From: Saprospiraceae bacterium
GTDB lineage: Bacteria > Bacteroidota > Bacteroidia > Chitinophagales > Saprospiraceae
Length of the DNA: 64,000 bases
Assembly (NCBI GenBank): GCA_020630435.1
Contig: JAHDBJ010000021.1
Location: 1-64,000 of the forward strand
Direction: 5' to 3'
A program made the translations under genes and the position numbers. A model generated the notes under the pieces. That model was given only the letters and a program-made list of their open reading frames with translations. It was not told the origin of the DNA and did not search any database. Positions 1 to 64,000 of this stretch are shown piece by piece. The first letter of the stretch is position 1. Each line of letters opens with the position of its first letter.

Positions 1-794
1 AAGATTTGTCTACTATGGAATTTATTCATATTGATATGTGGACAGCAGATGCTACTGATGTCAAATTTACCCCAATTAGTGCTAGTACAGGTGAATTTTT
101 AGTTGGATTAACACCAATAACTTCAGGACAATGGGTAAGTTATGACATCCCACTTTCTGATTTCACAGGAATATCCTTTAATGATATTATGCAGTTGAAG
201 TTTGATGGACAAGGTGGCACAACGCCTTCTAACATCTGGCTCGACAATATCTATTTTTACAAAACTTCTGGTGGTGGCGGTGGAACTTGTACCCCCATGA
301 ATCCAAGTCTAACCACTTTCCCGATTGATTTTGAAAATTGTGAGGATTTATCAGGAGTCTTTGAAGAAGGTGATGGCGTAACTGGTTTCCCAACAACAAA
401 CCCTGACCAATCAGGTATTAATACCTCTAGTCAAGTTTACCAATTCAATAAAGTTAGTGGAGCTGCATGGTATTCTGGTATTTTCCACATTTTTCCAGCA
501 AATTTTGACATGACCAACAATAAAATATTTAAACTAAAAATATGGTCACCCAAAGCAAATGTTATCATTAGATTTCAGATTGAGAAAGAAGGTAATCAAG
601 GGCCTATAGTGACTTTTAATAAAACTCAAACTGTAACAACCGCAAACACATGGACAGAATTAACATTTGACTTTTCTTCTGATCCATTAACTGGGCCAAT
701 TGAATATGATAAGATAGTCATTATCCCTGATGATGAAGATAATGGTCCTGCAGATGGATCGATTTATTATATAGATGATATTACACTAGAATAA
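1..794 (+). CDS. C-terminal part of a secreted carbohydrate-binding protein (5' end outside window)
   Basis: The reading frame is open from the left edge (first full codon at 3), so only the last ~264 residues are seen. Two beta-sandwich modules of galactose-binding type are visible. The first, about residues 1-90, ends in a pattern of the form IWLDNIYFYK. A Gly-rich linker (SGGGGG) follows, and the second module, about 105-263, ends in IYYIDDITLE. Such modules are typical of glycan-binding tails on surface glycan-binding proteins or laminarinases of Bacteroidota. The GH16, GH17 and GH30 genes just downstream support a role in holding beta-glucan at the cell surface. No T9SS sorting domain follows the last module. 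Whether the missing N-terminus carries a catalytic domain cannot be told. Confidence 0.6.
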   Translation, partial: DLSTMEFIHIDMWTADATDVKFTPISASTGEFLVGLTPITSGQWVSYDIPLSDFTGISFNDIMQLKFDGQGGTTPSNIWLDNIYFYKTSGGGGGTCTPMNPSLTTFPIDFENCEDLSGVFEEGDGVTGFPTTNPDQSGINTSSQVYQFNKVSGAAWYSGIFHIFPANFDMTNNKIFKLKIWSPKANVIIRFQIEKEGNQGPIVTFNKTQTVTTANTWTELTFDFSSDPLTGPIEYDKIVIIPDDEDNGPADGSIYYIDDITLE

Positions 795-817
795 CTTAAT
801 AAATTCTAGGAACTAAT

Positions 818-857
818 TAGACATTATTCTATATAAAGTGTTATAGAATAATGTCTA
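818..857 (+). terminator. Strong hairpin after the glycan-binding gene
   Basis: A perfect 16-bp stem (TAGACATTATTCTATA paired with 842-857) has an 8-nt loop and begins 24 nt after the stop codon. The following U-rich stretch is weak. It probably ends the upstream transcript and separates it from the GH16 gene. The rest of 858-1080 shows no clear promoter. Confidence 0.55.
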
Positions 858-1080
858 TTAAAAGATATTCTCTTTTAGTTAGTTCCATTTTAAACATAGA
901 AGTTGTGTTAAAGGACAAAGCTTATTAGAATAGTCAAAAAATTGTACTCATAGTTTCTGTTCAAAAGATAGATTAATCCTCCTTGTTTACACTAACCGTT
1001 TGTTATATAGTGTTCTAATCTATTATCTAAGGCTATATTTTTAAGTTTTGTCCTACACAAAAAATTTAAAAAATCTAATA

Positions 1081-1875
1081 ATGACATGGAATAACTTCAT
1101 TACTAGTCTATTTTACATCATTATACCTTTACTTTTTCTTGGGTGTGATGATGATGAAAAAAACTGGCAACTGGTTTGGCAAGATGAATTTGAAGGAACA
1201 GCAGATCAGTCACTCGACCCATCTAAATGGACTTATGATATTGGAACAGATTGGGGAAATGCTCAATTAGAATACGATACCAATCGACCAGAAAATGTAT
1301 CGTTAGATGGAGTAGGTAACTTAGCTATCGTAGCAAGGAAGGAAAACTTCTCAGGTTCTGCTTATACCTCAGCCCGAATCACCACAAAAGGCTTATTTGA
1401 ACAAACATATGGCCGTTTTGAAGCTCGTATAAAAATGCCTTCAGGACGAGGACTATGGCCTGCTTTTTGGCTATTGGGTTCTAATATTGACCTCGTTGGT
1501 TGGCCAAAATGTGGAGAAATCGATATTATGGAATATCGAGGACAAGAACCTACAATTATTCATGGTTCTATTCATGGCCCTGGCTATTCAGCAGGAAATG
1601 CGGTAACTGACAGTTATATCATTCCTAATAATAGATTTGATACAGACTTCCACACCTTCACCATTGAATGGAATCCTGATTACATTGATTTTTTTGTAGA
1701 CAATATTTTTTATCAAAGAATTACACCGAGTGATGCTAATGGCGAATGGGTATATGATCATCCATTTTATATTATCCTAAATGTAGCTGTCGGGGGCAAC
1801 TATGTAGGTCCCCCATCAAGTGAGACCTCATTTCCCCAAACAATGCTTGTAGATTGGGTAAGAGTATATCAATAA
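1081..1875 (+). CDS. GH16 family endo-beta-1,3-glucanase (laminarinase), lipoprotein
   Basis: This is a single-domain GH16 enzyme of 264 residues, predicted to cut internal beta-1,3 bonds of laminarin-like glucans. The family's catalytic signature EIDIME is present (Glu146 nucleophile, Asp148, Glu151 acid/base), preceded by the usual LWPAFWLLG strand. The ATG at 1081 is preferred over an in-frame TTG at 1048 because it puts a clean lipoprotein signal at the N-terminus: hydrophobic core, then LFLGC with Cys22. The residues after the Cys are DDDEK, which resembles the acidic export signal that sends Bacteroidota lipoproteins to the cell surface. No carbohydrate-binding module is attached. It lies 186 bp upstream of the phosphorylase operon. 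GH16 is certain; laminarinase over another GH16 activity rests mainly on the neighbours. Confidence 0.9.
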   Translation: MTWNNFITSLFYIIIPLLFLGCDDDEKNWQLVWQDEFEGTADQSLDPSKWTYDIGTDWGNAQLEYDTNRPENVSLDGVGNLAIVARKENFSGSAYTSARITTKGLFEQTYGRFEARIKMPSGRGLWPAFWLLGSNIDLVGWPKCGEIDIMEYRGQEPTIIHGSIHGPGYSAGNAVTDSYIIPNNRFDTDFHTFTIEWNPDYIDFFVDNIFYQRITPSDANGEWVYDHPFYIILNVAVGGNYVGPPSSETSFPQTMLVDWVRVYQ

Positions 1876-2061
1876 TCAAGTTTATCGTTGATTATGATGG
1901 AAATAACATTGTAAATCTTATGATTTTTAATAAAAAATAATCCTCCATCATTCTTAATAAACATACTAAGTATAAACGACTTATTACATCGATTTTTGTT
2001 TGATCCAAAAATTGACTAGTAATCTTTTTATACAAATCTATATATTTTCAATAATAGTCTA

Positions 2062-5000
2062 ATGAAAGTTGAAACCATTAAAAATACAAATGAAATAAGC
2101 TATATTCAAATAGCTAAAGATAAATACTATAAGATAGCAAATAGTAATCATCTTCGTCCCTTCTTTATGAATATTGTAAGCAGTGGTAACCACTGGATGT
2201 TCATTTCTAGTAATGGAGGACTAAGTGCAGGACGAAAAAATGCTCAATATGCATTGTTTCCTTATTATACCGATGATAAAATTACTGAATCTGCTGATAT
2301 AACAGGTAGCAAATCTATCTTTCAAGTACAACTAAATAATACACTCTACATTTGGGAGCCTTTCTCTTATAGATATGAAGGAAAGTATCGCATATCCAGA
2401 AATTTATATAAAAATATTTATGGCAATAAAATCCTATTTGAAGAAATAAACCACGATTTAAAACTCACTTTTAGATACTCTTGGAATTCTAGTAATAACT
2501 TTGGTTTTGTAAAAAAGTCAACCTTAATCAATAATTCTTTAGAAGATGTAAATATTACAGTATTAGATGGTATACAAAATATCTTACCATACGGTGTGAA
2601 TAGTGATTTGCAAAATCAAGTAAGCAATCTTGTTGATGCCTACAAACGCAATGAACTACTCAAAGGAATTGGACTAGGCATTTTCTCATTGAGTGCGATT
2701 ATTGTCGATAAAGCTGAACCAAGCGAAGCCTTGAAAGCAAACATAGCTTGGTCATTAGGTTTTGACAAACCTAAACACCTCTTATCTTCATCACAATTAA
2801 AAAACTTCAGAAAAGGTTTGCCTCTAGTCGAAGAAATCGATATTAAAGCAGAAAAAGGCGCTTACTTTATTAATCAGGAAATTTCACTTTATGCAAAATC
2901 CGAAAAAGAATGGATGATCATTGCGAATGTAAACCAAAATCATGCTGCCATTGCCCAATTATCTGAAATAATAAAACATACAGCAAACCTAGAAATGCTT
3001 GTAAAGGAAGATATTGATTTAGGAACAAAAAATTTAATCGCCTTAAATGCTGCTTCTGATGGATTACAATTAACCTCCGATAAATTTAGAGATACTAGAC
3101 ATTTCTCCAATGTGTTATTTAATATTATGCGGGGTGGTATTTTTGACCATAACTATGAGATTGAAAAAAGAGATTTTAGCAATTATCTTTTCAAGGCAAA
3201 TAAAACCATTTTTAAAAATGTAAAAATCCTACTAGAACAATTACCAAATACATTTTCTCTTTCGGTATTAAAGAAAGAAGCAGACAAAAGTACAGATGTC
3301 GATTTCAGAAGGCTTTGTACCGAATACCTCCCTTTAAAGTTTAGTAGGCGGCATGGTGATCCTAGCAGACCTTGGAATAAATTCTCTATCAATACCCTTA
3401 GTGAAATTGATGGCTCTAGAATATTGGATTATCAGGGCAATTGGCGAGATATTTTCCAAAACTGGGAGGCTTTAGCACACTCATACCCCGAATTTATGGA
3501 GAGTATGATTTATAAATTCTTAAATGCTTCTACATTCGATGGATATAATCCCTATAGAGTAACAAAAGATGGTTTTGACTGGGAAACGATAGAACCCGAT
3601 AATCCTTGGTCTTATATTGGGTATTGGGGTGACCATCAGATTATATATTTATTAAAGTTCTTAGAATTTATCGAAAAACACGCTCCTACAAAACTAGCAT
3701 ACCTTTTTGATAAAAATGATTTTGTATATGCCAATGTTCCCTATAAAATCAAACCTTATCTAAGCATTCTAGACAATCCCAAAGACACCATTGAATTTGA
3801 TCACGAATTAGATAAAAAAATCCGTCAACACAAAGCGGTGCTAGGAGCTGACGCTGCTCTAGTTCATACTATAGAAGGTGAAATATACAGAGTGAATTTT
3901 ATTGAAAAAATACTAGCAACTATACTTGCTAAGGTATCAAACTTTATTCCTGAAGCTGGCATTTGGATGAATACACAACGCCCTGAATGGAATGACGCCA
4001 ACAATGCCTTAGTAGGAAATGGTGTGTCGATGGTAACACTTTACTATTTGCATAGATTTTTACATTTTTTTAAAAATCTTTTTTCTAATATTGAGAATGA
4101 TAAGACAGTCGAAATCTCTAGTGAGTTAGCTCTTTTTTATAAAAACACCCATAAAACACTCCATAAATATGAACATCTTTTAGTTGGCAAAATAAACGAT
4201 AAAAATCGGAAACTAATATTAGATGAATTAGGACAAGCTGCTAGCGATTATAGACATCATATTTATATCCAATCCTTTGAAGGGAAAAAAGATTCTATAG
4301 TTTTTAGTGATTTGAAACAGTTTTTAACTATCAGTCTAAAACATCTAGAACACAGTATAAAGGCTAACAAAAGAACTGACAATTTGTATCATGCTTATAA
4401 CCTGATGACTGTTGAAAATGAAGCAGAAATCTCTATTTCTTATTTAGATGAAATGTTAGAAGGACAAGTCGCTGTATTAAGCTCAGGGTACTTATCTTCA
4501 CAGGAAGCATTGGATGTTTTAGATGCTTTGAAAAATAGTGCGCTCTTCCGCCATGATCAGTACAGTTATCTACTCTATCCCAATAAAGATTTACCTCGTT
4601 TTATGGAAAAAAACAATATTCCGAAAAGAAGCGTAAAAAAATCTAAATTACTTAGTCAATTGATTAATATTGGGAATGTTCAAATTATTGAAAAAGATGT
4701 TAGTGGAAACTATCATTTTAATGGGAATTTTAAAAATGCTAATGATCTAAACGATGCACTAGAACAATTTTCAAGCAGTCCTTATCAAACACTTTTAGAA
4801 CAAGAAAAACAGCAGATTCTAGATATTTTTGAAGCTGTTTTTAACCATAAAGCTTTTACTGGTAGGTCAGGTACATTCTTTGGTTACGAGGGCTTAGGTT
4901 CTATCTACTGGCATATGGTTTCCAAACTACAACTTGCCGTTCAAGAAGGCTGTCTAAAAGCGATTGAAGAGGATAATTCACCTAGATTAATAGGCAAACT

Positions 5001-5508
5001 ACTAGAACATTACTACGAAATAAATGAAGGTATCGGTGTACACAAATCCCCTTCATTGTACGGTGCTTTCCCTACGGATCCTTATTCTCATACTCCTGCG
5101 GGGAAAGGAGCGCAACAACCAGGCATGACAGGACAAGTCAAAGAAGATATTCTATGTAGATTTGGAGAATTAGGCGTTTTTGTCAAACAAGGACAATTGT
5201 ATTTTAATCCTTGTTTATTGAGAACGAATGAATTTTTAAAGACCTCAAAAACATTCAACTATGTCGATATTCACTCTAACTTCCAACAATTAGAATTGGA
5301 GCAAAATAGTCTTTGTTTTACATACTGTCAAGTCCCCATTATTTATAAAATTTCATCAAAAAACCGTTTAGAGATTTTTAATAACGATAACACTACTGAT
5401 ACCGTCGAAAGTTTAAGCCTTAGTACTAATAGTAGCCAAGAAATTTTTAGACGAACAGGAACTATTAACAAAATTATTGTCTATGTACAGGCAACAAAAT
5501 TAAAATAA
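2062..5508 (+). CDS. Large GH94-like glycoside phosphorylase, probably GH149 beta-1,3-glucan phosphorylase
   Basis: This 1148-residue protein has no signal peptide and is therefore predicted to be cytoplasmic. Near the N-terminus is a GNHWMFISSNGGL segment typical of the GH94/GH149/GH161 phosphorylase group. Around residues 640-648 lies RPEWNDANN, matching the WND motif whose Asp (here Asp645) is the general acid in GH94-type phosphorylases. The length fits GH149 or GH161 (about 1100 residues) better than GH94 cellobiose phosphorylases (about 800). The expected reaction is reversible phosphorolysis of beta-1,3-gluco-oligosaccharides to glucose-1-phosphate, which saves ATP. The stop is 1 bp before the ATG of the GH17 lipoprotein gene, so the two are translationally linked. 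The context of GH16, GH17, GH30 and a sugar symporter supports this. The exact family is inference. Confidence 0.6.
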   Translation: MKVETIKNTNEISYIQIAKDKYYKIANSNHLRPFFMNIVSSGNHWMFISSNGGLSAGRKNAQYALFPYYTDDKITESADITGSKSIFQVQLNNTLYIWEPFSYRYEGKYRISRNLYKNIYGNKILFEEINHDLKLTFRYSWNSSNNFGFVKKSTLINNSLEDVNITVLDGIQNILPYGVNSDLQNQVSNLVDAYKRNELLKGIGLGIFSLSAIIVDKAEPSEALKANIAWSLGFDKPKHLLSSSQLKNFRKGLPLVEEIDIKAEKGAYFINQEISLYAKSEKEWMIIANVNQNHAAIAQLSEIIKHTANLEMLVKEDIDLGTKNLIALNAASDGLQLTSDKFRDTRHFSNVLFNIMRGGIFDHNYEIEKRDFSNYLFKANKTIFKNVKILLEQLPNTFSLSVLKKEADKSTDVDFRRLCTEYLPLKFSRRHGDPSRPWNKFSINTLSEIDGSRILDYQGNWRDIFQNWEALAHSYPEFMESMIYKFLNASTFDGYNPYRVTKDGFDWETIEPDNPWSYIGYWGDHQIIYLLKFLEFIEKHAPTKLAYLFDKNDFVYANVPYKIKPYLSILDNPKDTIEFDHELDKKIRQHKAVLGADAALVHTIEGEIYRVNFIEKILATILAKVSNFIPEAGIWMNTQRPEWNDANNALVGNGVSMVTLYYLHRFLHFFKNLFSNIENDKTVEISSELALFYKNTHKTLHKYEHLLVGKINDKNRKLILDELGQAASDYRHHIYIQSFEGKKDSIVFSDLKQFLTISLKHLEHSIKANKRTDNLYHAYNLMTVENEAEISISYLDEMLEGQVAVLSSGYLSSQEALDVLDALKNSALFRHDQYSYLLYPNKDLPRFMEKNNIPKRSVKKSKLLSQLINIGNVQIIEKDVSGNYHFNGNFKNANDLNDALEQFSSSPYQTLLEQEKQQILDIFEAVFNHKAFTGRSGTFFGYEGLGSIYWHMVSKLQLAVQEGCLKAIEEDNSPRLIGKLLEHYYEINEGIGVHKSPSLYGAFPTDPYSHTPAGKGAQQPGMTGQVKEDILCRFGELGVFVKQGQLYFNPCLLRTNEFLKTSKTFNYVDIHSNFQQLELEQNSLCFTYCQVPIIYKISSKNRLEIFNNDNTTDTVESLSLSTNSSQEIFRRTGTINKIIVYVQATKLK

Positions 5509-5509
5509 T

Positions 5510-6808
5510 ATGAAAAAGTGCTTAAGGAACTATTATATGATTTGCTTAATCTTTTCACTAGGTTTTTCTTGTGATATGACAGATACTAATAAAAAAAATC
5601 AGAAACAAAATAAAAAAGACGTGACGGCAAAAGAGATACTAGGAAATCCTGATTATTTGGCAATATCCTACGGAGGGTATCGTCAAAACTCTAGAGACAT
5701 ACAGCCGACCGTTGAAGAGTTAAAAGAGGATATGAAAATCCTCGCTGCAATGAATATTAAATTATTACGGACTTACAATACACGTCTCAAACATGCTTCT
5801 AACGTTTTGAAGGCTATCCACGAATTAAAAACCGAAGATCCAGATTTTGAGATGTATGTAATGCTAGGAGCTTGGATAGATTGTGAAAATGCTTGGACGG
5901 ATCAACCTCCTAATCACGATAAAGAAAATGCGGAGGCCAATGAAGCTGAAATACAGCGTGCCATTAAACTTGCTAAGTTATACCCAGATATTGTTAAAAT
6001 AATTGCCGTTGGCAATGAAGCTATGGTCAAATGGGCAACGAGTTACTATGTACAACCTTGGGTCATTCTAAAATGGGTCAATCATTTACAAAACCTAAAA
6101 CAAGAAGGAGAACTACCTAAAACCCTTTGGATAACGAGTTCGGATAACTTCGCCTCTTGGGGCGGGGGGGATAAAGAATACCATGTAGAAGATCTGAATA
6201 AACTCATAAAAGCAGTAGACTTTGTTTCTATGCATACTTATCCAATGCACGACACACATTATAACCCTCAATTTTGGGGTATATTAGAGGGAGAAGATAC
6301 GTTAACTACGATCAAGAAAATAAATACAGCAATGGAGCGTGCAAGAGATTATGCCATTGCACAATATCAAAGTACTACTGACTTTATAAAAAGTATCGAT
6401 AGCACTAAACCTATTCATATTGGAGAGACGGGTTGGGCAAGTGCCTCTAATGGTTTTTATGGTAAAGAGGGTTCTAAAGCAACTGACGAATACAAAGAAG
6501 GTATTTATTATCAATTAATGAGAACGTGGACGAATAAACATAACATTTCCTGTTTTTATTTTGAAGCCTTCGACGAGCCTTGGAAAGATGCTAATAATTC
6601 GGGTGGTTCAGAAAATCATTTCGGACTTTTCCGAGTCAATGGAGCAGCAAAGTATGCTGTTTGGGATTGGGTAGATCAAGATGCTTTCAAAGGACTTACT
6701 AGAGGAGGAAATCCTATAATAAAAACATATAATGGAGATATAGAAAAATTGTTGGATAAAATTGAAATACCTCCTATAAAAGAGAAAATTCTTGTAAAGG
6801 TCAAATAA
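5510..6808 (+). CDS. GH17 family beta-1,3-glucanase-like lipoprotein
   Basis: This 432-residue protein has a lipoprotein signal (LGFSC, Cys21) and a GH17-type TIM-barrel domain. The acid/base glutamate is seen in VGNEAM (Glu170) and the nucleophile in IGETGW (Glu306), the two hallmark strands of GH17. A basic, low-complexity linker (about residues 26-40) ties the domain to the lipid anchor. GH17 enzymes hydrolyse or transglycosylate beta-1,3-glucan chains. Here the enzyme would act in the periplasm or at the cell surface on oligosaccharides released by the GH16 enzyme. It begins 1 bp after the phosphorylase stop codon and ends 11 bp before the GH30 gene. Endo versus exo action cannot be read from the sequence. 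Confidence 0.85.
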   Translation: MKKCLRNYYMICLIFSLGFSCDMTDTNKKNQKQNKKDVTAKEILGNPDYLAISYGGYRQNSRDIQPTVEELKEDMKILAAMNIKLLRTYNTRLKHASNVLKAIHELKTEDPDFEMYVMLGAWIDCENAWTDQPPNHDKENAEANEAEIQRAIKLAKLYPDIVKIIAVGNEAMVKWATSYYVQPWVILKWVNHLQNLKQEGELPKTLWITSSDNFASWGGGDKEYHVEDLNKLIKAVDFVSMHTYPMHDTHYNPQFWGILEGEDTLTTIKKINTAMERARDYAIAQYQSTTDFIKSIDSTKPIHIGETGWASASNGFYGKEGSKATDEYKEGIYYQLMRTWTNKHNISCFYFEAFDEPWKDANNSGGSENHFGLFRVNGAAKYAVWDWVDQDAFKGLTRGGNPIIKTYNGDIEKLLDKIEIPPIKEKILVKVK

Positions 6809-6819
6809 AATAATTGTAA

Positions 6820-8334
6820 ATGAGCCTAAAAATCATTATTCATTTTAGCCTATTTATTTTTATAACTTTTCTTTTTTACACCTGTAAAACAAGTAATAAA
6901 AATTATACATCTCTTAAAATGAAAGCAGATATTTATGAAACTTCAGCAGGGGGCAATCAGCTTAAAAAATTGGATACTTTTTCGTCTAAAGAAAATAGCA
7001 AAATCATAAAATTGCATCCTAGAAAAACGTTTCAAACAATTACAGGATTCGGTGGATCATTTACAGAAGCATCTGCTTCTTTATTGAATAGATTGAGTAA
7101 AGAAAAGCGTCATAAAATTCTAGAAGCCTATTTTGGAGCATCTGGTGCCAAATATTCTTTGACTCGTACGCATATGAACTCTTGTGATTTTTCACTTAGC
7201 AATTATTCTTATGCTCCCATTGAAGGTGATATAGAATTAAAGCATTTCTCAATTCAAGAAGATAAAGACGATATTATTCCAATGATAAAAGATGCGATGG
7301 CACTTTCTAAGGATGGATTTAAAATCATTGCTTCTCCTTGGACAGCCCCACCATGGATGAAGGATAATAAGAAATGGGTTGGTGGAACACTACTACCAAA
7401 ATATTATGATACTTGGGCTTTATTTTTTTCAAAATACATCAACGCCTACCAAGCAGAAGGTATTGATATTTGGGGCATAACCGTAGAAAATGAACCACTT
7501 GGAAATGACAGCAACTGGGAAAGTATGCATTTCACACCAGACAAAATGACAAATTTTGTAGTCAATCATCTAGGACCAAAATTAGAAGCAGAGGGGAAAG
7601 GGGATTTAAAAATTTTAGGCTATGATCAAAATAGAGAGCACTTAAAAGAGTGGATAGATTCTCAATTTAAAAATGAAGAAACGGCAAAATATTTTGATGG
7701 CACAGCCATACATTGGTATGCTAGTACTTATGAAGTATTCCCTGAAGAATTACAATATGCCCATCAAAAAGCCCCTAATAAACTTCTAATTCAAACCGAA
7801 GCCTGTGTGGATTCGGAAATTCCTAAATGGAAAGACGATAAGTGGTATTGGAGTAAAGAAGCTACTGATTGGGGTTGGGATTGGGCTGCTCCCGAAGATA
7901 AGTACTTACATCCAAAATACGCTCCTGTCTATCGTTATGCTAAAGATATTATTGGTTGCCTAAATAATTGGGTTGATGGTTGGGTGGATTGGAATATGGT
8001 ACTCGATACTAAGGGCGGCCCTAATTGGTTCAAGAATTGGTGTGTTGCACCCATTATTGTTGCTCCTGATAAAGATGAAGTTTACCTTACTCCCCTTTAT
8101 TATGTAATGACACACTTTAGTAGATTTATTAGACCTGAGGCGGTTAGAATTGGATTTGACAACCCTGATACATCCATCATGACAACTGCTGCCCTTAATC
8201 CTAATGGTGAGCTTATAGTCATCGTTTTCAATCCTAATATGGAAATTAAAAATTTTGAAATCAAATTAGAAGAACAATCTTTTGCCACACAAATTAGTGC
8301 ACAGGCACTTCAAACGATTGTCATTCATCCATAA
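6820..8334 (+). CDS. GH30 family glucosidase/beta-1,6-glucanase-like lipoprotein
   Basis: The protein has 504 residues with a lipoprotein signal (LFYTC, Cys22) and a complete GH30 domain. It opens with GFGGSFTEASA and has the acid/base Glu225 in VENEPLGN and the nucleophile Glu327 in IQTEAC. The C-terminal ~70 residues form the usual short side beta-sandwich. GH30 members of this shape (glucosylceramidase-like, subfamilies 1 and 3) include beta-1,6-glucanases and beta-glucosidases. Inside a laminarin-type locus the likely job is removing beta-1,6-linked side glucose or gentio-oligosaccharides that block beta-1,3-active enzymes. It sits 11 bp from both neighbours in the operon. The linkage specificity is inference. 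Confidence 0.87.
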   Translation: MSLKIIIHFSLFIFITFLFYTCKTSNKNYTSLKMKADIYETSAGGNQLKKLDTFSSKENSKIIKLHPRKTFQTITGFGGSFTEASASLLNRLSKEKRHKILEAYFGASGAKYSLTRTHMNSCDFSLSNYSYAPIEGDIELKHFSIQEDKDDIIPMIKDAMALSKDGFKIIASPWTAPPWMKDNKKWVGGTLLPKYYDTWALFFSKYINAYQAEGIDIWGITVENEPLGNDSNWESMHFTPDKMTNFVVNHLGPKLEAEGKGDLKILGYDQNREHLKEWIDSQFKNEETAKYFDGTAIHWYASTYEVFPEELQYAHQKAPNKLLIQTEACVDSEIPKWKDDKWYWSKEATDWGWDWAAPEDKYLHPKYAPVYRYAKDIIGCLNNWVDGWVDWNMVLDTKGGPNWFKNWCVAPIIVAPDKDEVYLTPLYYVMTHFSRFIRPEAVRIGFDNPDTSIMTTAALNPNGELIVIVFNPNMEIKNFEIKLEEQSFATQISAQALQTIVIHP

Positions 8335-8345
8335 AAATTTAAATT

Positions 8346-9908
8346 ATGTCTGCATCTAAAACACTGATACAACATAGAGTACCCCTAGGACAAAAAGCTG
8401 CCTTTGGAGCAGGGCATTTAGTTTTAAACTTACTACCTGGTGCACTTGGTATTTTCTCATTCTTTTTATTGACAGCTTTTGGAATGGATCCCTTCCTTGC
8501 TGGTTTATTAGGAGGACTACCACGAATTTTTGATGCCCTTACGGATCCGCTTATGGGATTTATTTCAGACAATACCAAATCTCGTTGGGGGCGTAGAAGG
8601 CCTTATATATTCGTAGGAGCGATTTTGAGTGGTATCTTTTTTATTCTCCTATGGCAGTTAAATGAAAACAATTCTCAGATTTATAATTTCTGGTATTTTT
8701 TGATTTTTTCAATGGTGTTTTTAATAGGGAATACCATGTTTGCTACGCCTCTCGTTGGCTTAGGGTATGAGATGACCTCAGACTATAATGAACGTACCCG
8801 TTTAATGGCATTTTCAAATACGATGGGGCAAATTGCTTGGATGATAGTGCCTTGGTTCTGGGCTATCATCGCCGATCCAGAAATATTCGAAAATCAAGCT
8901 GTCGGAGTACGAGAATTATCCTTTATTGTAGGAGCCGCCTGTATAATATTAGGTGTATTTCCCGCTATTTTCTGTAGAGGAATTGATGCTTCGAATATGG
9001 AAAATAGAAAAGAAATATCCTTTAAGACATTAGGTTCAAATATGAAAGATCTTTTTAAAGGGATAGTCCAAGTTTCTAAAAACAAACCATTTATGAAACT
9101 CTGTGGTGCTACATTTTTAGTTTTTAATGGTTTCCAAATGGTGGCTGCCTTTAGTTTTTACATCATTGTATTTTATATGTATAATGGAAGTTATGGCGAT
9201 GCAGGTAACTGGCCTGCTTGGTTTTCTACTTTAACGGCTATAATTACAGCATTTTTAGTAATTCCAATCATTTCTAGAATAGCTAATAAATTTGGAAAGC
9301 GGAAGGCATTTATTATTTCTACTATTATTTCCATCATAGGTTATATTCTCAAATGGTGGTCTTTCGATACCGATCTAAATAATAAATTTAACGAAACAGG
9401 ATTAGGACAAACCTTAAATCAAGGGGTTAGTTCTTTATTTGCTTATTTAAATCCTTATTTAGAAAGTATGGGTATGTCATGGTTTAGTATTGATGTATCT
9501 AATGGTGCTCCTTGGCTTATTTTCCTCCCTATTCCTTTTATGGCATTTGGTTTGGGGGGCTTATTTACCTTAATGATGAGTATGACTGCCGATGTTTGTG
9601 ATTTGGATGAATTGGAAAATGGGATGCCTCGTAAAGAAGGAACATTTGGCGCAATCTATTGGTGGATGGTAAAATTGGGACAAGCATTAGCATTAGTTTT
9701 AGGCGGACTCGTATTAAAATTAGTTGGTTTTATTTCTGATGCTCCTACTCAAACTGCTGAAACAATGACCAACCTTCGTATCGCTGACGTAATAATTCCT
9801 GCGGGAACGGCACTCTTAGCTATTTTTGTGATGTGGAATTATAGTCTATCGGAAAAAAGAGCAAAAGAGATCAAAGAGGAACTCGTAAAAAGAAGAGGTG
9901 AACTATAA
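8346..9908 (+). CDS. GPH-type (MFS) sugar:cation symporter
   Basis: This 520-residue polytopic membrane protein has about 12 hydrophobic segments. The N-terminal half carries DALTDPLMGFISDNT followed by SRWGRRRPYI, the signature loop between helices 2 and 3 in the glycoside-pentoside-hexuronide (GPH) cation symporter family. A corresponding cytoplasmic loop (ANKFGKRKAF) appears in the second half. It would import oligosaccharides or glucose across the inner membrane for the cytoplasmic phosphorylase and GH17. It lies 11 bp after the GH30 gene and 17 bp before the second GH17 gene. The substrate, probably short beta-glucan oligosaccharides, is inferred from context only. Confidence 0.85.
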   Translation: MSASKTLIQHRVPLGQKAAFGAGHLVLNLLPGALGIFSFFLLTAFGMDPFLAGLLGGLPRIFDALTDPLMGFISDNTKSRWGRRRPYIFVGAILSGIFFILLWQLNENNSQIYNFWYFLIFSMVFLIGNTMFATPLVGLGYEMTSDYNERTRLMAFSNTMGQIAWMIVPWFWAIIADPEIFENQAVGVRELSFIVGAACIILGVFPAIFCRGIDASNMENRKEISFKTLGSNMKDLFKGIVQVSKNKPFMKLCGATFLVFNGFQMVAAFSFYIIVFYMYNGSYGDAGNWPAWFSTLTAIITAFLVIPIISRIANKFGKRKAFIISTIISIIGYILKWWSFDTDLNNKFNETGLGQTLNQGVSSLFAYLNPYLESMGMSWFSIDVSNGAPWLIFLPIPFMAFGLGGLFTLMMSMTADVCDLDELENGMPRKEGTFGAIYWWMVKLGQALALVLGGLVLKLVGFISDAPTQTAETMTNLRIADVIIPAGTALLAIFVMWNYSLSEKRAKEIKEELVKRRGEL

Positions 9909-9925
9909 ATCAAAAAACCAAGACT

Positions 9926-10810
9926 ATGTCATTCAAAGCAGAGAAACAACTAGCACTTACTGGACTAGACTTTAATAATAAAACAAACAACGATCTTCAT
10001 AAACTTTCTCGTCAAGTCCTCAAAGAGGGTCTACATGGCTTATGTTTTAGTGCTTATGAAGAAGGACAACAACCTGGTGATATTTTAAGTCGGACGCAGA
10101 TACAAAAAAGGATGAAAATACTTGCACCGAGTACAAAATGGATACGTTCTTTTTCGTGTATTGATGGCAACGAATTAATCCCTCAAATAGCACATGAGTA
10201 TGGTCTCAAAACTTTGGTTGGAGCTTGGTTGGGAACGGATAAAACACTCAATGAAAAAGAGATAGAAGGTTTAATAAAGTTAGCGGAGGATGGATTCGTG
10301 GACATTGCTGCCGTAGGGAACGAAGTACTCTATCGAAAAGATTTGGAGGAAGGCGAATTATTAGAATATATTTATCGTGTTAAAAAGGCAATTCCTAGTA
10401 TAAAAGTCGGTTATGTCGATGCCTATTACGAATTTACACAACGACCTAAAATTGCTGAAGCCTGCGATGTCATCCTATCCAATTGTTATCCTTTTTGGGA
10501 AGGGTGTCACGCTGACTATTCTTTACTGTACATGAAACAGATGTTTCAACAAGCGCTTCGAGCAGCGAGTGGTAAACCCGTAATTATTACGGAGACGGGT
10601 TGGCCTAGTGCTGGTAGTAATTGTGGGGCGGCTCATCCTTCAATGGAAAACGCTTTGAAATACTTTCTCAACACACAACAATGGTCTAAAGAAGAAGCGA
10701 TTGATATTTTTTATTTTACCTCTTTTGACGAATCATGGAAAATCGATTCCGAAGGCGACGTTGGTGCCTTTTGGGGCTTATGGGATAAAGATGGTAGCTT
10801 GAAGTTTTAA
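9926..10810 (+). CDS. GH17 family protein without signal peptide (cytoplasmic)
   Basis: This 294-residue GH17 TIM-barrel protein has the acid/base Glu133 in VGNEVL and the nucleophile Glu223 in ITETGWPS. Unlike the lipoprotein GH17 encoded 3 kb upstream, it starts MSFKAEKQLALTGLDF with no hydrophobic leader, so it should stay in the cytoplasm. It could trim imported beta-1,3-oligosaccharides to a length the phosphorylase accepts, or transfer glucosyl units. It is the last gene of the operon and ends 19 bp before the convergent WG-repeat gene, with no obvious hairpin between them. The family is sure; the cytoplasmic role is inference. Confidence 0.85.
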   Translation: MSFKAEKQLALTGLDFNNKTNNDLHKLSRQVLKEGLHGLCFSAYEEGQQPGDILSRTQIQKRMKILAPSTKWIRSFSCIDGNELIPQIAHEYGLKTLVGAWLGTDKTLNEKEIEGLIKLAEDGFVDIAAVGNEVLYRKDLEEGELLEYIYRVKKAIPSIKVGYVDAYYEFTQRPKIAEACDVILSNCYPFWEGCHADYSLLYMKQMFQQALRAASGKPVIITETGWPSAGSNCGAAHPSMENALKYFLNTQQWSKEEAIDIFYFTSFDESWKIDSEGDVGAFWGLWDKDGSLKF

Positions 10811-10829
10811 TACATCTTTAAACTCTTAG

Positions 10830-13800
10830 CTACTCTTTCAACTCCCAGACCCACTTTCCTTCGGTATCAAAATAACCTATTTTACCGCCTTGTTCTACAC
10901 GATAGAGTCCATTTCCTGCATAACTCACATACTCATATTCTGCGGGAACTATCGTCTGCCCTTGTAAATCTGTAACGCCTTGAAAACCCGATATTTTAAT
11001 CGCTGCATAACCATTTTCAAAGGTGCCAATTTTATCGTATTTAGTAGGAACAACAGGGATTCCTTTTGTATTAATGATTCCCCATTTACCATCTATTTTC
11101 ACAATCGCTATTTTATTTTTAAACGGTCGAGCATCTTGATAAAATCCTTCATAAGGATCACCACTTTTAGAAATGAAATAGTAGCGTTTTCTTTTATCAC
11201 ACATTAATCCTCTATCTTCGCTGTACGCTAAAATTTTATTTAGTTTCGGTTCTAGGATAAAATCGCCTTCTCTATCCAAAACGCCTCCCTTTTTGGGACT
11301 TTCAAAGACCAGAGCTGTTCCATCTTGATAATCCTCGCATTTATTAAATTCTAGTGGTACAATTATTTCACCTGTAGTATCAATATAGCCACATTTACCC
11401 TCCTTTTTCACCCATGCTCGTCCTTCTGAAAAATCTCCCACTTTGTCATAGTCTGTTGCTAATAATAAATGACCTTCCACATCAACAAAGCCATATAAAT
11501 TATTGTCTTTCACTTTTGCTATGCCCTCGTTAAAAGAAAATATTTTTTGAAAACTATGTTTTCCAACCCGTTCACCTCTCCTATTGACCAAGATATACCT
11601 AATTTTATTCCCTCCTGTTTTGACGATTGCGACATCATTTTTTTCAAAAGCCGAAATATCTCTATATTTTGGACTCAAGATAAATTCTCCAGAACGCATA
11701 ATTAGACCAATTTTATTCCCGACTTTCACCCTCGCAATATCACTATTAAAATCATAGGCTTTATTAAATTGAGCGGGGATCGTAAATACCCCTTTTTTAT
11801 CAATAAATCCTACACCTATTTTTGTAGCTACCCATGCTAAACCCTCTTTAAAATCACCTACATGACGATATTGTGTTTTAATGATTTGATTACCTTGTAG
11901 ATCAATGAATCCCCATTTTAGCCCATTCGCAACTGCCGCCATGCCATTACTAAAGGGACGAATTTTCTTAAACCGACAAGGAACTACTTCTTTTCCATTT
12001 TGATCAATAAAACCCCAATAGCCTTTACGTTTAACAGGTAGACGTCCCTCCGCAAACGTTCCGATTTCATCATACATAGTAGCTGCTATCAATCGTCCTA
12101 ATGTATCAATTACCCCATATTTTTCCTCCTGTCGAATTAGCTTTACCACATTTTTATCTGTTCTAGCCAAAAATTGAACTTGTTGATATTCGCTAGGAAT
12201 CAATTCTTTTCCCTTTTCATCTATCATTCCCCATTTATTATTTTGATTTTTAACAATAATAACACCATTCGTCAATTCTTCAGAATAGGGATACTTAAAT
12301 GCAATTTTTTCTTCAGCTAAGGTATCAATAAAACCAAATAAACATTCTGAACAATAAAGTTGAGCCTTTCGCTTAAATCGCTTGTCATATTTTGTAAAGT
12401 CCTCCATATCTTTTGGACTATCCACTCTACTAAGAAAATGCTCTAAATATCCCAATTCAATGTTTTCTTGTTTCATTTTACCTGATAATCTTCCCTTTTT
12501 ACTTGCTCTTGCAATTCCTTGATTAAACGTGCCGATATAAGCGTATCCTTTGGCAATAATTTTCCCACTTTTTTTCATCAAACCAAACCGTCCATCACTC
12601 GTCCATATCCTCGCTACATTTAACTCCTTCCGATTAAAATCTTCCAACTGAATATCTAGCATATTTACGGGCGTTGTCATTCGACCATGCTTATTATTGA
12701 CTACACCATATACTCTATCAAATCGATAAGTTGTTCTTTCAAAATTATATTTAGAGATTTTATCAACAAAAACAACCGTTAATCCTAAATCTCGTTTAAT
12801 GTTTACACCATCAAATACAGGCTTTATCTGTATTGATCCGTCTTCTAATTTTTTTAATCCCCATTTACGAATCTCTGCATCATAATACCATTCATAATCT
12901 CCTATAACATAGATATTATCAGGAGCGAAACCACCACTTCTACGAATGACCGGTCGTACATTTCGCTTACGAAGTTTGATTTGAGCATACTTTTTAATTT
13001 TATCCTCTTCTTTTATTTCACCATTTTCATCAAATAAGATAATTTCTAGTGCTTCGTTTAAGAATGCATTGGCTTTATCTTTTTTTAGATTTATTTTATA
13101 AAATTTAGCAGGTACAACTTCTTTACCATCTATATTTAAAATACCATATAATGGATCTTTCTTGAAGACACTTACCCTTTCATTCAAAGGAGAAATATAA
13201 TCATAAGAAAATGGAGCTATTTGTTCCCCACCACTTTTTACAAGTCCCCAAAAGCCTCCTTTCATTACTCTGAATTGTTCAGATGCAAATTCTTGAATTT
13301 GTTGATAATTGGGTTTTAATACTTCATTACCTTCCAAATCCATTAAGCCTACTTTTTGGTTTTGGGTGACTAGAAGCAATTTCTCATTTAGAAGTTGATA
13401 ATCTGTGTAAATGTTTTTATTGACAATTTGTTCTTTTTTAATATCATATAAATCTACATTAAATTTATTTTTAATTAATTTAATATAATGGAACATTGGG
13501 CGATAATGGTTGTATTTTTCATCTATAACTTTAGTCCCTTTCTTGTCTACAGCCCCCCAAAATCTATCTTTTTTATAAAAAAACAATTGATCTTTATAGA
13601 TGGTAAATGTCTTATAGATTGGTTCTAGGATAACCTCTCCTAAAATGGTAGCTAGTCCAATACTATCCCCCTTTTCAAGTTGAAAATAGCTATTTTTATA
13701 AATAAAAATATCATCATAAAGCGGGGCTAAAAGTTTTTGTCCTTCAAAATTTATGCAGGCTCTTTTTTCATTTTGAGTATAAAAAATGAAGCGATTTTGA

Positions 13801-14174
13801 GCGATTTCAACTTCGGAAAAATCACCTTCTAATAATTTTGTTTTAGTGCGATTGATAATATAACGCTCTCCCTCTTTTTCCACTATAAATAAATCCGTTT
13901 GTAATACCTTAAGGTCATCAAATTGAGGAGAAAACACTATTATCCCATCTCCATTAATCAAGCCAACTTTGCCATCATCCTGCACTAGAGCATAATTATA
14001 TTCATTAAATTCTCCAATAATATCATACTGAGGTTTATGTACGATAGTCCCCGATTTATCCATTAATCCCCAAAGTCGATTAACTTTAATAGGAAAATGA
14101 TCTTGAGCATAAAGCTGCATAGCTGTTACAAAAAACAGAGCTAAAAAGAAAAGGCGCATGAGAGAGTTTTTCAT
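10830..14174 (-). CDS. Very long WG-repeat protein, secreted or periplasmic
   Basis: The product is 1114 residues and made almost wholly of WG repeats, a beta-rich unit of about 45-50 residues. Examples are RLWGLMDKSG near the N-terminus and later FWGAVDKKG, KWGMIDEKG, YWGFIDQNG, KWGFIDLQG and KWGIINTKG, each followed by a segment such as PxxYDxIGxF. The start at 14174 is chosen over an upstream in-frame ATG at 14237 because it gives a normal signal peptide ending in MQLYAQ; the extra 21 residues would spoil it. There is no T9SS sorting domain, so periplasmic or outer-membrane-associated location is likely. WG-repeat proteins are common in Bacteroidota, and their function is not established. 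The gene runs convergent to the glucan operon and divergent from the amidase gene. Confidence 0.85.
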   Translation of the reverse strand: MKNSLMRLFFLALFFVTAMQLYAQDHFPIKVNRLWGLMDKSGTIVHKPQYDIIGEFNEYNYALVQDDGKVGLINGDGIIVFSPQFDDLKVLQTDLFIVEKEGERYIINRTKTKLLEGDFSEVEIAQNRFIFYTQNEKRACINFEGQKLLAPLYDDIFIYKNSYFQLEKGDSIGLATILGEVILEPIYKTFTIYKDQLFFYKKDRFWGAVDKKGTKVIDEKYNHYRPMFHYIKLIKNKFNVDLYDIKKEQIVNKNIYTDYQLLNEKLLLVTQNQKVGLMDLEGNEVLKPNYQQIQEFASEQFRVMKGGFWGLVKSGGEQIAPFSYDYISPLNERVSVFKKDPLYGILNIDGKEVVPAKFYKINLKKDKANAFLNEALEIILFDENGEIKEEDKIKKYAQIKLRKRNVRPVIRRSGGFAPDNIYVIGDYEWYYDAEIRKWGLKKLEDGSIQIKPVFDGVNIKRDLGLTVVFVDKISKYNFERTTYRFDRVYGVVNNKHGRMTTPVNMLDIQLEDFNRKELNVARIWTSDGRFGLMKKSGKIIAKGYAYIGTFNQGIARASKKGRLSGKMKQENIELGYLEHFLSRVDSPKDMEDFTKYDKRFKRKAQLYCSECLFGFIDTLAEEKIAFKYPYSEELTNGVIIVKNQNNKWGMIDEKGKELIPSEYQQVQFLARTDKNVVKLIRQEEKYGVIDTLGRLIAATMYDEIGTFAEGRLPVKRKGYWGFIDQNGKEVVPCRFKKIRPFSNGMAAVANGLKWGFIDLQGNQIIKTQYRHVGDFKEGLAWVATKIGVGFIDKKGVFTIPAQFNKAYDFNSDIARVKVGNKIGLIMRSGEFILSPKYRDISAFEKNDVAIVKTGGNKIRYILVNRRGERVGKHSFQKIFSFNEGIAKVKDNNLYGFVDVEGHLLLATDYDKVGDFSEGRAWVKKEGKCGYIDTTGEIIVPLEFNKCEDYQDGTALVFESPKKGGVLDREGDFILEPKLNKILAYSEDRGLMCDKRKRYYFISKSGDPYEGFYQDARPFKNKIAIVKIDGKWGIINTKGIPVVPTKYDKIGTFENGYAAIKISGFQGVTDLQGQTIVPAEYEYVSYAGNGLYRVEQGGKIGYFDTEGKWVWELKE

Positions 14175-14452
14175 AAAAACGAAGAAAAAAAGATAATCTA
14201 TATGTGTGACTGCAATAAAAATACGTGGTGCAACCAATTGGTATATCTATAATAATACAGAAATACCTAAAAAGTAACATTATCAATAATAAAATAGAAA
14301 ATATGCTGTTTGGGTTCAATCAATTTTGACTAAGTATAGATTCTTTTTGATAACATTGTTCAATTTATTCCTTCTCTTTTTTTAGCAGAATCACTATATT
14401 AGCTCGTTAGTTTTTATACACCGAATCGACTTACAAACTTAAACTTACAACT

Positions 14453-17400
14453 ATGAAATTCACTTTTACTTTATGTGTTCTTTTATCTTGTTTCTCTTTA
14501 TTTGCACAAAAGTCGCTAAATCAAGAAGATATAAAAATTTCTCTTAATAAGTATTTTAGTGATGAGGGCTTACGTTTATACCCCGATGAACACGCCTCTC
14601 ATGCAGACTATCTGTTCAAACAAACAACCTTAGATAAAATAGAAATTGACGGTCAAGCGACAAAAATCTTTTTAGATATTCCTCAAAAAACATTGCAAAA
14701 TGATTTTGACGAACACGCCATTGAAGACTATATTTTAGTATTACAAAATGAATTATTCAATTTAGGCGCGAATAGAGCTACTTTTTTAGTAAAGAATGAT
14801 TCCAATGATTATGTTGACTTAGTAGAATATATTCGAAAAGAAGAAGCACCGAGCCCTGTATATGTTACGCCCAGAAATGATGATCCTTTCCCTAATAGAG
14901 CTGGAGATTTAGAAAGAATAAAAAGTCGACGTTCTAATTTCCCCTATTTTGGTCAAGCACAGCCCTCAGGAGCTTTATCTGGTAAGACAGTATGGCTCAG
15001 TCCTGGTCATGGTTGGATTTATTATACATCATTGGGAACATTTTCGACTCAACGTGGTGAGACAAATGATATGGTTGAAGATTTTGGTACGACGGAATGT
15101 GTAACGTATTATTTGCTCAATTATTTGTGGAATGCAGGTGCAAATGTATGGATGGTAAGAGAACGTGATTATAATACAAATGAGGTAATTGTAAATAATG
15201 ATGATGGATCAGGGGGAGGCTATACAGAAACAGGTGCATGGACAACAAGCGGAAGTGGCGGATATAATTCGACTTATCGTTTTGTCAATAGTGGTTCTAC
15301 TGAAAGTGCTACGGCTACGTTTACCCCTACCATTCCTGAATCAGGCTGGTATTGGGTATCGGTTTATTTCCGTGAGGGGGCAAATCGCTCAGTAGATACC
15401 CGTTATACTGTACATCATGCTGGAGGTCAAACAACTGTTAGTGTTAATCAAGAAGTACATGGTCAGACATGGAACTATTTGGGACAATTTTATTTTGATG
15501 CAGGTAGTACAGGAAAAGTTGTTTTATCGAATCAATCTGGAGAAACGGGGCAGGCAATTATTGCAGATGCTGTTCGATTTGGAGGCGGAATGGGTAGTGA
15601 ACCTGATTGTGATGAACCTGCTCAAGGGCTATCAGGTAAGCCTCGTTTTGAGGAAGGAGCCCAATTATATACGCATTTTATGGGTTACCCTTCTTGTTAT
15701 GGTGATGTATCCATTCGTCCTAGATATGCAGAATGGGAGCTTTCTAAAGGTGCGGCATCAGAACAAAATGATTTAGCCAATGGCGATGTCAATTCTTTAT
15801 ATGTCTCATGGCATACCAATGCTGGAGGTGGTTCTGGAACGTCTTCGTTCATTTATGAACCAGGTACTGCTGGGACAAGTGATTCTGGTAGTCCCACTAA
15901 CTGCACTGGAAGTGCTGGTAATGCCAATGCTAGTGGTTATTTAAGAAATTATATCCATGATGAAGTTATTGATGATATCCGTACCTACTACGATGCTTCA
16001 TGGACCAATAGAGGTAAAAAGTGTGCTTATTTCGGTGAAATCAATCCTAGTTACTTGACAACAATGCCCAGTGCTTTATTTGAAATGGGATTCCATGATA
16101 ATGCAGCAGATGCCGAGGATATTACAACGCCTCGATTTAGGATGGTCGAAGCAAGAGCGGTCTATCAAGGAATTGTCAAATTTTTCAACCACTATGATAA
16201 TAGTATTCCTACGGTTTCGATTGCTGATGCCCCGACTCATTTGGTTGGTAAAAATGCTGGCTCAGGGCAAATCACCTTGACTTGGGATGCCCCTTCTACA
16301 ACTGATGATGGTGGTGCTGCAACTGCATATAAAGTCTATATGAGTACACATGGTAAGGGTTTTGCTGACGGCGTTGCTGTTGGTGGTACTTCATATACTT
16401 TTACAGGTTTAGCGCCTTCTACCAATTATTACTTCCGAGTAACTGCTACTAATGCAGGAGGAGAATCTTTTCCCACATCGGTTGTCGCTGTTCGGACGCC
16501 TCCAGCAGGTTCAACTGTAGCTCCTATTCTCATTGTAGATGGTTTTGACCGACTACAGCGTTCCCAAATGATTATTCAAACATCTAGTTCTCAATTAACC
16601 GATTTAAGAAGAGGTTTTTTGGAACGAATGAATAGTTATACGTATATGGTAGAACACGCTAAATCAATGTCTAATTGTATAGATTTAGGGTTTGATGGTG
16701 CTACAAACGAGGCTGTTATTGCAAATGATATTGCATTGACAGATTATGACTTAGTTGATTGGTTTTGTGGTGAAGAATCAACTAGTGATAGAACTTTAGA
16801 TGACACAGAACAAGCTAGAGTTCAGACCTTTCTTGACGGTGGTGGTTGTCTGATTATCTCTGGTGCAGAAATTGGTTGGGATATTGGTCGAAGTACTTCG
16901 GGGAATGCCGCTGTTTCTTTTTACAATAATTATTTAAAGGCCTCTTATGCTGGAGATGATGGCGGAACATATAGTTTCTCTGGTGCTGCTGCACCTTATT
17001 CAGGTACGAGCGGTACATTTGATGATAGTTCTTTGTACTATGATGTAAATTTCCCTGATAGGCTTGGAGCAGCGGGAGGTTCGAGTGTGGTTGTAAACTA
17101 TTCTGGTGGTACAGGTGATGGTGCTGCAACAGCTTATAAAGGTACAGATTTTGGAGTCGTTAATTTTGGTTTCCCCCTAGAAACAGTTACAAGCGAAAGT
17201 GTAAGAGATGAACTGATTTGTAATGCACTTAATTTCCTTTGTTCCGAAATATTAGCTGTTGAAGGTTTAGAACTTACAGGAACTGTAGAAAAGCGTCAAA
17301 ACAGGCTACAATGGTCTACATTAATAGAGACATCAACCGATTATTTTGAATTGCAAAAGAGTATTAATGGCTTTAGATATGAGACAGTTGGTAAGGTGGC

Positions 17401-17794
17401 TGCTGCGGGTAATAGTACTGAGCAACAGTTTTATGAATTAATTGATGAGTCACCATATCCTAAGACCTATTATCGAGTTAAAGTTATTAACCTTGATGGT
17501 ACAGTAGATTATTCTAATGTCATAGAGTTAAATCAAAACCAATTGTTAAGTGTTTCCTTATTTCCCAATCCAGCTTCAACAAACTTTATTAACCTGAGTC
17601 TTGATACAGATATTCAAGGTGCTGTAGAATTCCAATTGTTTGATGCCTTAGGAAAGCTAGTTGTTCAACAAAAGTGGGATAATGTCCAAGACAATTTCTA
17701 TTTTAAATTGCCTACTCTTTCTAGTGGCGTTTATAATTATAATATAAAAATTGACGACTTAGCCGTAAAAGGAGGAAAGTTTGTGAAGTTGTAG
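14453..17794 (+). CDS. Multidomain N-acetylmuramoyl-L-alanine amidase-like T9SS-secreted protein
   Basis: The protein has 1113 residues and a signal peptide (CFSLFAQ). An Amidase_3 zinc hydrolase fold carries candidate metal ligands His186 (SPGHG), Glu203 (RGETND) and His454 (SWHTNA), plus catalytic Glu544 (FEMGFHD). The fold is split by an insert at about 255-375 that resembles the golvesin C-terminal-type beta-sandwich. Next come a fibronectin type III domain (about 600-685), a glutamine-amidotransferase-like domain of the kind in proteins often labelled xanthan lyase (about 690-935), and a type A T9SS sorting domain (LFPNPAS to GGKFVKL). It is probably exported to the surface or medium and may cut peptidoglycan or a related polymer. 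The last 28 bp recur 2361 bp downstream, which suggests something inserted right behind this gene. Confidence 0.8.
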   Translation: MKFTFTLCVLLSCFSLFAQKSLNQEDIKISLNKYFSDEGLRLYPDEHASHADYLFKQTTLDKIEIDGQATKIFLDIPQKTLQNDFDEHAIEDYILVLQNELFNLGANRATFLVKNDSNDYVDLVEYIRKEEAPSPVYVTPRNDDPFPNRAGDLERIKSRRSNFPYFGQAQPSGALSGKTVWLSPGHGWIYYTSLGTFSTQRGETNDMVEDFGTTECVTYYLLNYLWNAGANVWMVRERDYNTNEVIVNNDDGSGGGYTETGAWTTSGSGGYNSTYRFVNSGSTESATATFTPTIPESGWYWVSVYFREGANRSVDTRYTVHHAGGQTTVSVNQEVHGQTWNYLGQFYFDAGSTGKVVLSNQSGETGQAIIADAVRFGGGMGSEPDCDEPAQGLSGKPRFEEGAQLYTHFMGYPSCYGDVSIRPRYAEWELSKGAASEQNDLANGDVNSLYVSWHTNAGGGSGTSSFIYEPGTAGTSDSGSPTNCTGSAGNANASGYLRNYIHDEVIDDIRTYYDASWTNRGKKCAYFGEINPSYLTTMPSALFEMGFHDNAADAEDITTPRFRMVEARAVYQGIVKFFNHYDNSIPTVSIADAPTHLVGKNAGSGQITLTWDAPSTTDDGGAATAYKVYMSTHGKGFADGVAVGGTSYTFTGLAPSTNYYFRVTATNAGGESFPTSVVAVRTPPAGSTVAPILIVDGFDRLQRSQMIIQTSSSQLTDLRRGFLERMNSYTYMVEHAKSMSNCIDLGFDGATNEAVIANDIALTDYDLVDWFCGEESTSDRTLDDTEQARVQTFLDGGGCLIISGAEIGWDIGRSTSGNAAVSFYNNYLKASYAGDDGGTYSFSGAAAPYSGTSGTFDDSSLYYDVNFPDRLGAAGGSSVVVNYSGGTGDGAATAYKGTDFGVVNFGFPLETVTSESVRDELICNALNFLCSEILAVEGLELTGTVEKRQNRLQWSTLIETSTDYFELQKSINGFRYETVGKVAAAGNSTEQQFYELIDESPYPKTYYRVKVINLDGTVDYSNVIELNQNQLLSVSLFPNPASTNFINLSLDTDIQGAVEFQLFDALGKLVVQQKWDNVQDNFYFKLPTLSSGVYNYNIKIDDLAVKGGKFVKL
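17766..17793 (+). repeat. Left copy of a 28-bp direct repeat (end of the amidase CDS)
   Basis: Twenty-eight bases, beginning TAAAAGGAGGAAAG and ending GAAGTTGTA, are identical to 20127-20154. This copy encodes KGGKFVKL, the last residues of the T9SS sorting domain, and runs into the TAG stop. The sequences before and after the two copies do not align apart from a shifted ATACTA just downstream. The two copies may be attL- and attR-like boundaries of an insertion. Confidence 0.85.
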
Positions 17795-17807
17795 ATACTA
17801 AAATGGT

Positions 17808-17848
17808 ACTGATAGATATATAAATTATGCTCAAATATATCTATCAGT
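17808..17848. terminator. Hairpin between convergent genes
   Basis: A perfect 14-bp inverted repeat (ACTGATAGATATAT and its complement) surrounds a 13-nt loop between the amidase stop codon and the stop of the convergent HTH gene. There is no clear U tract on either strand, so a bidirectional terminator is likely but not certain. Confidence 0.5.
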
Positions 17849-17854
17849 TCTTGC

Positions 17855-19036
17855 TTAAGGTTCATATTCTTTTTCTAATTCTAGCAATATTTCTCTTTTT
17901 TCTTTTAAATTATTAAATATACTAATTTCTTTGTCCCTTTGTTGCAAAGCATATTCTCTAGATATATCATAATCTGCTTTTCGTATAGTTGTGCCTTCTA
18001 CTCTTGAACTTCGATCAAAATGTTCTTTTATCTTTTTAATTGTTCCGAGTTCTTGTATTTTTTCTATGTCTTCAACAAGATTTTGTTGTATTTCATAAAT
18101 AATATGAAAACAAGTTTTAAATAAATTTTTATCTATAGTTTTAGAAGCAAGATCATTATTTTTATCTGCAAAAAAATCGAACTCTTCCTTTAGATCTATT
18201 ATCAATCTTGCTACTTCATCATTATTTGGTCTATTGTAGTCTACTGTATCAATAAACAAGATGTTTGGTATGGCATCTTTACGTTTATTATATCTAAAAT
18301 ACTCTGTTATAAGTGATATCTCATCAACTAATATATAAGTGTATAAACGTGCAGGAGAACTTAAAACTCTTAATCTAAAATTATTCCCAAGCCTATAAAA
18401 ACACGATAAAATATGCTTAAATTTCTCTACATTCATAATACTTATTGCTAATTGACAAACAGAGTCAATAGAAGTCCCTAGTCTAATCACTCCAGAATAT
18501 TGATACGGAAGTTGAAGAATTCTTGTATATTTAAAATCCTTATTAGCTTGTATTTTATCTTCGCAAAGTTCCATTATTTTTGAATAATATAAATCATAAG
18601 AATCTTGAATTTTCTTAAAACTTTCCAAAGGATACGATTCTTCAAAATAGTCAAAAACTCTTATATTTTGATTTACACCATGCAGTACATCTATAACCTT
18701 ACCATGATACTCTTCAAATTTATATTCAGTTTGGTTATCATTTATTTTTTTTACAATCGAATTAATCTGTACGATTTTACTTTTAGGTAAAGTTGCTTTT
18801 AAAGCTGGAACTTGTGTTAAAAAAATACTATCACTTTTTCCAAATACACTTGGCTTAATATTATATAACAGAAATAATAATGCCAACTCGCTTTTTGTAA
18901 ATTCCTTCTTTTCTAAAAATCTATGAACAGTTGAATATGAAATTCCTAAATCTTTTGATAATTGCAATTTAGAAAATTTCACTCCTCTACTTTTAAGAAT
19001 TTGCTCTAATATATATCCATCAAATTTTTTATCCAT
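17855..19036 (-). CDS. HTH-domain protein of unknown function
   Basis: The protein has 393 residues. Residues 1-45 form a helix-turn-helix unit (LQLSKDLGISYSTVHRFLEKK) of the Cro/XRE or short-HTH kind. The rest is a mixed alpha/beta region with no motif I recognise. A segment at about 215-260 (FRLRVLSSPARLYTYILVDEISLITEYF) could be a sensor domain of the type found behind HTH units in Bacteroidota regulators. The C-terminal ~50 residues are charged and coiled-coil-like. It is the only sizeable gene in the 2.36-kb segment between the 28-bp repeats. It has no signal peptide or membrane segment and is probably a DNA-binding regulator. Its partner and target are unknown. Confidence 0.55.
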   Translation of the reverse strand: MDKKFDGYILEQILKSRGVKFSKLQLSKDLGISYSTVHRFLEKKEFTKSELALLFLLYNIKPSVFGKSDSIFLTQVPALKATLPKSKIVQINSIVKKINDNQTEYKFEEYHGKVIDVLHGVNQNIRVFDYFEESYPLESFKKIQDSYDLYYSKIMELCEDKIQANKDFKYTRILQLPYQYSGVIRLGTSIDSVCQLAISIMNVEKFKHILSCFYRLGNNFRLRVLSSPARLYTYILVDEISLITEYFRYNKRKDAIPNILFIDTVDYNRPNNDEVARLIIDLKEEFDFFADKNNDLASKTIDKNLFKTCFHIIYEIQQNLVEDIEKIQELGTIKKIKEHFDRSSRVEGTTIRKADYDISREYALQQRDKEISIFNNLKEKREILLELEKEYEP

Positions 19037-19934
19037 ATATCTTAAAAAAGAAGAATATTAGTTGTTAAAAACTATAAATAGCAAAATTATAATAAAAAAA
19101 AGCATTTTATTATAATTTTTTTTTTCGTCAAATGTATCTGTTTAGTTTTATCCAAAATTATTTATCTATTGTATAAACAAAATACAACACAATAAACAAA
19201 AATCATTTTGACAAAAAAATTAAAAAAATATTATCAAAAAAAGGAAAAAGTATCAAAAGTTATCCATTTTGAATATTTTAAAAAAATTCATTTTGAACAT
19301 TGAATGTTTTTTTAAGTTTTTCTCCTATTATGGCATTTTTTGTAATTATCATATAAAATAATTAACTTTATTATAAAATTTTTATACAAAGGTATAATTT
19401 AATATAAAAAAGGAGATCCAAATAAATGAACCTCCCTATGGTTATGATTACAAACCAAACATTCGATTGCAGTATAAAAGTTTGCCGCTTTAGTCAAACA
19501 ATCGAACAATAGTATAAATCTACTAAAAAATTCTTACCCATAGAAGTTTATCCATTTTTTATTTCTCATTTTCGATATTATTCTGACATAACTTTCCAGC
19601 TAATTATTATCTAAAAAAATTTAATGTCTGATTAAATCATAAGGTCTCCTTTTCATCTTTTAATAATTTTATTTTGATAACTCAAAACTTCTTTAAAAAT
19701 GAAAAAGTCGTATTACAACGTAAAGCTTTTAAGAGCTTGTGGTTTATTTAATGATGAGAAGCCCAAAAAAAAATTCAAAAGTCCAAACTTAATTTCTATT
19801 TTATTTAAGGTAAATCCAAGAATTAGTTTTTTTTTCAAAAAACTCAACATATAAAAAATTTGAGCATATTAATTGAAATAATATCTATTTACTCTTTAGA
19901 TTATCTTCAAATAGTTTAAATTAAAACTAATAAA
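19037..19934. other. AT-rich intergenic region with a structured element
   Basis: About 900 bases of very AT-rich DNA lie between the HTH gene and a small membrane-protein ORF. At 19462-19506 an 8-bp inverted repeat (TTCGATTG/CAATCGAA) encloses a second short stem (GTTTG/CAAAC), with the related half-sites followed by GTATAAA. A 28-codon ORF starts at 19426 (MNLPMVMITNQ) and overlaps this element, so at most one of the two is likely to matter. A 51-codon ORF at 19699 is listed separately. No tRNA, rRNA or recombinase gene is visible. Confidence 0.4.
19699..19854 (+). CDS. Possible small basic protein (51 residues)
   Basis: An ATG-started ORF encodes a very basic peptide that starts MKKSYYNVKLLRACG and has a KPKKKFK patch. 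It has no homologue I recognise. It lies in the repeat-bounded segment, 80 bp before another small ORF on the same strand. In DNA this AT-rich an ORF of this length could occur by chance, so coding status is doubtful. Confidence 0.25.
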   Translation: MKKSYYNVKLLRACGLFNDEKPKKKFKSPNLISILFKVNPRISFFFKKLNI

Positions 19935-20129
19935 ATGGAAACAATAGTAGCAATTCTCATGGCAATTATTTTAGGGATCCTATTAGGAGTCAGTCATACA
20001 AATAATAATAATAGTAATAACACAAATTTTCTTTTATGGATTATTCTATTACTAATAATAGCCTATTTGATTACAGACCATCAACTCTTTTTTTCTATAA
20101 GAGATAATTATGATTTTTCAATCAAATAA
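19935..20129 (+). CDS. Small hydrophobic protein with two predicted membrane segments
   Basis: The ORF encodes 64 residues. Hydrophobic segments lie at about 4-20 (IVAILMAIILGILLGVS) and 32-47 (LLWIILLLIIAYLI), separated by an Asn-rich loop (NNNNSNNTN). Its TAA stop (20127-20129) is formed by the first three bases of the right copy of the 28-bp repeat, so the ORF ends exactly at the inferred boundary of the inserted segment. No family recognised. Small two-helix proteins occur among toxins, holins and membrane sensors, but nothing here points to one of these. Confidence 0.4.
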   Translation: METIVAILMAIILGILLGVSHTNNNNSNNTNFLLWIILLLIIAYLITDHQLFFSIRDNYDFSIK

Positions 20130-20154
20130 AAGGAGGAAAGTTTGTGAAGTTGTA
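20127..20154 (+). repeat. Right copy of the 28-bp direct repeat
   Basis: This copy is identical to 17766-17793. Read in the corresponding frame it would again encode KGGKFVKL followed by a stop (TAA instead of TAG). No long ORF enters it from upstream in that frame, so it is a stranded duplicate of the amidase gene's 3' end. Confidence 0.85.
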
Positions 20155-20174
20155 AAATACTACAAAACCCATAA

Positions 20175-20211
20175 ATAAAAAAGAGGCTGTCTCCTAAAAG
20201 AGACAGCCTCT
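20175..20211 (-). terminator. Rho-independent terminator (second in tandem)
   Basis: A perfect 12-bp stem (AGAGGCTGTCTC/GAGACAGCCTCT) with a 6-nt loop is followed on the minus strand by TTTTTTATTTAT. It backs up the stronger terminator at 20455-20498 for the operon coming from 31766. Before the proposed insertion it would also have stood directly behind the amidase gene. Confidence 0.7.
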
Positions 20212-20454
20212 ATACAGCTATTCCTAAAATAAAGTCTATCTCATATAGACTTGTACAAAAACAAAAATTTCCTATTAACCTCTCTTTTCTTTTTATTTTT
20301 ATCCTAAAAAATAAAAGTAGAGTGACAAAAAATTTATTAATACAAGTATAAGGGTATTACTAATAGAAAAAAACTTAAAATGTATAAACGCTCTTATTTG
20401 ATGTATATCTGCATAGTTTTATCTTTTCATATTTTTTCTAGGAGTAATAAACAT

Positions 20455-20498
20455 AAAAAATTGGTCTTGTTCTGTGGATGTAACAAGACCAATTTTTT
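20455..20498. terminator. Strong bidirectional terminator after the SprB-repeat gene
   Basis: A perfect 17-bp inverted repeat starts AAAAAATTGGTC, has a 10-nt loop and ends in six T residues on either strand. It lies 57 bp past the stop codon of the minus-strand SprB-repeat gene. Nothing else is seen in 20212-20454. Confidence 0.85.
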
Positions 20499-20555
20499 AG
20501 CTAAGAATTTGTTTAAACAAGCTTTAATTACAACGATTTATTTTCAAAAAATACT

Positions 20556-22766
20556 TTATTTTTGTCCTATATGCACAATTTTATGAGAAGATTGTTTTCC
20601 ACTACTATCCTTTACATTAATTTGATATATACCATCTGGCAAATTTTTATCTGGTGTAATCTGAATTAGATTTTTGGCACTGTCCACGATATGCTCTGCT
20701 TGATAAATGCGTTCATTTAAAACATTATAAATTTCTATCAATAAATTATCCTTCTGTGCTGATTGAATTTCAATATTTATCTGTTCCGTAAATGGGTTTG
20801 GATAAATGGATTGAACGATATTTAATGTTGTATTCGTTCCATCTGTTCTTAAAGCCCCCCTAGTATTTAAAACTTGAGATAAATTATCTTTCTTACCTGC
20901 ACAATTTTTAAATGAATTAAGTAGCTCATCTGTACCAGGATCATAGACTCCATTTCCATTTTCATCACAATAAATATATCGAACACCACACATACAATCA
21001 CACAATTCATCGTATTCAGCAACTATTTGATTCATATATATCCATTCACTTGGCAAGTCATGGGTTAAGGGTTCGAAATTATTCTCAGGCATAGCTCCAA
21101 ATTCACAAGTTCTTATTCTATTACACCAATACCAAGTTCCCATATATAGTGTTGCATCGTCAGGGTGAAATCCATCTTGAGTAGAACCACTATAAAGGGT
21201 TTCATTTAGGTCACCCGTATACCAGTTGAATGAATGCTCAGAGCCTGGACAAAAAATTTCAACTTCGCAATCATTATTATCGAATTTAAATTCCAAATCA
21301 TTTCTGAATTGTACTTGTGGTTGCATTACTTCATCTGTTGTTAAACAAACCAAATCTAAGTATTGACAAAAGTCTGGATTGGGTCGCAACTCCGTCTCTC
21401 CTTCTTCATATAAAGCAGTAACTTCTTCACCATTACAGAAGTATCGAATCCCACAATCATAGGTATTGGTTATCTCTTGAGTCGTCAAAGGATTGGAAGT
21501 TCCAATGGTAAAAGTACCTGATATTTCACATCCTTTATCATCCGTAATTGTATAGTTATAGGTTGTTGCAGCCATTTTTAAATTAATGTCTATGTAACTA
21601 TTGCTCTCATCAACTATTCCACTAATAATATTAATCGATCCAGGTAAATTAATTGAAACAGTATAAGGCGCTACACCTCCAGAGATTGTAAAAGATACAT
21701 CACCATGAAAAGGAGCATCTGGACAAGCATCTGTTATATCAAAATCTACACTCATTTCGTTAACTTCTCCAACAGTAAAACAAGCATCCGATAAACAATC
21801 ATAATGGTTCGTAATCGACACACAATAGGTTCCAGGAGCGAGATTATACCTATCTCTACTTGTATTTCCGTCAGACCATAAGTATTCCCAACCTAAATCA
21901 TTGCCACTTAACGTTTCCAAGACGATAGAACCATTATCAATATCTGGGCAACTTGGTTCTATATCTGCGGTGAAATCAGGATCAGATAAAGCATAAACAA
22001 ACATACTAATAGCTTTATAACAACCATTATTATCTGCAACGGTTACAGAATGAATTCCTGCTGTTGCATTTTCTACACTAGAACCATCTTCTCCTGCAAC
22101 GGTACTATTACTATTCCAATAATAAGTATAAGGAGGTGTTCCTCCTTCTACTGTAAGACTAATACTACCATTACCTGGTATTTGAGCACAAGAACTAGAT
22201 GCTGAATAAAAAATTTCTGGTCCATCACCAATATCAAAACATTCTGTACTATAGCATCCTGTATTTCCATCTGTTACGGTTAAACAATACTCTCCTATAG
22301 AAAGATTATCACGATGTTGAACTGTTGCTCCATCATTCCACAAATACTGAAAATTACCACCACCACTTGGATATACATGAATATATCCTAATGTAGGCGT
22401 AAAATAGGCATCATAACAAACACCTTGTTGTGAAGTGCCGATATTTATAGGTTGACAAACACTCACATAAGTATCTATAATTGTTTCACAATCTGTATAA
22501 TTATTATAAACACTTACTGTATAATTCCCAGCACATAACCCTTCTATATCTTCTTCAGTTGAAGTAAAACCGTTTGGTCCCTCCCACTGGAAACTAAAAG
22601 GACCAGCACTTCCATCAGCTATTATATCTATTGTCCCATCACATTCTCCAACATTACTTGGGGTGCTAGCATCTAATTCTATCTGAGCATCAATTGTAGA
22701 AGCTACTAACATTATTGAAAACAACATTAGATATACATTTAGATTACACATTCGAAATATTTTCAT
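20556..22766 (-). CDS. SprB-repeat protein with T9SS type A sorting domain
   Basis: The protein has 736 residues and a signal peptide ending STIDAQ. At least five SprB-like Ig-type repeats follow, recognisable by GGxxPYTYYWN or FQYLWNDG, a middle loop, GxYCLTVTD and pairs of Cys. A Cys-rich region (about 455-625) ends with a YCDENGNGVYDPGTDELL segment. A type A sorting domain closes it (SIYPNPFTEQ to KIVHIGQK). It should be exported by T9SS and anchored or released at the surface. SprB-type repeats are found in gliding adhesins. It is the last gene of the five-gene operon, 16 bp after the 331-residue protein gene, and could be a surface partner for the three proteases. Confidence 0.85.
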   Translation of the reverse strand: MKIFRMCNLNVYLMLFSIMLVASTIDAQIELDASTPSNVGECDGTIDIIADGSAGPFSFQWEGPNGFTSTEEDIEGLCAGNYTVSVYNNYTDCETIIDTYVSVCQPINIGTSQQGVCYDAYFTPTLGYIHVYPSGGGNFQYLWNDGATVQHRDNLSIGEYCLTVTDGNTGCYSTECFDIGDGPEIFYSASSSCAQIPGNGSISLTVEGGTPPYTYYWNSNSTVAGEDGSSVENATAGIHSVTVADNNGCYKAISMFVYALSDPDFTADIEPSCPDIDNGSIVLETLSGNDLGWEYLWSDGNTSRDRYNLAPGTYCVSITNHYDCLSDACFTVGEVNEMSVDFDITDACPDAPFHGDVSFTISGGVAPYTVSINLPGSINIISGIVDESNSYIDINLKMAATTYNYTITDDKGCEISGTFTIGTSNPLTTQEITNTYDCGIRYFCNGEEVTALYEEGETELRPNPDFCQYLDLVCLTTDEVMQPQVQFRNDLEFKFDNNDCEVEIFCPGSEHSFNWYTGDLNETLYSGSTQDGFHPDDATLYMGTWYWCNRIRTCEFGAMPENNFEPLTHDLPSEWIYMNQIVAEYDELCDCMCGVRYIYCDENGNGVYDPGTDELLNSFKNCAGKKDNLSQVLNTRGALRTDGTNTTLNIVQSIYPNPFTEQINIEIQSAQKDNLLIEIYNVLNERIYQAEHIVDSAKNLIQITPDKNLPDGIYQINVKDSSGKQSSHKIVHIGQK

Positions 22767-22782
22767 AATATTATTTTTTAAA

Positions 22783-23778
22783 CTAGTTATCAGTTGGTAC
22801 TTCTTTTTTATTACGAAATAGATTATCTAATTTTCGTCTTTCTTTCAGGTATTCTCTTTCCGTCAATAAGTTGTTCTTCATTTTTCTATATAGAATACTA
22901 TAGAATAAAGGCTTTAAATATTTTTGAAGAACTTTCGATTCTTGAATTTCTATCCCTTTAAGTAAATTGTGTGCTTTTTTAAAGTGTTCTTCTTTCGCCA
23001 TTTCTTGGGTATTTGCTTGATAGATTAAGTATTTTACAAGTTGTACTTTTGCCCAAGTCGCATATTTTGATTTTGGATACTTCTCAATGATAATATTTAG
23101 CTCTTCTACCATCTTTTTATTTCCATCTTTAAAAAGCCCCCAACTATCTCTTAAAATTGGATATTCATATACTAAATGTGGCACCGCACGAGTCTTTAGC
23201 CATTTTTGAGCTTTAGCTTGCTCCTTGTTTTGGGGTTTTAAATTTAAACTAAGTTCGTTAGATACAATTTGATTTTTTTTGTCCCCTATAAATGGATAAT
23301 AAACTGCTCTTATCCGATATTTTTTATACTGATTTAGTAAATAATTCGTAGAATTTGCATTACCTTTTGAAGCTAAATAGACAAAGTCTTTGGAAATAGA
23401 TTCTTTAGGCTTTAAATCATTTTTTTTAATTTTAGTGAACCCTTTATGAATACTTGAACTGTACTTAATGCGATAGCTAATATCAGAACCTTTAAGTTTG
23501 ATCCACTTTTTTTTCTTTGAGTCATAGAACTGCAACTCAGGTAATTGTTGTAGGGCAAAAGGTGTTTTTATCTGATAAGAAGCACTATCAGAATGATTTT
23601 CTAGGCTTATTTTGTAAAAAATCGGTTCAATATATGAGGATATAGGCTCATTTAGACTAAGACTCAATTTTACATCTGTGAGCAGATTTTCTATATCCTC
23701 TTGTGCGTAACTGCTCAAACAAGTTATTAATAAAAAAATATTCAGCAATGCCAATTTTATATTACTCGAATATGTCAT
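22783..23778 (-). CDS. Secreted protein of unknown function (331 residues)
   Basis: The signal peptide ends SSYAQ. Residues 30-190 look like an Ig-type beta-sandwich (LSLNEPISSYIEPIFYKISLENHS; then SNELSLNL near its end). The C-terminal part is helical and Lys-rich, with a TPR-like pattern (IIIEKYPKSKYATWAKVQLVKYL). No sorting domain or lipobox is seen, so the periplasm is the likely location. It sits between the third protease gene (42 bp upstream) and the SprB-repeat gene (16 bp downstream), which argues for a shared task, but no enzyme activity can be assigned. Confidence 0.6.
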   Translation of the reverse strand: MTYSSNIKLALLNIFLLITCLSSYAQEDIENLLTDVKLSLSLNEPISSYIEPIFYKISLENHSDSASYQIKTPFALQQLPELQFYDSKKKKWIKLKGSDISYRIKYSSSIHKGFTKIKKNDLKPKESISKDFVYLASKGNANSTNYLLNQYKKYRIRAVYYPFIGDKKNQIVSNELSLNLKPQNKEQAKAQKWLKTRAVPHLVYEYPILRDSWGLFKDGNKKMVEELNIIIEKYPKSKYATWAKVQLVKYLIYQANTQEMAKEEHFKKAHNLLKGIEIQESKVLQKYLKPLFYSILYRKMKNNLLTEREYLKERRKLDNLFRNKKEVPTDN

Positions 23779-23820
23779 ATTATCTTCTTTTAATTTTTTA
23801 AACTTTTTCTTTCTACACCA

Positions 23821-26457
23821 TTACTCCTGTCCTGGACTATTCATTCTTGACCGAATCAGATTGATATGTCGAGGGATGAAAGAATTTGGTTCAGCATTAT
23901 TAGCATCATTAGACCCCGATCTCATCAATCCTATATGTGGGTATTCTGATATTTGAGATCCAAAATCAAATACTCCATCTCCATCAGAATCTATCTCGTC
24001 TCCATGTGTAAGTCCAAATTGATGACCGATTTCATGGGCAACGGTATGAGGTTCAGATCTAACAGAAGGAAAATTTAGTATACCATCATGGTGTGTCTCT
24101 ACAAAATACATTGATAGATCTCCTCCTACTGATAAATTTTTATTATGTGCCTTTCCAAGTGTCAAGCCCAAAAGATAATCTTCACTATTGGGATCTCCAT
24201 CGACTTTAAAATCCCCCTGCCAACCTGACGAGATGTAAGCCACCCAAAAATATTGTGTCTCAATAGACTTAGATTCATGCACGGCATTGAGGTCAGTTTC
24301 AAAATCATTCGTATCAATTGAATAATTCTCTCTAAAAGGAAGTTTATTTACATTTCCACCATTTTCTGCTGATAATCCTCCTCCATCATTTACAGGAAGG
24401 ATATAGGCCTTACTAAAAGCCTTTATAGTAGTTGACAAATCGACATTATGTGGTAATGCATTTGCAGATTCTTCTTGATCATCATCCCTTACAACAATTG
24501 GTATATAGAGGTTATTTGTCAATAAGGTATTTTCATTTTCAATAGCCGTGATCATACTATTAATACCAATAATTGAATTTCCTATTCTAATAGTCCCTCC
24601 TAAGAACTCTGCTAAAGTTACTCCTCCAGATAGGTTTAACTCCCATCTATAATTGGTATTCACTTTCGTTATATTACCAAGGGTAGCTTGAATGACATAG
24701 CCCGCTTCGGGATGGGTGAGTTCGCATTTGAGTCCCGAAATACTTAATGGATTTATAAACGTAATACTAGTATTATCATTAGATTCGATATTTCCTGATG
24801 TAACAGATCCTGTATCTGTATTGCCTTCAAAATTTGTAACTCCAAAAATCACTTTCCCATTCTCAAAACGTCCCCCGATGCTTGGATCTACTAATGTGCT
24901 AGTCGGATTACTAAGGTCTGTATTTACTGTTATTTTCTTTATTTTTGTAGGGTCGTCAGTATCTAGTTTTAAATTTCTTGCATATGTAAAAATTTGCTGT
25001 GTATACATTCCATATTTAAAATTTAGCATCGACTCGCTTTCTATATGTAATAAGCGCCATACTGTAAGAACTGGCGAAGTATATTTTTTCGACTTTTGAA
25101 CTGTGCCTGCTTCAGGATCTTTTATATCAAAGCCATCTACTTTATCCTTATTCCTAAGGTTTTTTAAGAAATCATAATCTCCATTGGCGACTAGGCGGTA
25201 ATTATCTCCTGCAAATTGAGAAGTTTTAAACCAACGCTTGATGGATGATAAATTGGGATTAACAGCGATAGCGACTATACCATTAAGATCCTGACCATTT
25301 ATATAGCCAAACTTATAGGAATTTTCGCCTTTGGTGACAACTCCTCTGTTGTCATTTTCCCTAGTATAGGTTAGTCCTGTATTCCCTGAGTATTTTCCTT
25401 CGTTTGTAAAAATTAACGCTGTAGGATTATCATTCGGATCGATGAATTTAGTATCCTTGGAGGGATCATCTACATCTAAAGTTCTAACATATATTTTAGT
25501 TCTTCTTAAAAAGGGAACTGTAAGCGTAACTTTGAAGGAAACATAGTCTTTTGGCTTAGTAGGAGCTTCTTTACGTGCATCTGGAAATACACGATATCCC
25601 TTTAGCCCTCCTTCAGGAAAATTGGGATCGACATCCAAAAAATCAGACGTGTGATATGGATGAGCATAACCATTTTTATTTCCAAACCACTCTATTTTTT
25701 CTATACCAATAATTGTAATAGCTACTTTATCTGTACAAGATAATTCATCTTCTAGTGTAAGCAATTCAAGTACTGTGGCTTGTTGCTCAATATGAGGCTT
25801 TATGCCTTCTACCCATAATTCTCCTTTATATTGATTGCCATCTTCTTCTAATATAAGCGTAGTACCTAATTCATATAGATCTCCTTTAGATTCTTTTTTA
25901 AATATTCTAATATAATCCTTGCCTTCAAGAGCCTTGATAATTACACTTTCTTTACTTGAATTTATTTCTAATCGCATTAATTCGTCATCTCCTGTTTCGA
26001 CTATTTCACTCTCATTATCAAAATATTTATTCTCATCGTCATTGTCTAAATTGACAAAAGTTTGAGCGCCGATAGACTCTTCTTCTTCTTCTGAAATAGG
26101 TAGATATTCTTCATTATCATCAAAAGTTACTTTAGCATCATAAATTGTTAGATTCAACAACTCATCTATTACATTTACTTCAACCTCTTCTGTTGCAATA
26201 AGCTGCCCATCATTGTTTGTGACATTAAGGCGATAAGCTGTTGATTCTTCTGGACAAACTATCGCTGTGGAGGCTGTTGAAATTGTATTTGATGTATCAT
26301 CTATCCATTTATAACAGTAACCATCGATTGGATTTTTTCCTAATTCTACACAACCACCTCTACAAATTTTTTGGTTTGAACCTGTATAAACTTGACTGTA
26401 AATCAAAAACGGGGAGGTGAAAAATAAGATAAAAACTAAAATAGTTATGTATTTCAT
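23821..26457 (-). CDS. Secreted metzincin-type zinc metalloprotease, paralogue 3 of 3
   Basis: The protein has 878 residues and a signal peptide ending FLIYSQ. Residues 22-105 are a Cys-containing Ig-like domain (KICRGGCVELG...YCYKW). An acidic stretch (PISEEEEESIGAQ) follows at about 120-140, then a long beta-rich region with SQFAGDNYRLVANGD and VWRLLHIESESML. Near the C-terminus is the zinc site HEIGHQFGLTH (His808, Glu809, His812, His818). A DSDGDGVFDFG calcium-type loop and a Met-turn candidate (IGLMRSG) come after it. It ends RHINLIRSR plus PGQE, not in a T9SS sorting domain. It lies 31 bp after paralogue 2. The substrate is unknown. Confidence 0.8.
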   Translation of the reverse strand: MKYITILVFILFFTSPFLIYSQVYTGSNQKICRGGCVELGKNPIDGYCYKWIDDTSNTISTASTAIVCPEESTAYRLNVTNNDGQLIATEEVEVNVIDELLNLTIYDAKVTFDDNEEYLPISEEEEESIGAQTFVNLDNDDENKYFDNESEIVETGDDELMRLEINSSKESVIIKALEGKDYIRIFKKESKGDLYELGTTLILEEDGNQYKGELWVEGIKPHIEQQATVLELLTLEDELSCTDKVAITIIGIEKIEWFGNKNGYAHPYHTSDFLDVDPNFPEGGLKGYRVFPDARKEAPTKPKDYVSFKVTLTVPFLRRTKIYVRTLDVDDPSKDTKFIDPNDNPTALIFTNEGKYSGNTGLTYTRENDNRGVVTKGENSYKFGYINGQDLNGIVAIAVNPNLSSIKRWFKTSQFAGDNYRLVANGDYDFLKNLRNKDKVDGFDIKDPEAGTVQKSKKYTSPVLTVWRLLHIESESMLNFKYGMYTQQIFTYARNLKLDTDDPTKIKKITVNTDLSNPTSTLVDPSIGGRFENGKVIFGVTNFEGNTDTGSVTSGNIESNDNTSITFINPLSISGLKCELTHPEAGYVIQATLGNITKVNTNYRWELNLSGGVTLAEFLGGTIRIGNSIIGINSMITAIENENTLLTNNLYIPIVVRDDDQEESANALPHNVDLSTTIKAFSKAYILPVNDGGGLSAENGGNVNKLPFRENYSIDTNDFETDLNAVHESKSIETQYFWVAYISSGWQGDFKVDGDPNSEDYLLGLTLGKAHNKNLSVGGDLSMYFVETHHDGILNFPSVRSEPHTVAHEIGHQFGLTHGDEIDSDGDGVFDFGSQISEYPHIGLMRSGSNDANNAEPNSFIPRHINLIRSRMNSPGQE

Positions 26458-26488
26458 ATAATTCCCTTGTTTAAGTTGTAAATAAATA

Positions 26489-29131
26489 CTATTGCCCCGG
26501 ACCTAATCTCCTAGAACGAATTAAATTAATATGACGAGGGATAAAATAATCTATATCAACGCTGTTTAATTCATTTTTCCCACTTTTCATTAAGCCGATA
26601 TTAGGATACTCTAATATTGCAGGACCATAATCAGGTATTCCATCTCCATTATTATCTGCATCATCTCCGTGAGAAAGACCAAACTGATGACCAATTTCAT
26701 GGGCAATAACATTAGGCTCAGGCATTTTTTGTACTGAAGGACTGTTAAGCATATAATCATGTTGTGTTTCCATAAAAACCATAGATCCATTTCCACCAGA
26801 TTTTAATTCTTCATTATGGACAATAGAATAGGTAAGCCCGTTAAGAAAAGTTTCTTGATTATTATCTCCATCAGCTAAAAAATGATCTTGCCAACCAGAA
26901 GAAATATAAGCTATCCAGAAAAATGGAGTTTCCTTTGTTTTAGAATGATGAAAGTTATTTATATCATTATTAAAATCAATCCCATTAGAATCGTAATTTT
27001 CTTTAAAAGACAGTTCATTTACATTCCCTCCTTCTTCTTCTGTTAATCCTCCACCATCGTTAACAGGCAACACATATGCTTTACCAAAAGCACTAATTGT
27101 TATAGAGAGATCTAATTGATGTGGTAATATATTTGCAGTCGGACTTCTATCATCATCTCTTACAACAATAGGGATATACACCTCTTCTGTCAATGCCATA
27201 TTTGGCTCTTCTATTGAATTTATGATAGTACTAACACCCAAGTCTCCAATTTTTATTGAACCTCCTAAATAGGGTTCTAGGGTTATCTCTTCAGGAAGAC
27301 TCAAGTCCCATTTATAATCATTATTTATTTTCGTTAAGTTATTGATAGTAGCTTGGAGGATACTACCATCGATTGGATTTGTTATTTCGCAGGCAAGCCC
27401 TTGTATACTTTGAGGATTTTTAAATTTAATATTATATTCTTGATTTTCTTCTATCAGTCCTGATGTTATGGAACCTGCATCTATGCTACCATTTGTACTC
27501 GTTACACCAAAGTGTACATATCCATTTTCAAAACGCCCTCCAACACTTGGATCTAATAAAGAGCCTGTGGGATTAGTAAGGTCTACATCTACAGAAATTT
27601 CTTCAATTTTAGTAGGATCTGTATTAGCTGATTTAAAATCTGTTATATAAGTAAATATTTGTTGTGTATATAGTTCATATTTGAAATTTAGCATTGATTC
27701 GCTTTCTATATGTAATAATCTCCAAACTGTAAGTACTGGTGAGGTATATTTTTCCCATTCCTGTACAATACCTGCTTTGGGATCTTTTATGTCTAGACCA
27801 TCTACTTTATCTCTATTTCTAAGATTTTTTAAAAAATCATAGTCTCCATTTGCTACAAGTCGATAATTATCACCTGCATAATGAGAAACTTTGAATACTA
27901 GATGTATATTTGACATATTAGGAGAAATTAGCACGGTAGCAATTCCATTTAAATCTTGTCCGTTGATATATCCAAACTTATATGATTGTTTCCCAACATT
28001 AATCAATCCTCTATTGTCATTTTCTTTAGTGTATGTCAGTCCTGCTTTCCCTGAATATTTACCTTCACTAGAAAGGATTAGAGATAAAGGATGATCGTTA
28101 GGGTCTATAAATTCTGTATCCTCTGATGGATCATCAACATCTAACGTTCTAACATAGAAGATTCCTTTTCTTACAAAAGGAACACTAAGAGTGATATAAC
28201 AAAAAACAACATCTCTAGGCTTAAGCGTATTTTTTGTCCTTGCTCCTGGAAAAACACGATAACCTTTTAATGTACCTGCTGGAAAATTTGGATCAATATC
28301 TAAAACTTTAGCTTCATGATTTGGTGGAGTAAACCCATTGTAATTGCCCAGCCATTCTAGGCTTTCTATTCCTACTATAGTTATCGCAACCCGTTCTCCA
28401 CAAGCTAATTCATCCTCCGTAGCAATCAATTCAAGTATAGTAGCTTTTTGTACTGTATGTGCTTCTATACCTTCTACCCATAGCTCTCCTTTATAAAGTC
28501 CTCCATCTTGCTCTAGCTCTATTTCTGTACCTAATGTATATTCTTCACCTTTAGTCTCTTTTTTAAACACTTTAATATATTCTTCACCTTCAATGGCATC
28601 TACTATTACACTTTTTTTGCTTGAACTTATTTCTAGTTTTATTAATTCATCATCTTCCGTTTCAACCATTTCGCTTTCATTATCAAAATATTTGTTCTCA
28701 TCATCATTGTCTAAATTGACAAAAGTTTGAGCACCAATTGATTCCTCTTCTTCTTCACTTACAGGCAAGTATTCCTGATTATTTATAAAAAAAACTTTGG
28801 CATCATAAATTGTTAGATTTAAAACTTCATTTATAACGGTTACATTGACTTCTTCTTCGGCTATAAGTTGTCCATTACCATCTGTTATATTGAGAAGATA
28901 TAATTCCGATACCTCTGGGCAGGCTGTAAGAGTAGAAGAAGTTGAAAGTGTTTCTCCCGCCTTATTTGTCCATTTATAACAATAATCTTCATCAGAATCA
29001 TATCCTAAGACTACACACCCCCCTTTACATATTTCCTGATCTGGTCCTGTATATTCTTGAGCATACATTGAATTTATAAAAACGAAAAAGAGAATGGGAA
29101 TAATAATAGTTATCTGTTTCATGTTATTCAT
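26489..29131 (-). CDS. Secreted metzincin-type zinc metalloprotease, paralogue 2 of 3
   Basis: The protein has 880 residues with a signal peptide ending SMYAQ and the same domain order as its two neighbours. The zinc site is HEIGHQFGLSH (His811, Glu812, His815, His821), followed by DNNGDGIPDYG and IGLMKSG. The region around SEEEEESIGAQTFVNLDN is almost identical in all three copies, while the loops upstream of the zinc site differ, so substrate range may have diverged. An alternative ATG at 29122 would shorten the leader by three residues. It starts 25 bp after paralogue 1 and is co-transcribed with it by spacing. Confidence 0.8.
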   Translation of the reverse strand: MNNMKQITIIIPILFFVFINSMYAQEYTGPDQEICKGGCVVLGYDSDEDYCYKWTNKAGETLSTSSTLTACPEVSELYLLNITDGNGQLIAEEEVNVTVINEVLNLTIYDAKVFFINNQEYLPVSEEEEESIGAQTFVNLDNDDENKYFDNESEMVETEDDELIKLEISSSKKSVIVDAIEGEEYIKVFKKETKGEEYTLGTEIELEQDGGLYKGELWVEGIEAHTVQKATILELIATEDELACGERVAITIVGIESLEWLGNYNGFTPPNHEAKVLDIDPNFPAGTLKGYRVFPGARTKNTLKPRDVVFCYITLSVPFVRKGIFYVRTLDVDDPSEDTEFIDPNDHPLSLILSSEGKYSGKAGLTYTKENDNRGLINVGKQSYKFGYINGQDLNGIATVLISPNMSNIHLVFKVSHYAGDNYRLVANGDYDFLKNLRNRDKVDGLDIKDPKAGIVQEWEKYTSPVLTVWRLLHIESESMLNFKYELYTQQIFTYITDFKSANTDPTKIEEISVDVDLTNPTGSLLDPSVGGRFENGYVHFGVTSTNGSIDAGSITSGLIEENQEYNIKFKNPQSIQGLACEITNPIDGSILQATINNLTKINNDYKWDLSLPEEITLEPYLGGSIKIGDLGVSTIINSIEEPNMALTEEVYIPIVVRDDDRSPTANILPHQLDLSITISAFGKAYVLPVNDGGGLTEEEGGNVNELSFKENYDSNGIDFNNDINNFHHSKTKETPFFWIAYISSGWQDHFLADGDNNQETFLNGLTYSIVHNEELKSGGNGSMVFMETQHDYMLNSPSVQKMPEPNVIAHEIGHQFGLSHGDDADNNGDGIPDYGPAILEYPNIGLMKSGKNELNSVDIDYFIPRHINLIRSRRLGPGQ

Positions 29132-29156
29132 TTGTTTTAGTTAGGCATATCTATTT

Positions 29157-31766
29157 TTACTCTTCTTGTCCAGGGCTTAGTTTCCGAGATCGAATCAAAT
29201 TGATATGTCGAGGGATAAACATAGAAATTTCTGTACTATAGACCCCCATTAATCCCATAGCAGGGTATTCGGGTACATTTGGATCTCCATCATAGAGACC
29301 ATCACCATCCAAATCCGCTCCAGTATCTCCATGATCTAAGCCGAATTGATGACCAATTTCATGAGCAATAATGCTCTGCTTATAATTATTAGGAACTTGA
29401 GCATCTTTAATTACTTCTTTTAGATAAATTGAAATATCTCCACCTTTTGAAAGATTTGTATTATGAACGGTTGCATATGTTTGACCAACAGGTACATATT
29501 TTTCATCATTTGGATCTTTGTCAACATCATAGTCTGCTTGCCAAGCAGCCGCAAGATATGATGCCCAAAAATATTGAGTTTCATTCGTTTTTGAATGATT
29601 TACCTCCTTAAGCTTTCCTGTATAATCATCTGTTGTTATATTTTCTATAAAAGAAAGTTCATTTTTATTTTCTACACCAGCGCCATCAACAACAGGTAAG
29701 ACATAAGCCTCTCGAAGTGCTTTTTTAAGCACCTTGAAATCAGACGCTAATTCTTCATGCTTTTGAGGTAAGACATTATCTTCAGGGCTTTGATCATCAT
29801 CTCTTATTATTACTGGAATAAAAAGTTCTTCGGTAATACAAGAAGTATTATTCTGTATTTCCGTTATATCCATTTCGATTGCTGTTAATTCTGAACCAAA
29901 TCGAATAGTTCCTCCTGCAAAATTGAGTAAATTAAATCCACTAGGAAGCATGAGATCCCATTCAAATGTAGTATTTCCTCCTGCAGAAATTTTGATAATA
30001 TTATTGATTGTTACATCTGTCGTTACGGTTCCTGTAGCATTTGTTATTTCACCGAAAAGTCCAGCAAGGTTTAAAGTAGACTCAAACTCAATACTATTTG
30101 CTTCATTTTCTTTTATTAGACCAGGAAAAATTTGTCCTCCTCCTCCAGAATAACTATTCGGAGCGAAAATAACATAGCCATTTTCAAATCTTCCAAATCC
30201 TACAGAAGAATCAACCATGCTCCCTGTTGGATTTGTAAGATCGGTTTCGACTGCAACCACCCCAATAGATGTTGCCTGATTAACACCTTCTAATGATACA
30301 AAATTTGTAACATAGGTAAATATTTGTTGAGTATATAGACCATATTCAAAATTTAGCATCGATTCACTTTCAATATGTAATAACCTCCATACAGTAAGGA
30401 CAGGAGAAGTATAATCAGATTCATTTTGGACAACCCCTGACTTTGGATGTACGATATCCATACCATCTAAAACATCAGCATTTCTTAACTTTACTATAAA
30501 ATCTCTATCTCCATTTGCTACTAGACGATAATTATCACCAGCATAATGAGAAACTTTAAATTTTTGGATAGAAATGTTCGTCGTTGGATTGAAGAATAGT
30601 GTCTTTATGCCATTATTATCTTGGCTGTTCATAAACCCAAATTTATATCCCAGAGCAAATCCTCTATTATCATTATCTATATCATATTCTAGTCCAGCCT
30701 CTCCAGGATATTCGCCATTCCCTCCCTCATCATTTGGATCAATAAACTTGATGTCAGTTGAAGGATCATCAATATCAAAAGTTCTGACATATAATCTAAC
30801 ATTTCGAACAGGTTTAACTGTCAAAGCAACTTTAAAGACAACCCAGTCTCTCGGTTTTTTTACATCTTCTATTCGAGCTCCTGAAAAAACTCTATAGCCT
30901 TTAAGCTCACCAGTTGGAAAACTTGGATCTATATCTAAGATATCCGAATCATGAAATGGCTCTTTAAACCCGTTTCCTTTGCCGTTCCAAGATATTTTCT
31001 TTATTCCTAGTATCGTAATGGCTACTTTATCTGTGCACGAAAGTTCACCTTCTAAAGTCATTAATTCTAGTATGGTAGCCTTTTGTTCCGTGTGTGGTTT
31101 TAGCCCCTCTACCCATAATTCCCCCTTATATAAACCATCACTATCTTCTTCTAAAAAAAATGTTGTACCTAAATCATATGAGCCATCTTTCATTTCTGTT
31201 TTAAATATTTTAATATAATCCTCCCCTTGAACTGCTTGAAGTATAATACTTTTCGCACTAGAACTTATTTCAAGCCTAATCAGTTCATCATCTCCACTTG
31301 CTATTACATTAGCATCATCATTATCAAAATATTCATCTCCATCATCGTTATCTAAATTTACAAAGGTTTGAGCACCGATTGATTCTTCTTCCTCTTCTGA
31401 TACAGCTTGATATTCTTCCGTTTGACTAAACGTTACTTTAGCATCATATACGGTCAAATTTAAAACCGCATCAATAACACTTACTTCAACTTCTTCTTTA
31501 ACAATAAGATCTCCTTTTTGATCTGTAACATTAAGGTAATAATTTTGTGTCTCTTCTGGACAAACCGTTATGGTAGAGGATGTTGAAATTGTTTCCAACG
31601 ATTGATTCATCCATTTATAGCAATAATTAGCTACAGGAGCTTTGCCAAGTATGACACAACTCCCTTTACATATTTTTTGGTTTGGTCCTGTATAAATTTG
31701 ACTGTTTGCTTCTTCTATAAAAAAAAAAGAAAATACAATTAACAGTAAAGTACTGAAATACTTCAT
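29157..31766 (-). CDS. Secreted metzincin-type zinc metalloprotease, paralogue 1 of 3 (first gene of operon)
   Basis: The protein has 869 residues with a signal peptide ending EEANSQ. The zinc site is HEIGHQFGLDH (His802, Glu803, His806, His812), followed by an Asp-rich loop (DLDGDGLYDGD) and the Met-turn candidate MGLMGV. It differs from the other two by a Gly-rich stretch (SYSGGGGQIF), a shorter loop after the RTFDIDDPS segment, and a longer C-terminus (SPGQEE). It leads the operon. Upstream, CAAAACTA at 31838-31845 is a minus-strand TAnnTTTG match, but no TTG lies at the right distance, so the promoter is uncertain. Confidence 0.8.
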   Translation of the reverse strand: MKYFSTLLLIVFSFFFIEEANSQIYTGPNQKICKGSCVILGKAPVANYCYKWMNQSLETISTSSTITVCPEETQNYYLNVTDQKGDLIVKEEVEVSVIDAVLNLTVYDAKVTFSQTEEYQAVSEEEEESIGAQTFVNLDNDDGDEYFDNDDANVIASGDDELIRLEISSSAKSIILQAVQGEDYIKIFKTEMKDGSYDLGTTFFLEEDSDGLYKGELWVEGLKPHTEQKATILELMTLEGELSCTDKVAITILGIKKISWNGKGNGFKEPFHDSDILDIDPSFPTGELKGYRVFSGARIEDVKKPRDWVVFKVALTVKPVRNVRLYVRTFDIDDPSTDIKFIDPNDEGGNGEYPGEAGLEYDIDNDNRGFALGYKFGFMNSQDNNGIKTLFFNPTTNISIQKFKVSHYAGDNYRLVANGDRDFIVKLRNADVLDGMDIVHPKSGVVQNESDYTSPVLTVWRLLHIESESMLNFEYGLYTQQIFTYVTNFVSLEGVNQATSIGVVAVETDLTNPTGSMVDSSVGFGRFENGYVIFAPNSYSGGGGQIFPGLIKENEANSIEFESTLNLAGLFGEITNATGTVTTDVTINNIIKISAGGNTTFEWDLMLPSGFNLLNFAGGTIRFGSELTAIEMDITEIQNNTSCITEELFIPVIIRDDDQSPEDNVLPQKHEELASDFKVLKKALREAYVLPVVDGAGVENKNELSFIENITTDDYTGKLKEVNHSKTNETQYFWASYLAAAWQADYDVDKDPNDEKYVPVGQTYATVHNTNLSKGGDISIYLKEVIKDAQVPNNYKQSIIAHEIGHQFGLDHGDTGADLDGDGLYDGDPNVPEYPAMGLMGVYSTEISMFIPRHINLIRSRKLSPGQEE

Positions 31767-32106
31767 AGTCTATTATTAGTGATGTACAAATGAACGAGAT
31801 ATATTTACCTTATAAATTTTGTTACTATATGTAAAATCAAAACTACTTAGATAAATAAGAGGGGAAAATTGTAAAGCCAATTATATTAAATGCTCTCTTT
31901 GACATAAAGTTATTTGAAAAAAAAGCGAATTTTGAGCAGCGATGAATAAGTGTTTGACTTTAACAAATAAGTGCATTGTATTAATAACATCTGCGTTAGT
32001 GATAATTTTTAAAAGAATGTTGATTAGTTTATAAAAAAATATGGTCTCACTTTTAAAAAGTGAGACCATATTCCATTCAACTAAAACTATTAAGTAAGAG
32101 TAGTAT
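31767..32106. other. Intergenic region upstream of the protease operon
   Basis: These 340 bases hold the eno terminator at their right end and should hold the promoter of the protease operon. No gene is supported; a 62-codon minus-strand ORF here overlaps the terminator and has no recognisable product. Confidence 0.5.
32033..32072 (-). terminator. Rho-independent terminator of eno
   Basis: A stem of up to 17 bp (AATATGGTCTCACTTTT and its complement) is followed on the minus strand by a run of T. It starts 35 bp after the eno stop codon. Confidence 0.85.
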
Positions 32107-33423
<1,317 letters not shown>

Positions 33424-33682
33424 TTAATGAAATCTATTTTTTTGTAGTAAAATATTCTAAATTAATATGTATGTTTTTGGATAAAATGCAATGTTGTATA
33501 ATGAAATTGTTTAATAAAAAGATTGACAAATCACTTATAAGTTATTGTATATCAAAATTTTAGCTAATCTTTCCACTATAATAAAGGTTACTAAAAAGGA
33601 TAGGGCTTTATCTTGAAATACAAGCACTCTCCCAACTCAACCTTCATTATTCAACAATTTCAGTTTCAACATGACATAATTC

Positions 33683-34789
33683 CTATTTTTCTGCTATCAT
33701 TTGAATAAAATCATCAAATAAATACCTTGCATCATGTGGTCCTGGCGCAGCTTCAGGATGATATTGTACAGAGAAGGCTTTTTTGCCAATTACTTTTATC
33801 CCTTCAATGGTATTATCATTTAAGTTAACATGAGTGACTTTCACTTTATCTTTATTATCATTGATAGCCTCAGGACTTACTCCAAAGCCATGGTTTTGGC
33901 TTGTGATTTCACATTTTCCCGAAATCAAATTTTTAATCGGATGATTGATGCCTCTATGCCCATGATGCATTTTATAGGTAGAAATGCCTATTGCTAAAGC
34001 TAAGATTTGGTGTCCTAGACAAATACCGAATAATGGTTTATCTGCTTTCAAAATTTCTTTAACTGTAGCTACAGCATAATCCATAGCAGCGGGGTCACCT
34101 GGTCCATTTGAAATAAAATAGCCGTCTGGTTTCCAAGCTGCTAATTCTTTGAATGGTGTCTTAGCTGGAAAAACTTTCAAATAGCAATCTCGTTCCGCAA
34201 AACAACGAAGAATATTTTGTTTTACACCTAAGTCTAAAACAGCAACTCTGTAACGAGAATGTGGATCACCTTTGAGGTATGGCTCTTTAGTTGTTACCTT
34301 GGTTGATAACTCTAAACCTGCCATAGAAGGAACTTTTTTCAACTCTTTTTTCAATTTGTCAACACTATGTATTTCAGATGAAATAATTCCGTTCATAGCT
34401 CCCTTATCCCTTATATGACGTACTAATGCTCGGGTATCTACATCTGTAATACCAACAAGATCTTCTCCTTCAAAGTATTTTTGAATCGACTGATCAGCGA
34501 TTGGTCTAGAATAGTTTACTGTAAAATTTCTACAAATCAATCCTGCTATTTTAATGCTTTCTGATTCTGTATCTTGGTCTTTTGTTCCATAATTCCCAAT
34601 ATGTACATTGGTTGTAACTAACAATTGACCATAATAAGAAGGGTCAGTAAACACTTCTTGGTAACCTGTCATACCTGTATTAAAACAGATTTCGCCTACA
34701 GTTGTACCAATTTTACCTGCGGATTTTCCTTTAAAAATAGTTCCATCTTCAAGTAGTAATATTGCTGGAACTTGAGATACTTCAGCCAT
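33683..34789 (-). CDS. carA: Carbamoyl-phosphate synthase small subunit
   Basis: The protein has 368 residues. The N-terminal CPSase small-chain domain (LLLEDGTIFKGKSAG, NTGMTGYQEVFTDPSYYGQ) is followed by a class I glutamine amidotransferase domain with the nucleophile Cys in FGICLGHQ and the His-Glu pair in QYHPEAAPGPHD. It supplies ammonia from glutamine to the large subunit for arginine and pyrimidine synthesis. carB is not in this window. A well-matched promoter lies at 34911-34939, right behind the rplQ terminator, so carA is probably transcribed on its own. Confidence 0.97.
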   Translation of the reverse strand: MAEVSQVPAILLLEDGTIFKGKSAGKIGTTVGEICFNTGMTGYQEVFTDPSYYGQLLVTTNVHIGNYGTKDQDTESESIKIAGLICRNFTVNYSRPIADQSIQKYFEGEDLVGITDVDTRALVRHIRDKGAMNGIISSEIHSVDKLKKELKKVPSMAGLELSTKVTTKEPYLKGDPHSRYRVAVLDLGVKQNILRCFAERDCYLKVFPAKTPFKELAAWKPDGYFISNGPGDPAAMDYAVATVKEILKADKPLFGICLGHQILALAIGISTYKMHHGHRGINHPIKNLISGKCEITSQNHGFGVSPEAINDNKDKVKVTHVNLNDNTIEGIKVIGKKAFSVQYHPEAAPGPHDARYLFDDFIQMIAEK

Positions 34790-34910
34790 GAAATTTAGAG
34801 TTTAAGGCTCTGGAAAGGACTCTACATTTTTAGAAACTGCCATTTATTATACAACAAATGTTATTCTCAATTTGTGGTGTAACATATGATACAATTTCAA
34901 TGTAACGGTG

Positions 34911-34939
34911 CAAAGATAAAATTTATCTGAGCTATACAA
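34911..34939 (-). promoter_or_regulatory. Bacteroidota-type promoter of carA
   Basis: On the minus strand the sequence reads TTG (34937-34939), 18 bp, then TATCTTTG (34911-34918), which fits the TTG-N17-23-TAnnTTTG consensus. The 5' leader would be about 115 nt. The TTG overlaps the U tract of the rplQ terminator. Confidence 0.75.
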
Positions 34940-34974
34940 AAAAGAAAAGGTGATATTTCCTAGAAACATCACCT
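34938..34974 (-). terminator. Rho-independent terminator of the ribosomal superoperon
   Basis: A 12-bp stem (AGGTGATATTTC opposite GAAACATCACCT, one mismatch) with a 3-nt loop is followed on the minus strand by TTTCTTTTTT. It lies 38 bp past the rplQ stop codon. Confidence 0.75.
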
Positions 34975-35012
34975 CAATATCTTTTATAATAGAATAGAAG
35001 TCATAATTAAGA

Positions 35013-35519
35013 TTATTCTTCTTCTCCTGAATCTACCACTTCTTCAACTGTGTCAACTGCTGTTGCAGCAGCTACAGTTTCTTCTCCTCCTTTTCTTCTT
35101 CTTCTTCCTCTTCTAGTACGTTTCTTACCACTTCCAGCATCGGACTTGCCAGAATAGACTTCATTATAATCAACAAATTCGATCATTGCCATCTCTGCAC
35201 CATCTCCTTGTCTAAATCCTAATTTGATGACACGTAAGTATCCACCTGGACGGCTCCCTACTTTTCCTGCGATTTCACCAAATAATTCTTTAATTGCTTC
35301 TTTGTTTTGTAGATAACTAAATACAACTCTTTGAGAGTGTACTGAATTTGTCTTAGATTTTGTAATTAATGGCTCTAAGTACTTTCTTAAGGCCTTTGCT
35401 TTTGCCAAAGTTGTTTTAATTCTTTTATGCTTGATTAAAGCATTAGACAAATTTTTCAGAAGTGCTTTTCTATGCCCTCTTTGCCTACCTAAATGATTAA
35501 ACTTTTTACCGTGTCTCAT
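35013..35519 (-). CDS. rplQ: 50S ribosomal protein L17
   Basis: The 168 residues start [21 protein letters not shown], the conserved L17 opening. The core ends near residue 120. A tail of about 45 residues follows, first basic ([14 protein letters not shown]) and then acidic (VDSGEEE), as is common in Bacteroidota and absent from E. coli L17. It is the last gene of the alpha cluster, 92 bp after rpoA. Confidence 0.97.
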
Positions 35520-35611
35520 TATATTTTAAAATTTGTTAACCTCGCAGCACTATCTGAGCTTTCTTAATACAAAGATGTCAAACGGTTGACTGCTTTATTT
35601 TATTGATTTTT

Positions 35612-36610
35612 TTATTCTTCGTCTAATTTATATTTAGACAAATCCATTCCGAATGTTAAGCCTTTTTCTTGTAATAATTCTTCGATTTCTACAAGGGATT
35701 TTTTACCAAAATTTCTAAATTTCAATAATTCATGTGTATCATATTTTACCATTTCACCCAACGAATTGATCTTAGCAGCTTTTAGACAGTTATATGCTCT
35801 TACAGACAAGTCTAAATCTTCTAAAGAAGTCTTTAATAATTTTCTCATATGTAAGATATGCTCATCAACAACATTATCTTCTTTGTTAATACCAGTCTCA
35901 AAAGTGATATTTTCATCAGATATTAACATTAAGTGTTGAATCAATATTTTAGCTGCTTCTTTAACGGCATCTTCTGGATGAATTGTTCCATCTGTTTTAA
36001 CGTCAATTATCAGCTTTTCATAATCTGTTCTTTGCTCTACCCTTGTATTTTCAACCTTATAGGCTACATTTTTAATGGGGGTATAGATAGCATCAATAGG
36101 AATCACTCCTATTGCAGCATCTTTTGGTAGATTTTCATCTGCTGGGACATAACCTCTTCCTTTTGTTATGGTAAATTCCATCTCAAGATTAACAAAAGGC
36201 TCCATTTGACAAATTACCAAATCAGGGTTCATTACTTTGAAGACATTTGTATGATCTTCAATGTCTCCAGCCTTAAATTCTTCTTTCCCACTAATTGTCA
36301 AATAGATTTTCTCAGAATGAATTTCTTCATCAGGAATCAGTTGTTTAAGACGAATCTGCTTAAGATTTAATATAATTTCGACTACATCTTCAACTACTCC
36401 TCGGATTGTAGAAAATTCATGTTCTACACCCGCTATTCTAACTGACGAAATAGCAAAACCTTCTAGGGAAGAGAGTAGGACTCTTCTTAATGAGTTTCCA
36501 ATAGTTTGACCAAACCCTGGCTCGAGCGGCTTGAATTCGAATGTTCCATCGAAGTCTGTAGCTTTTTGTAAAAGGATTTTGTCGGGTTGCTTAAAATTTA
36601 AAATACTCAT
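35612..36610 (-). CDS. rpoA: RNA polymerase alpha subunit
   Basis: The protein has 332 residues. The N-terminal assembly domain (about 1-230) includes [26 protein letters not shown], and the C-terminal DNA- and activator-binding domain (about 255-320) includes [22 protein letters not shown] and [14 protein letters not shown] 13-bp hairpin lies in the 98-bp gap between rpsD and this gene and may set the ratio of polymerase subunit to ribosomal protein. Confidence 0.98.
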
Positions 36611-36658
36611 ATATATTTGGTGCTTTACAGGATATTTTTGCTAAAAATATTAGATCGG

Positions 36659-36695
36659 AATTGGTCTGATAACCTATTTGAATATCAGACCAATT
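36659..36695 (-). promoter_or_regulatory. 13-bp hairpin between rpsD and rpoA
   Basis: A perfect inverted repeat (AATTGGTCTGATA and its complement, 11-nt loop) starts 14 bp after the rpsD stop codon in the direction of transcription. No U tract follows, so it is more likely an attenuator, processing site or mRNA-stabilising stem than a full terminator. Confidence 0.5.
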
Positions 36696-36708
36696 TTAAA
36701 AAAAGCGA

Positions 36709-37320
36709 TTATTTAGAATACAATTCTACAATAAGCTGTTCGTTGATATTCTCAGGTATTTGGTCTCTTTCAGGATATTGAAGAAAAATACCTTGTTTTT
36801 GTTCTGGATTCCATTCTAACCAAGGATACTTTCTTACTTCTGATTTTGTAGCAATGGCTTCTTGAATAATATTTAGACCTTGAGACTTCCCTCTAACACC
36901 GATTACATCTCCTGATCTTAGTTGCATTGAAGGGATATTTGTAACAACTCCATTTACAACGATATGTTTATGAGAAACTAGCTGTCTAGCCGCTCTCCTT
37001 GTAGGAGCGATACCTAATCTAAATACCACATTATCTAATCTAGACTCTAACAACTGAAGCAACAACTCACCTGTAACCCCACCTCTACTACTTGCAGTTT
37101 TAAATATATTTCTAAATTGACGTTCTAAAACACCATAAGTGTATTTAGCTTTTTGTTTTTCCATTAACTGTACAGCGTAGTCTGATTTTTGTTTTCTTCT
37201 ACGTGTATTTCCGTGTTGACCAGGAGCATATTTTCTTTTCTCAAATGAAGAGTCGAACCCAAAAATAGGCTCTCCGAATGCTCTTGCTTTTTTAGTACGT
37301 GGTCCAGTATATCTTGCCAT
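36709..37320 (-). CDS. rpsD: 30S ribosomal protein S4
   Basis: The protein has 203 residues and starts [21 protein letters not shown]. The S4 RNA-binding fold includes [27 protein letters not shown]. The N-terminal zinc Cys cluster seen in some S4 proteins is absent. S4 is the translational repressor of the alpha operon in E. coli; whether it acts on the nearby hairpin here is unknown. Confidence 0.97.
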
Positions 37321-37345
37321 TATATTTATAGATTATTGCTTTTGA

Positions 37346-37735
37346 CTAAACTCTTCTTTTCTTAGGAGGACGACAACCATTATGTGGTATTGGTGTAACA
37401 TCATGGATTACAGATACTTTGATGCCCGATTGATCAACAGCTCTGATCGCTGCTTCTCTACCGCTACCTGGTCCTTTTACATAAACTATTGCTGTCCTTA
37501 ATCCTGCATCATAAGCTGTCTTAGCCGCTTCTGATGCTGCTATCTGTGCAGCATATGGAGTATTTTTCTTACTACCTCTAAACCCTGCCTTACCAGCAGA
37601 TGCCCAAGAGATAACTTGTCCCTGTTTATTACACAAGGAGATAATAATATTATTGAAACTCGCTTGGATGTTTACGATTCCTTCTGTTCCAACTTTTACC
37701 TTTCGTTTTTTTACGACTTTTTTTCCTTTTGCCAT
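37346..37735 (-). CDS. rpsK: 30S ribosomal protein S11
   Basis: The protein has 129 residues with a basic N-terminus ([14 protein letters not shown]), the conserved [14 protein letters not shown] and the C-terminal [15 protein letters not shown]. It lies 25 bp before rpsD and 99 bp after rpsM. It is part of the 30S platform. Confidence 0.97.
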
Positions 37736-37834
37736 ATCGAAGTACTATTTTTGAGAAAACAGATATTTTCTATTTCTCTATATCTACACAGTTTTGGAAT
37801 TATTTACACTTTAGATTTTATTTGAGGCTAACTA

Positions 37835-38212
37835 TTATTTAGTTGCTTTCTTTTTATTCGCTACAGTCTTACGCTTACCTTTTCTTGTCCTTGAGTTATT
37901 TTTTGTTCTTTGCCCTCTAAGTGGTAGCCCTTTACGATGTCTAAGACCTCTATAGCATCCTATATCCATCAAACGTTTGATGTTCATTTGAACTTCGGAA
38001 CGTAATTCCCCTTCCACTTTGTATTCATCCTGTAACATTCTTGCAAGCTTCTTAACCTCATCGTCTGTCCAATCTGATACTTTTTTATCTCTATCAATTT
38101 TTGCCGTATCCAGAATTTCAGCAGCTAAAGAGCCACCTACACCATAGATGTATGTTAAACCGATGATACCTCTTTTATTTTTTGGTAAATCAACTCCAAC
38201 TAAACGAGCCAT
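37835..38212 (-). CDS. rpsM: 30S ribosomal protein S13
   Basis: The protein has 125 residues and begins [24 protein letters not shown]. The helix-two-turns-helix and the C-terminal [22 protein letters not shown] tail that reaches toward the decoding centre are intact. Confidence 0.97.
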
Positions 38213-38240
38213 ATTAATCTTGTAATTAAAATTTTAAGAA

Positions 38241-38357
38241 TTATCCTTGACGTTGTTTGAATCTAGGATTTTTTTTATTGATAATATATAATTTTCCTTT
38301 ACGCCTCACGATTTTACAATCGGCAGTACGTTTTTTAATTGATGCTCTTACTTTCAT
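38241..38357 (-). CDS. rpmJ: 50S ribosomal protein L36 (zinc-free form)
   Basis: This is a 38-residue ORF starting [20 protein letters not shown] and ending FKQRQG. The usual zinc ligands Cys11, Cys27 and His33 are replaced by Thr, Asn and Phe, and only Cys14 remains, so this is the C-minus type that does not bind zinc. It lies between infA and rpsM, as expected for the phylum. Confidence 0.95.
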
Positions 38358-38429
38358 TTTATTTGCTTTTTATAAATATATTGCACTACACAAAATTTAA
38401 TAAATCATTAAATGATGGTAATACACCAC

Positions 38430-38648
38430 TTATTTATATCTATATATAATTCTTCCTCTAGTTAAATCATAAGGAGATATCTCTACAGATACTTTATCAC
38501 CTGGTAATATTCTGATATAATTCATTCTCATTTTACCAGATATTGTTGCTATAATTTGATGATCATTTTCTAGACGCACTCGAAACATTGCATTTGAAAG
38601 TGCTTCATCTATTGTCCCATCTTGCTTAATTAAGTCTTGCTTGGCCAT
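38430..38648 (-). CDS. infA: Translation initiation factor IF-1
   Basis: These 72 residues form a single S1-like OB fold ([32 protein letters not shown]; end [10 protein letters not shown]). IF-1 binds the A site during initiation. The gene is 26 bp after map and 72 bp before rpmJ. Confidence 0.97.
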
Positions 38649-38674
38649 ATATTTTCTTTTCGGAGTGCAAATAT

Positions 38675-39505
38675 CTAACTTTTTATTGAGATTTCCTTAA
38701 TTTCGGGATTATTTTTAATCGCTTCTTCGATAATTTTATGATTTGAAAGGATATCTGCCTTATTTTTACGTACAACAACTGTATGTTCATAGTGGGCAGA
38801 AGGTTTTTGGTCTTTTGCAATGATTGTCCAATCGTCCTCTGCTTTTGTTATATCTCTTTTCCCTAAATTGACCATAGGCTCAATAGCAATAACTAAACCG
38901 TCTTGTAATTTTATCCCTTTACCTTTTCTTCCATAGTTTGGCACTTCAGGAGCTTCATGAAGATTTCTACCTATCCCATGTCCTACTAATTCTTTCACAA
39001 CACCATAATTATGTTCTCGTTCACAGAAATGTTGAATAGCATAACTAATATCTCCCATTCGTCTCCCCACTATTGCTTGTTCAATCCCTCTATATAATGA
39101 GTCCTTAGTTACTGTTAGTAACTTCATAACTTCTTCTTTCACGTCTCCTAGAGCAAATGTATAAGCAGCATCCCCATAAAATCCGTTTATAAAAGTTCCA
39201 CAATCTACTGATACGATATCACCGTCTTTAAATTCTTCTTTTGAAGGTATACCATGTACTACTGCTTCATTAACAGATATACATAATGTAGCTGGGAATC
39301 CCTGATACCCTTTAAAACCTGGTTTTGCTTTGTGATCTCGGATTAAAGTTTCTGCTTCTTTATCGATTTGAACGCCTGTTATACCTGGTCTAATAATACT
39401 TGCTACATGCGTCAATGCTTTACAAACCAGCATACAACTTTCTCGGATGAATTCCACTTCTTCATCTGTTTTATAGAAAATTGTAGATTTATTATACTGA
39501 TTCAT
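38675..39505 (-). CDS. map: Methionine aminopeptidase, type I
   Basis: The protein has 276 residues and removes the initiator Met from nascent proteins. The five metal ligands of the pita-bread fold lie in [32 protein letters not shown] and YEHTVVV. No N-terminal zinc-finger extension is present. A terminator-like hairpin lies between secY and this gene, so its expression may be lower than that of the genes upstream. Confidence 0.97.
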
Positions 39506-39524
39506 AATATTTATTCTTCAAAAA

Positions 39525-39571
39525 TTTAAATAAAAACAACGGGTAGCAAATTATAGTTACCCGTTGTTTTT
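39525..39571 (-). terminator. Terminator-like hairpin between secY and map
   Basis: A perfect 14-bp stem (AAAAACAACGGGTA and its complement, 12-nt loop) is followed on the minus strand by a T-rich tract ending 20-30 bp before the map start codon. It has the form of an intrinsic terminator inside the ribosomal cluster, so partial termination (attenuation) is likely. No promoter is seen between it and map. Confidence 0.65.
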
Positions 39572-39609
39572 AAAGATATATTATATTTCAAACAAAAGAA
39601 TGGTTCATC

Positions 39610-40983
39610 CTACATAGGAGCTCCGATTCCTTGCATACCACTTCTTCCTTTTAATCTTCCTGATTTCACTAAACCATCGTATTTTCTCATCAATAGATGA
39701 CTTTCGATTTGTTGTAATGTGTCTAATATCACACCAACGATAATTAATAGTGAAGTTCCTCCAAAGAAAAGTGCAAATGCTTGATTTACTCCCATCATTA
39801 CTGCAAATGCAGGAAGTATCGTAATAAGTCCTAGGAATATTGACCCTGGAAGCGTAATTCTAGTTGTTACCGCATCAATAAAATCAGCTGTATTTTTGCC
39901 TGGTTTAATCCCTGGTATAAACGCATTTTGACGTTTTAGGTATTCAGCATATTGTTGAGGATTAACCAATAAAGCTGTATAGACATAGGTAAACAATACA
40001 ACTAAAAAGAATGCAAAGATACTTGATGTTACAGAAAACGGATCCATTATCTCTCTCATAAATCCACTAGTTGCGAAATCTGGATTGTCCGCAGCAAAAT
40101 ATTGTCCGATTGTCGCTGGTAAAAACATCAATGCTTGTGCAAAAATAATTGGCATTACTCCTGCCGCATTTACTTTTACAGGGATATAATCTCTAGCTCC
40201 AGAAGTAGGTACCATACTTTGTCCTCTTCCTACCATTCTTTTTGCAAATTGAATTGGTATTTTTCGTACTCCTTGTACAAGCAATACTGTTGCTAGTACT
40301 ACTAGGAATAATAAAGCTATCTCTATAATAAAAAGGAATAACCCTGAGCCTTCTAATCTAAATTGAAATTCTGCTAAAAACGCTACTGGTAAAGAGATTA
40401 CAATTCCTACTGTAATTAATAAAGATACACCATTTCCTACACCTTTATCTGTAATTTTTTCTCCTAACCACATTGCGAATATTGTTCCTGAGGTAAGAAT
40501 AATAATATTCGATAACCAGAATACCCCCATAGGTACTTGTGAAGATATTGCACCTGGTACGCTTTTAAGATAGGTCAAATACCCCCCTCCTTGTACAAGA
40601 CATATTGCAACGGTTAGAAGGCGTGTAATTTGATTTAGTTTTTTACGACCTGCTTCTCCCTCATGTTTTTGTAATCGTTGAAAGTATGGAACTGCAAATC
40701 CTAGTAACTGAATAATGATTGAAGCCGATATATAAGGCATAATACCTAGTGCAAAAATTGCGGCTTTATTGAACGCTCCTCCAGTGAAAGCATTGATTAA
40801 GCCTAGAAGACCACCACCACCACCAGAGTCCAGATATTCTTTAAGTACATTAGGATCTACTCCTGGTAAAACAACATTTGTTCCTAGAACAAAAATAAAG
40901 AGCAATCCAAGAGTGAATAAGATTCTTTCTCTAAGGTCTTTAATGCTCCAGATGTTCTTAAGCGTCTTAAAAAATTGATTCAT
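39610..40983 (-). CDS. secY: Preprotein translocase subunit SecY
   Basis: The protein has 457 residues and ten membrane segments. It starts in the usual way (FFKTLKNIWSIKDLRERILFTLGLLFIF), has a plug/TM2 region (FALGIMPYISASIIIQLL) and the conserved GQSMVPTSGARDYIPVKVN loop. It forms the Sec channel used by all the exported proteins in this window. It is 9 bp after rplO. Confidence 0.97.
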   Translation of the reverse strand: MNQFFKTLKNIWSIKDLRERILFTLGLLFIFVLGTNVVLPGVDPNVLKEYLDSGGGGGLLGLINAFTGGAFNKAAIFALGIMPYISASIIIQLLGFAVPYFQRLQKHEGEAGRKKLNQITRLLTVAICLVQGGGYLTYLKSVPGAISSQVPMGVFWLSNIIILTSGTIFAMWLGEKITDKGVGNGVSLLITVGIVISLPVAFLAEFQFRLEGSGLFLFIIEIALLFLVVLATVLLVQGVRKIPIQFAKRMVGRGQSMVPTSGARDYIPVKVNAAGVMPIIFAQALMFLPATIGQYFAADNPDFATSGFMREIMDPFSVTSSIFAFFLVVLFTYVYTALLVNPQQYAEYLKRQNAFIPGIKPGKNTADFIDAVTTRITLPGSIFLGLITILPAFAVMMGVNQAFALFFGGTSLLIIVGVILDTLQQIESHLLMRKYDGLVKSGRLKGRSGMQGIGAPM

Positions 40984-40992
40984 TGCTTAATT

Positions 40993-41439
40993 TTATACAA
41001 GGTTTATAGTTCCTCCTTTAGCCTCAATAGCAGATTTTGCTTTTTCTGAACACGCATGTGCAGATATAGTTAATGCAGATGCTAATTCTCCATTAGCTAA
41101 TATTTTCACTTTATCGTTTTTCCTTACAATACCATTTTTTACAAGCGTATCCAAATCGATAGTCGTAAGGCTATATTTCTCTGCTATATCTGAAAGTCTA
41201 TCAAGATTTAAAGCTACGAAAGCTACTCGGTTAGGATTTTTAAAACCACGTTTAGGAAGACGCATTTGAAGCGGCATTTGCCCCCCTTCAAAATTTCTTT
41301 TCCTCTTATACCCAGACCGAGACTGAGCTCCTTTATGTCCTCTTGTCGAAGTTCCGCCTCTTCCTGACCCTTGACCTCTACCAACTCTTTTTTTATTCTT
41401 TACAGAACCTGCTGCTGGTTTTAAATTATGTAACTCCAT
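40993..41439 (-). CDS. rplO: 50S ribosomal protein L15
   Basis: The protein has 148 residues with the Gly/Arg-rich N-terminus (RVGRGQGSGRGGTSTRGHKGAQSR cut into shorter motifs such as RVGRGQGSGRGG) and the C-terminal LTISAHACSEKAKSAIEAKGG of the L15/L18e fold. Confidence 0.96.
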   Translation of the reverse strand: MELHNLKPAAGSVKNKKRVGRGQGSGRGGTSTRGHKGAQSRSGYKRKRNFEGGQMPLQMRLPKRGFKNPNRVAFVALNLDRLSDIAEKYSLTTIDLDTLVKNGIVRKNDKVKILANGELASALTISAHACSEKAKSAIEAKGGTINLV

Positions 41440-41499
41440 TTTTTGGATCTATTTTATAAATTTCAATTATTAAGTAGTGTAAGAAAATTCAATCGGACT

Positions 41500-41679
41500 T
41501 TATAACTCTTCTACAATTACTAAGTGATTGACTTTTCTAATCATTCCTAAGATTTGGGGCGTCGCCTCATGTTCTACAGAATGGTTTATTTTGCGTAAAC
41601 CTAAAGCTTTTATTGTATCTTTTTGTCTTTTCGGACGATCAATAATGCTTTTAACTTGTGTTACCTTAACTTTAGCCAT
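41500..41679 (-). CDS. rpmD: 50S ribosomal protein L30
   Basis: This is a 59-residue ORF starting [20 protein letters not shown] and containing [12 protein letters not shown], the family pattern. Its position between rpsE (27 bp away) and rplO (60 bp) is the standard one. Confidence 0.95.
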
Positions 41680-41706
41680 GTCGATAATGGTTTTAATTGC
41701 TTCTTA

Positions 41707-42225
41707 TTAACCTTCAAATACTTTCTCTAGAGATATTCCTCTCTGTTTTGAAATATCAAGAGGACTTCTTAACTTTTGAAGTGCATCAATGGTTGCTTTA
41801 ATTACATTATGAGGATTTGATGAACCTTGAGACTTTGCTAATACGTTCTGTACGCCCGCAATCTCAAGTACTGCACGCATTGCACCACCAGCGATTACCC
41901 CTGTACCATCAGAAGCAGGTTTTATCAAAACTTTTCCTGCGCCATACTTGCCTCTTTGCTCATGTGGTATAGTTCCTTTAAAAATAGGAACTTTAATTAA
42001 ATTTTTCTTAGCATCATCTACTGCTTTGGCAATAGCCTCAGAAACATCTCTAGCCTTACCTAATCCATGTCCTACAGTACCTTGTCCATCTCCAACCACA
42101 ACAACAGCGGCGAAGCTAAAAGTTCTACCCCCTTTCGTTACTTTCGCAACTCGGTTAAGACTCACCATTTTCTCCTTTAACTCTGTCTCTGTGGGTTTTA
42201 CTCTATTTGGAGTTTTATTTGCCAT
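41707..42225 (-). CDS. rpsE: 30S ribosomal protein S5
   Basis: The protein has 172 residues. The double-stranded-RNA-binding N-terminal domain contains [20 protein letters not shown] and the C-terminal domain ends [20 protein letters not shown]. It helps keep decoding accurate and unwinds mRNA at the entry tunnel. Confidence 0.97.
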
Positions 42226-42263
42226 TTTGTATTAAGTTTCTTTTATATTAAAGGTTTTCCTTT

Positions 42264-42608
42264 TTAAAATTGTAATCCACCTTCTCTAGCTCCTTCTGCT
42301 AAAGCTTTAACTCTACCATGGTATAAATATCCGCCTCTGTCGAATAATACATTTTTTATGCCTTCAGCCTTAGCTTTTTCAGCTAATGCTTTACCTACAG
42401 CTTTAGCTTGTTCTATTTTAGTATCTCCATCAATATCATGCGAAGAAGCTGACACTAATGTATGCCCTTGTAAATCATTAATAATTTGAGCATAGATAGC
42501 TTTATTACTTCTGAATATAGACACTCTAGGTCTTTCAGTAGTTCCTTTTATACTTTTTCGAATTCTTTTATGAATTCTTTTTCTTCTATTTGCTTTAGTC
42601 AATTTCAT
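42264..42608 (-). CDS. rplR: 50S ribosomal protein L18
   Basis: The protein has 114 residues, with a basic N-terminal arm ([18 protein letters not shown]) and the 5S rRNA-binding core [20 protein letters not shown], ending [19 protein letters not shown]. Confidence 0.97.
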
Positions 42609-42664
42609 TCTTGAGCTAATTAATATATACTTAAATATAATTGAAATTTGTACAGTGTAAAAAA

Positions 42665-43219
42665 CTACTTAGCTGCAGTTTTACCTGCTTTTCTTCTCAA
42701 TTCTTCACCTTTGAATCTGATTCCTTTCCCTTTATATGGTTCGGGTTTTCTAAATGCTCGAATTTTAGCTGCCACTTGACCAATTAATTGTTTATCTGAA
42801 CCTCTTAAAATAATTGTCGGTCGTTGCCCCTTTTGCATTATAGTTTCTACCTTCAATTCATCTGGAATATAAAACATAACAGGGTGAGAATAACCAAGAG
42901 TTAACTCAAGCAAGTTACCTGTATTATTTACTCTATATCCTACACCTTCTAGTTCTAGAGTAATTTCATAGCCTTCAGATACACCTTGTATCATATTATT
43001 AATTAAGGATCTATACAGACCATGCATTGAACGATGTCTTTTTTGATCTGTAGGACGAGTTACTGTCAATGTACCATCCTCAATTTCTATTTTAAGATCA
43101 GGGTGGATTTGTTGAGACAATTCACCTTTAGAACCTTTTACAGTTACTAAATTCCCTTGACTTACTTTTACTTCTACTCCTGATGGTAAACTTATGGGCG
43201 CTTTTCCTATACGTGACAT
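42665..43219 (-). CDS. rplF: 50S ribosomal protein L6
   Basis: The protein has 184 residues and begins [19 protein letters not shown]. It has two L6 repeats and the C-terminal signature [24 protein letters not shown]. It sits near the factor-binding site. Confidence 0.97.
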
Positions 43220-43253
43220 TCTAATCTATTTTTAGAAACCTTAATAATATTAA

Positions 43254-43658
43254 TTAATAAATATAACAAAGAACCTCTCCACCTACATTTTCCCTCTGAG
43301 CTTTTCTTCCTGTCATTACACCTTTAGAGGTTGATACGATAGCAATTCCAAGACCATTAATAACTCTAGGAATTTCATCACGCTTTGCATATTTTCTTAA
43401 ACCAGGTTTACTTATTCTTCCTAATTTTTTAATAACAGGCTCTCCTGTTTTTTTATCATATTTCAAAGCGATTTTAATGACACCTTGCTTTCCTTCAGCA
43501 TCATCAAATTTATATTTCAAGATATATCCTTGATCATAGAGTATCTCTGTAATATGTTTTTTCATGTTAGAGGCAGGAATCTCAACAATTCTATGCCCTG
43601 CTAACTGTGCATTTCTTATTCTTGTCAAATAATCACCAATTGGATCTGTAACTGCCAT
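43254..43658 (-). CDS. rpsH: 30S ribosomal protein S8
   Basis: The protein has 134 residues, starting [17 protein letters not shown] and ending with the S8 signature [17 protein letters not shown] plus GGEVLCYIY. In E. coli S8 represses the spc operon; no matching site was searched for here. Confidence 0.97.
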
Positions 43659-43732
43659 TTGATTATATATTAAAAATAATTAAGAGTTTTTATTCAAAAG
43701 TCCTTGTTACGGTGAAATGGTCTAGGACTAAC

Positions 43733-44002
43733 TTACCAACTTGCTTTAGTAACACCTGGAATTTTACCTTCCAAAGCCATTTTTCGGAATGCTACACGAG
43801 AAATTCCAAACATTCTCATATATCCTTTAGGTCTCCCACTCAATTGACATCTATTTTTAAGTCGAATTTTAGAAGAGTTTCGAGGTAACTTATCTAATGC
43901 ATCATAATCACCTTCTTCTTTTAGGCGTTTTCTTAATTCAGCATATTTCGCTACTAATCTTTCTCTTTTTCTTTCACGAGCTACTATTGATTTTCTTGCC
44001 AT
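43733..44002 (-). CDS. rpsN: 30S ribosomal protein S14 (zinc-free form)
   Basis: The protein has 89 residues and ends [25 protein letters not shown]. It is the longer form, without the CxxC pairs of the zinc-binding type; a single Cys remains in [11 protein letters not shown]. It lies 13 bp after rplE. Confidence 0.96.
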
Positions 44003-44015
44003 CTTATTATAAATT

Positions 44016-44576
44016 TTAGCTTCTTTGATTTTTGAATGGTAAACCTAATGCTTTTAATAAAGCTAGAGCTTCAGCATCTGTCTTAGCAGAAGTTACAAAA
44101 GTAACATCCATTCCTGTAATCTTATTCACTTTATCTAGATCTATTTCAGGAAATATAATTTGCTCTGTAATTCCCATAGAATAATTACCTCTACCATCAA
44201 AGCTCTTATCATTGATACCTCTAAAGTCTCTTACACGAGGTAGGGCTACACTTATTAGACGATCTAAGAATTCATACATTCTATCCTGTCTTAATGTAAC
44301 TCTAGTACCAATAGGCATCCCCTCTCTAAGTTTGAAGTTAGAAACTGAGTTTTTAGCTTTAGTAACCACAGCTTTTTGACCTGCAATTTTTGTCATCTCA
44401 TCTAGTGCATTGTCAACTAGCTTTTTATCTGAAGTAGCAGCTCCGACACCTTGATTTAAACAAATCTTAAGCAATTTTGGGACTTGCATTACAGTTTTAT
44501 ATTTAAATTGTTCCATTAATTGAGAAACAATTTCATCTTTATATTTCGTCTTAAGTCTAGGTTTATAATTACTCAT
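44016..44576 (-). CDS. rplE: 50S ribosomal protein L5
   Basis: The protein has 186 residues. The L5 signature is in [19 protein letters not shown] and [21 protein letters not shown]. It contacts 5S rRNA. Its ATG overlaps the rplX stop codon by one base (TAATG). Confidence 0.97.
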
Positions 44577-44908
44577 TAGTCTAAAATTTCACCTGTTTTT
44601 TTTGAATATCGAACCAACTTTCCATCAATTAATTTTCTTCCTACACGTGTTATATCTCCTGTTTTGGGGTCAACCAATGCAAGATTAGAAATATGTATAG
44701 GAGCAGGTACTTCATTGATACCACCTTGACTTTCATTTGTCGGTTTTAGATGCTTCTTTACTATATTAATTTTGTCCACTACAGCTCGGTATTTTTTGCG
44801 ATTAACTTGTAATACTTCACCTTGCTTCCCTTTGTCTTTTCCCGTTAAGACGCGTACAAGATCGCCTTTTTTGATGTGGAATTTTTTCGGGACATTTATT
44901 TTTTTCAT
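44576..44908 (-). CDS. rplX: 50S ribosomal protein L24
   Basis: The protein has 110 residues. The KOW motif lies near the N-terminus ([20 protein letters not shown]). It starts 24 bp after rplN and overlaps rplE by one base. Confidence 0.97.
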
Positions 44909-44932
44909 ATCGTTCTAAAATTTCAATTAGAG

Positions 44933-45298
44933 TTAAAGTACCTCTGGAGCTAGTGAAACAATTCTCATATAATCTCTATCTCTCAATTCACGAGCAACGG
45001 GACCAAAAATACGTGTTCCTCTTGGCTCTCCTGCGGCTGTAAGCAGTACTACTGCATTATCATCAAAACGGATATAAGAACCATCTTTACGACGAATTTC
45101 TTTCTTCGTTCTTACAATAACCGCTTTAGAGATAGTTCCTTTCTTGATTCCTCCAGGGGTTGAGTCTTTTACCGTAATAACAATCTCATCCCCTATAGAA
45201 GCATATCTTCTTTTAGTTCCACCTAAAACGCGGATACATAATACTTCTTTTGCACCACTATTGTCAGCTACTTTTAGTCTACTTTCTGCTTGTATCAT
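44933..45298 (-). CDS. rplN: 50S ribosomal protein L14
   Basis: The protein has 121 residues and starts [20 protein letters not shown]. It ends with the typical [24 protein letters not shown] pattern (given in part). It bridges the two subunits. Confidence 0.97.
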
Positions 45299-45352
45299 AA
45301 CTTTAAATACATTTCATTTGGATGAATACACCCAAAACTTAAATAATTAAGA

Positions 45353-45622
45353 TTACTTAGCTTTTTCAATTATCTCAACTAAACGCCAACGCTTGCTTTT
45401 ACTAAGTGGGCGAGTTTCCATAATTCGAACCAAATCACCTTCATTGCACTCGTTTTTTTCATCGTGTGCATGAAATTTTTTGGATTTTTTTACGAATTTA
45501 CCATAGATAGGGTGGCGTAATTTACGATTCACCTTGACCGTTATAGTTTTATCCATTTTACTAGAGGATACCACACCTACTCTGGTTTTTCTTAAATTTC
45601 TTTGAACTTTCTCTTCGCTCAT
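45353..45622 (-). CDS. rpsQ: 30S ribosomal protein S17
   Basis: The protein has 89 residues and one OB fold. Conserved segments are [19 protein letters not shown] and [20 protein letters not shown]. Confidence 0.97.
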
Positions 45623-45653
45623 TATATTGAGTAAATTTTAAAGTGTAATGTTC

Positions 45654-45911
45654 TTATTTTTTTCTTCTTGCACGAATTTTAGAACGTTTGGCTAATTGTG
45701 CATCTGACATCGCTACCAATTCTCTTCTTCTAACTTCCGTTTTCATTCTAGCAATATCTCTTCTTACTTCTCTTAATGCAATTGGGCTTTCAAGTCCTAC
45801 AAGCACATTATCAAACTTCATCTTCTGATACTCTGCTTCTGTTGCAGTTAATTCTGCTAGTAGATCTTCTTCTGAGAAGCCTTGCAATTCTGTAAATTTT
45901 TCAGTAGCCAT
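45654..45911 (-). CDS. rpmC: 50S ribosomal protein L29
   Basis: The protein has 85 residues, longer than the ~63 of E. coli because of both an N-terminal lead and a basic C-terminal tail (AKRSKIRARRKK). The two-helix L29 core (EEDLLAELTATEAEYQKMKF; LREVRRDIARMKT) lies near the polypeptide exit. Confidence 0.94.
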   Translation of the reverse strand: MATEKFTELQGFSEEDLLAELTATEAEYQKMKFDNVLVGLESPIALREVRRDIARMKTEVRRRELVAMSDAQLAKRSKIRARRKK

Positions 45912-45961
45912 TGATAATAAGTTAATTTATTATGGAACTATATAATTTATTAAATCTAATA

Positions 45962-46378
45962 TTATTGAAAATCCAAACTTGTCACAATCTTACAAGGTAG
46001 TGGTAATTTCTGAGCAGCAAGTCTTAAAGCTTCTGCACCTACATCGTACGGTACACCATCTAGCTCAAATAAAATCCTACCAGGTTTAATCTGTGCAACA
46101 TAGTGATCCAAACCACCTTTACCTTTACCCATTCTTACTTCTAAGGGCTTTTTAGTGATTGGTTTGTCTGGGAAGACTCTAATCCAAACTTTTCCTTCCC
46201 TTTTCATATATCTAGTCATCGCAACACGAGCAGACTCTATTTGGCGATTTGTCAGCCTACCTGCTCCAAGAGATTTTAATCCCATACTACCAAAAGCTAC
46301 AGAACTTCCTCTATGAGCTAAGCCCTTTATTCTGCCTTTCTGTTGTTTACGATATTTTGTTCTTTTCGGTTGTAACAT
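45962..46378 (-). CDS. rplP: 50S ribosomal protein L16
   Basis: The protein has 138 residues and starts [19 protein letters not shown]. It contains [19 protein letters not shown], the conserved loop near the A-site tRNA. A 103-bp gap separates it from rpsC, wide for this cluster. Confidence 0.97.
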
Positions 46379-46442
46379 TACTTATTCAAGTTTAAAATCC
46401 AGGAGAAATATATGTTTAAAATTTCTTCTGAAAAAAGTTTGG

Positions 46443-46450
46443 CAAAGGTA
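46443..46450 (-). promoter_or_regulatory. Possible internal -7 box between rpsC and rplP
   Basis: Minus-strand TACCTTTG, followed by CC, matches TAnnTTTG. No TTG lies 17-23 bp upstream, so only half of the promoter consensus is met. The wide gap around it is the other support. Confidence 0.3.
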
Positions 46451-46481
46451 CGAAATTTTAATGATTTTTTTGATAAAAAAA

Positions 46482-47216
46482 TTATCGTCTTTTAAAATTT
46501 CTTCTATTTCCTCCTCTATTTCTATTTCCTCCTCTATCATTTCTTTTATTATTCTTTTTAGCAACACCAACATTTGGAGATAAATCTCTCTTACCTAAGA
46601 CCTCTCCTCTACATATCCATACTTTTACCCCTATCTTACCATAGACTGTCAATGCCTCTACAAGCGCATAATCAATATCTGCACGGAACGTATGCAACGG
46701 TGTTCTTCCTTCTTTATACTCCTCTGAACGTGCCATCTCTGCACCATTTAACCTTCCTGAAATCCTTACTTTAATACCTTCTGCACCGACACGCATCGTA
46801 GACTGGATAGCCATTTTAATTGCACGCTTATAATTTATCCTAGCCTCAATTTGTTTAGCTATAGACTCACCAACGATATGGGCATCTAATTCAGGTTTAC
46901 GAATTTCAAGAATGTTGATCTGTACATCTTTACCAGTCAGTTTCTTCAACTCTGCTCTAATACTATCAACTTCTCTACCTTTTTGACCAATGATTATTCC
47001 TGGTCGAGCGGTATGAATTGTAACTGTCACTCTTTTAAGTGTTCTTTCAATTACAATACGAGCTATTCCCCCCCTTTTAACCCTAGCTCTCAAATAGTTG
47101 CGGATTTTCTCATCTTCAACAACTTTATCAGCAAAGTTTTTACCTCCAAACCAACTGGAATCCCATCCTCTGATGATTCCTAAACGATTGCCTATTGGAT
47201 TTGTCTTTTGTCCCAT
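46482..47216 (-). CDS. rpsC: 30S ribosomal protein S3
   Basis: The protein has 244 residues. It starts [20 protein letters not shown], has a KH domain with [20 protein letters not shown] and a C-terminal domain with [21 protein letters not shown] terminal Arg/Gly/Asn-rich tail ([19 protein letters not shown]) extends it by about 20 residues. Confidence 0.97.
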
Positions 47217-47292
47217 AAATTTTTTATTAATTGAACTTAAATGAATCTGCTTTTACATCGCACAATCATTATTTTATCCTACTTGTTGATTA

Positions 47293-47697
47293 TTATTCGT
47301 CTACTGATTCTAATTCTTCTTCAACTTCTTCTGCGCCTTCAGATACAAAAGGAATTTTGTTTTCAACAATCAGTGTTACGTGATTGGTGCGCTTACGAAT
47401 ACGATGCGCTCTACCATGAGGAGCTGGCTGAAAACGCTTTAACATCGTCCCTTCGTCTGAAAAGATTGTTTTAATATACAAATCATAATCTTCTGCATTG
47501 AAACCTCCACCTGTTCCTTGCTCCCAATTTGATACTGCAGAAAGCAATAATTTTTCTAACCAAATAGCTCCTTCTTTCTTTGTAAATTTCAAGATGTTGA
47601 AGGCTTCGTCTACTCTTTTACCTCTAATTAAGTCAACTACCATTCTCATTTTACGAGCAGACATTGGACAATTTCTAAGCTTAGCTCTAGCTTCCAT
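47293..47697 (-). CDS. rplV: 50S ribosomal protein L22
   Basis: The protein has 134 residues. The core contains NCPMSARKMRMVVDLIRGK and the exit-tunnel loop near MLKRFQPAPHGRAHRIRKR. An acidic tail of about 17 residues (EGAEEVEEELESVDE) is added at the end, outside the normal fold. Confidence 0.96.
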   Translation of the reverse strand: MEARAKLRNCPMSARKMRMVVDLIRGKRVDEAFNILKFTKKEGAIWLEKLLLSAVSNWEQGTGGGFNAEDYDLYIKTIFSDEGTMLKRFQPAPHGRAHRIRKRTNHVTLIVENKIPFVSEGAEEVEEELESVDE

Positions 47698-47760
47698 TGT
47701 ATATATTTTTTATATATTCTAATAATCGAGGATAAAAATTCCTCAATATTTCTATACTGA

Positions 47761-48027
47761 TTATTTCTTTTTACCTCCGTGTCCTTTAAAGTTACGAGTT
47801 GGTGAAAACTCACCTAACTTGTGACCTACCATATTTTCTGTAATAAAAACAGGTACAAATGTTTTCCCATTATGCACAGCAATTGTCTGCCCTACCATAT
47901 CAGGAATAATCATTGATGCTCGTGACCATGTCTTTATAACAGACTTTCTTGATGATTCTTGAGCTTTTGCCACTTTTGTTAGTAACTTATGGAACACGTA
48001 AGGTCCTTTTTTTAATGATCTTGCCAT
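47761..48027 (-). CDS. rpsS: 30S ribosomal protein S19
   Basis: The protein has 88 residues, starting [16 protein letters not shown]. Conserved segments are [16 protein letters not shown] and [19 protein letters not shown]. Confidence 0.97.
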
Positions 48028-48070
48028 TGATAAAATGTTTGAAGCCGAGATTAAATTCTCAACCTAATTA

Positions 48071-48907
48071 CTACTTCTTATTCTTTTTCTTCCTTTTTGA
48101 AATAATCAATTTAGAAGAGTACTTCTTAGTATTTCTAGTTTTTTGTCCTTTTGCCATCACTCCAGTTCTAGAACGTGGGTGACCTCCAGAAGCTCTTCCT
48201 TCACCACCACCCATAGGGTGATCAACTGGATTCATAGCAACCCCTCTTACTCTAGGACGACGACCCAGCCATCTCTTCCTACCTGCTTTACCAAGTACTT
48301 GAAGACTATGGTCTGGATTAGAAACAACTCCAATTGTTGCTTTACAAGTTGCTAGAATCTTTCTTACTTCACCTGAAGGCATCTTAACAATTACGTATTT
48401 ACCTTCTTTTCCCATTACTACACCATAAGTACCAGCACTTCTTGCTAAAGCAGCTCCTTTACCTGGTTGCATTTCTATAGCATATATCGAAGCTCCTAAA
48501 GGAATATCTTTTAAATATAAAGCATTACCTACTTCTGGTAAAGCACCTTCACCAGACATGATGGTATCCCCTACCTTAATTCCATTAGGTGCAATAATAT
48601 ATCTTTTCTCTCCATCTTGATACTCACAAAGGGCAATCCAAGCAGAACGATTTGGATCGTATTCAATAGATTTTATTGTTGCAGACATTCCGTCTTTATT
48701 TCTTTTAAAATCTATGATACGGTATCTTCTTTTATGCCCTCCACCTCTATTTCGCATTGTCATTTTACCAGCATGGTTTCTACCTCCTGTTCTTTTTAAC
48801 GGAGCTAGTAAACTCTTTTCTGGTTTGGATGCTGTTAATTCTGAAAATGCGTTTCCAACTCTAGTACGCAATCCAGGTGTAATCGGGTTATATTTTTTAA
48901 GTCCCAT
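48071..48907 (-). CDS. rplB: 50S ribosomal protein L2
   Basis: The protein has 278 residues. Family landmarks are [20 protein letters not shown] at about 41-60 and the C-terminal [18 protein letters not shown] around the conserved His near the peptidyl-transferase centre. Confidence 0.98.
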
Positions 48908-48953
48908 TATATTCAGTTTTTAAAATGATACTTTAATTTAAAGTATAGACATT

Positions 48954-49253
48954 CTACATTTCACCGTATAAATCAATTTCTTCTCCTTCTGCTAAAGTCA
49001 CAAAAGCTTTTTTGAACGAAGGTTGCATACCTACAACTACTCCAGACTTTGTGTTTCTTCTTTTAGCCTTAGCAGGGCGAATCGAAGTATTTACAGATAA
49101 AACAGACACGTTATACTGTGCTTCGATTGCTTTTTTTATTTCGATTTTGTTCGCTTTTTTATTTACAACAAAGCTATATTTTCCTTGCTTTTCAGATAAA
49201 TTTTCAGCTTTTTCAGTCAAAATCGGTTTAACTAATATTGTCTTCTTCGCCAT
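48954..49253 (-). CDS. rplW: 50S ribosomal protein L23
   Basis: The protein has 99 residues: ILVKPILTEKAENLSEKQGKY cut to PILTEKAE, then KIEIKKAIEAQYNVSVLSVNT. It surrounds the exit tunnel and docks chaperones. It lies 24 bp after rplD. Confidence 0.96.
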   Translation of the reverse strand: MAKKTILVKPILTEKAENLSEKQGKYSFVVNKKANKIEIKKAIEAQYNVSVLSVNTSIRPAKAKRRNTKSGVVVGMQPSFKKAFVTLAEGEEIDLYGEM

Positions 49254-49277
49254 CTTTTGATATTTTTATATTATCAA

Positions 49278-49901
49278 CTAGAATGATTCTTTGATAGATT
49301 CTACTGCACTTTCAGAAAGAATGACTGCTCCTGAATTCAGAATTTGATACACATTTAAATCTTTAGCCGTAGAAACATTAGATGTTTTGATATTTCTACT
49401 TGACAAGTAAAGTATTTTATCATCTTCACTCGTAACTACTAATGATTTTTTGTGTGCTACATTTAAGTTCTTCAAAACATCAATATAGCTTTTAGTAGAA
49501 GGTGCATCGAAAGCAAAATCTTCAACAATAAGTACTTGTTCATTATTGAACTTGCTCGCTAAAGCTGATCTTCTGGCTAAACTTTTAACTTTCTTGTTTA
49601 ATCTTATCCCATATACTCTTGGTTTAGGACCGAATACACGACCTCCACCTCTAAACAATGGACTTTTTAAAGAACCAGCTCTAGCTGTACCTGTTCCTTT
49701 TTGGCGTTTTATTTTACGAGTAGAAGCTCTAACTTCGCCTTTTTCTTTTGACTTATGAGTACCTTGACGCTGGCTAGCATTATATTGCTTTACAGCAAGA
49801 TACATTGCATGTTCATTAGGTTCGATACCGAATACTCCTTCAGGAAGCTCTATGGTTCTACCTGTTTTATCGCCTTGAATATTTACAACATCTACTTTCA
49901 T
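49278..49901 (-). CDS. rplD: 50S ribosomal protein L4
   Basis: The protein has 207 residues. The tunnel loop region GTHKSKEKGEVRASTRKIKR leads into QKGTGTARAGSLKSPLFRGG. It starts 8 bp after rplC. L4 is the S10-operon repressor in E. coli. Confidence 0.97.
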   Translation of the reverse strand: MKVDVVNIQGDKTGRTIELPEGVFGIEPNEHAMYLAVKQYNASQRQGTHKSKEKGEVRASTRKIKRQKGTGTARAGSLKSPLFRGGGRVFGPKPRVYGIRLNKKVKSLARRSALASKFNNEQVLIVEDFAFDAPSTKSYIDVLKNLNVAHKKSLVVTSEDDKILYLSSRNIKTSNVSTAKDLNVYQILNSGAVILSESAVESIKESF

Positions 49902-49909
49902 TATTCAAT

Positions 49910-50530
49910 TTACTTTTCAACGATTACGAAAGATCCTTTAGGACCAGGAATAGCCCCTTTAATAAGGATAAGATTTTTGTCAGCGAATACTTTTACAACA
50001 CTAAGATTGATTGTTTTCACTCTTTTGCCTCCTGTTCTACCTGCCATCTTCATTCCTTTTACAACTTTTGAAGGATAAGACGCAGCACCAATTGAACCTG
50101 GAGCACGTTGACGATTATGTTGACCATGAGTAGCTTGACCAACACCTCCAAAACCATGTCTTTTCACTACACCTTGAAAACCCTTTCCTTTAGAAGTTCC
50201 GATGACATTTACAACATCACCTTCTGCAAAAACTTCCTCGACCGTAATACGATCTCCTAGCTGTTTATCAATATCGAAATCTCTAAACTCTGCTAATTTT
50301 CGTTTTGGAGTAGTTTTAGCATTACTAAAATGCCCTAACATCGGGTTTGAAGTGTTTTTTTCTTTTGCTTCACCATAACCTAACTGTAAGGAATAGTAAC
50401 CGTCACTTTCTTCATTTTTCACTTGAGTGACAACGCATGGACCTGCTTCTACAACTGTGCAGGCAACTCTTTTGCCTGTACCGTCGAAAACACTAGTCAT
50501 TCCAATTTTTTTTCCTATTAATCCGTTCAC
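49910..50530 (-). CDS. rplC: 50S ribosomal protein L3
   Basis: The protein has 206 residues and starts [19 protein letters not shown]. The long loop [20 protein letters not shown] reaches the peptidyl-transferase centre. A 142-bp gap separates it from rpsJ, the widest gap inside the S10 cluster. Confidence 0.97.
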
Positions 50531-50672
50531 TATATATGGATTTTTAGATTATACAATGATAGACTTTAGACCGAATGATGTCATTCAGCTCTAACGCTAA
50601 TTACTTGACACATTAATGCATCAAGGGTCTAAGTATCTGTTTATCTAAAAGTTTCTTTTTTCGAAAGAAGCT

Positions 50673-50981
50673 TTATGTCAACTTTACTTGAATATCTACG
50701 CCACTTGGCAGCTCCAACTTAGACAGTGCATCTACCGTCTTTTGAGTAGGAGTGTATATTTCAATCAAACGCTTGTGAGTGCGCATCTGGAACTGCTCGC
50801 GAGATTTCTTGTTGACGTGCGGTGAACGTAGCACGGTAAACACCTTTTTCTCGGTGGGCAGTGGAATCGGTCCAGTAACAACAGCACCACTACTTCGAAC
50901 AGTTTTAACAATCTTTTCTGTAGATTTATCTACAAGATTGTGATCGTAAGAACGCAGTTTAATTCTGATTTTCTGATTCAT
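50673..50981 (-). CDS. rpsJ: 30S ribosomal protein S10
   Basis: The protein has 102 residues. It contains [20 protein letters not shown] and the S10 signature [20 protein letters not shown], ending [12 protein letters not shown]. It is also the NusE partner in antitermination. A 116-bp gap follows fusA. Confidence 0.97.
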
Positions 50982-51097
50982 ACCTCTGTTTAAGAATTAG
51001 TATTTTTAGAATGGCTGCCAAAAATAATTACTATTTTACAGCAACCTAAAATTTTTATTATTGTTCAGTATAAAACTTAACTGACTAGAAATATCAA

Positions 51098-53239
51098 TTA
51101 AGCATCAACTGTACCTTTTGCTTTTTCTATTACTTCCTTTGATATACCACTTGGTGCAGGAGCATAGTGAGAAAATTCCATTGTAGAATTCGCTCTACCT
51201 GACGTAAGCGTACGCAAATCTGTAACGTAACCAAACATTTCTGCTAATGGTACATCTGCTTGGATAGCGATTACACCACCCATTTTAGTTTCCTGTCCTT
51301 TAGGAATACCTCTACGTCGATTTAAGTCTCCAATTACAGCTCCAACAAATTCTTCAGGAGATGTAATTTCTAGCTTCATGATAGGCTCTAGAATTACAGG
51401 TTTACATTTAACAGCCGCAGCTTTAAACCCTTCCTTTGCACATAATTCAAATGCGATAGGCTTAGAATCTACTGGGTGTGTAGAACCATCATAAACACGG
51501 ACTTTCATACTGTCTATTCCATATCCTGCTAGTATTCCATTATCCATCATCGCTGTAAACCCCTTCACAACTGAAGGTAATAATTCTCTAGGTATAGATC
51601 CTCCTACAATATTGTTTACAAATTGTAATTTAACCTTACCATTTTTGAAATCATCACTTTCTAAGAATTCCTCATCCGCAGGTCCTAACTCGAATTGCAT
51701 ATCTGCAAAAAGTCCAGCACCACCTGATTGTTTCTTCAATCTTTCTCTATGATCAACAGTTGACGTTAATGCTTCTTTATAAGATACTTGAGGAGCACCT
51801 TGATTACACTCTACACCAAATTCTCTTCTTAATCTATCTACAATAATTTCAAGGTGCAATTCTCCCATACCGCTAATTACGGTTTGGTTTGTGTCTTCAT
51901 TATATTTTACTTGGAATGTTGGATCTTCTTCAGCTAATTTTGCTAATGCCATACCCAACTTATCTAAATCTTTTTGAGTTTTCGGTTCAATTGCCACACC
52001 AATAACTGGCTCAGGGAAAACCATACTTTCTAGTACAATTGGGTTATCAATATCACAAAGGGTGTCTCCTGTTTTAATCGACTTGAATCCAACTGCTGCT
52101 GCAATATCTCCAGCTTCAACTCTATCCATCTGATTTTGCTTATTTGCATGCATTTGATAGATTCTTGATATACGTTCTTTTTTCTCTGAACGAGAATTAA
52201 ACACATAAGAACCCGCATCAAGAGCACCTGAATATACTCTCATAAATGCTAAACGTCCAACATAAGGATCTGTAGCAATTTTGAAAGCTAAAGCAGCAAA
52301 AGGCTCATCTACAGAAGGCTTTCTAAGTTCTTCCTCATCTGTTTTAGGATTTTTTCCTGTAATACCATCTACGTCAAGCGGAGAAGGTAAATATGCACAT
52401 ACTGCATCTAGAACAGCCTGAACTCCTTTATTTTTAAAAGCAGAACCACACATCATTGGAACAAATGCCATATCCATTACTGCTGCTCTTACTGCCGCTC
52501 TAATCTCTTCAACAGAAATAGAATCAGGATCTTCGAAGTATTTTTCCATTAAGGTCTCATCATACTCTGCTACAGCTTCTAACAGTTCCTCTCTACGCTC
52601 TGCTACAGTTTCTTTTAAATCTTCAGGAATTTCAATCACCTCGTAGGTCATTCCCATATCGTGCGTATTCCAAACGATTGCTTCATTTGTGATTAAATCA
52701 ACCACCCCTTTGAAAGTTTCCTCTGCACCAATTGGTACTTGTAAAGGAATCGCTTTAGAACCTAATTTTTCGTATACATCATTAACTACAGAAAAGAAAT
52801 CAGCTCCTGATCTGTCCATTTTATTAACAAACCCGATTCTAGGCACTTTATAATTATTCGCTAAACGCCAGTTTGTTTCAGACTGAGGCTCAACACCACT
52901 TACTGCACAGAATAAAAACACTAAGCCATCTAAAACTCTCAATGAACGATTAACCTCAACCGTAAAGTCAACGTGACCTGGAGTATCAATGATGTTGAAA
53001 TCATAATCTTCATCTTTCCACTTCCAGTTTGTTTTTGTTGCAGCAGAAGTAATGGTTATACCACGCTCTTGCTCTTGTTCCATCCAGTCCATTGTTGCCG
53101 CTCCATCATGTACCTCTCCGATTTTGTGACTCATCCCTGTGTAATATAATACACGCTCCGTTGTGGTTGTTTTTCCCGCATCAATATGGGCAGCAATACC
53201 GATATTTCTGGTGTATTTTAAGTCTGTCTTTTTAGCCAT
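51098..53239 (-). CDS. fusA: Elongation factor G
   Basis: The protein has 713 residues and drives translocation on the ribosome. G motifs are AHIDAGKT (17-24), DTPGH and NKMD. Domain II onward follows in order, with domain IV near [15 protein letters not shown] and domain V near [21 protein letters not shown]. It lies in the str cluster between rpsG and rpsJ, with no tuf gene behind it. Confidence 0.98.
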
Positions 53240-53289
53240 ATCTTTTTATATTCTTGCTTGGTGTCTAGAAAATAACTTCAAATAAGGAA

Positions 53290-53757
53290 TTAAACTTTAA
53301 AATGAGCGAAAGCTCTATTTGATTCTGCCATTCTGTGCGTATCTTCTTTACGTTTTACAGCAGCACCTTCATTTTTACTCGCTGCAATTATTTCAGCAGC
53401 CAACTTTTGAGCAACTCCTTTTCCACTTCTTTGTCTAGCAAATTTAATCATCCATTTGATTCCAATAGAAATCTTTCTATCCGCACGTATTTCTGTAGGA
53501 ATCTGGAAAGTTGCCCCTCCTATTCTTTTACTTCTAACTTCTACCTGTGGCATTACATTATTCAATGCTTTTTTCCAAATTGCATGCGGATCTTCTCCCG
53601 TCTTTTCAGCAATGATGTCCATTGCGCTATAAAATAAGGCTAAGGCAGTACTCTTCTTTCCACTAAGCATTAGATTATTAACAAAACGTGTCACTAATGG
53701 GTCTCCAAATCTTGGATCATTTGCTAACACCCGCGCTTTTGGCTTTCTTTTTCTCAT
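53290..53757 (-). CDS. rpsG: 30S ribosomal protein S7
   Basis: The protein has 155 residues. The core pattern is RKPKARVLANDPRFGDPLVTRFVNNLM, here given as FGDPLVTRFVNNLM, and MAESNRAFAHFKV lies at the end. It organises the head of the small subunit. It is 42 bp after rpsL. Confidence 0.97.
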   Translation of the reverse strand: MRKRKPKARVLANDPRFGDPLVTRFVNNLMLSGKKSTALALFYSAMDIIAEKTGEDPHAIWKKALNNVMPQVEVRSKRIGGATFQIPTEIRADRKISIGIKWMIKFARQRSGKGVAQKLAAEIIAASKNEGAAVKRKEDTHRMAESNRAFAHFKV

Positions 53758-53799
53758 CTTTATTTAAGATTTTAATATTCTCTTTGACTGATTAGGTAA

Positions 53800-54174
53800 T
53801 TATTTTTTAGGTCTTTTAGCACCATATTTAGAACGACTTTGCAAACGTCCCTTAACCCCTTCTGTATCTAAAGCACCCCTTACAATTGTATAACGCACCC
53901 CTGGTAAATCTTTCACCCTTCCACCTCTTACTAACACAATTGAGTGTTCTTGTAGATTATGTCCTTCTCCTGGTATGTAAGCAATAACCTCAATCCCTGT
54001 TGTTAATCTTACTTTAGCAACTTTCCTCAAAGCTGAATTTGGCTTCTTTGGTGTTGTTGTGTAAACACGTGTACAAACACCACGTCTTTGAGGGCAAGCA
54101 TTTAATGCTCTTGACTTACTTTTAGAGATGATTTTTTCTCTTCCTTTTCTTACCAGTTGGTTAATAGTTGGCAT
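53800..54174 (-). CDS. rpsL: 30S ribosomal protein S12
   Basis: The protein has 124 residues and starts [15 protein letters not shown]. Lys43 and Lys44 in [11 protein letters not shown] and the Lys in [12 protein letters not shown] correspond to the E. coli streptomycin-resistance positions and are all unchanged, so no resistance substitution is seen. It is the first gene of the str cluster. Confidence 0.98.
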
Positions 54175-54517
54175 ATTACCTTTTTAATTATCTGTTTTTG
54201 CTTAATTTCACTAATTATAAAGAGTGTATTAAAACCTCTCCTTAAAAAGCGAGGGCAAAGATAAAATTATTTTTCCTGAAAACAAAAAATACAAGTAAAA
54301 TAAAATCAATTAATTACTCAAAAACCTTTACGCCTAAAAACGGGATCAATTCTTATAAATTAAGTTACCTAATATTATTATGATTAAGAACAAGAAACAA
54401 CAATTTATATTTGGTCTATTTTTTAAAATAAAAAACAAAAAAACTCGACCTCTAAAATCTAGTAAATATTAATATTTGAAGATGTATTCGTTGGATTGTT
54501 CATAAAATAAAGTATTA
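54175..54517. other. Divergent intergenic region between rpsL and the DUF6090 gene
   Basis: This region holds the str promoter near its left end. On the plus strand TATATTTG at 54406-54413 matches a -7 box for the DUF6090 gene, but no TTG is found at the right distance. Nothing else is recognised. Confidence 0.5.
54256..54285 (-). promoter_or_regulatory. Promoter of the ribosomal (str) cluster
   Basis: The minus strand reads TTG (54283-54285), 19 bp, then TATCTTTG (54256-54263), a full match to the Bacteroidota sigma factor consensus and with the same -7 box as carA. The leader before rpsL would be about 75 nt. Confidence 0.8.
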
Positions 54518-55219
54518 ATGATAAAGTTTTTTAGAAAAATTAGGTATAAATTGCTCTCTAGAACTAGGATTAGAAAGTATTTGGTGTATGCTGTTGGTGA
54601 AATCGTATTAGTTGTGATAGGAATTTTGATAGCTCTTCAAATTAATAATTGGAATGAACAACGAAAATCACAAATATTAAGTCATGAAATGGTGCTAGAA
54701 CTTAAATCTGGCATAAAAAGTGATTTAAAAGAATTGAATAGATTACTTGATTCTCAAAAAGGAATACTCAAAAGTCAAGTTATTATTTCAAATTGGTTAA
54801 AATCCGATACTTCTTTTGACGATTCTCTTTCATTTCACTTTCTAAAAACCTATATGACTTCAGATTATACTGTAAATTATGCAGATTATGAAACGCTAAA
54901 AAAGTTTGGCTTAAGGAGAATACCTAATGATTCTTTAAGAATATCTATCGCTAATTTATATGAAGTGAAATATCCAACTTTCATAAAGTATACGGAGATA
55001 TATCAAAATTTTCTTGACAAACTTTTAGGAAGCACCCCAGAGCATTTTAATGAACTGAACTATACGAAAACAACAATGCGACCTTTGGATATTTTTTCTC
55101 TAAAAGAAGATGGTGTATATACTTATAATTTAAATAGTCTTAAGAATTTTAATCAGCTATTAATTTTTCAAGGTCAACGTTTAATGAGTGATATACAAAA
55201 AGCAAATTCCAAATTTTAA
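54518..55219 (+). CDS. DUF6090 family membrane protein
   Basis: The protein has 233 residues. A basic N-terminus (MIKFFRKIRYKLL) is followed by one membrane segment at about 24-42 with the hallmark GEIVLVVIGILIALQINNWNE of the DUF6090 family, which is frequent in Bacteroidota and has no known function. The rest is a helical domain, probably periplasmic. The TAA stop overlaps the ATG of the aldehyde dehydrogenase-like gene by one base (TAATG), so the two are translationally coupled. This is unusual for the family, whose members often stand alone or in tandem. Confidence 0.85.
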   Translation: MIKFFRKIRYKLLSRTRIRKYLVYAVGEIVLVVIGILIALQINNWNEQRKSQILSHEMVLELKSGIKSDLKELNRLLDSQKGILKSQVIISNWLKSDTSFDDSLSFHFLKTYMTSDYTVNYADYETLKKFGLRRIPNDSLRISIANLYEVKYPTFIKYTEIYQNFLDKLLGSTPEHFNELNYTKTTMRPLDIFSLKEDGVYTYNLNSLKNFNQLLIFQGQRLMSDIQKANSKF

Positions 55220-56670
55220 TGAAACCAGATAAATATATAAAGAATTATATCGACGGTGCCTTACAACCTTCTGATTCAGGAGAATATTTAGATAATTATA
55301 ATCCTGCAACAGGAAAAGTCTATGCTCATCTTGCTGATAGTGCCACAGCAGATGTACAAAAAGCCGTAGAAGCCGCAGAACGAGCTTTTCCTGAATGGTC
55401 AAACTGTGGAACAAGAGTACGATATAGAATCTTGAGTAGACTTGCTGATATTATAGAACAAAACCTAGAAGCCTTTGCCCGAGCAGAATCTATTGATACG
55501 GGCAAACCTTTTACAATGGCTCGAAGTGTAGATATACCTAGAGCGCAAGCCAATATTCGATTTTTTGCAACAAGTATCATTCACTTTGCTTCCGAAGCCC
55601 ATTACTCTGAAAATGAAAGCATCAATTTCACCCTACGACAGCCTTTGGGTGTAGTGGCTTGTATTTCGCCTTGGAATCTTCCACTTTATCTGTTTACTTG
55701 GAAAATCGCTCCAGCCCTAGCTGTAGGTAACTGTGTTATCGCTAAACCTTCTGAATTGGCGCCTATGACAGCTTATATGCTTGGAAAAGCAGCTATTGAA
55801 GCCGGTTTACCTAATGGAGTCTTGAATATTCTTCATGGTTCGGGTTCAAAAGTTGGGCAGGCAATGATAGAACACCCCAAAATACAAGCCATTTCTTTTA
55901 CAGGTGGTACAGCTACAGGGCGTGAAATCGCTAGAATTGCAGCACCGATGTTCAAAAAACTTTCCCTGAAACTTAGCGGCAAGAATGCCAATATTATCTT
56001 TGATGATTGTGATTTTGATAAAGCTATTTTAGGGACATTGCGCTCTTCATTCTCTAATAATGGCCAACTTTCATTGAGTGGTTCTAGAATTTTTGTTCAA
56101 GCGGCTATGTATGAAAAATTTAAAGACGATTTTGTAAAAAGAACTCAATTTCTAAAGATAGGTGATCCCTTTTCTCCTGTTACAGATTTAGGTGCCTTAA
56201 TTTCGCTTGAACATATGGAAAAAATCCTAAGTTATATCGCTTTAGCCGAAGTAGAAGGCGGTAAAATACTTTGCGGTGGTGACCCTATTCCTATGAAAGG
56301 ACAGTATGAGTCAGGATACTTTATTCGTCCTGCTATTATCGAAGGCTTATCGCCCAATAGTCGTGTCAACCAAGAAGAAATATTTGGCCCTGTTGTTACA
56401 ATTATGCCTTTTGAAACAGAGACAGAGGTGATTGAGTTTGCTAATGCTACAGAATATGGTTTGGCTGCCTCAATATGGACGAAGGATATTTCTAAAGCAA
56501 CTAGAGTCGTAGAAAAACTAAAAGTCGGCGTAGCATGGATCAATGATTGGAATAATCGAGATTTAAGAACTCCTTTTGGTGGTTTGGGTAAATCTGGTAT
56601 TGGTCGTGAAGGCGGTATGGAAGCCCTACGTTTTTTTACCAATGCAAAAAACGTAGGAATCAAGTATTAA
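55219..56670 (+). CDS. Aldehyde dehydrogenase-like protein lacking both catalytic residues
   Basis: The protein has 483 residues, full length for the ALDH superfamily. Cofactor-site motifs are kept: SPWNLPL (oxyanion Asn), VIAKPSELAP (Lys), FTGGTATGREI and QEEIFGPVV. The catalytic Cys of the usual GQICLCGSR motif is Ser285 here (GQLSLSGSR, codon tca at 56071). The general-base Glu of LELGGKN is Lys251 (LKLSGKN, codon aaa at 55969). The two sites are 34 residues apart, as Glu268 and Cys302 are in classic ALDHs, so the alignment is safe. The closest relatives appear to be the 2-hydroxymuconic/aminomuconic semialdehyde dehydrogenase type. There is no frameshift or stop. It cannot oxidise aldehydes by the normal mechanism, and may bind NAD, a ligand or a partner instead. 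The gene overlaps the DUF6090 gene by one base. Confidence 0.9.
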   Translation: MKPDKYIKNYIDGALQPSDSGEYLDNYNPATGKVYAHLADSATADVQKAVEAAERAFPEWSNCGTRVRYRILSRLADIIEQNLEAFARAESIDTGKPFTMARSVDIPRAQANIRFFATSIIHFASEAHYSENESINFTLRQPLGVVACISPWNLPLYLFTWKIAPALAVGNCVIAKPSELAPMTAYMLGKAAIEAGLPNGVLNILHGSGSKVGQAMIEHPKIQAISFTGGTATGREIARIAAPMFKKLSLKLSGKNANIIFDDCDFDKAILGTLRSSFSNNGQLSLSGSRIFVQAAMYEKFKDDFVKRTQFLKIGDPFSPVTDLGALISLEHMEKILSYIALAEVEGGKILCGGDPIPMKGQYESGYFIRPAIIEGLSPNSRVNQEEIFGPVVTIMPFETETEVIEFANATEYGLAASIWTKDISKATRVVEKLKVGVAWINDWNNRDLRTPFGGLGKSGIGREGGMEALRFFTNAKNVGIKY

Positions 56671-56677
56671 ACTGCAA

Positions 56678-57154
56678 CTAGGCATTATCTCTAGCTTTCA
56701 TTGCTTTTGTTTTTTCCTTTTTGGCATCGTCCCATTTGCGTTTCAATTTCTTTAGTTTCTTTTCTTCTTTTTTAATTTGTTTTTGTGCCTTTTTCTTCTT
56801 TTTAGCATAACTGTTGGCTTTTTTAGAAGCTCGACCTGCTTTGGATTCAATTTTTTCAGCATCTTCCAAATCCTCCGCATTCCCCGAATCTAAGGCATCT
56901 TTCATTGCTGCTTCTGCTTTACTATTTTCCTTCTTCGCTTTTTCGCTACTTTTTTTAGCCTTTCGTTCATTTTTCTTAAGGCGTTTTTTAGCAGATTCAA
57001 CTCTTTTCAATTGATTTTCATACTTGGTTGATGCGTCCGCTTCTGCTTTGATGGCTTTTTCAACGGCTTCATCTAAAGCGCTTGATTGTCCCATCAGTTG
57101 AGTTGAAACTATAATCAATAACAACATCATTATTGTACTGCCCATTTTTTTCAT
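56678..57154 (-). CDS. Secreted Lys-rich coiled-coil protein
   Basis: The protein has 158 residues. A signal peptide ends QLMGQ. The mature part is almost wholly charged helix of Lys, Glu and Ala (KRLKKNERKAKKSSEKAKK; KAQKQIKKEEKKLKKLKRKW) and should form a coiled coil with a high positive charge. There is no sorting domain or lipobox. Function unknown; periplasmic location and binding of an anionic polymer such as nucleic acid or LPS are possible. The gene converges on the ALDH-like gene, 7 bp apart. Confidence 0.65.
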   Translation of the reverse strand: MKKMGSTIMMLLLIIVSTQLMGQSSALDEAVEKAIKAEADASTKYENQLKRVESAKKRLKKNERKAKKSSEKAKKENSKAEAAMKDALDSGNAEDLEDAEKIESKAGRASKKANSYAKKKKKAQKQIKKEEKKLKKLKRKWDDAKKEKTKAMKARDNA

Positions 57155-57348
57155 ATTAAATTATTTAATTATCTGGTTAAAAAACTATTCAACGCAAATT
57201 AAGGAATATTTATTACTTCATTTTAGTTGGTTCTGCTTCAATCTATTTTCTGCATCGCTTGGTTTTTCAAACAATGCCTTTCTTTAAAACCCTACTAGAA
57301 AAGCATATGGTATCTTTAATAATTTATTGAGTGCTGAACATCCAAATA
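57155..57348. other. Intergenic region beside the Uma2 remnant
   Basis: I see no gene, terminator or promoter that I would support in this stretch or in 57856-57957. Confidence 0.4.
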
Positions 57349-57855
57349 CTAAAGTCCTTTATACCGACTTATCCTGCACAAATCGCTATTCTCGTGTTTA
57401 TAATGAACATCTACTACATATTTCTTTTGTTCAATTAACACATATTTCTTAAAAGTGGGTATTTGTCGATATAGTCAAAACTTGTCTCTCCTATCGTATT
57501 CTACAGTTGAGTTGGAAAGTACTTCTACTATCAAGGTTGGATTTTTGACATACTGCTCATTTTCTCCTAGTGCTTCTAACCCCCTACAAAAAACCATAAC
57601 ATCTGAATAAACATAGCTGTTTGTAGATTCTATAAATAATTTCACATCGTTATTAAACGGGAGACAAGTAGAACCTTTTTTTTATAGTTCGATTCCCAAC
57701 TCTGCATAGGCATTACCGTTTATCAATCCATGATTAATCGTTTCTCCTGCTAAGGGATTGATTCTACTGTCATGGTACTCATACTTTATATTGGATTCTC
57801 TTTCTTGCTGAAGGTATTCTCTAACGGATAAATTAGATAACTTATGTGCCTTCAT
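57349..57855 (-). pseudogene. Uma2-family (DUF820) nuclease-fold gene broken by two in-frame stops
   Basis: From an ATG at 57855 one frame gives MKAHKLSNLSVREYLQQERE, then TAA at 57682-57684, then CLPFNNDVKLFIES, SYVYSDVMVF and NPTLIVEVLSNSTVEYDRRDKF, then TGA at 57475-57477, then LYRQIPTFKKYVLIEQKKY and a final TAG at 57349. Both inner stops are in frame, so the gene is decayed by point changes, not by frameshift. The Asp of SDVMVF and Glu of VEVLS match the PD-(D/E)xK-type site of Uma2 proteins. At 168 codons it is slightly short for the family (about 185). Uma2 genes are numerous in some Bacteroidota and Cyanobacteria and their role is unclear. Confidence 0.8.
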
Positions 57856-57957
57856 ACCTATTTTTTCAACAAGTTAGCCAATAAATAAGAACTATTCAAG
57901 GATAAATATTTGTCTTTTTATCACAATCGAATTGTTCTACATATCTATTTTAAGATA

Positions 57958-58842
57958 CTATTCAATAATATATTCTAATAAAGTCTCCGCTGTAAACATC
58001 CCATAGCCATTATCAATATTGGAATGTACGGTTACAGGTTCTGTAAAAGGATTGTACTGTGCCTCATCATAGATAGCCCTTGAACGCTCAAAAAGGTATT
58101 TATCCCTTGTAATATTTTTAACGATGATCATCACCTTCTCTTCAGTAGAATTCAAATAAATATTCGTAGAAAAAAGCATCGAATATTCATTACCATTAAA
58201 GGAAGCATCTGAAAATATAATATCTTCTTGAAACCCATTTTCTACAATAGGATCAAAAGATTCTAGATAATAATAGCCTGTGTAGGAAGTTTCTCCATTG
58301 TTCTCTACTACAGATCTAACTTCTACTGCATAGAAATTCTCTTCATCGGGATTATCATCAATAACAATTTCGACTTCATCTTGCTTACTTCCATCGGGGG
58401 ATATTGTACCATTTTCTGTATAACTTGCTTTTTTGATGGAAGGCATACTCGGCATCTGCTGAACAGCAGAAGCTACCCCTAAAACAGGATGCGTCGCCTC
58501 TAGCTTATAGCTTGAGCCTGGTTTGAGATTAGCGGGCATAGGAGTTCTGTATGATCCATTTCGCGATTGATACGATAGTTCGGATATCTCTACTCCGTCT
58601 TCGTAGAGTTTTACAATAGCATTTGATTTGGGTTCACTGTCGGCATCTTCCAAAATACTTTGGCTCTCGGATACATACACTAAGAAGTTATCAAAGAAAC
58701 TTGATAAATTGCCCGAAATAGCCAGTCGATTTTCGTGTTCAGGAATATCAATATTGACGACGGTTGTAAAATTATCTTCTTCACAACTTGACCAAACGAT
58801 GGATACAATAACAAGAACAATTAATTTATATAAGGTATTCAT
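57958..58842 (-). CDS. DUF4249 family lipoprotein
   Basis: The protein has 294 residues. The start at 58842 is chosen over an in-frame ATG at 58944 because the latter would overlap the TonB receptor gene and bury the lipoprotein signal (IVWSSC, Cys20). Residues after the Cys (EEDN) are acidic, as in surface-exported lipoproteins. A beta-rich domain follows, including VVNIDIPEHENRLAISGNLS and YRTPMPANLKPGSSYKLEA, the DUF4249 pattern. DUF4249 genes regularly follow TonB receptor genes of this type, and the protein is probably an accessory lid or binding protein of the receptor. It begins 4 bp after the receptor gene. Confidence 0.88.
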   Translation of the reverse strand: MNTLYKLIVLVIVSIVWSSCEEDNFTTVVNIDIPEHENRLAISGNLSSFFDNFLVYVSESQSILEDADSEPKSNAIVKLYEDGVEISELSYQSRNGSYRTPMPANLKPGSSYKLEATHPVLGVASAVQQMPSMPSIKKASYTENGTISPDGSKQDEVEIVIDDNPDEENFYAVEVRSVVENNGETSYTGYYYLESFDPIVENGFQEDIIFSDASFNGNEYSMLFSTNIYLNSTEEKVMIIVKNITRDKYLFERSRAIYDEAQYNPFTEPVTVHSNIDNGYGMFTAETLLEYIIE

Positions 58843-58846
58843 TTTT

Positions 58847-61231
58847 TTAAAATTTAAATTTGTAGGAAACAGATGGGATAATCGGTAGAATGCTAATCTC
58901 TTTGAAGACAGGCTTTGAAGTACCTGTGGCAGGATCGTATTCATTATCGGCGATAATATAGTATGGGTTCTTATGCCAGTAGGTATTGTATACTGAAATT
59001 ACCCAAGCTCTCTCGTAGCGTTTTTTCTTTTTGACAAACTCTACACTTAAATCCAATCTATGATAATCCGACATTCTAAAGGCATTTTTCTCGCCTAATG
59101 ACTGTATCTGTTGGATACCAAAATTATTTGAATTGGAAGAATAATTGGTCAATACAGGATATTGATAAATTGGAATGGTTACCGCATTTCCTGTTCCATA
59201 TATCCATGCCATAGAAGCATTAATTTTGGGTGTGAACTCGTGGGCAACGACCAAAGATAAATCGTGTCTTCTATCATAACGATAGGGAAATTCTTTTCCA
59301 TTATTAATAGCGTCAAATTGGCGGTTGTTCCACGCTAAAGTATAACCTAGCCATCCTGTAGTTTTTCCTCGTTTCTTTTGTATAAATAATTCTAAGCCGT
59401 AGGACTTCCCAAAACCTTGTGTCACTTTATCTTGCCAATCATTTTCTAAACCTAGTAGAAAACTAGCCCCCTCTTTAAAGGATATGACATTGTCCATTTC
59501 CTTGTAGTATCCTTCGAGACTAATTTCATAATCTTCCTTGAAGGTTCTAGCGATTCCTAGTGCAGCTTGCCAAGATTGTTGGGGTTTAACCCTGTCCGTA
59601 CTCGGCACCCATAGGTCAGTAGGAGAACTTAAAGATTCACTGGTCAATAAATTAATGTACTGTGTCATCGTGCTGAAGGATGCTTTGAGTGCATAATTAT
59701 TATTTAATAAATACCTTAAGCCCAGACGAGGCTGAACCGAAAAGTAATTTTGTCCTTCAACACTAAATGCGGAAGCATGAACACCGACATTGGCTTTTAA
59801 TGCGCCCCATTTGATATCATCTTCAATATAGAGCGCATATTCCATCGAGTTGATATTATCTGAACCAATAAGTGTATCAAATTTAACTTCTTCAAATTCT
59901 GAATCTAAAGTTAGGGCACCTGGGCTATAATTATGTTGAGTGGCACTCGCTCCAAAACGCACATAATGGTTTGGGTTAGGAATATAGTCAAAATCTATTT
60001 TTCCTGTCCAGTCTCTAATCCCCGATAGGTATTTGGCAGAGAAACTTGCGCTTAGCTCGTCTTCAATTTCTTTAATACCAGATACAAAATCTATTTTATA
60101 ACGACTGTATGTAAGTGTGGTATTGCTGAATAATTTTTTATTGATTTCCCAATTCCAACGTAGGGCAGCTATCAAGTTGCTCCAATCAATGCCGCCTTCA
60201 AATTCCGTAGAAGAGCTGCCTCCCCCATTGTTGGATTCTTTAATGATTGATTTAAAAACATCTGCTCCTGAATAAGCACTCAAAAATAAGCGATGTTTCT
60301 CATTAAACTTGTGCTGAATTTTGGCATTTAAATCATAAAAATAAAGCGTTAGATCTATGTCTTCGCCACCATTATTCGCTTGAGACTTTATAATAGGTTT
60401 GGCTATAAAGTCGGCGTATGTTCGTCGAGCAGATACCAAAAAGGAGGTTTTATCTTTTATGATAGGTCCTTCCAATGTTAGTTTGGAAGTGATGAGTCCA
60501 ATTGAACCTTCCCCATGAAACTCTTGGAGGTTTCCTTCTTTCATATTAATTTCTAAAACAGAAGATAAACGACCACCATATCGTGCAGGGAAACCACCTT
60601 TAGTAAGGGTTACATTTTTTATAGCGTCCGCATTAAATACCGAGAAGATTCCTAGCAAATGGGACACATTGTAGACTGGTACTCCATCCAGTAAAATAAG
60701 GTTTTGGTCGGGGCTTCCTCCCCTTACATACAATCCCGTTTGTCCTTCTCCTCCTGACTGTACTCCTGGTAATAGTTGGATAGTTTTTAAAACATCTACC
60801 TCCCCTAGTAAGGCTGGTAATTTTTTGATTTGTTTGATCGGAACTTCTACCTTACTCATTTGTGTTTCTTCCTCAATTCGTTTTTGCCGATCAGCTACAA
60901 CTTCTACGACTTCCAAATCTAAAGAGGAGGATAGCTTTATTGTAATCGACATATCTTTATCTAGATAAATCCGCTGTTCCTGATCCTGATAACCAATATA
61001 GGAGCTTGATAATACCACAGAATCTTTTGGTAAAGTGATACTAAAAAAACCGTAGGTATTGGTTACTGTTCCGCTACCTGTAAATACATCGTATACGTTT
61101 GCCGCAATTAATTTTTCCCCAGTATCGGCATCTTCTACATAACCGCTAATGGTATATTTTTCGGATTGAGCTTGACATTGTATGACGATACCAAAAATCA
61201 AGAATCCCCAAAGCAATATTTTTTTTATCAT
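58847..61231 (-). CDS. TonB-dependent outer-membrane receptor
   Basis: The protein has 794 residues. The order is a signal peptide (IVIQCQAQ), a carboxypeptidase-like regulatory domain (about 26-105; SGYVEDADTGEKLIAANVYD), a plug (about 120-235; LPALLGEVDVLKTIQLLPGV, YVRGGSPDQNLILLDGVPVYN) and a 22-stranded barrel ending in the terminal aromatic of SVSYKFKF. It imports a ligand through the outer membrane using TonB energy. It is much shorter than SusC-type receptors (about 1000 residues), and no SusD gene is nearby, so glycans are not the obvious substrate. The partner is the DUF4249 lipoprotein. The substrate is unknown. Confidence 0.92.
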   Translation of the reverse strand: MIKKILLWGFLIFGIVIQCQAQSEKYTISGYVEDADTGEKLIAANVYDVFTGSGTVTNTYGFFSITLPKDSVVLSSSYIGYQDQEQRIYLDKDMSITIKLSSSLDLEVVEVVADRQKRIEEETQMSKVEVPIKQIKKLPALLGEVDVLKTIQLLPGVQSGGEGQTGLYVRGGSPDQNLILLDGVPVYNVSHLLGIFSVFNADAIKNVTLTKGGFPARYGGRLSSVLEINMKEGNLQEFHGEGSIGLITSKLTLEGPIIKDKTSFLVSARRTYADFIAKPIIKSQANNGGEDIDLTLYFYDLNAKIQHKFNEKHRLFLSAYSGADVFKSIIKESNNGGGSSSTEFEGGIDWSNLIAALRWNWEINKKLFSNTTLTYSRYKIDFVSGIKEIEDELSASFSAKYLSGIRDWTGKIDFDYIPNPNHYVRFGASATQHNYSPGALTLDSEFEEVKFDTLIGSDNINSMEYALYIEDDIKWGALKANVGVHASAFSVEGQNYFSVQPRLGLRYLLNNNYALKASFSTMTQYINLLTSESLSSPTDLWVPSTDRVKPQQSWQAALGIARTFKEDYEISLEGYYKEMDNVISFKEGASFLLGLENDWQDKVTQGFGKSYGLELFIQKKRGKTTGWLGYTLAWNNRQFDAINNGKEFPYRYDRRHDLSLVVAHEFTPKINASMAWIYGTGNAVTIPIYQYPVLTNYSSNSNNFGIQQIQSLGEKNAFRMSDYHRLDLSVEFVKKKKRYERAWVISVYNTYWHKNPYYIIADNEYDPATGTSKPVFKEISILPIIPSVSYKFKF

Positions 61232-61790
61232 AGGTGTTAATCTCTATATTTTTAATATAATATACTTAAAGTTAGTTTTGTATTTAGAATAGGCTTAAAT
61301 ATGTTTCTCTAAAGATATGTCGGTAAAAATTGGCTTCCCCCCTAATTCAATCTTGAAATAATTTTAAAAATCTTCATAGTAAATACGTTTTAAGGTTTCA
61401 ATACGTTGGCTGATTGGATCAAATAAAATCTTACTATTTTTATTAAAACCCTTTCCTAGTATTTTCTGAGTTCAATTCCAAAAGTATATTAAAAAACGAC
61501 AAAACCATTATTTTTAATCAAAATTTAACATTACACAATAGATTGAAATTCAATATTTTAAAAATAACAATTGTTAAAATAGGATTTTAACATTAAAATA
61601 GTGTAATAAATACACTAAGTATTTGTATATTTGCCCCTGAGAACGCACAACACACTTCACTATTACTGGTATTTTTTAACAAAAACCATAAAAATTAAAC
61701 TGAACTAAAATGTTCTACGAATTAGTACATTTTCCCACATTTCAGTAATCAAATAAAACATTTACTTCATTTCCCAAAAAAAAATTTAAG
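61232..61790. other. Divergent regulatory region between the TonB receptor and the T9SS protease
   Basis: These 559 bases hold no gene I would support. The plus strand has a -7 box and an adjacent palindrome, listed separately. No clear promoter was found for the minus-strand TonB receptor gene. Confidence 0.5.
61599..61633 (+). promoter_or_regulatory. -7 box with adjoining palindrome upstream of the T9SS protease
   Basis: TATATTTG at 61626-61633 matches the -7 consensus. Just before it, TAGTGTA-N5-TACACTA (61599-61617) is a perfect 7-bp inverted repeat sitting where the -33 region should be, and no TTG is present. This could be an operator for an activator or repressor dimer. The leader would be about 150 nt. 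Confidence 0.4.
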
Positions 61791-63911
61791 ATGAAAAAGA
61801 TGATTAGCCTTGTCTTTTTAAAGACATTCTTTGTCTTTATTTTACAACAAAATATCCTAGCACAATTTTGTGGAAGTCATGGAACACATGATGAGACGTT
61901 TGAGCGACTCGTACATGGAGCAGAGTTTAACACAAATTTGCGTTCTAGCGATCAGAAAATATTTGTCCCTGTCATTTTTCATTATACTATTAAAAATGAT
62001 GGCAGTATTGATGATGAACTCTATAGTAGTAGTCAATACGAATCTAGCCATTTTTTACAACGATTAAATGCTGCCTTTGCGGATTCAAAGCTCGAATTTT
62101 ATGAGCTACAAGCTGCCAAAACAATCCCAGATACAGAATTATATCTGGGACAAAATAGTGCAGCAGTCTCTTTGCGCTTACAAGAGCAATATGGTTCTAC
62201 ACGGGTATTAAATGTCTATCTTGTTAAGCATCCTTATTCAAACTACTCAGGTATGGCATCCTTTCCTTCGTTTAACCTAAAACGGAAAATGTGGATCTAC
62301 TTAAGATACCAGTATGAAAGTGATGACTATAAAGTATTGGAGCATGAAATTGGGCATAACCTGCACCTTTACCATACACATGGAACGAGTAACTATGGCT
62401 ATGACAAAAGTGCCTTAGTCAATAATACAAATTGCGAAACAACTGGAGATTTTGTTTGCGATACTCCTGTAGATCCTAATCTTTATGCCAAAGTCAGTTC
62501 TAGTAATTGTAGCTATCCTGTTAATAGTTTAGGGAAAGATTTGAATGGCAACGATTATGCACCTGATCCTAAAAATATTATGTCTTATACCCCACTTAGT
62601 TGTCAACAACATTTCACGCTAGGACAATATGAACGAGCAGAAGAAACAGCAGTCAATGTTTTTCGGTATTCTCAATATAAGGGATTTACTGTTTATGTGA
62701 AGATTCCATCCCAAGAACAGATTCCCAGAATCTATTATTGGGATATAGAAGGAACGACACTACCTTCGCCTACTTGGCATCTAGAATCTCAAGACATTAT
62801 GACATCAGAATCTGAAGGTTGGTACAGTATGAGTTTTCCTAGTGTAAGTAAATTAAATTGCTTAATTCGATTTCCCAACCGACAATCTATAGATTTGAAA
62901 AATATACAACAGGATACTTGGGTTGTTTTAGATGAAAACACCTCTTTACAAAATGGACAACAGAAATATGGTGTAAAAGAAATGCTTCATACGATGCCTA
63001 TTTCTGGCGATTCCGATCCAAGGTCATCTGGTCTTAAGCTTCGTGTTAAACGTTTGGGTACAAACGAAACACCACAAATACATGCTTGGCATAATGATTT
63101 TGGCTCTGATATAGCTATCACTGATACTCATAACTGGCCACAGCATCTTCCTTATATGAATGGTATCAATGATGGGTGGTTTGAATACACTATTAGCAAC
63201 TATCATTCTGTCGCTTGCTTATTTAAATATAATGATACCCAAACTGCTGACTTCAAATATTTTGAACAGGATACTTGGATTCTACTTGACGAGCAAGGCA
63301 ATTTAATTAAACTATCCGAACAAGAGCCTAGCACTGATTCTAATCGCTTTACTGTTTATTTTAAAAAGCCCAAACATTGGAATACAAATCCACAAATTTT
63401 CTTTTGGGATATTCAACCTACACAACCTAGTATTAGTTGGGAGCAAAGCATTGAAATGGAACATTATGATGGAGATTGGTATAAACATACTTTTGAAAAT
63501 GTAGAACAAGTCAATGTAATCTTTAATAATGTCAATTCTGGTAATGAGCAGACTAGTGATATTTATGCTATTTTGGAAGATACTTGGTATGAATGGGGTG
63601 GAAATTTTCAATTCCCTTCTATTGTCGACGCATTTAACACGGGAATTTCTCCCCTAGCATTTGTAGGAAGTCAAGACCTCAAAATTTTCCCTAATCCTGC
63701 GCAAAAATATTTAAATATAGAGCTTACTCATCTCCAAGGAATTGATGTTCGTCTTTATAATCTAAATGGTCAACTCTTGTATCATCAAGCGTTTTTCAAT
63801 CAGCGCAATTATATTTTAGATCTTAACCGAATCGGCCTCACTAAAGGTGTTTATCTAATCAACCTAAGAACCCAAAAAAGCCTTGTGAATCAAAAAATTG
63901 TAATACAATAA
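61791..63911 (+). CDS. T9SS-secreted metalloprotease with three CBM26-like modules
   Basis: The protein has 706 residues. A signal peptide (QQNILAQ) is followed by a metzincin/pappalysin-like (M43-type) domain with zinc site HEIGHNLHLYH (His185, Glu186, His189, His195). The usual Gly of HExxHxxGxxH is His192. Further landmarks are NCETTGDFVCDTP and the Met-turn NIMSYTP. Three modules follow at about 298-385, 414-505 and 518-605. Each has the CBM26 pattern of TVYVKIP or VYFKKP, a YYWD or FFWD strand, GWY or DWY, and a late DTW. A type A sorting domain closes the protein (IFPNPAQK to KIVIQ). It would be exported by T9SS and act outside the cell. CBM26 binds starch-like alpha-glucan; on a protease this suggests targeting to a glycan-coated protein or an altered ligand. 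Confidence 0.83.
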   Translation: MKKMISLVFLKTFFVFILQQNILAQFCGSHGTHDETFERLVHGAEFNTNLRSSDQKIFVPVIFHYTIKNDGSIDDELYSSSQYESSHFLQRLNAAFADSKLEFYELQAAKTIPDTELYLGQNSAAVSLRLQEQYGSTRVLNVYLVKHPYSNYSGMASFPSFNLKRKMWIYLRYQYESDDYKVLEHEIGHNLHLYHTHGTSNYGYDKSALVNNTNCETTGDFVCDTPVDPNLYAKVSSSNCSYPVNSLGKDLNGNDYAPDPKNIMSYTPLSCQQHFTLGQYERAEETAVNVFRYSQYKGFTVYVKIPSQEQIPRIYYWDIEGTTLPSPTWHLESQDIMTSESEGWYSMSFPSVSKLNCLIRFPNRQSIDLKNIQQDTWVVLDENTSLQNGQQKYGVKEMLHTMPISGDSDPRSSGLKLRVKRLGTNETPQIHAWHNDFGSDIAITDTHNWPQHLPYMNGINDGWFEYTISNYHSVACLFKYNDTQTADFKYFEQDTWILLDEQGNLIKLSEQEPSTDSNRFTVYFKKPKHWNTNPQIFFWDIQPTQPSISWEQSIEMEHYDGDWYKHTFENVEQVNVIFNNVNSGNEQTSDIYAILEDTWYEWGGNFQFPSIVDAFNTGISPLAFVGSQDLKIFPNPAQKYLNIELTHLQGIDVRLYNLNGQLLYHQAFFNQRNYILDLNRIGLTKGVYLINLRTQKSLVNQKIVIQ

Positions 63912-63924
63912 AAACGAGAAAATT

Positions 63925-63964
63925 AAGAAGCTACTCTTTTACAATAAAGGGTAGCTTCTTTAAA
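63925..63964 (+). terminator. Terminator of the T9SS protease gene
   Basis: A 15-bp stem (AAGAAGCTACTCTTT opposite 63946-63960, one G-U pair, 6-nt loop) starts 14 bp after the stop codon and ends in a short T run. Nothing is recognised in the last 36 bases. Confidence 0.7.
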
Positions 63965-64000
63965 TGAAGAAAATATCCGAGCTCTAGTTGTAATCGATAA

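Follow-up and report, generated by a model that had tools for sequence, protein, structure and literature searches.

The reading that we favor, and consider reasonably likely, is that an operon of a Saprospiraceae bacterium encodes a secreted metzincin, probably dependent on calcium, and a partner protein dedicated to inhibiting or escorting it; in Saprospiraceae a T9SS surface protein goes with the two. What gives this layout its meaning is more the pairing of protease and partner than the presence of three protease copies. The operon lies in a stretch of 64,000 nucleotides (the window), and its genes are listed here in transcription order, followed by a candidate terminator.

29157..31766, minus strand: MP1, putative secreted metzincin-type protease, 869 aa, operon gene 1 (ORF, Pfam, alignment; zinc motif DNA at 29341-29363)
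26489..29131, minus strand: MP2, MP1 paralogue, 880 aa (ORF, Pfam, alignment; zinc motif DNA at 26679-26701)
23821..26457, minus strand: MP3, paralogue, 878 aa (ORF, Pfam, alignment, model; zinc motif DNA at 24014-24036)
22783..23778, minus strand: 331-aa putative secreted partner (ORF, model; homologues directly 3' of proteases in other phyla)
20556..22766, minus strand: 736-aa SprB-repeat protein with type A T9SS sorting tail (ORF, Pfam, NCBIfam)
20182..20211, minus strand: terminator-like stem (13 pairs) and T run, 345 bp past the 736-aa gene (consensus scan)

Operon layout and the three protease copies

All five ORFs begin with ATG, with intergenic gaps of 25, 31, 42, and 16 bp in transcription order. 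The initial annotation had described three neighboring, tightly spaced, full-length protease paralogues with intact zinc sites, followed at close spacing by a secreted 331-aa protein and a T9SS SprB-repeat protein; ORFs, alignment, and motifs confirm the first part, and the 42- and 16-bp gaps the second. The layout goes beyond chance, because contig C50 of the same genome repeats it as a complete 1:1:1 cassette encoding an 891-aa protease, a 330-aa protein, and a 721-aa protein with SprB repeats and tail, separated by 17 and 3 bp. The C50 protease is 44-46% identical to each window copy, and the 330-aa and 721-aa proteins are 40% and 41% identical to the window's 331-aa and 736-aa proteins, respectively.

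The terminator-like stem is a possible end of the operon, the consensus scan giving seven such sites in the region against 4.6 expected. A promoter scan found 70 sites against 69.7 expected, with no excess over chance, and Rfam at gathering scores has no match within the window. By eye, an enolase-like gene lies 340 bp upstream of the operon. On the 3' side is a 1.5-kb stretch (19037-20555) of 22% GC that lacks any ORF of 100 aa and contains two terminator-like stems on the minus strand. Other genes in the window encode an N-acetylmuramoyl-L-alanine amidase with a T9SS tail and Golvesin-C and fn3 domains by Pfam (14453-17794, plus strand), possibly a cell-wall-degrading surface enzyme near the operon; a 1135-aa protein with WG repeats (10830-14237, minus strand); and a secreted M43 pappalysin-like metalloprotease, of another family, with a CBM26 domain and a T9SS tail (61791-63911, plus strand).

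The three proteases are alignable end to end; MP2 and MP3 are 54 and 55% identical to MP1 and 62.5% identical to each other. They have in common HEIGHQFGLxHGD and, later, YPxxGLM, and a degenerate DNA pattern for HEIGHQFG has three matches in the whole genome assembly, which are MP1, MP2, and MP3. All three contain the metzincin zinc motif HExxHxxGxxH/D. Among 23 aligned relatives the first His and the Glu are present in all rows, and the second His, and HExxH as a whole, in 22; the third zinc ligand position is His in 20 and Asp in three, and the glycine of the motif is absent from some non-family rows, such as L048 and L049. A Met-turn methionine follows the zinc motif, and 21 of 23 rows have Met at this position. 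In the catalytic part, Pfam Reprolysin_4 matches just above its cut-off and over 22-31 residues only, and the PDB profile matches of the protease lie around the zinc motif only (best E value 0.0025).

The three copies are old and constrained. Pairwise dN is 0.27-0.38 and dS 1.38-1.63, values that do not fit the recent neutral duplication that the initial annotation had considered, and dN/dS is ∼0.2, a rough figure because dS is close to saturation. In a tree of 18 rows the window copies form one clade (98/96) with MP2 and MP3 as sisters (100/99), and the C50 protease joins them (100/99). Compared by domain, as had been proposed, the copies diverge most at residues 541-600 (31-52% identity), then at 656-790, the half of the catalytic part before the zinc motif (43-59% identity), and are most alike at 421-480 (72-88% identity). 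This pattern is compatible with diversified targets and equally with relaxed constraint.

The 736-aa protein contains SprB repeats (Pfam E value 9.9e-20, 70.3 bits against a cut-off of 28) and a C-terminal Por_Secre_tail (E value 2.3e-9), as expected of a type A T9SS cargo. Neither MP1-3 nor the 331-aa protein has a Por_Secre_tail or other T9SS tail in Pfam and NCBIfam at E values up to 1, in a genome with at least 150 tail matches (150 of 207 candidates scored); the proteases end in SPGQEE, GPGQ, and SPGQE. The idea that the proteases are T9SS surface proteins is thus not borne out, and their surface location is unproven because they lack the tail. The triplication also does not stand as a defining feature, since no other examined locus has more than one intact-looking protease, and among the loci examined the window alone has three intact proteases sharing one partner.

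A protease-partner pair in distant phyla

Protease searches used the part after residue 97, because the N-terminal Ig-like domain alone explains most of the listed matches; matches in 107 of 198 genomes, mostly to that domain alone, were set aside. In a draw from the same family, 11 of 398 genomes match the protease (E values up to 1e-6), ten of them strongly; seven of 396 match in the order draw, one over the PAD_M-like part only; and in the phylum draw the window's own genome is the sole match of 395. Two candidates per genome were scored in these draws, so some matches may be missed. A protease pattern scan of a contig collection (84,980 species) gave 20 loci, in Saprospiraceae, Acidobacteria, Phycisphaerae, Pirellulales, Hydrogenedentota, Zixibacteriota, Kiritimatiellae, Nitrospinota, Omnitrophica, Chthonomonadaceae, Robiginitomaculum, Ponticaulis, Methylococcaceae, Flavobacteriaceae, and Bacteroidota. 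A scan of the collection with two patterns, both from the N-terminal part of the protease, gave no match, and no relatives of MP3 were found on 72,556 plasmid records. By these searches, the protease family is rare and widely scattered.

The 20 loci, together with the window, C50, G212, G348, G375, G433, G281 C1, G281 C12, G206, and G438, make 30 distinct loci, with L053 (identical in sequence to G094 C58) and L055 (identical to G258 C169) each counted once. Thirteen are Saprospiraceae loci: 12 of the window's family (f1), and L046, which is labelled Saprospiraceae and not placed in f1. Among these, the protease is broken in G281 C1 (L084), matches the model only in part in G281 C12 (L085), and runs into, or ends near, the contig end in L074 and L086. 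G277 (partial match, E value 2.5e-7) and G129 (PAD_M-like part only) were excluded as protease loci.

A 331-type gene lies directly downstream of the protease in 22 of the 30 loci, at a gap of -4 to 81 bp. It does so in 13 of 13 Saprospiraceae loci, where the partner is about 260-330 aa long, and in nine of the 17 others (L047, L048, L049, L050, L051, L052, L058, L060, and L062, from about eight phyla). The eight loci that lack it, all outside Saprospiraceae, are L054, L056, L057, L059, L061, L063, L064, and L065; L054 is so counted with a similar-looking gene 946 bp downstream, and the L074 partner, which is interrupted by a stop, is counted as present. A partner profile made from Bacteroidota only, set against 1162 ORFs, picks out the downstream gene in Acidobacteria (E value 5e-24), Kiritimatiellae (8e-11), Nitrospinota (2.5e-7), Omnitrophica (8e-7), and Phycisphaerae (3e-4), and so supports five of the nine outside partners at E values below 1e-3; of the other four, L050 and L060 score at E values of about 6, and L049 and L062 are absent among the matches listed. 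In a leave-one-out profile test, 20 of 20 partners were recovered (E values 5e-3 to 4e-27). In 18 of these, no ORF of the locus scored better than the downstream gene; in the other two (L051 and L084) it came second, behind a further partner copy. The test used 20 of the 22 partners, leaving out the window's and that of L055, which nearly duplicates L053; for L080 and L085, but not for L084, close relatives were removed together.

The window's own genome has two full-length 331-type genes, both adjoining proteases (window and C50), and elsewhere one partial match to the helical part of the partner. In the family draw, 45 of 398 genomes match the partner profile at E values up to 1e-3. The strong matches (E values below 1e-17) comprise all ten strong protease genomes and four genomes with no detected protease (G468, G104, G023, and G312), in which no protease was found beside the partner gene in the flanking stretch examined; the other 31 genomes match more weakly (E values 1e-8 to 9e-4), mostly in part. 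As judged from these sequences, then, every protease locus in the family has a partner, and the partner is not always with a protease. In G104, two tandem secreted paralogues of ∼600 aa (L123:3949-8451, plus strand), with no Pfam family, are encoded 6 bp upstream of the orphan partner gene.

A third gene of the SprB/T9SS type, or its remnant, is present in 11 of the 11 Saprospiraceae loci long enough to judge, some of them by eye; L081 and L074 end too early and are not among the 11. It has SprB repeats and tail in the window, C50, L046, L080, and L086, whereas in L083 the tail is present with SprB not above the limit; in L082 it is cut by the contig end and has an Ig_7 match only, and L053, L055, L084, and L085 have remnants recognized by eye. 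In L050 (13328-16804) and L062 (9469-15207) the third place is taken by large, partly related secreted proteins with a squalene-cyclase-like toroid and CARDB, disintegrin-like, or thrombospondin repeats. The search for the gene set in other genomes that the initial annotation had advised reveals a real, recurring unit. Homologues do occur singly, a circumstance that the annotation had named as weighing against its reading, but in Saprospiraceae they occur together with the SprB-type and 331-type neighbors, whose absence it had also named.

Several loci have irregular arrangements. G281 C1 carries two partner copies and a broken protease. L127:1207-3141 and L128:1228-3162 contain tandem partner genes with no protease; their genomes are G094 and G258, which also show signs of a duplicated cassette. 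The contig ends of L045 / L053 (G094 C58, 6216 bp) are identical over 99 bp, and an open frame at one end of G094 C58 continues into the protease at the other end, which fits either a small circular cassette or a tandem array of cassettes that has been collapsed. In Kiritimatiellae (L051:13698-16576), a decayed second protease is followed by a 580-aa protein resembling two partner units in a row.

Predicted folds and known systems

The MP3 model (23 aligned sequences, mean pLDDT 77.8) was divided, with boundaries of our own setting, into an Ig-like part (∼24-97), an Asp-rich PAD_M-like part (∼98-262), a conserved middle (∼262-480), and a catalytic part (∼656-878). Residues 19-455 resemble human peptidylarginine deiminases (PADs) in Foldseek (E value about 3e-8), where the best 50 rows are mostly PADs and the first is an axoneme chain. 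In a structural match to PAD2 (Z 12.6, rmsd 5.3, 222 residues), the best 50 rows are all PADs. The match involves mainly the N and middle domains, and rows stopping at residue 252 keep ∼200 aligned residues; the N-terminal part occupies the fold-search rows. Residues 19-455 of the modelled protease thus resemble the PAD_N/PAD_M fold. The likeness is one of fold in a predicted model, because sequence searches find no PAD: the proteases have no PAD_M match, the window proteases have no Pfam match to the PAD_C catalytic domain at E values up to 1, and profiles of protease and partner against the PDB have no PAD and no protease inhibitor among the rows shown.

In the PAD_M-like part, N136, D138, D140, and D141 (MP3 numbering) are invariant in 23 of 23 rows and D147 is conserved in 22, and this Asn/Asp cluster would fall on PAD calcium sites. 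The window proteases differ from PADs in ending with a metzincin-type domain. According to the available text of one study, the PAD middle domain binds calcium, and bacterial PADs can carry divergent PAD_M domains (PMC8826395). The secreted G129 protein (L140:1-2604, minus strand), cut by the contig end, has an Asp-rich PAD_M-like module, by eye perhaps two. Because the available part of this protein has the module with no zinc motif, the module may be more widespread.

The partner (model of 11 sequences, mean pLDDT 74.5) has by eye a signal-peptide-like start and is predicted to comprise an Ig-like domain (∼36-179) and TPR-like helices (∼185-321). The helical half has weak sequence matches to CpoB (E value 2e-4) and BamD (0.03). 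Structural neighbors of the Ig half include Spo0M (Z 8.1), IPI (3isy; Z 7.7, 20% identity, 111 residues), and chain residues 23-155 of the zinc protease entry AsaP1 (Z 7.0-7.4), which are presumably the AsaP1 propeptide. The scores are tied, at a level that unrelated Ig folds often reach, and so point to inhibition without showing it. The 331-aa protein has no Pfam BsuPI match, and chagasin is absent from the best 50 fold rows of the partner, which excludes nothing. A defense-system reading was dropped, as PADLOC has no match to the proteases or the SprB protein; its sole match is a weak one to AbiEi (E value 0.001) over partner residues 220-330.

As the initial annotation had supposed, no described system with this layout was found in the set of open-access papers searched for SprB and metalloproteases in Saprospiraceae, or for metzincins and SprB. 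Serralysin is a secreted metzincin with a small periplasmic envelope inhibitor encoded nearby, whereas the window proteins have no serralysin repeat domain or known inhibitor family (Pfam, E values up to 1). By analogy, the closest known system in working principle is potempin/KLIKK, some KLIKK proteases being metzincins. As the accessible portions of two reports describe it, the KLIKK proteases of Tannerella forsythia are also Bacteroidota secreted proteases in gene clusters, most beside an inhibitor-lipoprotein gene (PMC4404884, PMC7296668). The KLIKK proteases described in these portions have a near-identical C-terminal domain (PMC4404884, PMC7296668), whereas those of the window have no such domain and do not end in KLIKK. 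Potempin genes are there said to directly precede the protease genes (PMC7296668), whereas the partner gene here lies 3' of the protease, and the partner differs from potempins so described in having Ig and TPR-like halves and recurring in other phyla. Bacillus subtilis IPI/BsuPI has in common with the partner's first half a predicted Ig-like fold (PMC3901451), and the partner differs in its extra TPR-like half as well as in Pfam. In its available text, that paper reports IPI against subtilisin, a serine protease, itself questions whether IPI is truly an inhibitor, and includes among IPI homologues proteins with signal peptides and cell-surface domains (PMC3901451).

Roles of the partner and the third gene

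The locus is probably an expanded copy of an old cassette of protease and partner, with the SprB-repeat gene as third member in Saprospiraceae. The protease would cross the inner membrane with its long N-terminal part, and the partner would bind it in the envelope, holding it inactive or escorting it until release. Outside the cell, the Asp-rich PAD_M-like domain would bind calcium and order the enzyme; such calcium gating, suggested by the predicted model, is a tentative proposal that we nonetheless take seriously. Within the window, the protease gene would have been copied twice, with one partner and one SprB gene serving all three, in which case the partner should recognize a surface or feature common to the copies. 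The SprB-repeat protein would be a surface neighbor of the protease, as anchor, substrate, or prey-binding part. This third gene is linked to the protease by its position in the loci of one family, and the genome has many SprB repeats (60 matches). The partner's tie is to the protease, as the two also occur together where no SprB-type gene was seen. Conservation of the pair across distant phyla suggests that the partner probably controls or escorts the protease.

What the partner does is a more tentative matter. That it inhibits the protease is a fair guess from genomic context and predicted folds, short of an expectation. That it is instead a chaperone, secretion escort, or substrate-binding subunit is slightly less likely. 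The TPR-like half, with its weak CpoB and BamD matches, is a type of protein-binding scaffold, and orphan partner copies exist without a protease; on the other side, the Ig half has among its neighbors a protease inhibitor and the N-terminal stretch of a protease entry, at scores tied with those of other Ig folds. The most specific version, in which PAD-type N and calcium domains gate a secreted metzincin and a cross-phyla Ig-TPR inhibitor guards three diversified enzymes in the window, we regard as unlikely to hold in full.

The surface protease complex of the initial annotation, with three copies of diversified targets serving predation or competition, is rather improbable. The copies are old and constrained with most change in residues 541-790, they are in one operon with a T9SS SprB-type protein, and duplications occur in other loci (G281 C1, G094/G258, and L051), all of which would suit it, but the proteases lack T9SS tails and the intact triplication is seen in the window only. 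It is less probable still that the proteases act on their own SprB-repeat neighbor, in its maturation or turnover; the third gene or its remnant does follow in all testable Saprospiraceae loci, but the pair occurs in phyla with no SprB-type gene seen in third place, and L050 and L062 have another kind of protein there. Plain nutritional proteases with co-transcribed neighbors, and a partner with no functional tie, would accord with the sparse distribution (11/398 in the family, 7/396 in the order including one partial match, and the own genome of 395 in the phylum). We consider this very improbable, as about eight phyla besides Bacteroidota have retained the pair.

If the favored reading holds, the operon represents a metzincin family whose zinc motif is all that Pfam and NCBIfam recognize, and a matching partner family, linked to it across phyla, for which there is no fitting Pfam or NCBIfam model. 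The reading would add a protease-inhibitor pair and would show that a calcium module of the deiminase type can occur in a different class of enzyme. The three-to-one ratio of the window would then be a natural test of one partner controlling several proteases.
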